Origin: Deltaproteobacteria bacterium
GTDB lineage: Bacteria; Bdellovibrionota; JACOXK01; 2-02-FULL-40-11
Length of the DNA stretch: 38,426 nt
Direction: 5' to 3'
NCBI GenBank assembly: GCA_016198185.1
Contig: JACQJD010000079.1
Span: 1 to 38,426 of the forward strand
Part shown: piece after piece, positions 1-38,426 of the stretch
Numbering within the stretch: position 1 is the stretch's first letter
How the letters are laid out: each line of letters opens with the position of its first letter
Program-made: the position numbers and the translations under genes
Notes under the pieces: generated by a model
Told to the model about the DNA's origin: nothing
Database searches by the model: none
What the model saw: only the letters and a program-made list of their open reading frames with translations

Positions 1-69
1 CGTCTGGGCATGCGCGACATTCACAAAGGAGGAGATTAGCAGGATAAAAAGAAAAGTTTTTTTGTTCAT
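1..69 (-). CDS. Partial CDS (5' end only, runs off left edge): secreted protein with N-terminal signal peptide
   Basis: Reverse complement reads ATGAACAAAAAAACTTTTCTTTTTATCCTGCTAATC... = MNKKTFLFILLISSFVNVAHAQT, a typical Sec signal peptide with AHA|Q cleavage site; an in-frame alternative ATG exists at 75. Confidence 0.7.
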   Translation of the reverse strand, partial: MNKKTFLFILLISSFVNVAHAQT

Positions 70-90
70 AATCATAATGTCGAACTTCCT

Positions 91-177
91 GTCATTCTGA
101 AGCCCGAAGGGCTGAAGAATCTCGTCGTCTCCGACGGTGAGATCCTTCCCCTTCGCTTCGCTCAGGGTCAGGATGAC
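91..177. repeat. Dispersed palindromic repeat, copy A (GTCATTCTGA...TCAGGATGAC ends)
   Basis: Imperfect terminal inverted repeats, similar in sequence and architecture to copies at ~12075-12166 and 24289-24356; looser IR continues outward (TGTCGAACTTCCT / GGCATTTTCGGACAG). Confidence 0.65.
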
Positions 178-190
178 GGCATTTTCGGAC

Positions 191-235
191 AGTCCGCCGA
201 CTGCAAGTCCGCCGACTGCAAGTCTGCCGGCTGCA
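191..235. repeat. 15-bp tandem repeat, 3 copies
   Basis: AGTCCGCCGACTGCA x2 followed by AGTCTGCCGGCTGCA. Confidence 0.85.
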
Positions 236-249
236 AGCCTGTGGCTTCA

Positions 250-924
250 CTAACTTGAACTACCCCGTGGTAGTTCAAATTTTTCCGTCTTAAAGACCCA
301 GTCGGAAAATGGAAACGTAATATTGAAATTATAGAGGCTCATAAAGCGTTTGTTGTGGTGAAAGCGGTGAACACGACGGGCGCGGGCAATGATCGGCACT
401 TTGGCAATCCAACTCGCATCGGGACAGTGATGTGAAAAATGAAAAACTTCATAACACAAAAAATAAAACGTCGCCGTAGCACATGAAAGATAAGCCACAT
501 TGGCACTCACCAGAAAATTGAGTACAAGCCAAACGACGGGGATAAAAATCACCGCAAAGAAAATGATGACAAACGGAGGAAAGAGCACCATGTTCACATC
601 TCGCGAAGACTCAAATTCCATGGCTTGGTCTGTGTAATATTGATGATGCTGTAACGTATGAATTCGAAAGAGCGGTGCTAACATACCCATCGGATGATGC
701 AGCGGATAGCGATGAACCACATATTCTGTCAAATTTCCGATACAAAAAACAATGGGAACGGTAAGCCATTCTTCTGAAAAATCAGTTTCAATCTTTGCAA
801 TACAAATGACCATCACCCCTAAAAAAACACAGAGCGTAAAGGCGCCATGCACCCATCCAGAGTAATATTTTCCAATGTTAGACTCATAAGCTTTTCTAAA
901 TTGTAAAACCTCTTGAGGAATCAT
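250..924 (-). CDS. Fatty acid hydroxylase / sterol desaturase family membrane protein
   Basis: 224 aa, hydrophobic helices and His-cluster motifs (HRYPLHH, HTLQHHQ, HFSHH, HRFHHNK) typical of the di-iron desaturase/hydroxylase superfamily. Confidence 0.8.
   Translation of the reverse strand: MIPQEVLQFRKAYESNIGKYYSGWVHGAFTLCVFLGVMVICIAKIETDFSEEWLTVPIVFCIGNLTEYVVHRYPLHHPMGMLAPLFRIHTLQHHQYYTDQAMEFESSRDVNMVLFPPFVIIFFAVIFIPVVWLVLNFLVSANVAYLSCATATFYFLCYEVFHFSHHCPDASWIAKVPIIARARRVHRFHHNKRFMSLYNFNITFPFSDWVFKTEKFELPRGSSS
255..278 (+). terminator. Hairpin (10-bp perfect stem) followed by AAATTTTT on + strand
   Basis: TTGAACTACC-CCGT-GGTAGTTCAA-ATTTTT; lies inside the 3' end of the minus-strand CDS. 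Confidence 0.4.
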
Positions 925-936
925 AAATGCTTTTAT

Positions 937-2496
937 TTAAATAATCCTTTCATACGCTGTAATCGGCAAATTCCAAACGGGAACCCCACAAAACCGATCG
1001 CCCTCAGGACAATACGGTTTCACTTGCGCTAATTTTCGGACAAAACAGGGCGCTTGAATGTATTTTGAAATCAAGGGAAACCGACGCTCCACCTCCAACA
1101 ATTCTTGAACGGAAGCATAAAAAATTTCATCTTGCGCTGTGTAACACGTACGCAATTTCCACTTGTGATGCCAGTTTAGCAAATCCCCCGATTCCACCAA
1201 TCGAATGGCCCAGGCATTGGGCAGTAAATAATGTGCTTTTTCAAAAGAGACGCCCTCTTTCAATAGCGTATTGATCCCCTGAACCGTTTGATCCACAACG
1301 TCTTCATAAAGACTGTGCGCCTTCGGAACCATCGTCATGAGCTTTGGTGTCATGACATCCGGGATCCCTCGATAATGTAAGGACAACAGGGGTCGGGCCG
1401 CCGGCGTCATCCGATGGCGCTGATCTTGGGAATCTGCCGTATGAGATAATTTTTTTTGAAATGTAAAATGAACGCTGTGCAAGGCCCGGGTTATTTTAGA
1501 AAACGTCATCACGTTCAGTGTATTGGATAAAATTTTATTTTTGTGTGGATTTAAAACCAGCTCAATCGCAGCCTCATCCGGAAGTACTTGCTTCGGTTGA
1601 GCCAGAACGGTCCGTACCGCATGGGCCAAGGTCTTTTCGGCCTGCGAACTGCTATCGATCAGCGCTGAAACTTTTCCTTTTAAAACTTCATCAAATTCTT
1701 TCACAAATTGATTTTCTGAAGCTGACGGTGCCGCCATCGAAAGCCATGAAAATTCTTCGGTGGCTTCGATAGGCTCTCGCAATTCCTTCTCAAATTCGGG
1801 ATCATGTTTTAAGACCTCGGCAACCATTCTCCCCACCACATAACGCTGTTCGGTCGGCACATCGCCCATTTCACACATTTTGGCATATCGCAACAGGGTC
1901 AAGGCGCTCACGGTATGATAAAGATACGCATGCGTTGCGATCGGCAAAACATATCGTGCAATTTCATAGGTTTTCTTTTCAACCACAGAAAGCCAACGTT
2001 TTTCCCATTTTCGATTTTTAAAAATCTTAAAATATTCTTCACGAACCACAGGCTGCAACCGTTCGATCAACTGTAAGTATGCTGACATTTGAAGATTTAA
2101 AATTTTTTGGTAGAGCTCACGGGCAGAACCCGTCAGTTTTGGAATGGTCATGTGACCTTCTTTTACTTTCACATAACGCTGGGACACTTGTTCTGAATTA
2201 TAAAAAGGATGGCTGTGCAAAAACGACCAAATAAAACTCCGCGACACATGGCTCATCGCAAACACAAAGTGTGCATGCTGTCGTGTGGTTAAATGCCCCG
2301 CTTCTAACGTTGAAGCCGCAATGCGGTCTCGGAGCATTTTACTTTTTTCATCCTGAGACACTTCCTCAACAGAAATAATCCCTTTGGAAGAATAACACGT
2401 TCTGGCGGTCGCCACCGAAAGGTCATAGGGATCGTTGATGGCCCCCACGAGCTTTACTTCTGGCAATTTTGAATCAAAAAACACCCTGCTAGACAT
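937..2496 (-). CDS. thyX: FAD-dependent thymidylate synthase, two fused ThyX-like halves
   Basis: N half: QHAHFVFAMSHVSRSFIWSFLHSHPFYNSEQVSQRY; C half: HFTFQKKLSHTADSQDQRHRMTPAARP. ATG at 2496 preferred over the 569-aa ORF start, which would lie deep within ychF. Confidence 0.8.
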   Translation of the reverse strand: MSSRVFFDSKLPEVKLVGAINDPYDLSVATARTCYSSKGIISVEEVSQDEKSKMLRDRIAASTLEAGHLTTRQHAHFVFAMSHVSRSFIWSFLHSHPFYNSEQVSQRYVKVKEGHMTIPKLTGSARELYQKILNLQMSAYLQLIERLQPVVREEYFKIFKNRKWEKRWLSVVEKKTYEIARYVLPIATHAYLYHTVSALTLLRYAKMCEMGDVPTEQRYVVGRMVAEVLKHDPEFEKELREPIEATEEFSWLSMAAPSASENQFVKEFDEVLKGKVSALIDSSSQAEKTLAHAVRTVLAQPKQVLPDEAAIELVLNPHKNKILSNTLNVMTFSKITRALHSVHFTFQKKLSHTADSQDQRHRMTPAARPLLSLHYRGIPDVMTPKLMTMVPKAHSLYEDVVDQTVQGINTLLKEGVSFEKAHYLLPNAWAIRLVESGDLLNWHHKWKLRTCYTAQDEIFYASVQELLEVERRFPLISKYIQAPCFVRKLAQVKPYCPEGDRFCGVPVWNLPITAYERII

Positions 2497-3583
2497 TGAA
2501 CCGGAAGAAAATAATATCTCCATCTTGGACTTCATACTCACGCCCTTCCAGACGCAAAAGCCCCTTGGCCTTGACAACGGTTTCGGAGCCCGCATGAACC
2601 AAGTTATCAAAATGATAGATCTCGGCACAAATAAATCCACGCTCAAAATCAGAGTGAATCGTTCCAGCCGCTTGCGGAGCCGTCATCCCAGCGCGAATCG
2701 TCCACGCACGAACTTCTTTCGGCCCTGCGGTAAAAAAAGTTCTCAATTTCAATAACGAAAATGCCTCTCGGACCAAGACATTCAGCGCTGGCTCTTCCAT
2801 CCCCAATTCTTTCAAAAAGACCACACGCTCTTCGGGGTCTAGACTTAAAAGCTCTGCCTCCACCTTTCCGCAAAGTGGCAGCAGCATGGTTTTTCGTTTC
2901 TCAACAAATTCTTTTAATTTGAGGTAGTGCTCTCCACGGGTATTGAATTCCCCTTCTGCCACATTCGCAACATACAGCACGGGTTTTAAAGTGAGCAGCG
3001 CCAGATCTTGCATGAAAGCCAGTTCCTTATCCGAAAAAGAATCATAGATGAGTAACTTGCCTTGATCCAAAACCGCTCTGGCTTTTTTCAAAGCCGCAAG
3101 TTCCTCATGAATTTTAGGGTCATGAGACTTCGCTAATTTTTCAGTCCGGTCTATTTTTTTAAGCAGCGTTTCCAAATCGGCCAATGCCAATTCGGTTTCG
3201 ATGGTTTCAATATCTCGAATGGGATCCACCACGCCACTTACATGCACGACATTTTCATCTTCAAAACAACGTACCACATGAATAATCGCCTGTACCTGCC
3301 GAATATGACTTAAAAATTTATTCCCAAGCCCTTCTCCCTGGCTGGCGCCTTTGACGAGACCCGCAATGTCTACCACTTCGAGCGTGTTGGGCGTTGTTTT
3401 TTCGGGTTTAAAGATTTCAGCAATCTTTTTAAGTCTGGGGTCGTCTATGGGAACGATCCCCACATTGGGATCAATGGTACAAAAGGGGTAATTGGCCACT
3501 TCCGCTTTGGCTTGGGAGAGTGCATTAAAAATCGTAGATTTTCCAACATTGGGAAGCCCCACAATGCCGCATGAAAGACCCAT
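2489..3583 (-). CDS. ychF: Redox-regulated ATPase / GTP-binding protein YchF
   Basis: MGLSCGIVGLPNVGKSTIFNALSQA..., ANYPFCTIDPNVG, C-terminal TGS-like domain (FFTAGPKEVRAWTIRAGMTAPQAAGTIHSDFERGFICAEI). Confidence 0.95.
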   Translation of the reverse strand: MGLSCGIVGLPNVGKSTIFNALSQAKAEVANYPFCTIDPNVGIVPIDDPRLKKIAEIFKPEKTTPNTLEVVDIAGLVKGASQGEGLGNKFLSHIRQVQAIIHVVRCFEDENVVHVSGVVDPIRDIETIETELALADLETLLKKIDRTEKLAKSHDPKIHEELAALKKARAVLDQGKLLIYDSFSDKELAFMQDLALLTLKPVLYVANVAEGEFNTRGEHYLKLKEFVEKRKTMLLPLCGKVEAELLSLDPEERVVFLKELGMEEPALNVLVREAFSLLKLRTFFTAGPKEVRAWTIRAGMTAPQAAGTIHSDFERGFICAEIYHFDNLVHAGSETVVKAKGLLRLEGREYEVQDGDIIFFRFNV

Positions 3584-3652
3584 AATGCATGCAAAGCTAA
3601 CTGATAAAATTGCTGAAATCAATCCTCTTCTTCCTTTATACTCTCCTTTGAG

Positions 3653-5272
3653 ATGACCCGAAAAGAAAAGTTAGCGCGAATTACGTTTTGGATTATGCTT
3701 GCCACCCTCGGCTCTCGCGCACTGGGGTTTTTAAGAGAAGTTCAATTGGCCTATTATTTTGGACTGTCGGATATGCGCGGGGCGTTTACGGTTGCCTTTA
3801 AAATTCCAAATCTCATCCGAACGCTGATTGCCGATGCGGCCATTTCAGCTGCCTTCATTCCTGTCTTTACCGAAAGTCTTTTAAAACACAAAGAAGACCG
3901 AGCCTGGCAAATCGGCTCTCGGATGATCAACATGACATTCCTCGGGCTTTCGTTCATCGTCATTGTATGTGAAATTTTTATGCCTCAAATCATTCGGATA
4001 ACCACGCCAGGTTTTTCAGAACAGGCAGCACTCTTTGAGCATACCGTTCGGCTCTCTCGCATTATGTTTCCCATCATTACCCTCTTGGGAATCGGCGGCA
4101 TTGTGGTCGGCATCGCCCATTCGTTGCAACAATTTACCGCTGCATCCGTGGCCCCCATTTTTTGGAATATCATTAATATTTTGGCTGTGTATTTTTGGAC
4201 GCAACATTATGGCATTGATGCCGCTGCCTGGGGGCTGCTCGCAGCCACCGGTGTCATGCTGACCGTCCAAGTCATTCCCTTTTTTAAAGCTCATTTTAAA
4301 TACTCATGGGAATTGGGCTGGCATGATCCCACGCTCAGGCACATTGGCATGCTCATGATTCCCGTGTCGCTCTCTATTGGTGTCATTAATTTCAATGCCT
4401 TGGTGAATAATTATTTTGCCTCTCAATTGGGAGCTCAAGCTTTGGCCGCCATTGATTCTGCATTTCGATTGTTTCAATTACCTCAAGGTCTTTTTGCCAT
4501 TGCCATTGGGACTGTTTTATTTCCGACGCTCTCCCAACTCATCATTCAAAAAGAATACAAACGATTTGCAAAAGCCATGGATTTTGGCATTCGTGAAATT
4601 TTCTTTGTAACACTTCCCTTTACCGGTTTTTTTATGATTTTGGCATTGCCCATTTCACAATTTTGTTTTGAACGGGGAGCATTTGGTTTGCAAGATTCCA
4701 AAATGGTCGCCGTCGCTCTTATTTATTATTCCATTGGCATGGCCTTTACGAGTGCCAATACGCTTTTAAACCGCGGGTTTTACAGTCTTAAAAAAACCTG
4801 GCTCGCGCTCAATGTCAGTTTTATCAATATTGGGCTTACGATCGTTCTAAACTGGTGGCTCATGAAACCTTTGGGGCATGGGGGCATTTGTTTGGCCACC
4901 TCGCTGGTGTCCATTTTTACTTTTTTCGGATTGCTGTATCTTATGAAAAAAGAAGTCCCGGAATTAGAAGCCACCTCCATTTTCAGGAGTCTTTTAAAAC
5001 TCTCCCTGCTGACATTCATTTTTTCTGGTTCGCTGTATTTTATTTGGACCATTTTGGATATGGCCTGTGGGCGTAGTTTTCTGGGCCAACTGATTTCGCT
5101 GACGCTAAGTTTTGGTTTGGCGGGTGGAATCTATTTACTGCTTGGCCTGCTCTTTCGGTTAGAAGAAATGACAGAGAGTGTTAAGCTTTTAACCCGAAGG
5201 ATGCAGAAACCTCCGGTGGAATCTTCCCAAATCGGGCTTCCGCCTGGCCCACCATCCCCCCTCGGGCATTAA
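3653..5272 (+). CDS. murJ: Murein biosynthesis integral membrane protein (lipid II flippase) MurJ
   Basis: 539 aa polytopic; ITFWIMLATLGSRALGFLREVQLAYYFG, FKIPNLIRTLIADAAISAAFIPVFTE are MurJ hallmarks. Confidence 0.95.
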   Translation: MTRKEKLARITFWIMLATLGSRALGFLREVQLAYYFGLSDMRGAFTVAFKIPNLIRTLIADAAISAAFIPVFTESLLKHKEDRAWQIGSRMINMTFLGLSFIVIVCEIFMPQIIRITTPGFSEQAALFEHTVRLSRIMFPIITLLGIGGIVVGIAHSLQQFTAASVAPIFWNIINILAVYFWTQHYGIDAAAWGLLAATGVMLTVQVIPFFKAHFKYSWELGWHDPTLRHIGMLMIPVSLSIGVINFNALVNNYFASQLGAQALAAIDSAFRLFQLPQGLFAIAIGTVLFPTLSQLIIQKEYKRFAKAMDFGIREIFFVTLPFTGFFMILALPISQFCFERGAFGLQDSKMVAVALIYYSIGMAFTSANTLLNRGFYSLKKTWLALNVSFINIGLTIVLNWWLMKPLGHGGICLATSLVSIFTFFGLLYLMKKEVPELEATSIFRSLLKLSLLTFIFSGSLYFIWTILDMACGRSFLGQLISLTLSFGLAGGIYLLLGLLFRLEEMTESVKLLTRRMQKPPVESSQIGLPPGPPSPLGH

Positions 5273-5606
5273 AAATACCTTTTACCATCATCCAATGTGG
5301 ATCGCAGGCTTTGACAAAATCTTGGAGCATCCGATTCACCACATTCTCATAAAAAATACCCATATGGCGATAGGCCAGCATATAGAGTTTTAAAGATTTC
5401 AGTTCTAAACATTTTTTTCGGGGGCCATAGGCAAGATGGATCGTACCAAAATCAGGGAGGCTGGTCTTGGGGCAAATGGACGTAAATTCAGGATAAGAGA
5501 TCGTAATGCTGTACCCTTGAAATTGGTTTTCGAACGTCGCCAATTTGGGAAGCTGAACCGTTAGCCCTGATTTTGCGTGCGCTCTCGTGTACGCTTTCGT
5601 TACCAT
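5181..5606 (-). CDS. queF: NADPH-dependent 7-cyano-7-deazaguanine reductase (QueF type I)
   Basis: YPEFTSICPKTSLPDFGTIHLAYGPRKKCLELKSLKLYMLAYRHMGIFYENVVNRMLQDF with catalytic Cys; 3' end overlaps convergent murJ. Confidence 0.93.
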   Translation of the reverse strand: MVTKAYTRAHAKSGLTVQLPKLATFENQFQGYSITISYPEFTSICPKTSLPDFGTIHLAYGPRKKCLELKSLKLYMLAYRHMGIFYENVVNRMLQDFVKACDPHWMMVKGIFNARGGMVGQAEARFGKIPPEVSASFGLKA

Positions 5607-5626
5607 CGAGGCACCCTATACCTTAT

Positions 5627-6163
5627 TTAATCTTTTTTGACAAATCCCTGTACAAAAATGGTTTTTAAGCCATTCACATTTGTATAGGTCCCCGTCACTT
5701 CAACAATATGGGCCACGTGATTGATGAGTGCTTCTTTTAAAACCGTTTGGCCGTCTCGCCTGGCATCGTGTTCTTCGGAAACCAAAAGATAGACCGTTCC
5801 ATTTTCTTCCAAAAGCCCCATGGGTTCCCCTTCGAGTAAACACGATTTTGCACATTCGGCATGGTCTGCCCCATGTTTCCCAAGTTGGGTATAACAGCTT
5901 ACATCAATGATTTCCCCAACTCTTGTCACCACTTTCCCTTCCAAAGGCTTTTTAAGAACACCGGCTTCCACCGTGGTATTGCTCCAGATTTCCGTTGGTT
6001 TTTCACCAATCCTGTGACTCGGCTTTCCCCAAGCACCCACCGCAGGTTTCATTTCTGGATAAAAGACTTTTAAAGAAGAAGATGATTTTCCATACAAAAG
6101 CCCTAATCCAACCACACCGGCCACTACCCATAAACTCCAAAACACACGAAATTTTGCGGACAT
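5627..6163 (-). CDS. Hypothetical membrane-anchored/exported protein with C-terminal OB-like domain
   Basis: N-terminal TM; VTRVGEIIDVSCYTQLGKHGADHAECAKSCLLEGEPMGLLEENGTVYLLVS; strong SD (AAAGGAGG) upstream. Confidence 0.65.
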   Translation of the reverse strand: MSAKFRVFWSLWVVAGVVGLGLLYGKSSSSLKVFYPEMKPAVGAWGKPSHRIGEKPTEIWSNTTVEAGVLKKPLEGKVVTRVGEIIDVSCYTQLGKHGADHAECAKSCLLEGEPMGLLEENGTVYLLVSEEHDARRDGQTVLKEALINHVAHIVEVTGTYTNVNGLKTIFVQGFVKKD

Positions 6164-6190
6164 ATCCCGCCTCCTTTTTTAGTTATGTAA

Positions 6191-6220
6191 AGTGTAACGA
6201 ATACGGCAAAAAAAAGTCAA
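6191..6220 (-). promoter_or_regulatory. Putative sigma-70 promoter for CDS 5627-6163
   Basis: On - strand TTGACT-N18-TACACT. Confidence 0.4.
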
Positions 6221-6267
6221 TGAGATGGGTTATGACCGATTAATAACTTAGGATTTCTTTGAAGAAT

Positions 6268-8256
6268 TTACCTTAGGGTACGTAAACGCAAACCAGATTG
6301 GACAAATAGACCTCTGATAATAGAAGAAGCACCTGTTGGCGTACGCACCGCTCCCCATTGAGCGCGTATTAAGCTGGCATTTAAAGCATCTACAGCTGCT
6401 CGAGTGGAAAGATCAGAAGATGCAGTGTCATCAAAACATTGTTGAAGAACAACCCCTAATCTTTCTGAAATCGTCTCTGGATGCTCCGTATCCAACAACT
6501 CAGCTTCAATACGACGTACGGTCGCATCTAAAGCTTCTTGTTGTTCTGATGCTACCAATTCTACCAATGGCTCTGAAGCACCTTCCGAACCTATCGTAAG
6601 GCTTCTACTTCCGTCTGAAGTTTCTTCAACCGTTGCAGCGCGATCATCGCCTGCATTGTCTCTGAGAGCTCGCCTGGCACGTGTCGTTGGGGATCTTCGA
6701 CGATAAGAGCCGGCATCTTCTTCTCCTGCTGTCGATGATCGAGTCAAAGCTCTAACGCCCCTGGGTGGTTCAGCCTGTGGCCTCGGCGATCTTAACAACT
6801 GTCTCTCCGACGCCGCCACGTGAAAACTTTCCTGAGAACCACCACCTCGCAGTGCACCTTCACCACCACTCCTCATTGCTCTGGCTGGCATTGGCGCTCC
6901 AAAAGTCGACGGAGGAGGAGTTGGTTGTCTCCTTCCATCGCCACGTCGTGCCCAAGGTTGTTGTCCAGCAACAGGCCTGGCAGGGACAGACGATCCATCA
7001 CCCGTCTGAGGTCCTGAGGTCAATTCACCAGCAACTTGAAGTACAGCCCGCAATCCTTCGGGTGTTTCCAACGCATTCAATACACCGCTCACAGCTTCGA
7101 AATCGACTTCTGGAAATCTACCCTCCATATCGGGTGTTTCAGGTCCATAGCCCCCACTGCGAACATAGAGAACCACATCCCAATAGTTAGGAACCTGCAC
7201 TTCTGCTACAGCTTGATTAAAAATTCTCTTTAAGAGTTCATATAAATATCGATTTGCATTTCCCCTAGCCCCACCATCAAATACGCCTCTCAGTGAAGTA
7301 CATGAATAGGGTCTTTCAGAATCCGAATCTTTTGTCGTTTCTCCTGCCAGTGTTGAAGAAATGCGAACCAATTCCAAAAGCGGTGAAATCCAAACCAATT
7401 GAAGCCTGATCAGACGATCCCCTTCAGGTAAACTTGCATATTCGTCTATTGCTTGAACAAATGCGGGTGCTTGCGGATCTAAAGATAAAAAAACAGCGCT
7501 CGAAACCAATTCCAGTAACGCTCGATATTTTGAAGGCTGCGTAGAACCCAATCTGACGCCAGCCGTTACTTCCGGCATTGCTTTTTGGGCCAATCGAATC
7601 TCTAGGTCTCGCAAATAACCGGTCCTCTTGGAATCTGAACGCGTCAAGGCAACGCCGTTCACCAAAGCTCTAGCAGCCGCTTCTCGGACCGCAAACGTTT
7701 CTGTTTCCGCTTCAATGACCGTTGTTAAAAATGAAACTGCAAGCTCAACGCCTTGAGGTGCCCATTGTGGGCCCTCTACGCTAAAGAGATATCCCAACGT
7801 CCATAACACAATGACTTTTTCGACGGGATTTTGAGATTCCGCCAATAATAGTTTCATTTCTTGAAGGATCGCTTGCAATCCGCTCACGCCCAAACGCGCG
7901 AGAAGATCGGCCAAATTTTGCGTCCCCACCTCTAAATCCACTAAACTTTCCGCTCGTCCATTGGCCTCTAATTGGTCTCGAACGAAGAGTCGCAAGCCCT
8001 GTGCTATTCGACCTTGTAAAACCGCATTGACATCCACTTCCACTTGACGTGGTGGCAAAGTTTTTCGACCAGGTTCAAGCGCCGGGGCAGCATCCCCTCG
8101 TGGGGACTGCGCATTCACAACAGGAGGCCGACGGCCTTGAGCTGGGGGACGACCCTTCGGGTCATCTGTCACCTGGGCATCAATAGACTGTACGAAAAAG
8201 TTGGAACAAAACAACAGAACGAAAACGCTCATTAAAATTTTTTGGATCCATTTCAT
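6268..8256 (-). CDS. Exported hypothetical protein with alpha-helical N region and long Arg/Gly/Pro/Ser low-complexity linker
   Basis: Signal peptide MKWIQKILMSVFVLLFCSNFFVQSIDAQ; start at 8256 preferred over 8340. Confidence 0.65.
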   Translation of the reverse strand: MKWIQKILMSVFVLLFCSNFFVQSIDAQVTDDPKGRPPAQGRRPPVVNAQSPRGDAAPALEPGRKTLPPRQVEVDVNAVLQGRIAQGLRLFVRDQLEANGRAESLVDLEVGTQNLADLLARLGVSGLQAILQEMKLLLAESQNPVEKVIVLWTLGYLFSVEGPQWAPQGVELAVSFLTTVIEAETETFAVREAAARALVNGVALTRSDSKRTGYLRDLEIRLAQKAMPEVTAGVRLGSTQPSKYRALLELVSSAVFLSLDPQAPAFVQAIDEYASLPEGDRLIRLQLVWISPLLELVRISSTLAGETTKDSDSERPYSCTSLRGVFDGGARGNANRYLYELLKRIFNQAVAEVQVPNYWDVVLYVRSGGYGPETPDMEGRFPEVDFEAVSGVLNALETPEGLRAVLQVAGELTSGPQTGDGSSVPARPVAGQQPWARRGDGRRQPTPPPSTFGAPMPARAMRSGGEGALRGGGSQESFHVAASERQLLRSPRPQAEPPRGVRALTRSSTAGEEDAGSYRRRSPTTRARRALRDNAGDDRAATVEETSDGSRSLTIGSEGASEPLVELVASEQQEALDATVRRIEAELLDTEHPETISERLGVVLQQCFDDTASSDLSTRAAVDALNASLIRAQWGAVRTPTGASSIIRGLFVQSGLRLRTLR

Positions 8257-8317
8257 AAGCAATAAAAGTATCGACACTTTTATCACGATCCAGGTGTAAG
8301 TCAATCGAAGAAAAGTT

Positions 8318-11300
8318 TTACTCTTCCCCAATAGCGTCACTATAGAATTCTGGGGCAGCGGCTGTGCTAAAGGGAATCACCCATGGAAGGGGTATGGCAG
8401 AAACCGAAAAGCAATTCATAGAATACGTACATTCTCCGTACGGATTACGACCACTTTGAACTGCGCACTGAGGTACACTGAAAGAAAAAGATTTCATCGA
8501 ACTTCCACACGTGTATTTTTGAATACCAACGTAAGCGTTGTTAATGCTGATTTCGTAATCTGTGTTTGGTTCAAACTTTGCATCAAATCGAAATTCATAG
8601 GGTGGCCCACCGATTTGTTGCCCAGGATATTTCACATTTCTCGTTTTATCGATCAACGTCACATTTTCAATAACCGTATAATAAAAATCGGAAGAAGGCG
8701 TTACCCCAAATTTAATTTCCTGCTTCGCATAATAAATGGCATAAGGATCATTCGCTTCATATTGTTTTCGCGTTGCTGGATTTAAAGCCCCTCGCCACAA
8801 CTCTCGCAATCTCAAATTCGTTCGGTATTGATGCGTCACGTGAAGCCCAATGGAAGAGGCAGGATCACAGGCCGCCTGCCCTTCTGAATTCGTTCTGGGA
8901 TGGATTTCAATATTTTTGGTTGCAATTTCTCTTCGAGTGGGCGGCCATGTTTTCGTTGGGTTTACATTTTTAAATACTTTGATTTGAAAATCTTTCTTCT
9001 CTCGAGACATCAACGATTCAAAAGAAAACGCAGCCACATGTCCACCCCCACCTTCTAAATGCCGAACATGGTCTTGCGGAAAGGCAATTTTTTGAGCGCC
9101 AGACCACACTTCAAATTCAATTTCAATATCATCCCCAAAAGCCGATAGATAGGCCAAAGGATGATCAAACCAAAGATAAACCCAATTTTTCGCCAATTGG
9201 TTTAAAGAACACGTTAACCTTCCATCCACCGGGAACATGCCTCTCACCAAAGAAGCAGCCTCATCACAATTGATTTTGAGCTCCTCTAAAATAGTTCTTG
9301 CATGACTAAAAATTTCTGTCACGTTTAGCCAGGCTGTGGTGGTCTTGTTTTCAGGATAAGAAAGATTTTGAAGCGGGTGAAGTTCAAGATCACAGTTGGG
9401 CTCAATTTTTGCGATACAGGTTTCTTTGGCAATCTCTGCAAGTTTTAAACCTTCGGCGTAATCCAACTTCAGTTGCGCAATGCCCTGATCCACTGATTCT
9501 TTTTTAACACTCAGTGATGAAAAAGCTTCTTTTTGGGCCTTAGCCTCTGGGGCATCTTTATCTGCACATTTTAATGTATCCAGATAAAAATCTCTTTCAA
9601 ACCGTGCTTTTTGTTTTGCCGTTTCGCACAGCCGCTGATCAAAGCTGGGTGAGAGCGTTTGGCAGCGATCTGCTTCATCGACCAGAGCAAGTTCGATGTC
9701 TCTTTTCTTATGCTTACAGGTTGTCTGCCACATCTTAAATTCAAAGTCTGCAGCCTCAAACTTTTGCTGAAAGGGACTCAATTCTTGTAGAAGCGCTTGC
9801 GAGTTTGTTCGTAGCACCGACACTTCGGTTTGTAAGGCCCCTTGATAGTCCGCTTCACAAGCTTTCTGGGCCTGCCGTTTTACAATTTTCATTTGATAGG
9901 AAACATCGATGTGGCCCAGAAGCGTCATCTCCATGAGTTTTGACCGCGTCGTTTTTAAAAAGTCATCAAAGTTTTTTAACTGATCCACCATCATTTTTTG
10001 TTCCATCTGTAATCTATAAATTTCACTCCACTTTCGTCGGTATTGCTCCAGCAGTTTGTCATAATAATGGCTGATCAGTGCCTCTATGGAATCCACCCCA
10101 AAAGATAAGCTAAGTTTAAATCTCACCTCCGCCCCACCTTTCGTGATCTCGGTAACTGCGATTGCAATTTTTTCAGAGAGCAATCGAAGGAGAGCGGCAA
10201 TGTCTTCGAACTCTGCCGCATGTAAAGTCTTTGCAATTTGATTGATCAGCGCAGCCAACCCCTCCAAAAGACTTTTAATGAGCACTGTTTCGGCATTATC
10301 AAACAGTTCATCTTTGAGTGCATCGACGGTGCGTTTCATTAAAAGCCGATACCCTCCGAGAACCACTTCCAACACTTTCAGTCCAATGGCGGCTTTCATG
10401 GTTTCATCAAACTGCTCTTGAACAATGCCTTCGGCCTCTTCAAGTTGTCTTCTGGCACGAAGAAGCTCATATTCACGCTCGAGATGCTCTTTTAAAGAGC
10501 TTAAATTTGCTTGAATCGCCCAATCCAGTCTGCTTTGTAATTTTTCAAGGATGGAATACATTTTTTTAAGATTACATAAATTCGCACCCTTAAAGCCGCG
10601 ATCTTCTTCGCAGCTTTTTGCCTGGGTTAAAAGTCGCGTATATTCCGTTCGGATACCTTCCCCCTCTGTTTGAATCGCCTGGATCGACGGAGATACCTCC
10701 GCAGCACTTGGAGGAATAAATGAACTTGCCGTAACATCTTTCAAAAATGACTCATGGGACTTACGGGTACTGAGCTGTCGTTCCACGCTTTCTTGGTCCA
10801 TTTGAATTCTTAAATACTCTAGCGCTTCATCCCACGTCAGCTGCCCATCATTTTGCGCAAAGGCTGAATGAACCAAATGTGGCCGAGGAAAATGCAGCTT
10901 TCCCAGCGTTTGAGTTCGTGTCTTAAAATGAAGCCAAAGGGAAGGCGTTAAAACAAGAGCGTTTTGGGCAAGGGGATTATTCCGAATCATAAAATACATT
11001 TTTTCTTCTTCAGAATTTTGAGATGAAACCATTGCAATTTTATCAATGATGAGCTCGGCACCGTCTGCTGCAAGGACCGTTTGATACAGGGGACCTGAAA
11101 ACGTATCCGTGAGGTCAAATGGAAGTTGATACTGTGCTTGGGTTTTTAACCATTGCTCGGCATTTTGTTGGGTAATCGACTTTAAACCTAATTTCCCTCT
11201 AAAATCCAAGAGGAGCACTCTTTTTGACTTAAAGAACCGATCCAACATCATGTAAACAGGCGGGGCTAAAGTCGATGAAGAAGGTGTGATTTTAGGTTTC

Positions 11301-11860
11301 CACATTTTGTCTTTGAATGCTGGATCATTCACATTTAGAAAATAGCTCCAATAATAATATAATTTTTCAATAGAGGATTCTGTAAGATCTTGTGAAAATT
11401 GAGGATTCAATAAAAAAGCGAAGTCATGGATGGTAATTTTTCCATCGCCATTTTTATCTAAACGACCTTTGGAGGATGGCACTTGATCCAAAGCTGGGAA
11501 AAGCTGTGGTGCTTCTGCTTCACTGTGAAAAAGATGTTCAGCGAGGGTTTCTTTATCTTTTGTGGCAAGTGCCTTTCCATTTTTTTGTAGGTAGTTTTCA
11601 ATAAAAACACGGCCTTCTTCTTTGGTCAACATTTCAACCCCTGGGGGAAAATAAGAAATGAGCTCTTCAAAACTTAAGGTCGAAAGAGCTTGGGAGGTCT
11701 CAGCAAATGTGACTTGAGTTGGGCTTGATGAAATACCCGAAGACTGATTTCCACGGTCACCACCCCCGCCGCCGCCTCCTCCTCCACAAGCCACACCATA
11801 AAAAGCACAGGCCATCAGGCACACTATATTTTTTTTGATCTTTTGCATGTCAGTCATCAT
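8318..11860 (-). CDS. Large coiled-coil lipoprotein with Cys-polyGly tether and EF-hand-like motifs
   Basis: LMACAFYGVACGGGGGGGGGDRGN lipobox; LDKNGDGKITIHDFAFLL EF-hand loop and NDGQLTWDEALEYL; long charged helical middle region. Confidence 0.75.
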   Translation of the reverse strand: MMTDMQKIKKNIVCLMACAFYGVACGGGGGGGGGDRGNQSSGISSSPTQVTFAETSQALSTLSFEELISYFPPGVEMLTKEEGRVFIENYLQKNGKALATKDKETLAEHLFHSEAEAPQLFPALDQVPSSKGRLDKNGDGKITIHDFAFLLNPQFSQDLTESSIEKLYYYWSYFLNVNDPAFKDKMWKPKITPSSSTLAPPVYMMLDRFFKSKRVLLLDFRGKLGLKSITQQNAEQWLKTQAQYQLPFDLTDTFSGPLYQTVLAADGAELIIDKIAMVSSQNSEEEKMYFMIRNNPLAQNALVLTPSLWLHFKTRTQTLGKLHFPRPHLVHSAFAQNDGQLTWDEALEYLRIQMDQESVERQLSTRKSHESFLKDVTASSFIPPSAAEVSPSIQAIQTEGEGIRTEYTRLLTQAKSCEEDRGFKGANLCNLKKMYSILEKLQSRLDWAIQANLSSLKEHLEREYELLRARRQLEEAEGIVQEQFDETMKAAIGLKVLEVVLGGYRLLMKRTVDALKDELFDNAETVLIKSLLEGLAALINQIAKTLHAAEFEDIAALLRLLSEKIAIAVTEITKGGAEVRFKLSLSFGVDSIEALISHYYDKLLEQYRRKWSEIYRLQMEQKMMVDQLKNFDDFLKTTRSKLMEMTLLGHIDVSYQMKIVKRQAQKACEADYQGALQTEVSVLRTNSQALLQELSPFQQKFEAADFEFKMWQTTCKHKKRDIELALVDEADRCQTLSPSFDQRLCETAKQKARFERDFYLDTLKCADKDAPEAKAQKEAFSSLSVKKESVDQGIAQLKLDYAEGLKLAEIAKETCIAKIEPNCDLELHPLQNLSYPENKTTTAWLNVTEIFSHARTILEELKINCDEAASLVRGMFPVDGRLTCSLNQLAKNWVYLWFDHPLAYLSAFGDDIEIEFEVWSGAQKIAFPQDHVRHLEGGGGHVAAFSFESLMSREKKDFQIKVFKNVNPTKTWPPTRREIATKNIEIHPRTNSEGQAACDPASSIGLHVTHQYRTNLRLRELWRGALNPATRKQYEANDPYAIYYAKQEIKFGVTPSSDFYYTVIENVTLIDKTRNVKYPGQQIGGPPYEFRFDAKFEPNTDYEISINNAYVGIQKYTCGSSMKSFSFSVPQCAVQSGRNPYGECTYSMNCFSVSAIPLPWVIPFSTAAAPEFYSDAIGEE

Positions 11861-11969
11861 GAAACGTGTTTTCTACCTACGTACCACTTGATACACATTT
11901 ATATTTTACCGATTTTTAAAAAGAACGCTACTTTATAAAAAGAAACATTAAAATATCATTAAAAAGATT

Positions 11970-11998
11970 TTGACATCGGGAGTATGAGATACGATATA
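11970..11998 (+). promoter_or_regulatory. Putative sigma-70 promoter upstream of tRNA-Ala
   Basis: TTGACA-N17-GATATA. Confidence 0.4.
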
Positions 11999-12059
11999 AC
12001 ACTTTGCTTACGGTGAAACCGGATATTTAAAACGTTGAGAGCCTAGAACGGCTCAGAAT

Positions 12060-12078
12060 AAAGATGTGGGCCTGTAGC
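12060..12078 (+). repeat. 19-bp direct repeat, copy 1 (partial tRNA-Ala 5' end)
   Basis: AAAGATGTGGGCCTGTAGC, identical to 12172-12190. Confidence 0.9.
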
Positions 12079-12166
12079 CGAGCGAAGCGAGTCCCGAGGA
12101 CAAAGCCACTTGTGGCGAAGTCCGAGGGATCTCATCGAAAAGAAGAGATCCTTCGCTCAGGATGAC
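12075..12166. repeat. Dispersed palindromic repeat, copy B, located between the 19-bp direct repeats
   Basis: GAGCGAAGCGAG...CGAGGGATCTC-ATCGAAAAGAA-GAGATCCTTCGCTCAGGATGAC; right half closely matches copy A. Confidence 0.6.
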
Positions 12167-12171
12167 GAGCC

Positions 12172-12190
12172 AAAGATGTGGGCCTGTAGC
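12172..12190 (+). repeat. 19-bp direct repeat, copy 2 (spans tRNA-Ala 5' end)
   Basis: AAAGATGTGGGCCTGTAGC. Confidence 0.9.
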
Positions 12191-12255
12191 TCATTTGGGA
12201 GAGCGCTTCAATGGCATTGAAGAGGTAGCTGGTTCGATCCCAGTCAGGTCCACCA
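12180..12255 (+). tRNA. tRNA-Ala (anticodon GGC), CCA encoded
   Basis: 76 nt cloverleaf: acceptor GGGCCTG/CAGGTCC, anticodon arm CTTCA-ATGGCAT-TGAAG, T arm GCTGG-TTCGATC-CCAGT, ACCA end. Confidence 0.93.
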
Positions 12256-12333
12256 TTTGAATATTTTAATAGAATGGGACAAAAACAAAGCGTTGTTGAC
12301 ATTGAAACATATCCTGATCTTACAATAAAAAAA

Positions 12334-12361
12334 ATGAGAAGCGTCCTCCCTCGCTTCTCAT
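12334..12361 (-). terminator. Rho-independent terminator for PEP-CTERM gene
   Basis: On - strand ATGAGAAGCG-AGGGAGGA-CGCTTCTCAT followed by T8 (TTTTTTTTATTG continuing from stem). Confidence 0.85.
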
Positions 12362-12381
12362 GTAAATAGAAAGGTTAGTGA

Positions 12382-12843
12382 TTAGATAATCTTTCGATAA
12401 CGGATCAATCCAAATCCAAACACCAAGAGCCCAATGCCAAACAGCGCTTGTCCTTCCGGTTCCGGCGCTCCTGGAGGTGTTCTCGGCGATTGAAGTTGAG
12501 AGAAAATGCTTCTGGAACTTGTGTTGTTTTGGCTGCCTCGAGTATTATCTCGATCGCCACTACCCCATTGGATACGCAACGTTCCGGATGCACTGCCCGT
12601 CACTCTTTGGGTGTCCACAACGGCTACCGCAGATGAAATACCTCTGATCGTAATACTGTCATCTGTTTTGGTTACCGTGGCCCCTCCTCCTATAGCCGCA
12701 TGATCTGAACTATCGGACTGAGAGGTTACCGTGGCTTTTGCACTACCACCACCCGATGCATTCACATCGTCATCTGTCCAACCCTGTGGCATTGCAAACC
12801 CCATCATCATCCCTATCATCAAAATATAAAAACATTTTTTCAC
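12382..12843 (-). CDS. PEP-CTERM sorting-signal exported protein (Ser/Thr/Gly-rich)
   Basis: N-terminal signal peptide MKKCFYILMIGMMMGFAM; C-terminal APEPEGQALFGIGLLVFGFGLIRYRKII = PEP motif + TM + basic tail. GTG at 12843 is better spaced from AGGAGG than the ORF-track start at 12852. Confidence 0.75.
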   Translation of the reverse strand: MKKCFYILMIGMMMGFAMPQGWTDDDVNASGGGSAKATVTSQSDSSDHAAIGGGATVTKTDDSITIRGISSAVAVVDTQRVTGSASGTLRIQWGSGDRDNTRGSQNNTSSRSIFSQLQSPRTPPGAPEPEGQALFGIGLLVFGFGLIRYRKII

Positions 12844-12876
12844 TTCTCTCACCTCCTATCAACGTTCTACAAGGCC

Positions 12877-12882
12877 AGTATA
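12877..12882 (-). promoter_or_regulatory. Putative -10 (TATACT) for PEP-CTERM gene
   Basis: GGTATACTGG on - strand, ~30 bp upstream of SD AGGAGG. Confidence 0.35.
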
Positions 12883-12908
12883 CCTCTCTTTCAATGCTCC
12901 GAATGAAA

Positions 12909-12932
12909 TTTTCATGAGCCTTTTCATGAGCC
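12909..12932. repeat. Two exact tandem 12-bp repeats in divergent promoter region
   Basis: TTTTCATGAGCC TTTTCATGAGCC. Confidence 0.85.
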
Positions 12933-12988
12933 TTTAATGAATTTTTAATATTAGACTTGAAAGATCCGCTTTGATAGAGTTTTGCCAC

Positions 12989-15199
12989 ATGAAACCCTTA
13001 CCCTTATCTCAACCTAAGCCAAGCTGCTGTCATTCAGCACAACCTAAAAAAATACCCACACCCCCTTCCTCCCAAAATGCCATGTACACCTGCCCCATGC
13101 ATCCCGAAGTTCAAAACAAAGGGCCTGGCAGTTGTCCAAAGTGCGGTATGGCATTGGAACCCACAGCGTTAGAGGTATCAAGCTCTCTAGATCATTCGGA
13201 GCTTAAGGATATGACACGTCGATTTTGGATTTCTGCTTTTTTCACCTTACCGATTGTTCTTTTGATGATGGGAGACCACGTGCTTGGCCTCACCTTCTTA
13301 CAAAAATTTTCTGCCCAAGCCAAATCTTACGTCTCATTGTTTTTGTCTTTGGTCCCGTGTGTATGGGCAGCTCTCCCCTTTTATCAACGCGCCATAGAAT
13401 CGGTTCGTCATCAAAGCCTCAATATGTTTTCACTGATTGGGTTGGGGGTGAGCATGGCTTTCCTCTATAGTGCCATGGCAACGCTCTTTCCTCAGCTCTT
13501 CCCAGATTCTTTTCGAGACAGCCATGGTCAAGTGGCCATTTATTTTGAATCTGCCTCCGTCATTGTAACCCTCATTGTATTAGGACAGATTTTGGAGCTT
13601 CGAGCGCGAGCAAAAACCAGTAGCGCCATTCAAAAATTATTAGGGCTTGCCCCTAAAACCGCACGCATCGTTCAAGAAGATGGTTCTGAAACAGATATCC
13701 TCCTTGAAAACATCGCTCGCGGACATCACCTTCGCGTACGCCCGGGTGAAAAAGTTCCCGTCGATGGCATCCTGCTATCCGGACAAAGCGCCATAGATGA
13801 ATCCATGATGACGGGCGAGCCATTGCCCGTTGAAAAAAAATCCGGAGATAACGTCATTGCCGGTAGCCTCAATGGAAACGGAAGTTTCATCATGGAAGCT
13901 CAAAAAATTGGCGCTGAGACCTTGCTGGCCAGGATCATAGAACTGGTGTCCCAAGCCCAACGAAGCCAAGCCCCCATCCAAAGGTTGGCCGACCGCATTT
14001 CCAAGTATTTTGTTCCTGCCGTCATCGGTGTTGCCATTCTATCCTTTATTCTCTGGGCAATCTTTGGACCAGAACCTCAAATGGCTTACGCTCTGCTGAG
14101 TGCTGTTTCCGTCCTCATCATCGCCTGCCCTTGTGCCTTGGGGTTGGCCACCCCCATGTCTATTATGGTAGCCACAGGTCGCGGCGCAACCATGGGAATT
14201 TTATTCAAACACGCCCAAGCCCTGGAAAACTTTCACAAGGTAGATACCTTGGTTGTCGACAAAACAGGAACGCTCACCCAGGGAAAACCCACGTGCACCA
14301 CCTTCAAATCGGTGGGACTGCTTTCGGAAAATGAATTATTCGGTTTGATGGCGAGCCTCGAAAAAGCAAGTGAACACCCTCTTTCAGCAGCCATCTTAAA
14401 AGCAGCGGCCGAGCGAGGGATCTCAACTCTCGAAAATGTTTCAGAGTTCAAGTCCATTACCGGAAAAGGCCTCCAAGGCATCGTGCATGGCAAGAAAGTG
14501 GCTCTTGGGAATGCCTCTCTCCTGAAAGACTTGGGAATTTCCATAGACGCTATCTTCAAAGAAGTAGACCTCCTCGCCCAAGAAGGCCAAACGATCATGT
14601 TCATGGTAATCGATCATGTGCTTGCAGGATACATAGGCGTTTGCGACCCCATAAAACCCTCAACACCCCATGCCATGGCGGATCTCCATCGAGAAGGACT
14701 TAAGATCATGATGGTGACAGGCGATGCAACGGCAACGGCTCATGCCGTCGGGAAAAAACTCGGCATTGATTATATCCAAGCACAAGTATTGCCAGAACAA
14801 AAATTAGAAATTGTTAAAAAACTTGAGCAAGAGGGGAAATATGTCGCCATGGCGGGCGATGGCATCAATGATGCCCCTGCCTTAGCACTAGCCCACATTG
14901 GAATTGCGATGGGAACCGGAACGGATATCGCCATGGAAAGTGCCTCCGTCACACTGGTGAAAGGCGATTTGGAAGCCATTTCCAAAGCCAGAAAATTGAG
15001 TCACCTGACCATGACCAATATCAAACAAAATCTTTTTTTTGCATTTTTCTACAATGGGCTTGGCATTCCGATTGCCGCAGGACTTTTGTACCCTTTTTTT
15101 GGCATTGTTCTCTCCCCCATGATTGCGGCCTTGGCCATGAGCTTTAGTTCTGTGTCTGTTATTTTAAATGCGTTAAGATTAAAAAAATTAACCCTGTAA
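12989..15199 (+). CDS. copA: Copper-type P1B ATPase with N-terminal heavy-metal-binding YHS-like motif
   Basis: [60 protein letters not shown]-terminal [13 protein letters not shown]...[15 protein letters not shown]-track start 12971 also possible. Confidence 0.92.
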
Positions 15200-15247
15200 G
15201 CTCTCTGAACGCTGAACGCCACACTGCCAACACAAAATCTTAATGTG

Positions 15248-15275
15248 TTGACTTCAAGAAGCGCATGGCTATAAA
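15248..15275 (+). promoter_or_regulatory. Putative sigma-70 promoter for CDS 15285
   Basis: TTGACT-N16-TATAAA, but -10 only 9 nt from ATG (would give near-leaderless mRNA). Confidence 0.3.
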
Positions 15276-15284
15276 AAATGTCTC

Positions 15285-16850
15285 ATGTTTAAAAAGCTAC
15301 ACCCTGTTGCTATTTTTTATTTCTGCACCGTCTCAGTGGCATTTTCATATACGTACGAACATCAGGAACTTCGCTCGTTACCTGGACTCATCGCCACTTC
15401 CCTTGAGTCTCAAAGACAACCACAGCATGATTTAAAAATTGACCCCATTCTAAAACTCTATCAACATTTCGACCGCTCTCAACTCTCAGCACAAGATTTT
15501 ATCGAACTCAAATTCCAACTATCGCATTGGAAAAAAATGACCAAAGAGTATCTGCTCAAAAAAATTTCTGAGATCACAGAAGATGACAAAGAGCTTTTTG
15601 TTTATTTGTCTGCACTTCAAAAACTTAAGGTAAAATTATCTCCCTATGAAATAAGAGCCATCGGTCAACACCCTTTTTTAAAATCGATAACGTTACGCCC
15701 CCTGTTTTCTGATCTTCTCAGCCAACAAGGCAGCTTAAAAGAGTGGAAAGAAGAATTTGATCCTGCTTTTTTAAAGAGCCTTTTACCACAAGCAGGACCA
15801 CAAGAAGACATTGCCATTTTTCCCATTCATGCTTCCAAATGGTCCTTTAAAAAATGGGGGGCTTTGGCAGAATTTTCTCACTATGCATTTAAAGGCGATG
15901 AACTCCACTACCGCGGGTTAACGCTACGCGCTGGCGATTTTCTGGTGGCCAATCTTACTCACAAAGGAGACGGGGTCTACACCATGCTTTTTGATCCAAG
16001 ATGTTCCTTTTCGCATTTTGCTTATGTGGCTTTTCTAGAACAAGATGGAAAAAAATATCCAGCTGCCATTGAAATTTATGAATTCGGCGTAAGAGCTGTT
16101 CCTTTAAGCACGTTTTTATCTCCTTACTTTTCACCTTATCTTGAGGTGTATCGATTAAAATCAGTTCCTAAAAATTGGGCTGCTGCCATCAACCAAAAAG
16201 CCAAAGAAATGATTCAGGAAGTCCACGCCTACAATTTTTATTTTGAAGAAGACAATGAAAAATATTTAAGCTGTACAACGGTGGGGACGTGTGCCTTAAG
16301 AAGAACCGGCGTTCTTCCACTCAAAGCCAATGGGATTCTTCAAGGAAATATTGGCGAAAACGTTAAAAAATTGGGCGTTCAAAATTTAAAGGCCTTAAGC
16401 CCCATGGATTATGTTATTTCAGATCGCGTTCAATTTATTGGAACCATTGACAACAATCAGTTTTCAAGTGAGGTTCATAAAGAATTGGTGTTGCGACGGA
16501 TTCGACACCTTTTTGAAATCAAAACGCTCGCCTTCGAAAAATTTCCTTTTAGGTATCGCATCAACCGCTGGGGAATTGAAAAAATTAATAACCGATCTAT
16601 CATCGGAAGTTTATTCATGTGGGCGGAAGGCTTTCGAGCAGAAACGTTCCCACGGGGCCCTATCGATGGCATGGCAATGGTGGAAATTTTAGAAGCCGAA
16701 ACAGCAAAAGCTGTGGAACACGCTCGCTCCATCATTAATCCCCTTATCGACCCTGATTTCCCTTTTTCGATTCACACGTTAGAGGAAAATAAGGATCTTC
16801 AGTCAGAAATTGACCAAACGCTCCCCACCATCGCCCAATGGTTTTATTAA
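15285..16850 (+). CDS. Exported protein, possible permuted papain-like (YiiX-type) cysteine amidase/peptidase
   Basis: Signal peptide; GDFLVANL..., CSFSHFAYVAFLEQDGKKYPAAIEIYEFGVRAVPLSTFLSPYFSPYLEVYRLK, ...YLSCTTVG: His then Cys order as in permuted NlpC/P60 folds. Confidence 0.5.
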   Translation: MFKKLHPVAIFYFCTVSVAFSYTYEHQELRSLPGLIATSLESQRQPQHDLKIDPILKLYQHFDRSQLSAQDFIELKFQLSHWKKMTKEYLLKKISEITEDDKELFVYLSALQKLKVKLSPYEIRAIGQHPFLKSITLRPLFSDLLSQQGSLKEWKEEFDPAFLKSLLPQAGPQEDIAIFPIHASKWSFKKWGALAEFSHYAFKGDELHYRGLTLRAGDFLVANLTHKGDGVYTMLFDPRCSFSHFAYVAFLEQDGKKYPAAIEIYEFGVRAVPLSTFLSPYFSPYLEVYRLKSVPKNWAAAINQKAKEMIQEVHAYNFYFEEDNEKYLSCTTVGTCALRRTGVLPLKANGILQGNIGENVKKLGVQNLKALSPMDYVISDRVQFIGTIDNNQFSSEVHKELVLRRIRHLFEIKTLAFEKFPFRYRINRWGIEKINNRSIIGSLFMWAEGFRAETFPRGPIDGMAMVEILEAETAKAVEHARSIINPLIDPDFPFSIHTLEENKDLQSEIDQTLPTIAQWFY

Positions 16851-17638
16851 CGGGCGCTACCCTTGTAAGCATCACAATAAAAATTGTCATTCAACGCAAA
16901 TGCAGACGTGGTCACTTTTTGGAATCCAATGTCTCTTAAGAGACGAGCCAGGTTCTGCGGACCAAAATACACGAGATGATCCGGTGGGCGAAACCCAGTC
17001 CATTTTTGTCGATTGATTTTTCGATTCCAACACTGAAAGTTGACGGTCTTTAAACTTAGAATTCCTTTGGGATTTAACAAATCAAAACATTTTTGAAGTG
17101 CTGCCTTGGGATCCGAAAAATGCTCGATAATGGAAATCATGGCAATGCCATCAAACGTTTTTCCTTTAAAATCTTCTCTCAAAAAATCACCCACCAGAAT
17201 ATTCACATCCTGCAATGTTTTGGCTTGTTCTCCCAAATAGTTTGAAATTTCAATCCCCGTACACTGAAAATGGGGTTGGGCATGCTTTAAAAAAGCCCCT
17301 GCCCCACATCCCACATCTAAAATAGAGGCCCCCTTTGGCAATTGCGTTGCCAGGCGATTAAAAAATATCTTATTTTTATCTCGACGGGTAAGATTTTTAC
17401 TCCAGCGTTTTAGCTGCGCAAAAAATTTCCGCCCCCTGCTCTTTTGTTTTAAATTTCGCTGTTCAATCTGTTCTTTCGAATAAAAGATCTCCCGACTGCC
17501 CACCGCTCCAAAGGGATGAATTTTGCCAAAAAAACAGTGCTTACAAATTAAAACGGTCCACTTTTCAATTTTATATTTTTCATGCCAATCATCCCTCTGA
17601 CAAACCAAACAAAGATTCATACCTTGATTCATATACAA
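16847..17638 (-). CDS. Class I SAM-dependent methyltransferase with N-terminal Zn-ribbon
   Basis: CLVCQRDDW...LICKHC; GASILDVGCGAGAFLKHA; FDGIAMISIIEHFSDP. Confidence 0.85.
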   Translation of the reverse strand: MYMNQGMNLCLVCQRDDWHEKYKIEKWTVLICKHCFFGKIHPFGAVGSREIFYSKEQIEQRNLKQKSRGRKFFAQLKRWSKNLTRRDKNKIFFNRLATQLPKGASILDVGCGAGAFLKHAQPHFQCTGIEISNYLGEQAKTLQDVNILVGDFLREDFKGKTFDGIAMISIIEHFSDPKAALQKCFDLLNPKGILSLKTVNFQCWNRKINRQKWTGFRPPDHLVYFGPQNLARLLRDIGFQKVTTSAFALNDNFYCDAYKGSAR

Positions 17639-17710
17639 GATTTAAAAAACTGTAAACATTGAAAACAAACCACCTCTTTTTTACATAGGGTCACCATGGT
17701 TCCTAAAAAT

Positions 17711-17760
17711 AGAAGCCACAAAAGACAAATGATTTTGAGCAGTTAGCTTTTTTGGCTTCT
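17711..17760. repeat. Inverted repeat abutting the -24 element
   Basis: AGAAGCCACAAAAG-N22-CTTTTTTGGCTTCT (12/14 pairs). Confidence 0.7.
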
Positions 17761-17775
17761 GGCATCAGATTTGCA
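17760..17775 (+). promoter_or_regulatory. Putative sigma-54 (-24/-12) promoter of candidate sRNA
   Basis: TGGCATCAGATTTGCA vs consensus TGGCACRNNNNTTGCW, exact GG-N10-GC spacing, intergenic. Confidence 0.6.
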
Positions 17776-17785
17776 ACACCCTGGG

Positions 17786-17924
17786 TTATCAAAATGAAAA
17801 GAGCCTCAATGAAATTTACCCCTCAACAACTGGAATCTAATCGTTTCCTCCTTAAAAGCGAGACAAGCCTTACAGCAAAAGCAAAATTAAATTCCAGTTT
17901 ATTCATTGAGGCTCTCTCTTTTTT
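17786..17924 (+). ncRNA. Candidate structured small RNA (~139 nt) with apical anti-SD segment and U6 end
   Basis: 14-bp perfect stem 17800-17813/17902-17915, 9-bp perfect stem 17828-17836/17891-17899, loop segment TTTCCTCCTTA 17844-17854, T6 at 17919-17924. Confidence 0.55.
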
Positions 17925-18034
17925 AATGGCACTTTAATCTTATTTTTTACCCCTGTAGAATAGATCTCCAGAGAAGCGTGCAGATCGTGTTTGTCTTTAA
18001 AATAATCTTAATCTTATTTTAATGTATAGGGCCC

Positions 18035-18062
18035 TTCACAATTCGATTCATTTCAGTATACT
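18035..18062 (+). promoter_or_regulatory. Putative sigma-70 promoter for lipoprotein gene 18113
   Basis: TTCACA-N16-TATACT. Confidence 0.4.
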
Positions 18063-18112
18063 GATAGGTAAGTGAACGTTTTCGGAAATTAACACTTTAA
18101 AGGCTATTTCAA

Positions 18113-21100
18113 ATGAAAAAAAGAATTTACCTCATACAGATATGGATGCTTTTGGGCTTTTCTTTTACCCTGCTTCAATGCGGCGGCGGAGGCGGAGGAC
18201 CCGGTGGCGGCGATACAGCTGTGGCCGTGCCAGATGTCATTGTCACAAGTCCACCCCCAGCAGCACCGGAAGTTTCCACTGCAGAAAATTTCGAGTTTTT
18301 GGGGTCTGCTGCCGATGGCTTGGCCGGAGAATGCATTGGCCCCATCACCCTTCAAACACTCAATGCCAAAGAACAAGTTCAAAATGTTTCAACGGACACA
18401 GAATTTATATTTGAAAACGCCTCCACATCCTTTTATGAAAACGATTGTTCAGGAACACCGCTTTCAAAACTCATTCTTAAAAAAGATGAACATTCAAAAG
18501 AGTTTTATGTAAGACATATTCGAGCCGAAGAGCTGGGTATTTTGTTTCGAACGAACGATTTAAAACTTCTAAAACCATTTTCCATCCACATCTTGGCCAA
18601 TGTTCCAAAGAGCTTTCAAGTAATAGTCCCTCCAAAAATGATTGCTGGCGTCTGCACCAGCGGTTTTTCAGTTCAATTGAAAGACGCTCATGACAATCTG
18701 ATTGAAGCGCCTCAGGTGGGCAATGTTAAACTTTCTGCAACGGGACAAACAAAGCTGTATACAACGGCCAATTGCGATTCTGAAATACAAGGTTTTCCCT
18801 CCTTTGCTACCACGCCAAAACTTGAGTTTTATGCCAGAAATGCTGTTTCTCAAACCATCGATTTTTCTGTTTCTTTTGTAGCCGGTGCAAATAAACAAAC
18901 CTTCCCCATTGAAGTGGTTTCGGCAAACGCCTCTAAACTTGAAATCACGGCTGCTTCTGATTCAATCACAGCGGGCCAATATGGAAAACTTACATTAAAA
19001 ACATTGGACGCCAATGGAAATCCTTCTCCAGTGGAAATAGAAGTGAGCATTCAACTTTCCGGCGGACAATTTTATAGCGATACTTCGGATACCACTCCCA
19101 TTTCGCAAACCACCTTAGAGGTGGGCGAAAAACAAAAAGACGTTTACATTCGAGAAACGATTGCACGCCCTATTCAAGTGAAAGCTTCGGCGCCCTCCTT
19201 TGTTTCTGGACAAAAAAATATCACCATTCAATCAGCGCTAGCTTCTACAATCGCCGTCCATGGCAAAGACAATTTGCTATCTAATGAATGTAAAAAATTC
19301 GCACTCCTGATTCAAGACCCATTCGGAAATACAAGCGCTCTAGAAAAATATACCAAAATCGCCTTCAAAAAAGAGTTAGCAAAAGAAGGGAAATTCTACG
19401 ACCAAGGGGATTGTATCAACGAACTTCAATCTATTGCTTTGAGTCCCACAGTGAACTCTAAAACTTTTTATTTTAAAAATTTAAAAGCTGAAGTTTCAAC
19501 GATCGATGCTGTTTTAACACCCGCTGACCTTACCTTTACGTCAAAAGAGGTAACGGTTGACCCTGCCCCCGCTTCTTATCTTGCCATCAGTGGGTTAGGC
19601 CAAATTCGGGCGGGAAGCTGTGAACCTTATGCCATTCAAAGCAGAGACCCCTTTCAAAATCTTTCTCCTGTCGCCGCTGATCTTCAAATAGATCTGGAAA
19701 AGAGCATCAATAGCAGCGCCAAGTTTTATGAAAAACGCAATGCCAATGGAAACTGTGAAAATGAGATTTCACAAATAACACTACCTCAAGGAAAAAATTC
19801 AGCTACCCTCTATGTCAAAAATGAAAAAGTGGAAACCTCGGATCTTACCGCCAAGGATCATGCCGCACAGCTTGCACAAGCAACGCTGTCTATTGGCGTC
19901 TTGGCTGCCACTGCCACTCAAATCACATTAACCGCTGTCCCTCTGGGGGATCACTCTATACGAGCAGGAGAATGTGCGGAATTTAAAGCAAACATCTTAG
20001 ACGCATTCGGCAACTCAAGCCCTCTCGAGGCCAACCAAATGCTCACGCTCTCCATTGGCCAAGCAGAGCTCTTTACCCAGGCCCCCTGTTCTGATGAGCA
20101 TAAAATCACGCCTTCACAGGCTGCACCCCCCAATCTACGGTTTTTTAATTTATCTCCTGGAACATCTGAAAAACAATTCTTTATGAAACAGATTGTCATT
20201 GGAGATCTACAGTTGGCAGCTACTCTTTTAAATCAATCTGTATCTCTCGATATTCATATAGAACCTGATGCCCCACATTCGCTCATCTTTGCTGAAGTCA
20301 TTCAAGGTCCCATGATGGCTGGCGATTGTAGAGAGTTATCTCTGTCCCTCAAAGATCGGTTTGGGAATGGAACGTCTTTTTCCGAAGAAAAACTCTTTGA
20401 GTTAGGTCCTGCAGGTCAATTTTATGAAAATGCTTTCTGTAATGGACCTTCGCTTCAAGGAGGACAAAGCTTCCCGAAAGACACAGAGGCACTAACAAAC
20501 ATTTACTATACAGAAACTGTGGCCGGCAACGCAACCCCAACCGTTTCATTTTTAGATTTGACACTCGGCATTCCCAATGCACACTTTCAAATTTCAGTTC
20601 AACCTCAAGAAGCATCCGAAATTACACTTTCTGTCGATAGAACAACAGATCTATTGGCAACAGACTGTGTCAGAGGATCAGTCGTTGTCAAAGATCAATA
20701 TGGAAATATGAAAGGAGATCCCCTGGTTGTCTCAGGCCAAGCTTCATTCTACTCAAATGACACATGTACAACCCCACTTTTGGGAAATTCTGACTTTGAC
20801 TTACCGACGAATGGCGAATTTTATTTTTTAGCGACACAAGACTTTACGCTACAAGTAAATCTAAAAGACAACCCTGGTCTCGTTGTTTTTCAACCGATTC
20901 AAGTAGTCCTAGATACAGATAGCGATCGCATTTCAGATACCTCTGACAATTGCCCACTTGTGCCAAATCCAGACCAGGACAACCATGATTCAGATACCCT
21001 CGGAGATGTTTGCGATAATTGTCCCAATGCGACCAATCACGATCAAGCTGATAACGATGGAGATGGCATTGGCAATGCCTGCGATGGCACCCCGGATGTC

Positions 21101-22246
21101 GTCGTAACTTGCCAAAGCATCAATCCACAAACAGCACCGGTGGGGACCACCTGCGTTACCTCCAATGGCTATGAGTTTGAAAGGGTTTCATACAACAATG
21201 GCACACCGCCCACCCCATATTTTCTTTGGGGTAACACGACTCACTGGAATGTGGTGTGGTTAGACAAATTCGCCCATAAACTCTGGAGCGGACCTGCCAT
21301 CAAACAAGAATCGTGGGAACAGCCTTGCCATAACAGTTCAGCTTATAGAACCTATACAAAACCTGATGGTCAAGCAGTTGCGATCCATACCAGTAATCCT
21401 AATCAGGCTCAATTTACAGAAGCAAATTCGCATGGCATTCGAGAAATTTTTAAGATGCTGGATAATGACCTCTATATACTCGAAGCCGGCAATAATTACT
21501 TCTTTCCCGATGGAACAGTCTCTCGACCTACCAATGCATCCGGGAAAAATATTAAATATCGCTGTATCACAGATGACCCCAACTATATTTTAAATCCACC
21601 GCCACCGGATCCTGATCGAGATCATGATGGAATTCTCAATGACGATGATAATTGCCCGGATGTTGCAAACCCCATGCAGGCCAATTTGGATGGGGTTGGC
21701 CTTGGGAACGCGTGCAGCCCCTGTGAAAAAATGCCGGGCAATTCTGATATCATCCCCATGGTGGTGATTGAATATCGAAGAAAACTCCAAAAGGGTCAAG
21801 TCTGCGCCATTACCACACCACAGCCCAATGGCCCAACCAACGCCCGAACAACCCGTGTGTTTTTGTTTGATGGCCAAGCCCAAGACCAATTCGAAAACGT
21901 TCCGATAAGTGTGGATAACTTCTGCGATGGAGCTTTTTATTACGTCAGATATAAAATTGAAAATAGAATTACTCTCGGTGAAGGATTCACCTTCCTGCTC
22001 TTATATAGTGATGTCGGCCACCATTCTCAAGACGTATATAATATTAAGGCCTATCGTGAAACGATCATTGACAACACCGAAATGACGGACGTCCCCACAA
22101 CCGGTGCCACATTTGGCCAGTATACTAATATGAGCCAAGGGGAAGACATCTTAGAAACGGAAGTACGCCATTGGGGGGCGTCTGGTGGCTCAGGCAGTGT
22201 CGGCAAAAAATTCTGGTTTAAAATAAATTGTATCGGATCTCATTGA
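18113..22246 (+). CDS. Giant lipoprotein: Cys-polyGly tether, ~8 Ig-like repeats, thrombospondin type-3 calcium repeats, C-terminal domain
   Basis: [15 protein letters not shown] lipobox; recurrent ~110-aa unit; [59 protein letters not shown] and second TSP3 segment near aa 1165-1205. Confidence 0.85.
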
Positions 22247-23172
22247 TCAGGGGTTGTCTTTACACGCCTTACAATGTCAGAGAGCATTTCTTCCGACACC
22301 TGAAAGTGCTCTCTGAGCCACGGTAAAAATTGCTCTCCTTTTAAATGCCAGAGACTTTCCCAATTTCCGACATCGGACCATTCGAAACCAGCCTCCATCA
22401 CCCATAAGGCATGGGTCTTTTCTAACAGCGCAACATCAATGGAAACTTTCTCTAGCTTTTGATATATTTCACTTTTATTTTTAGAAGACACCCTTTGAAG
22501 TTGAGATAAAAGCCTAGGACCATAGCGTTCCAGTTCGGAAAGAAATGTTTTCACGCTCCATATGAAATTTCCACAGTGCCACAAAACTTTTTGCTGCCCA
22601 ATCAAATCTCTCGCCTTTTCGATGGAAGGTTTTTCAACAAATCGCAACACTTCGTAGACGTGATGAAATAGAGAAGCTCCCTTTTCCAAATATCCCAAAT
22701 GAACGGTGGGATACGTAGGCACCTTACCAAACGTCAATAACTTCTCCGGAAAACGTTCGTGAATGGAAAGCGCATCCACCATAGATTCATAAAATTTTTC
22801 AATCGGAGTAATCCAATGATCGGACGGCACAATCAAAAGCGAAGCCTCTGGATCGACTCGCTCAATTTCACAAGCCGTCCATCCAATGGCAGCCGCTGTA
22901 TTTTTGCTTTCAGGTTCCAACAACCAATGATCTCTGGGGATGGAAAGACGTTGTTTCTCTAACAAAGCTTCATAGCGACATTGGCTAACCAGCCAAAGGT
23001 TATTGGACTGAATCATTTTTTTTTGAACTAAAAATTGCACCCTCTGATCTGTCATCTCAAGAAGAGACAAATCATCATCCATTAACTTTAAAAATTGTTT
23101 GGGAACATCTTGGGTGCTGATCGGCCAAAATCGAGAACCCACGCCGCCTGCCAAGATCACGCCATGTAACAT
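22240..23172 (-). CDS. manC: Mannose-1-phosphate guanylyltransferase
   Basis: [60 protein letters not shown]. Confidence 0.92.
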
Positions 23173-23177
23173 CTTAT

Positions 23178-23504
23178 TTAAATCCGACCGTAGTGATCTT
23201 CGAGTCGAATGAGATCGTTCGCATGAGGGGAAGACACTTCAAAGACAAGGGTTTTTTCCAACGCAATCAAGCGATGTTTCGTTTTGGGAGGAATATGCAA
23301 ATTTTCTCCGGCCTTCAGGTTAAATGTTTTTTCATTGAAGATCACTTCTAAGAGGCCTTCTGCCACATAAATCGTTTCATCTTTTTGGTCATGATATTGT
23401 AACGAAAGCCTTTCTCCTTTTTCAATGACGAGCACCTTCCCAATATAGGAATTTGTTTCGGCAAAAATAATCTCGTGGCCCCAGGGCTTATTAACTTTTT
23501 TCAT
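23178..23504 (-). CDS. Cupin-type mannose-6-phosphate isomerase
   Basis: MKKVNKPWGHEIIFAETNSYIGKVLVIEKGERLSLQYHDQKDETIYVAEG...IPPKTKHRL. Confidence 0.85.
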   Translation of the reverse strand: MKKVNKPWGHEIIFAETNSYIGKVLVIEKGERLSLQYHDQKDETIYVAEGLLEVIFNEKTFNLKAGENLHIPPKTKHRLIALEKTLVFEVSSPHANDLIRLEDHYGRI

Positions 23505-24138
23505 GATCCTTGAAAGATGTCTTTCGAATGACATATTGGGAAATAACCCCACGACGGAAAAGTTTTTGAGCCAAAACTTTGGCTGTCTCTGGATGCTTGA
23601 AAAATCCAAAATCCAAAAAAAATAATTTACTTTCCGCCAGAGTCGCTTCTTGAATAAAGACGGACGGATACCCTAATTTCATTAAGCGTTCTTTTTCTTC
23701 TTGAACCGCTCCTAAACTCTCAGATGTCATGACTTGAATCGTAAACCCAATTTTTTTTGAAGCAGATGGATTCGATTTCTGTTGATCCACCACCGGCTCT
23801 AAAACTTGAGAGACCGAACCAGACGCTTCAGAGGGCACCGAAGCAGAAACAACTTCCTCTGTTTTTTTAGGGGTGCCTGCAGACTCTGCCTCACTTTCTT
23901 TTGGCAATTTTGATTGCACTTCTTCCAGTGACCTGGCCAAGTTCATCATCTTTTGCTCTTGAACATGCATCAGTCCTGTCAATTCTTTCCCAACAAAGAT
24001 CCCAAGACCAAAAACCACACCGCTCACCCCCACCAACATGGCAAAAATCAGTACTATTTCTTTTCGTTTAAAAGTAATGGGGTCTTGTGACATCTCGGGA
24101 GTCACTATAGTAAATTTCATTGGAAAGTCAAAACTCAT
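23491..24138 (-). CDS. SPOR-domain membrane protein
   Basis: Single N-terminal TM, linker, C-terminal KIGFTIQVMTSESLGAVQEEKERLMKLGYPSVFIQEA...FFLDFGFFKHPETAKVLAQKL; start could be 24120. Confidence 0.75.
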   Translation of the reverse strand: MSFDFPMKFTIVTPEMSQDPITFKRKEIVLIFAMLVGVSGVVFGLGIFVGKELTGLMHVQEQKMMNLARSLEEVQSKLPKESEAESAGTPKKTEEVVSASVPSEASGSVSQVLEPVVDQQKSNPSASKKIGFTIQVMTSESLGAVQEEKERLMKLGYPSVFIQEATLAESKLFFLDFGFFKHPETAKVLAQKLFRRGVISQYVIRKTSFKDHEKS

Positions 24139-24204
24139 TCACATCTCTTTTTTTTGAATATCCATCCTGTTTGACCTGCCAAACGGACGGAATTTCGACC
24201 CCCT

Positions 24205-24237
24205 TTTTGAAGCATTTGGCTTTGATTCGCTTCAAAA
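24205..24237. repeat. Inverted repeat just upstream of sigma-54-like promoter
   Basis: TTTTGAAGC-N15-GCTTCAAAA, 9-bp perfect arms. Confidence 0.75.
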
Positions 24238-24241
24238 CACT

Positions 24242-24257
24242 TGGCATCATTTTTGCT
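24242..24257 (+). promoter_or_regulatory. Putative sigma-54 (-24/-12) promoter of Flp/Tad pilus-like operon
   Basis: TGGCATCATTTTTGCT vs TGGCACRNNNNTTGCW, exact spacing, intergenic, upstream of pilin gene. Confidence 0.6.
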
Positions 24258-24276
24258 AGTAGATGTGGGAAGAGGC

Positions 24277-24366
24277 TGTCGAAAAACTGTCATTCCGAGC
24301 ACAACGTACGAGGAATCTACGACGAGATCCCTCGAGCCTTCGGCTCTCGGGATGACTTATTCGACA
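24277..24366. repeat. Dispersed palindromic repeat, copy C (core 24289-24356)
   Basis: TGTCGAAAAACTGTCATTCCGAG...CTCGGGATGACTTATTCGACA. Confidence 0.75.
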
Positions 24367-24396
24367 CCCTCTATGGAAACAGAGGAGAAATGACGC

Positions 24397-24633
24397 ATGA
24401 ACAAAAACCTAGGACAAAGCATGATCGAATATATCATTTTGGTGGCCATCGTTGCGGTGGCTTCTTTGGGGATTGTCAAAATATTGGGGAACACGATTCA
24501 TGTAAAGCTTTCCCAAATCACCCTAGCCCTTCAAGGAAAAAAATCACAAGCCCGTTCCCTTCGGCCACACGAAGTTCAACCCAAACATTATGAACCCAAA
24601 TCACTGGAAGACTTCTATGAATCCGAAGATTAA
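24397..24633 (+). CDS. Flp-family pilin
   Basis: MNKNLG|QSMIEYIILVAIVAVASLGIVKILG: prepilin-type G|QxxxE site plus TM; SD AGGAGA. Confidence 0.85.
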   Translation: MNKNLGQSMIEYIILVAIVAVASLGIVKILGNTIHVKLSQITLALQGKKSQARSLRPHEVQPKHYEPKSLEDFYESED

Positions 24634-24967
24634 AGGACAGATTCTTTTGGAAACCCTGCTGGTATTGCCAGTCCTATTTTTGACGCTGTATCTGATGACG
24701 ATCTTGCTCTTGACCACGCTCTCCAAACTCATGCTCCAGTGGACTTGTTTTTCCATGGCTCGAACCGTGCTTGAAGAGCCATCCCTGTCTCTTTTCGAAC
24801 TTCACCACAAAGCGAATCAACAGTTACAATCCCTTCCCTTCGTACAGGACACCTGTTCCCTTTCCATAGAACAAACAAAAAAAGATATCTACGTACACCT
24901 TCATCAACCATTCTTTATTTTAGGAAGGACTTATGAGCTGGAACATCGCTTGGCACTCTCTCGATAA
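24617..24967 (+). CDS. TadE-like pseudopilin
   Basis: MNPKIKG|QILLETLLVLPVLFLTLYLMTILLLTTL. Confidence 0.7.
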   Translation: MNPKIKGQILLETLLVLPVLFLTLYLMTILLLTTLSKLMLQWTCFSMARTVLEEPSLSLFELHHKANQQLQSLPFVQDTCSLSIEQTKKDIYVHLHQPFFILGRTYELEHRLALSR

Positions 24968-25607
24968 TCGAAAAGGACAAGTCACGATCCTCATCTTAAT
25001 CGTACTGCCCACATTTGTATGGATGGTTCATGCCACTTTAAAACTCAGTCGAAAAATCGAAAGAAAAATTAAACTTCAAAATGGGGTGGATGCAGCCCTC
25101 TATGTTCACACCCAAACGCTGGCCAGCGGCTTAAATGAAATTTCTAACCTCAATCTGAAACTCAAAGAATGCCTTGCCCTGTTACGACTGGTCCAAGCTG
25201 GAAAAATCATCACGGGGAATCCGGGATTTGTCATCACCGAATCATTTCTCAAACGTCTGATTCAGGCCATTGCCAAACAACAAGACCTGATCAAAAAAAT
25301 CTACCCTGCCTGGGCCTATCAAAAAGCCATGATCATCGCTCGAAAAAATGAAACCCCTCATGTCATCCTCTACCCCCTGACTTTCTCTTATTCAATCCGC
25401 CGAACCTGGACCATTGAAAAACTACCAGGCCCTTACGTCCTTTCAGAAACATTTGATCAGCACAAAGAATTTTCAATGGATGGATTTTTTTACAAAGCAA
25501 AGGAGAGCGCCCATGCAAAAACAACTTTATCTGGAAAAGACTTATACTCTGAAACCTGGCACCTGGAGTGGACCCCTTCGAAACCAATGTGGAATGGCAT
25601 TGATTGA
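24933..25607 (+). CDS. TadG/pilus-assembly-like membrane protein
   Basis: RKGQVTILILIVLPTFVWMVHATLKLSRKIERKIKLQNGVDAALYVHTQTLASGLNEISNLN. Confidence 0.6.
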   Translation: MSWNIAWHSLDNRKGQVTILILIVLPTFVWMVHATLKLSRKIERKIKLQNGVDAALYVHTQTLASGLNEISNLNLKLKECLALLRLVQAGKIITGNPGFVITESFLKRLIQAIAKQQDLIKKIYPAWAYQKAMIIARKNETPHVILYPLTFSYSIRRTWTIEKLPGPYVLSETFDQHKEFSMDGFFYKAKESAHAKTTLSGKDLYSETWHLEWTPSKPMWNGID

Positions 25608-25884
25608 AACTTGTTTTACATTGATCCTTCTTCTAGGCTTTTGCACGCTTTCCATGCGAATGATGGAGGGTTCTATCACTCGAATTCAAAATCGAGTTCT
25701 TTCACGATACTTGGCTTTTCATACCAAGCATTCTCTCCTTCCTTCCAAAGCAGTGCTCCAGTCACGTTTTTTCAAGAACGACGCCATTCGCATTGAAACC
25801 ATCACCCCGTCATCCTCGGAAATTATTTTAAAGTCTTGGGTCAACTCGGAATGTTTAACCTTTCAACATACCCTTTATTTATGA
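25513..25884 (+). CDS. TadE/TadF-like pseudopilin
   Basis: RNQCG|MALIETCFTLILLLGFCTLSMRMME; SD AAAGGAGAG upstream of ATG 25513. Confidence 0.65.
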   Translation: MQKQLYLEKTYTLKPGTWSGPLRNQCGMALIETCFTLILLLGFCTLSMRMMEGSITRIQNRVLSRYLAFHTKHSLLPSKAVLQSRFFKNDAIRIETITPSSSEIILKSWVNSECLTFQHTLYL

Positions 25885-26021
25885 TGACCTTTTTCACACA
25901 AACCATCGTCTTATTTTTCAACACCCTTCGAAAAAAGAATCCAAAAGAATTACGGGCGCTCTTTTTGGCATTGATGGGTTCTTTGATCCTGATGATTGCT
26001 TTTCATTTCTACATGAACTAA
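25881..26021 (+). CDS. Small single-TM membrane protein
   Basis: MMTFFTQTIVLFFNTLRKKNPKELRALFLALMGSLILMIAFHFYMN; ATGA overlap with upstream gene. Confidence 0.55.
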   Translation: MMTFFTQTIVLFFNTLRKKNPKELRALFLALMGSLILMIAFHFYMN

Positions 26022-26029
26022 AAAAAGAT

Positions 26030-26875
26030 ATGAAATTTAGGATACTCTTCTTAGCACTCATTTCTAACTGCATCACCCCTTTTCATTCAGATGCAAAAGA
26101 AAATCTGTCTCCAACCGAACATGTGATCAAAGGCCAAAAACAGTTCTTTGATTTAAATATGGATGCCGCCATCACTCATTTTAAATCTGCCCAAGAGGAA
26201 CAATACGAGCATTTTGATCAATTGGCGGATGGCGAAAATTTAGTTCAAGCACATCTCTATCTTGCCCTATGTTATCATTCGCAACAAAAGCTGGATTTGG
26301 CTAGGGCAGAGATCCGATCGGCCTATGTATTAAACCCCGAAAAAAAGTTAGATGAAAAAAAATTCTCTCCTGCTTTTATGACATTTGTTCAACAAACCAT
26401 TGAAACCTTAAAACCCACCCTCAAATTTTATCCACTCGAAGTCCATTCCAATCCTCCTTTTGCCAAAGTGTGGATCAATGGATTTCCGATGGGGGTGACA
26501 CCGCTTATTTTACAGAGCTGGCCACAAGGACGTCACGTCATCCGATTGGCGTTAGAAGGCTATGCGTCGTGGAGCAAACTCATTTCTGCATCGCAACCCT
26601 CTTCTCAAAAAATAAAAGCCCAATTAAAAGCAGATGACCCATTGCGATGGGTGCTCCAAAAACCCATTTCCCAAAATACCCCTCCTCCGCCAAAAGAATC
26701 ATTGCGCTTTCAAGCGCAAAACCTACCCGAATATCGGGCATCTTCGTCCGGGTGGTTGTGGTGGCCTGTCCTGGCTGCGGCAGCCGGTGGCATTGCCTAT
26801 GGCATTTATCACCATCAACATCGCAAAGAGGCCGAAACGACTCCCAAAACCTCCATCCAAATACAATGGCCGTAA
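26030..26875 (+). CDS. PEGA-domain protein with TPR-like N region and C-terminal TM
   Basis: FYPLEVHSNPPFAKVWINGFPMGVTPLILQSWPQGRHVIRLALEGYASW; C-terminal WLWWPVLAAAAGGIAYGIY. Confidence 0.75.
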   Translation: MKFRILFLALISNCITPFHSDAKENLSPTEHVIKGQKQFFDLNMDAAITHFKSAQEEQYEHFDQLADGENLVQAHLYLALCYHSQQKLDLARAEIRSAYVLNPEKKLDEKKFSPAFMTFVQQTIETLKPTLKFYPLEVHSNPPFAKVWINGFPMGVTPLILQSWPQGRHVIRLALEGYASWSKLISASQPSSQKIKAQLKADDPLRWVLQKPISQNTPPPPKESLRFQAQNLPEYRASSSGWLWWPVLAAAAGGIAYGIYHHQHRKEAETTPKTSIQIQWP

Positions 26876-26891
26876 GTTGACGGTTTTTTTT
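26870..26891 (+). terminator. Weak hairpin plus T8 (possible attenuator inside operon)
   Basis: CCGT-AAGTTG-ACGG-TTTTTTTT. Confidence 0.3.
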
Positions 26892-26920
26892 ATCTCTGAT
26901 AGGAAAAACACTTCATGCAG

Positions 26921-29716
26921 ATGAAACACTTATGGCTCTTCTTCGGAATAACCTTGGCAACCCTGTGCGGATGTTCTCAAAAAGCTTTCCCACCCAAGTT
27001 TACGCAAACCATTCCCCAACCCCTGGCGTCCCAAGAAAGTATTTTGGACTTCAACATTCCTGCCCCTTGCCAAACACTCAAATTTACTGGAACACTGACC
27101 GATGATGAATTTAAAAAACTATTTGCCTGTTTGAACAAAAACGGAACCTTAAACCCCATCATGCCCTTCTTGTTTGACAACGCCGAAGACTCCCCTGTTT
27201 TTGTAGATCTTTACAATAAAACCTTTGGAGAAGACCCTGCCTTAAGACAAGAAGTGTTAAACACCCTCGATATCTTTATTCAAACAGGAGCTCTGCAAGA
27301 TATCTTGCCGGTTTTCTCACTTTTTTTATCTGAATTTGTAAACAGCAAAAACTTTGATACTGTTTTAGAGCCCATTTTAAAAACAATCCTTTCCAATGAC
27401 ATCAGCACCTTTCACAGTATTCAAACAATGGTCGCAAGCCCGCTTTGGCCAACTTTCAGTCGATTTTTGATGGAAAGCTGGCTTTCCGGCTCGCTCCCAA
27501 TGTATTTTGAGGCTTTGGGGTATTTTTTTTCAAACCCAGATGGAATGGAACCTTCCACAGCACAGCTCTTTATTGAAACACTCGAACATCTGATTAAATT
27601 GAAACGACCAGGGACCTCTCCGATCACGCTAGAAGATCTGTATGTCTTAAGTTATCTCAAAACTCCCAGAAATTTTTTGGAAACCCTTCAACATTCTTTT
27701 CAACCCAACGATCTTTCCGAACTTCTGGCAGAACTTTCAGATTTACTGAATCACCAAACGGCTTCTTACCTTTCTCCGGAGCGTCTCGGGCTTCTCAGTG
27801 ATCCCACCTCTTCTTTAGGTGTGGATCAACGGAACGCTTCCAGAAAAATTTTAAAATATCATCCCAAAAACGATCTGACCGCACTCGTCAAATTGATTTC
27901 CAGCTTCCACAGGGGTTTTTCAACCAACGAATCTCTTACGCTTTTAGATTCTATGGATATTTTTGTCATGGGTTCAAAAACCGCCTTCGAAGCACTCCCA
28001 GAGCTAGGTCCCGATACTCCGGCCGCCCATATTATCACCAATTATTCACTCTGGCTCAGCTGTGCACGTATCGAAATGAAAGACCCCGTTTTCCATCGCG
28101 CATCTTTAGAGGACAAAGTGAAACTCTATTCAGCAGGAGATATTCTACACCCAGATGAATCAGATCTTAGAACCTATACCTTTGCCAAACATGTTAAAAG
28201 TTACGTCACACAACAAAAGGCGCAATTCAACCGCGAACTCAATGAGTTTTTAGAGACAGAAGAAAAACCTCAAATCGCCAAGAAAGAGATTCAAATGCAA
28301 TTTGGCCCTATCTTGCCACTCCTTGCCCAAAGCTACGAAGATTCTTTGCGGGAACTCGCCAAACACCACTTTGAAACCATCAACCGTCCGTTGCTCCCCA
28401 CATTAAGTACCGACGAACAGACACTGGTCACCAAAATAGCCGAACACCTTGCCTCTGAAGAACAGACTTCAGAGCCTCTTTCTCTTTTTACGTTGTTCAA
28501 AGCCTTAGAAGAAGTCGATAGCCTCGCCTTGTTTTTTCAAAAATCATTGGCCCTGCTGGACAATGACTATTTATTTACGACCTTTGAAAATGCCCTCTAT
28601 AAAATAACAACCGACTTTTTAACGTACAACCAACCCGTGGACCACTTCTTAAGAAGCATTGAAAACGTCGATGCAGAATCAACTTTTCTAAATTATGCCT
28701 TAACCTCCACCCTCTATGGCATGAACAACAAAATTCCAGAAAAGGATCAAATTGTATTAATCTCCGCATTGGAAAATTATCAGTCCTTAGAACGGTTGCT
28801 CACCCAAAGAAATCTTTTAAAAAAAGTAAAAAAATTCATTCTGCCTTTTGTGAAAGTCATTCCAGCTGGCCAAGAACGCCGCGTTTTATCGCTCGTGTCG
28901 TGGCTTCATTCCGGGAAATTTCTATATGACGACACTTCTTTCTGCCTTCGTTCAGATCATCCTCTGACGGAGACGTCTGATCCATCCACGCAAATGGGTG
29001 AATGCTTTGAACCCATCGATCAAATTTCAACACTCTTATCGAGGATGGAAACCTCCCATTTTTTACAACCGTCTTTAGATCTCGTCTATGCGTGGGGTGA
29101 CACCGCTGAAACCTTAAATCACGTAATGACCTTTTTGCTTCAATCTGAGTCAAAACAAAAATTGATGAAAACCTTGTCACGTTTATCGTCCCTTCCCCCT
29201 CACCTTAAAACCAATCTTGGCAAAGGCATCCATACCAGCGTTTCAGAAAAAGATTATGAAAGCATCGCCCCCCTGCTTCTAACGTTGTCAGAGGGAGATC
29301 GAATGGCCATAAGCTCTCAGTTTCCCACTTTGATCGCAGCCCCTCAAGAACGTCTCATCACCCCTATTCTATTAGATACAAAAAATTTAATTCTTACGAA
29401 TAAAAAGCCATGTATTGAGCTTCTGGCGCACTTGCCTCCTGTGTTGACCCATGAACACCTAGACGACATCAGCCGTTTTTTGAAAAAATATACGACTCAT
29501 TTCCCTGAAAAAAGAATCTTGACCCAAGTGCTTCAGTCGGGTCAAATAGAAGCCCTATTGAGAATAACGCACCATATGATTGAACAGAAAAAATTTCAAA
29601 ATATGATGAAGTTTGTTTCAAGACTGATCGACCAAAAACAGGCTCAAAGATCTGAGTTAGAAATAACGCTAACCTTATTGATTAAACTTCTTAAACTCCA
29701 AGGAGGAAAGAAATGA
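26921..29716 (+). CDS. Large lipoprotein, alpha-helical, unknown function
   Basis: MKHLWLFFGITLATLCGCSQKAF lipobox; 931 aa. Confidence 0.75.
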   Translation: MKHLWLFFGITLATLCGCSQKAFPPKFTQTIPQPLASQESILDFNIPAPCQTLKFTGTLTDDEFKKLFACLNKNGTLNPIMPFLFDNAEDSPVFVDLYNKTFGEDPALRQEVLNTLDIFIQTGALQDILPVFSLFLSEFVNSKNFDTVLEPILKTILSNDISTFHSIQTMVASPLWPTFSRFLMESWLSGSLPMYFEALGYFFSNPDGMEPSTAQLFIETLEHLIKLKRPGTSPITLEDLYVLSYLKTPRNFLETLQHSFQPNDLSELLAELSDLLNHQTASYLSPERLGLLSDPTSSLGVDQRNASRKILKYHPKNDLTALVKLISSFHRGFSTNESLTLLDSMDIFVMGSKTAFEALPELGPDTPAAHIITNYSLWLSCARIEMKDPVFHRASLEDKVKLYSAGDILHPDESDLRTYTFAKHVKSYVTQQKAQFNRELNEFLETEEKPQIAKKEIQMQFGPILPLLAQSYEDSLRELAKHHFETINRPLLPTLSTDEQTLVTKIAEHLASEEQTSEPLSLFTLFKALEEVDSLALFFQKSLALLDNDYLFTTFENALYKITTDFLTYNQPVDHFLRSIENVDAESTFLNYALTSTLYGMNNKIPEKDQIVLISALENYQSLERLLTQRNLLKKVKKFILPFVKVIPAGQERRVLSLVSWLHSGKFLYDDTSFCLRSDHPLTETSDPSTQMGECFEPIDQISTLLSRMETSHFLQPSLDLVYAWGDTAETLNHVMTFLLQSESKQKLMKTLSRLSSLPPHLKTNLGKGIHTSVSEKDYESIAPLLLTLSEGDRMAISSQFPTLIAAPQERLITPILLDTKNLILTNKKPCIELLAHLPPVLTHEHLDDISRFLKKYTTHFPEKRILTQVLQSGQIEALLRITHHMIEQKKFQNMMKFVSRLIDQKQAQRSELEITLTLLIKLLKLQGGKK

Positions 29717-30969
29717 TTTTAAAATATACCTTTTTAGCAATGATAGCGTCCTTGCTATCGCTCCCTGCGATTGCAGGAAGCATCGATACCCTCCCCACCT
29801 CTGCCAACAAGACCAAACTTTACTTAGATACTTATTTCCATCCAGAACGATTGCGTTCTGAACTCTATCAAAAAGACAAGGTGGATGCCGGGAACTTCTA
29901 TGGCGGCCCCGTCTCGCGAAAGGATCTCGAATCTGGGAAAGCAGCTGTTTTTAGATATGGTACAGGACGTTTTCCATCTGCTATTTTGGCCACCAGTCGA
30001 ATAGAAAAATTTCAATATGACTATTTATTCGACTCTGGCATTGATCCCACCGAACCAGACGAAGCATTAGATGAAGAAACGCTTCGAGAAAAACAAGAGC
30101 TCCTGTTAGCAATCCGAAAAAAAGTAGGCTATACGTTTGCCGAACAACAAAAGCAATTTGAAGAAGAACGCGCCGCTCAAGAAAAAAAAACAAACCGCAC
30201 CTTAACGGATCCTGAAATTGAAAAATTAAAAATATCCATTGCAAAGCGCTTTCCTACCTTTGATGATCCTCAATCCGATGAAACGGAAGGCTTGGCCATC
30301 ATTAACAACACCCATTTGGACACGGTCTATAGCATCATTCGTGACCGCGATGCCTACAAGAAAGTTCTTTCAGAATATTTTTTATACTCTTATGTTCTCA
30401 AAGACAAAGACTTCACAGCACAGGATCGTGATCTTTTAAATCCAAATCGAGATGAAGACAGTCTGTTACCCTCTGAACGTGGGCTTGGATTGCCTTCGGA
30501 ACACAATCAAATTTTATTTTCTCAATTTAAGATCACTTCTTATTATTTAGATTATCCTTGTTTTAATGAGGCCACCCAACAAGATGTGCCCATCACCCTT
30601 CACACAAAAGAAGGAGATAAAAAAACAAATCTCAAGCGCATCATTGCGGCTTGGCGGATCGACCCACGACTGAAAGAAGATGGTCGATTTGTTCCAACGA
30701 TTGACCCTCAAACCAAAAAAATTGTGGGGGGCAATGGAAAATTTGGACCTAAAAATATTCATGTGGTGGATGGTTATATTCTTTTAGAACCTTATATTGT
30801 AAAGGACGCTCAAGGCTTCGAAAGCATTTCAGAGACACAAGTGTTAGCCCTCTATCATGCATACATGCGAATTGATGATGAATACGGTGACTTAACGGGC
30901 CTACCCCAAGAAGAGCGTGAACAAGCAGGGCGAAGATTTATGAGCGCCATGATGAATATTCTTCGCTAA
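29713..30969 (+). CDS. Exported hypothetical protein; SRPBCC/START-like C-terminal half (paralogue of next gene)
   Basis: Signal peptide; strong SD AAGGAGGAAAG; ATGA overlap with upstream gene; shares motifs with the 30969-31970 product. Confidence 0.7.
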   Translation: MILKYTFLAMIASLLSLPAIAGSIDTLPTSANKTKLYLDTYFHPERLRSELYQKDKVDAGNFYGGPVSRKDLESGKAAVFRYGTGRFPSAILATSRIEKFQYDYLFDSGIDPTEPDEALDEETLREKQELLLAIRKKVGYTFAEQQKQFEEERAAQEKKTNRTLTDPEIEKLKISIAKRFPTFDDPQSDETEGLAIINNTHLDTVYSIIRDRDAYKKVLSEYFLYSYVLKDKDFTAQDRDLLNPNRDEDSLLPSERGLGLPSEHNQILFSQFKITSYYLDYPCFNEATQQDVPITLHTKEGDKKTNLKRIIAAWRIDPRLKEDGRFVPTIDPQTKKIVGGNGKFGPKNIHVVDGYILLEPYIVKDAQGFESISETQVLALYHAYMRIDDEYGDLTGLPQEEREQAGRRFMSAMMNILR

Positions 30970-31970
30970 TGCCATTGCCCATGCACCACCGATCCCCCAT
31001 GACGCAACACATGAAATTTACCCATGTTTTTTTACATACGTGCGTCCTCATTTTTTCAACGTGGGCACGCTGGACATTTGCGGCAACCAATATCGTCCAC
31101 ACCAGAAACATGCTTTTTATGCATCGTCCCACCATTATTGAAGAACAGTTATACGCCAAAGGTTTTATTAAAACCTCTCAACAAAAATTTTCCAGGCAAG
31201 ATTTATATTTAGGACGAGTTCCCATTGAGCTATTTGATTTTCCGCGCATGGCCCCTCAAGAAATATTACGTCGTGCTCAAGAAGAAATGGAATCGCTGGA
31301 AGAAAATTCTCTCACAGAAGAAGAAAATCATCACATCAAAGAAACCATTCTCAACTCCTATGCAGACCCCATCGATTCGCAAGTCATTGAAGGCATTGCC
31401 TTAACATGGGTAGATGCACCCGCAGAAGAGGTCTATGCAATCTCTTGTGATTTAAATCGCTTTCATGATTTCGCACCGCATGTTTTTCTAAAAAGCGTCC
31501 AGTTGACTGCCGCTGCATTGTCTTCAAGAAAAATTTTTAAACCCAAGGAGGTTGAGTTTCAATTTTCTCATTTGAAATTCCCCGGCATTGATTTTAAACA
31601 CACCTTGCGTTATGAAAAATCGACCGAGAAAATTTATCGAACCCTGGGAAACGTGACACAAGAAATTCCCCAATATATTGTGGCATGGGAAATAGATCCT
31701 CAATTCAATCACGATTCTGATTATCCCAATAAAAATGTTTTCTTAAACAATGGCCAATTTTATATTGAACCTTATCTGCGTGAAGATGGAAGCATCGATC
31801 CCAAAAGCTGTTTGGTGCTTTACCACATTTATATTAAGGTAGATACGGTTAGCTTTGGGTTTGAGACGATTGAAAAATTTATTCGGGACAGCGTTTCAAA
31901 TCGTGTTTTAAGAGATCTGGCCCATGCCCTTCATGAAAAGGCAAAAACATTAAAATCGGAAACGAAGTAA
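30969..31970 (+). CDS. Exported SRPBCC/START-like protein
   Basis: EGIALTWVDAPAEEVYAISCDLNRFHDFAPHV...AWEIDPQFN...QFYIEPYLRED...LYHIYIKVDT; start may be 31011. Confidence 0.65.
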   Translation: MPLPMHHRSPMTQHMKFTHVFLHTCVLIFSTWARWTFAATNIVHTRNMLFMHRPTIIEEQLYAKGFIKTSQQKFSRQDLYLGRVPIELFDFPRMAPQEILRRAQEEMESLEENSLTEEENHHIKETILNSYADPIDSQVIEGIALTWVDAPAEEVYAISCDLNRFHDFAPHVFLKSVQLTAAALSSRKIFKPKEVEFQFSHLKFPGIDFKHTLRYEKSTEKIYRTLGNVTQEIPQYIVAWEIDPQFNHDSDYPNKNVFLNNGQFYIEPYLREDGSIDPKSCLVLYHIYIKVDTVSFGFETIEKFIRDSVSNRVLRDLAHALHEKAKTLKSETK

Positions 31971-31971
31971 C

Positions 31972-31991
31972 GGGGCTCTCTCTATAGCCCC
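31972..31991 (+). other. GC hairpin adjacent to RBS of next gene
   Basis: GGGGCT-CTCTCTAT-AGCCCC followed by AGAGGAAAAAAAATG. Confidence 0.45.
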
Positions 31992-32003
31992 AGAGGAAAA
32001 AAA

Positions 32004-32387
32004 ATGTCCTGGAATAACATAAGAATCATGGGTGGTTTGGTCGTTGTCAGTTTGGTGATTGCTTTGTACCTTCGGCACACGCCCAATTTAAAACAAACCC
32101 AACCTATGCCCACCCTTTCCACCCCATCTGCCAAAAACCAAGGTAACGCCCCTTATGTTGAAGGAGAAGTGCTTGTAAAATTTAAACCCAATACCTCTGG
32201 CCGCATTATTTTAAAATGGAAAGAAATACTCAAGGTAACCCAAGAAACCTATTTAGAAAGCATTCAAGTCTATCAATGGAAAGGAAATTTTAAAACACAA
32301 GAAGCGATTCATCTTTTGACACAATCCAAAGAGGTCGTCTATGCAGAACCTAATTATACCGTCTCAATCCAAAAGCCTTCAAAATAG
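32004..32387 (+). CDS. Stand-alone subtilase (S8) propeptide-like protein with N-terminal TM
   Basis: YVEGEVLVKFKPN...LESIQVYQWKG...TQEAIHLLTQSKEVVYAEPNYTV = fervidolysin-like N-terminal prodomain pattern; no peptidase domain follows. Confidence 0.65.
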   Translation: MSWNNIRIMGGLVVVSLVIALYLRHTPNLKQTQPMPTLSTPSAKNQGNAPYVEGEVLVKFKPNTSGRIILKWKEILKVTQETYLESIQVYQWKGNFKTQEAIHLLTQSKEVVYAEPNYTVSIQKPSK

Positions 32388-32406
32388 ACTAGCAGGCTGT
32401 TAGGCA

Positions 32407-35016
32407 TTATTGCTCTTTGCGTATGTCGCGCCAGAGAGATTTAAAATCGAAATTGTATTCAATGTCGTTAAACTTTTCGTCTCCCCATAAATAATGAATG
32501 AGCGTCACGGGCATACTGCCTCCCCGAGCAATGGCAATTTTTTTTGGATGAGGGATCAAGGAACCGTAATACACTTGCAATGAATTCTTTTCTTCAAATA
32601 ACTCGCCAGCATGCCTTCCCGGTACATGGGTGTTAAACCCTTTTCCCCGAGCTGGAAATAAATTCAATGTTCCTGCCAAATCACTGTCATAGAGATGCGA
32701 AATTTCATGAATGGCATCCAGCCGATCCAACTTCGCTGTTGCTTGTAACCATTCTTCATCAGAATGCCACTGCCCCAATTCAACCCATGTTGTCACCAGA
32801 GAACTCTGGTTCATCATCCCCAAGGGGTCTCCTTCAACCTTCCCCGTAATCGAGTCCGAAACCAACGCATATTGATAGAGATACTTTTCAAATTTAGCTT
32901 CTTTAAATTCGCGCGAACCACGAAAGTCTGGATCTTTTTGAAGTCGTTCCCAAATTTTCGGAGAAAATTTACGTAAAATCCGCCCTTCTCCTTTCGGCGC
33001 AATGATCCTCACACAGCTATCCACCGATGGATCGTTTTCCGGTAAAGATTCACGCACTAAAAAATAATCCAGGGTGTCTTTTAATTTTGTTTTGATTTCA
33101 TAAACCCAATCCACTCTGTCACCAGAAAATAAGGGGTAAGAGCGAACATCCATCAATGTAGGATGAGATGCCCATCGTTCCAAATGAGAAACGGTCAAAG
33201 GATCGGTCGGCTCCTCGGGAGACTTGTATGCATCGAGGTGAAAAAGATCCATGACAAAGGACCCACCGGCCGTACTCCCATAGACCACATCATATCCCAC
33301 AATGGAAGATTTGGAACGATCCAATTTTGGGGGTCCACCTTCATCAGACGAAATTTTTTTCCAAAATTTTGTTTTGGGATGAATGACACTGGCGCCCACA
33401 TCTGCCACACCGGCATCTAAATCCACTTGGATTTGACCATGATCTGAAACCAATCCAAAAAGGGTCTGATCATAAACACCGGCTTCCACATAATATCGAA
33501 AGAGCTGTCCCACATCTTCATCAAATTTAACAAGATACTGATTTACCACTTTTTCATGATACGGCCCCAATTCGTGGGTTTTATGATCCACCCAAGGACA
33601 ATACCATAATAAAAAATCTGGCAATCCTTCATCTTCCGTCTCCAAAATTTCAGTGGCAAGCGTCTTATAATGTTGTTCGGTCCAAAAGATCTGGTTCACC
33701 CAACGCTGAGATTCTCGATGGATATAAGAAACCACTTCCATCCGTTTACGATTTAAATTTCTTTCCTTGGCTGAACGCCGAGAGAGATCCATGAAGCCAA
33801 TGGTTTCCGCCAAATCTGGGTAAAATTGAAACAGTACCTCCCCTGTAAAATAACTAAATCGCTCATCGGCACCGGTATCAAAATGCCCCATAAAAGACAG
33901 CGTCTGAAAAGAATCCAAATACTCAAAAATACTTTTGGCGCCTCCTTTTTTTGCCAAGTCTCGAAGGCATATGCCATCTCGCCCCCAAAAATACATCCAC
34001 TCTTGATTTCGACGATTGACATACGTAAAGTTTGGAATTTCTGTCGAAGCCTGTTCGCCCTTGACGGATGTTTCTGAAACGCCAACCCCCGTTTCTAAAA
34101 TAGCAATGTTTCGCGTCGAAATCGTGGGTGTGCTAGAAACGGAGCGATCCACCCAAGCCCCCCCACGATACATTTCAGCAATCGATGGATATCGAGCTTT
34201 GCCAGCCTTGAGCAAATCCACCATGTATTGCCCTCCAACGCCATCCACCAACATCATGACGGCTCGCCTCTTTGTCATCGACTGTTCGAAGTACATCGCC
34301 ACATCCTGCCACGTAGCCTTTGCAAACCATTGAAGTTTGGCTTGTCGCAACGCTTGCCGACGCTGAAAATCGACAAAATAATCCATCCCTAAGGTTTTTA
34401 CCAATTGGCCAATAAAATGGTACAAGTCAGAGGCCGCCTCTGGGTCTTTGAGCATAGGGTCCAGTTTAGAAATCACAAAGGGAGGTAAATTGGGGTTTTT
34501 GGAAAGAATTAAAATCTGTTTATGAATTTCAGAAGCCGCAGCCTCTTCCCCATTTTTGAATAAAAAAAGTTTTCCAAAAATGAGTAAAATGGTTCTTAAA
34601 TACTCTCGATGTGTCGGATTTTTAATCCACTCTTTCAAATCCCCTTCCGAAGATTGAGATCCCTTGAGAACTTTTTTGAGGACACCAAAACGGTCCATCA
34701 TAGACAGTAAAAAAGGAAAATAGCTTTCATCAAACGCAGAACTTGTAATGACTTGCCGATATTTGGATTCTAATTCCGGATCCTCCAATTGCATGGATTC
34801 TAAAAAATCCAAAAGTCTTTGCTCAACAATATATTCCCGAATCGATTGGTACAAAGGCTGAACTGCACCAGATTTAACCTTGTCATACATCTCAACAAAG
34901 ACATCGGCAAGCCCTGCATGGGCGCTGACCGACCCAAACACCAATACCATTGCCAGCAGGCTGTTGAAGATAGACTTTGTCAACACCTTGCTAGCACCAC
35001 ACATTTTCTTTTGCAT
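32407..35016 (-). CDS. Exported alkaline-phosphatase-superfamily protein (type I phosphodiesterase-like)
   Basis: MMLVDGVGGQYMVDLL, SSTPTISTRNIAILETG, LLWYCPWVDHKTHELGPYHE, LFGLVSDHGQI; signal peptide SVSAHA|G. Confidence 0.85.
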   Translation of the reverse strand: MQKKMCGASKVLTKSIFNSLLAMVLVFGSVSAHAGLADVFVEMYDKVKSGAVQPLYQSIREYIVEQRLLDFLESMQLEDPELESKYRQVITSSAFDESYFPFLLSMMDRFGVLKKVLKGSQSSEGDLKEWIKNPTHREYLRTILLIFGKLFLFKNGEEAAASEIHKQILILSKNPNLPPFVISKLDPMLKDPEAASDLYHFIGQLVKTLGMDYFVDFQRRQALRQAKLQWFAKATWQDVAMYFEQSMTKRRAVMMLVDGVGGQYMVDLLKAGKARYPSIAEMYRGGAWVDRSVSSTPTISTRNIAILETGVGVSETSVKGEQASTEIPNFTYVNRRNQEWMYFWGRDGICLRDLAKKGGAKSIFEYLDSFQTLSFMGHFDTGADERFSYFTGEVLFQFYPDLAETIGFMDLSRRSAKERNLNRKRMEVVSYIHRESQRWVNQIFWTEQHYKTLATEILETEDEGLPDFLLWYCPWVDHKTHELGPYHEKVVNQYLVKFDEDVGQLFRYYVEAGVYDQTLFGLVSDHGQIQVDLDAGVADVGASVIHPKTKFWKKISSDEGGPPKLDRSKSSIVGYDVVYGSTAGGSFVMDLFHLDAYKSPEEPTDPLTVSHLERWASHPTLMDVRSYPLFSGDRVDWVYEIKTKLKDTLDYFLVRESLPENDPSVDSCVRIIAPKGEGRILRKFSPKIWERLQKDPDFRGSREFKEAKFEKYLYQYALVSDSITGKVEGDPLGMMNQSSLVTTWVELGQWHSDEEWLQATAKLDRLDAIHEISHLYDSDLAGTLNLFPARGKGFNTHVPGRHAGELFEEKNSLQVYYGSLIPHPKKIAIARGGSMPVTLIHYLWGDEKFNDIEYNFDFKSLWRDIRKEQ

Positions 35017-35025
35017 ACAGACCTC

Positions 35026-35430
35026 CTATGCTTGAGGAAGAATATTGGATTTCACAAAATCAATAATGTCTTTTAAAGAGGTTCCGGGCGTAAATACTTT
35101 TTTGACACCCATCTTGGACAGTTTTTTAAAATCTTCTTCTGGAACAATCCCCCCCAAAATAATGGGAATATGCTGCATCTTATTTTTTTTCAGAAATTCA
35201 TAAATCTGTTCAATGAGCGCTAAGTGAGCCCCCGATAAAATAGAAACACAAATACCGTCGACATCTTCTTGCAATGCGGCCGTCACAATCATTTGGGGGG
35301 TCTGATGAAGCCCCGTATAAATGACTTCAACCCCAGCATCTCTTAACGCACGGGCCACCACTTTGATGCCACGGTCATGGCCATCTAGGCCAGCTTTTGA
35401 AAGCAACAATCTTAACGGTCGAGTCATCAT
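35026..35430 (-). CDS. Methylmalonyl-CoA mutase, cobalamin-binding small subunit
   Basis: RLLLSKAGLDGHDRGIKVVARALRDAGVEVIYTGLHQTPQMIV: DxHDRG B12-binding motif. Confidence 0.92.
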   Translation of the reverse strand: MMTRPLRLLLSKAGLDGHDRGIKVVARALRDAGVEVIYTGLHQTPQMIVTAALQEDVDGICVSILSGAHLALIEQIYEFLKKNKMQHIPIILGGIVPEEDFKKLSKMGVKKVFTPGTSLKDIIDFVKSNILPQA

Positions 35431-37011
35431 TTAAATCACTGCTTTTTCAGTGTATCCTCCAAATACTGTTTTCAAAGCCTCACACATTTCACCCAAAGTC
35501 GCATAGCGTCGCACCGCTTCCATCATGAGAGGCATGAGATTTTGCTTTCCTCTGGCTGCTTGTTTCATTTGCTCTAAAACCTCTCTCACAGAAGCATCCT
35601 GTCGCTCCTGTTTTATTTTTTTGAGTGCCGCTACTTGTTTTTTCTGAATGGCTTCGTCAATATAAAGGGTTTCAATGGACTCTTCTTCTGTTTGAACATA
35701 TTTATTCACCCCAACAATAATTTTTTCCTTTTGTTCCAATTGCTTTTGATAATGATACGCAGCTCTTGCAATTTCTTGTTGGGGAAAGTTTTTTTCGATC
35801 GCAGCAATGATGCCACCCATCTCATCAATCTTTTCAATCAACGTTTTGGCCTCTTGCTCGAGGGTGTTCGTCAAACTTTCTACAAAAAAGGATCCCCCCA
35901 GAGGGTCAACCGCATTTACAACACCTGTTTCTTCGGCAATAATTTGCTGGGTCCTGAGTGCCACCCGTGCAGAAAATTCTGTCGGCAACGCCAATGTTTC
36001 ATCCAGAGAATTCGTGTGCAAAGATTGCGTCCCCCCCAACACCCCAGATAAAGCTTGAATCGCGGTTCTCACAATATTGTTATAGGGCTGTTGTGCCGTC
36101 AAACTACACCCTGCGGTTTGGGTGTGAAAACGCAATTTCCAAGATCTTGGATCTTTCGCATGAAAACGCTCTCGCATGATTTTTGCCCACAGTCTTCGGG
36201 CCGCACGGTATTTCGCAATTTCTTCAAAAAAATCGCTGTGGGCATTAAAGAAAAAAGAAAGCCGTGGCGCAAATTCATCCACGTCCAGGCCTGCTTCTAT
36301 TCCCGCTTGAACATATCCAATGCCATCGGCCAACGTAAAAGCAAGTTCTTGAGCAGCCGTAGAACCGGCTTCTCGAATATGATATCCAGAAATGGAAATC
36401 GTATTCCATTTGGGTACATCCCGTGTGCAAAACACCATCATGTCTTGAATAATTCTCATCGAAGGTCTCGGCGGATAAATCCACTCTTTTTGAGCAATGT
36501 ATTCTTTTAAGATATCATTTTGAATGGTGCCCCCCACTTTGGAAAGCGCTACCCCCTGTTTTTCTGCCACCACAAAATACATCGCAAGCAACACCATCGC
36601 AGGGCCATTGATCGTCATCGAGGTTGTGACTTGATCGAGGGGAATGCCTTGAAATAAAATTTCCATGTCTTGGAGGGTATCAATGGCCACCCCACATTTA
36701 CCGACTTCTCCCAAGGATCTTGGATCGTCCGAATCAATCCCCATGAGCGTTGGCATATCAAAAGCCACACTTAAACCATGTTGCCCTTGTTCCAAGAGCA
36801 GCTGATAGCGGCGATTGGTTTCATGCGCCGTTCCAAATCCTGAAAAAAGCCGGATGGTCCAAGGCTTTCCACGATACATGGTTTCATGAATCCCACGCGT
36901 ATAGGGGTACTCCCCTGCACGACCTAAATCATGTTCCAAATCAACATTCTTTAAATCATCTGCCGTATAAACTTCTTTGATTTCTAAATCTGAAATGGTT
37001 GAAAATTTCAT
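35431..37011 (-). CDS. Methylmalonyl-CoA mutase, large (catalytic) subunit
   Basis: [62 protein letters not shown]. Confidence 0.93.
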
Positions 37012-37049
37012 TAGCCGGAAGATTACCGACTTTGACACACAAAATCAAT

Positions 37050-38177
37050 TCATAAATGGGCCGCAATGACCAGTCGTTGAATTTCAGAAGTTCCCTCATA
37101 AATTTCGGTAATTTTAGCATCTCTAAAAAAGCGTTCCACTGGGTAATCTTGGGTGTATCCATACCCACCAAAAATTTGAATGGCATCGGTCGTCACTTTC
37201 ATCGCTGTTTGGGAAGCGTAGAGTTTTGCCATGGCCGCTTCTTTGCTAAAAGAATGGTTGGCACCTTGAAGGATCGCTGCCCGATGAACCAAGAGGCGTG
37301 CAGCATCGATTTGAGTGGCCATATCGGCCAACATCCATTGAATGGCTTGAAATTCGAAAATAGGTTGACCAAATTGTTTACGCTCTTTTGCATAAGCCGT
37401 TGCCGCTTCCAGGGCAGCTCTTGCAATCCCAACGGATTGAGCACCAATCCCAATTCGTCCGCTGTCCAGCGTTCGCAAAGCGATTTTAAATCCTTGTCCT
37501 TCTTCGCCTAATAAATTTTCGGCTGGAACTTCAACATCCTGAAAAATTACTTGAGAACAACCAGAAGCGCGAATCCCCATTTTCTTTTCAATTTTACCCA
37601 CTTCTATCCCCGGCCATTTTTTTTCAACCACAAACGCAGAAATACCTTTCTTTTTCAGGGTTCGATCGGTTTTGGCAAAAACAATGGCAATGTCCGCTTG
37701 GGGACCATTGGTAATAAAATTTTTGGTCCCCGTTAAGATGTATTTTCCTTCTTTTTTTTGGGCAACTGTTTGTTGATTGCCTGCATCGGACCCTGCATCG
37801 GGTTCTGACAAACAAAAGCACCCAAGTTGTTTTCCAGAAGCCAAAGGCACCAAATATTTTTTCTTCTGGGCCTCAGAGCCAAACAAAAGCAACGGCTCAC
37901 AGACCAAAGAATTATTCACAGACATAATGACAGCCGTAGAGGCACACGCCACTGCAATTTCTTCGAGCGCCAATACATAAGATAGGTGATCCAAGCCACT
38001 GCCGCCATCGCTTTGCGGAACAGAAATGCCCATCAACCCCAAAGCCGCTAATTTTTGGATGATCTCGGTTGGGAACTTCCCCTCTGCATCCAAAGCTTTG
38101 GCATACATTGAAATTTCTTTTTGAGCGAAAGACCTTGCAAGATCTTGAATCAGCTTGTGCTGTTCTGACAGCATCAT
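37050..38177 (-). CDS. Acyl-CoA dehydrogenase
   Basis: LGCFCLSEPDAGSDAG, TKNFITNGPQADI, YAKERKQFGQPI, IQIFGGYGYTQDYPVERFFRDAKITEIYEGTSEIQ. Confidence 0.95.
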   Translation of the reverse strand: MMLSEQHKLIQDLARSFAQKEISMYAKALDAEGKFPTEIIQKLAALGLMGISVPQSDGGSGLDHLSYVLALEEIAVACASTAVIMSVNNSLVCEPLLLFGSEAQKKKYLVPLASGKQLGCFCLSEPDAGSDAGNQQTVAQKKEGKYILTGTKNFITNGPQADIAIVFAKTDRTLKKKGISAFVVEKKWPGIEVGKIEKKMGIRASGCSQVIFQDVEVPAENLLGEEGQGFKIALRTLDSGRIGIGAQSVGIARAALEAATAYAKERKQFGQPIFEFQAIQWMLADMATQIDAARLLVHRAAILQGANHSFSKEAAMAKLYASQTAMKVTTDAIQIFGGYGYTQDYPVERFFRDAKITEIYEGTSEIQRLVIAAHL

Positions 38178-38288
38178 GGCTCACAAACTTACTGTAAACA
38201 AAAAGACGAAGTCAACGTGATTTCCAAAATTCTTCCAGCCGCCTCGCAGCTGTTTTTTTAAAACATTAAATTCTAATGAGATTTTAAT

Positions 38289-38305
38289 ATTTTCCGTCGG
38301 AAAAT
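38289..38305. promoter_or_regulatory. Palindrome next to TATAAT (38309-38314); possible operator in leader region of a + strand gene beyond the edge
   Basis: ATTTTCC-GTC-GGAAAAT; AGGAGG at ~38411-38416 near window end. Confidence 0.3.
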
Positions 38306-38426
38306 CGTTATAATATTATTTTAAGAATTATATTTCTTTTGGACACTATCAAAAAATTTCTACAAAAAATAATTCTCATCCAATTTTAACAAAAGATAAA
38401 GGGTCGTGATTAGGAGGCGTTAGAGA

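Follow-up and report, generated by a model that had tools for sequence, protein, structure and literature searches.

The Kil system of Myxococcus xanthus is encoded by two gene clusters and combines an ATPase fused to an FHA domain with a short secretin lacking N0, other FHA proteins, three minor pilins beside the major pilin and a CpaB of its own, KilB (PMC8460266, PMC12075869). A stand-alone subtilisin propeptide-like protein that inhibits the protease SUB1 is described for malaria parasites (PMC6993865). Features of both cases recur in the gene cluster described below or in the genomes of its relatives. The cluster most probably (at about 0.72) encodes the pilins and accessory proteins of a second Tad (type IVc) pilus system, hereafter Tad2, whose genes are split between several places, together with an envelope layer formed by its last five genes. 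Literature searches combining the elements of the cluster found no paper describing such a system, and no experimental work on its proteins was found.

The window analysed, 38,426 nucleotides in length, is the whole of contig C36 of a draft genome (G000; 1.77 Mb, 93 contigs, 92% complete). It was compared with four relatives of its home family, i.e., G001, G002 (Deltaproteobacteria bacterium GWA2_38_16, 100% complete), G003 (RIFCSPHIGHO2_02_FULL_40_11) and G004, with G006 and G007 from the same class, and with G010 from the same phylum. Several neighbourhoods in the compared genomes end at contig ends.

Organization and conservation of the gene run

Ten genes (A to J, Table 1) occupied positions 24397 to 32387 on the + strand, and every junction was either an overlap (1–95 bases) or a gap (8–39 bases). 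Overlaps were found at A-B (44), B-C (35), C-D (95), D-E (about 4, ATGA), G-H (4, ATGA) and H-I (1, TAATG), and gaps at E-F (about 8), F-G (39) and I-J (33); the figures for D-E and E-F assume that E spans 25881–26021. The first-pass annotation had described nine to ten co-directional genes with short gaps or overlaps, leading from Tad-like to exported proteins. The reading frames were as it described and the total was ten, the 46-residue gene E having been absent from its list; where it had counted three products with pilin-like N termini, four were found (A, B, C and D). Its PEGA protein and stand-alone subtilase propeptide were borne out by Pfam matches above cut-off, the Flp and Tad matches of the window being below cut-off. 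Its 931-residue lipoprotein has either 933 or 931 residues, depending on the choice between two ATGs.

Table 1. Genes of the cluster, with positions in the window
Gene	Product	Position	Strand	Basis
A	Flp-type major pilin, 78 aa (LG^QSMIEYIILVAIVAV)	24397..24633	+	PF04964 17.9 bits, under cut-off; same-position pilins
B	TadE-like minor pilin, 125 aa (KG^QILLE)	24590..24967	+	G002 orthologue matches PF07811; orthologue in G001
C	TadG-like putative minor pilin, 224 aa, without Glu at +5	24933..25607	+	PF13400 14.5 bits, under cut-off; orthologues
D	Putative third minor pilin, 123 aa (CG^MALIE)	25513..25884	+	Motif; orthologues in G001, G002, G004
E	Single-pass membrane protein, 46 aa	25881..26021	+	Conserved motif at matching place in relatives
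F	Exported TPR-like and PEGA protein with C-terminal TM-like segment, 281 aa	26030..26875	+	PF08308 43.7 bits
G	Outer-membrane-type lipoprotein, 933 aa, lipobox LCGC	26915..29716	+	Orthologues after F in G001, G002, G004
H	Exported protein, predicted START/SRPBCC fold, 418 aa	29713..30969	+	AlphaFold2 model and Foldseek
I	Exported paralogue of H, 333 aa	30969..31970	+	Weak PF03364; cross-genome H/I matches
J	Membrane-anchored stand-alone subtilase propeptide (Fervidolysin_NPro-like), 127 aa	32004..32387	+	PF22148 43.4 bits

Matches of the small membrane proteins to CoV_E, OHA and similar Pfam families were all below cut-off and were dismissed as chance. Comparison with PHROGs showed no phage relation, and scans for sigma-70 promoters and terminators gave results close to those for shuffled sequence and were not used. 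An imperfect palindrome at 24289–24356, between the flp gene and a divergent SPOR gene, folded better than shuffles (z = -2.9); its arm motif GTCATTCCGAGC was also present at four other loci, once within the coding sequence of the SPOR gene of G001. Elsewhere in the window were an exported protein of 869 aa (32407–35016), convergent with J and containing a type I phosphodiesterase domain (63.8 bits), an exported lipoprotein-like protein of 1377 aa with thrombospondin type 3 repeat matches (18113–22246), and two large genes lacking any Pfam match (8318–11860, 1180 aa; 6268–8340, 690 aa).

All genes from A to J were present in G002 in the order of the window, with one additional gene on the opposite strand between F and G, and the run there carried on past J into genes K, TadB2, TadC2 and L. 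The other members of the home family supplied overlapping parts. In G001 one contig spanned A to G and a second G to J, the latter with an additional gene separating I from J; in G004 one contig spanned C to G and another H to L; and G003 contained G to L. Identity between orthologues ranged from 25% (B) to 65% (A), and since they recur in the same order at this level of divergence, the gene set is more than a chance association. Gene-neighbourhood analysis had been set beforehand as the check on the cluster, and it showed that the downstream genes stay with the pilins inside the home family, given the full order in G002 and the overlapping parts in G001, G003 and G004.

Outside the home family a different arrangement was seen. 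In G006 and G007 the homologue of G adjoined a single H-like gene (loci L024 and L100 respectively), and no pilin gene was mapped nearby; in G010 it lay beside genes for an acyl-CoA dehydrogenase and an FHA-GGDEF protein, both of which were also near the G homologue in G006. Among 291 genomes sampled from the phylum, G had strong matches only in the home family and the families containing the G006, G007 and G010 homologues. Short matches to its N-terminal region occurred in larger lipoproteins encoded by members of other families, and no pilin gene was seen near the two of these for which the surroundings were read. Because the lipoprotein and the START gene travel without pilins outside the home family, the link between cargo and pilus is family-specific. 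The proposal that the whole cluster is one specialised assembly is therefore plausible at most.

Pilins, exported proteins and a stand-alone propeptide

Glutamate was found at position +5 after the glycine cleavage site in A, B and D; it was absent from C, and this absence was conserved among C orthologues. The prepilin site of A (LG^QSMIEY, i.e., Gly^xxxxGlu-Tyr) was conserved in G001 and G002, where the pilins at the same position were 60% and 65% identical to A respectively. The G002 orthologue of B matched TadE (PF07811) with 25.9 bits against a cut-off of 22.9. Orthologues of C were 46–48% identical in G001, G002 and G004, and the start codon of D was preceded by a good ribosome-binding site; motif and position alone identify C and D as candidate minor pilins. 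The small gene E retained the motif KNxKEL(K/R)xLF at the same place in G001, G002 and G004.

Among the exported products, F was 38–42% identical to its orthologues in G001, G002 and G004. G was predicted to be all-helical, in a model of such low confidence (pLDDT 38.5) that it is not interpretable. Its wider family reaches families f2 and f5; as a single-sequence query against genome contigs G produced no match, and an alignment of H did produce matches. A search of the PDB with the G profile returned only weak matches to Ku80 (E = 0.01), which were taken as chance.

The first-pass annotation had guessed that H was SRPBCC-like, and structure prediction agreed. An AlphaFold2 model of H built from nine sequences, of middling confidence (mean pLDDT 67), had the order strand, two helices, strands and C-terminal helix that typifies the START/helix-grip fold. 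When compared with the PDB by Foldseek, it matched START, CERT (ceramide transfer), PYL and TcmN (cyclase) folds, the best with E = 2e-5 and a probability of 1.00, at modest TM-scores of about 0.4–0.58 on target length. H is thus predicted to have a START/SRPBCC helix-grip fold. Orthologues of H and I matched each other across genomes (E = 1e-5 to 2e-19) and could be placed in a joint alignment, which indicates that the two are paralogues; I would share the fold by its homology to H. A further exported protein, SRPBCC-like by eye but without a Pfam match, was encoded upstream of the G002 operon (L018:5735-6463) and was also present in G001.

J consists of a complete NPro domain with no catalytic domain. 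Its orthologues were 46–55% identical, and those in G001, G002 and G003 each matched PF22148 with 36–47 bits; a sequence search of the PDB with J gave no match. Several subtilases were encoded in each genome. The subtilase on contig C52 of the window's own genome (L164:163-1317) passed directly from a membrane anchor to the catalytic domain, with Asp, His and Ser intact and no recognisable propeptide; NPro and catalytic domains were both present in another subtilase from this genome, examined as a control. Six orthologous subtilases of 370–384 aa lacked the prodomain (the C52 copy and those of G001, G002, G003, G005 and G006); five that were compared were 48–85% identical, and the catalytic triad was intact in the four that were read. 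It is plausible that J pairs with such a propeptide-less subtilase encoded elsewhere in the genome. G006 carries one, and no J was noticed there on unsystematic inspection. The C52 gene, here and in relatives, adjoins an exported SFDG-motif gene that is phosphodiesterase-like by eye.

The remainder of the Tad machinery

The first-pass annotation had noted no TadA, TadB, TadC, CpaB or RcpA nearby, which holds for the contig and fails for the genome. Contig C37 carried a separate Tad locus (Tad1), and K, TadB2, TadC2 and L were located on contig C70, where the neighbouring kinase-PEGA, CBS and CGS genes were the same as in G003 and G001. The C70 TadC2 scored 31.7 bits against a cut-off of 25.2, and TadB2 was assigned by homology. 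In G002 and G003, TadB2 and TadC2 lay downstream of the cargo. No J was present in the 215 bases before K on C70, and a convergent phosphodiesterase gene follows J in the window; the operon is therefore split between J and K in this genome.

The motor genes were found in relatives. In G002, a cluster near polA encoded a secretin of 376 aa (132 bits), with a sub-threshold Pfam match only in its N-terminal part, a TadA2 fused to an FHA domain (T2SSE 203.5 bits, FHA 71 bits) and an FHA-sigma54 activator. Secretin and FHA-TadA2 were also found in G001, FHA-TadA2 in G004, and the end of TadA2 in G003, where the cluster was again close to polA. The FHA domain at the N terminus of TadA2 was identified by Pfam in G002 and G004 and by BLAST in G001. 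In G006 the secretin, TadA2, K and a fused TadB2-TadC2 were encoded together in a single run, next to the kinase, CBS and CGS genes. TadA2 proteins from families f1, f2, f5 and f11 grouped together with moderate support (90/87). The idea of an operon without any machine was rejected, given TadB2 and TadC2 on C70 and the secretin and FHA-TadA of relatives.

In the window's own assembly, the secretin, the FHA-TadA and a conserved neighbour of 234 residues were not found, nor was a clear orthologue of the FHA-sigma54 gene. The only polA match of this genome halts at residue 501, in the last bases of contig C44. Given this truncation, and because a non-Tad neighbour is missing along with the motor genes, the motor region probably falls in an assembly gap; absence through such a gap is likely, loss being the alternative.

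Tad1 on C37 comprised two TadE-like proteins, CpaB, a secretin (RcpA), a TadA with an N-terminal CbiA/ParA-like region, and TadB; its TadC was about 20 kb away, with three FHA proteins. The N-terminal extension of Tad1 TadA (L004:8387-10243, L105:13625-16378) was weak in the window's genome and scored 44 bits in G006, which hints that TadZ and TadA are fused. A single protein of 917 aa in G002 combines TadA and TadB of Tad1, and a prepilin peptidase was seen in the Tad1 locus of G006. A search of eight genomes for a second CpaB found none belonging to Tad2; each had a single RcpC/CpaB, which was the Tad1 copy in G000, G002, G003 and G006. A separate type II secretion system (T2SS) was encoded on C58 (GspD-F and pseudopilin-like genes).

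Interpretation and comparison with known systems

The gene order, its conservation, the domains and the presence of the remaining machinery in relatives are observed. That a pilus is assembled, that the minor pilins act at its tip, that the cargo is physically connected with it, that a ligand is bound and that J pairs with a subtilase are inferred, along the following lines. A would build the fibre, with B, C and D as the minor pilins of its tip, where C, which has no Glu5, might occupy the topmost place in the manner of GspK. TadB2 and TadC2, with the FHA-TadA2 and short secretin seen in relatives, would assemble and extrude the fibre, and the PEGA kinase near the tail and the FHA-sigma54 activator near the motor are likely controls. 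The products of F to J would constitute an envelope layer, with F as a periplasmic PEGA/TPR protein, G as a very large outer-membrane lipoprotein, and H and I as periplasmic START proteins that probably bind lipid or another hydrophobic ligand. J would be an anchored propeptide, probably folding or restraining a propeptide-less subtilase from elsewhere. Several observations count against Tad2: a TadA2 and RcpA2 were not seen in this genome, so that the system may have no motor in this species; the operon is interrupted after J, with K on another contig; there is no Tad2 CpaB; the Flp and TadG matches fall short of the Pfam thresholds; and in G006, G007 and G010 the lipoprotein, with or without a START gene, is apart from the pilins.

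In a less probable but serious alternative, the pilins do form a Tad2 pilus and the genes from F or G to J are co-transcribed passengers with an independent envelope job, i.e., lipid handling by H, I and G, and protease control by J. The occurrence of the lipoprotein with one H-like gene alone, its company of acyl-CoA dehydrogenase and FHA-GGDEF genes, and the recurrence of its N-terminal region in large lipoproteins of other families, with no pilin gene seen near the two whose surroundings were read, would all be expected of passengers; but the cargo of the home family lies between the pilins and TadB2/TadC2, as far as the relatives' contigs reach, and overlaps of 1–4 bases join G, H and I in the window. 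The break after J, where the convergent phosphodiesterase gene stands and beyond which the C70 tail has no J upstream, together with the missing TadA2 and RcpA2, could instead mean that the operon of this species is a decaying remnant, split and deprived of its motor. That reading is unlikely, in that all ten reading frames and TadB2, TadC2 and L are intact, and the truncated polA and missing non-Tad neighbour point to a gap in the assembly.

A short Flp, three minor pilins and, in relatives, a secretin would also suit a type II-like pseudopilus exporter, of which H, I or J, being signal-bearing products of the same operon, would be substrates. We consider this improbable, as J retains its N-terminal membrane anchor, the genome already has its T2SS on C58, and nothing links H or I to export past the periplasm. 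A more elaborate version of the preferred reading, which we offer as speculation with little weight, would make Tad2 a contact organelle with which the bacteria attach to other cells and perhaps feed on them; its base would carry a lipid-handling layer of giant lipoprotein and tandem START proteins, and J would act in trans as a protease switch on the membrane-anchored, propeptide-less subtilase.

The inhibitor of SUB1 described from malaria parasites (PMC6993865) resembles J in being a stand-alone propeptide-like protein in a genome that also encodes subtilases. It differs in that J is bacterial, membrane-anchored and encoded in a pilus operon, its inhibitory action being putative, and in that the candidate protease for J has no propeptide of its own. 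J offers a bacterial case, open to testing, of a protease propeptide that may act in trans from a gene of its own.

With Tad/Flp (type IVc) systems, Tad2 shares a Flp pilin and minor pilins of the TadE/TadG type as well as TadB and TadC; in relatives the likeness extends to a TadA-type ATPase and a secretin. Unlike those systems, its genes are dispersed in separate clusters, TadA2 has an FHA domain and was seen with no TadZ, there is no CpaB of its own, and five exported cargo genes stand between the pilins and TadB/TadC. The FHA-ATPase fusion of relatives and the shortness of their secretin, the further FHA proteins, the split clusters and the three minor pilins are shared with Kil, whereas the cargo genes differ and Tad2 has no counterpart of KilB. 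Since Kil has its own CpaB and only one CpaB is present per genome here, Tad2 was classed as a Tad variant rather than a Kil system. The cluster would represent part of a second Tad system of uncultured bacteria, divided between several loci and accompanied by exported cargo; some features of this system match the predatory Kil system, and a periplasmic START pair is tied to its pilus operon.
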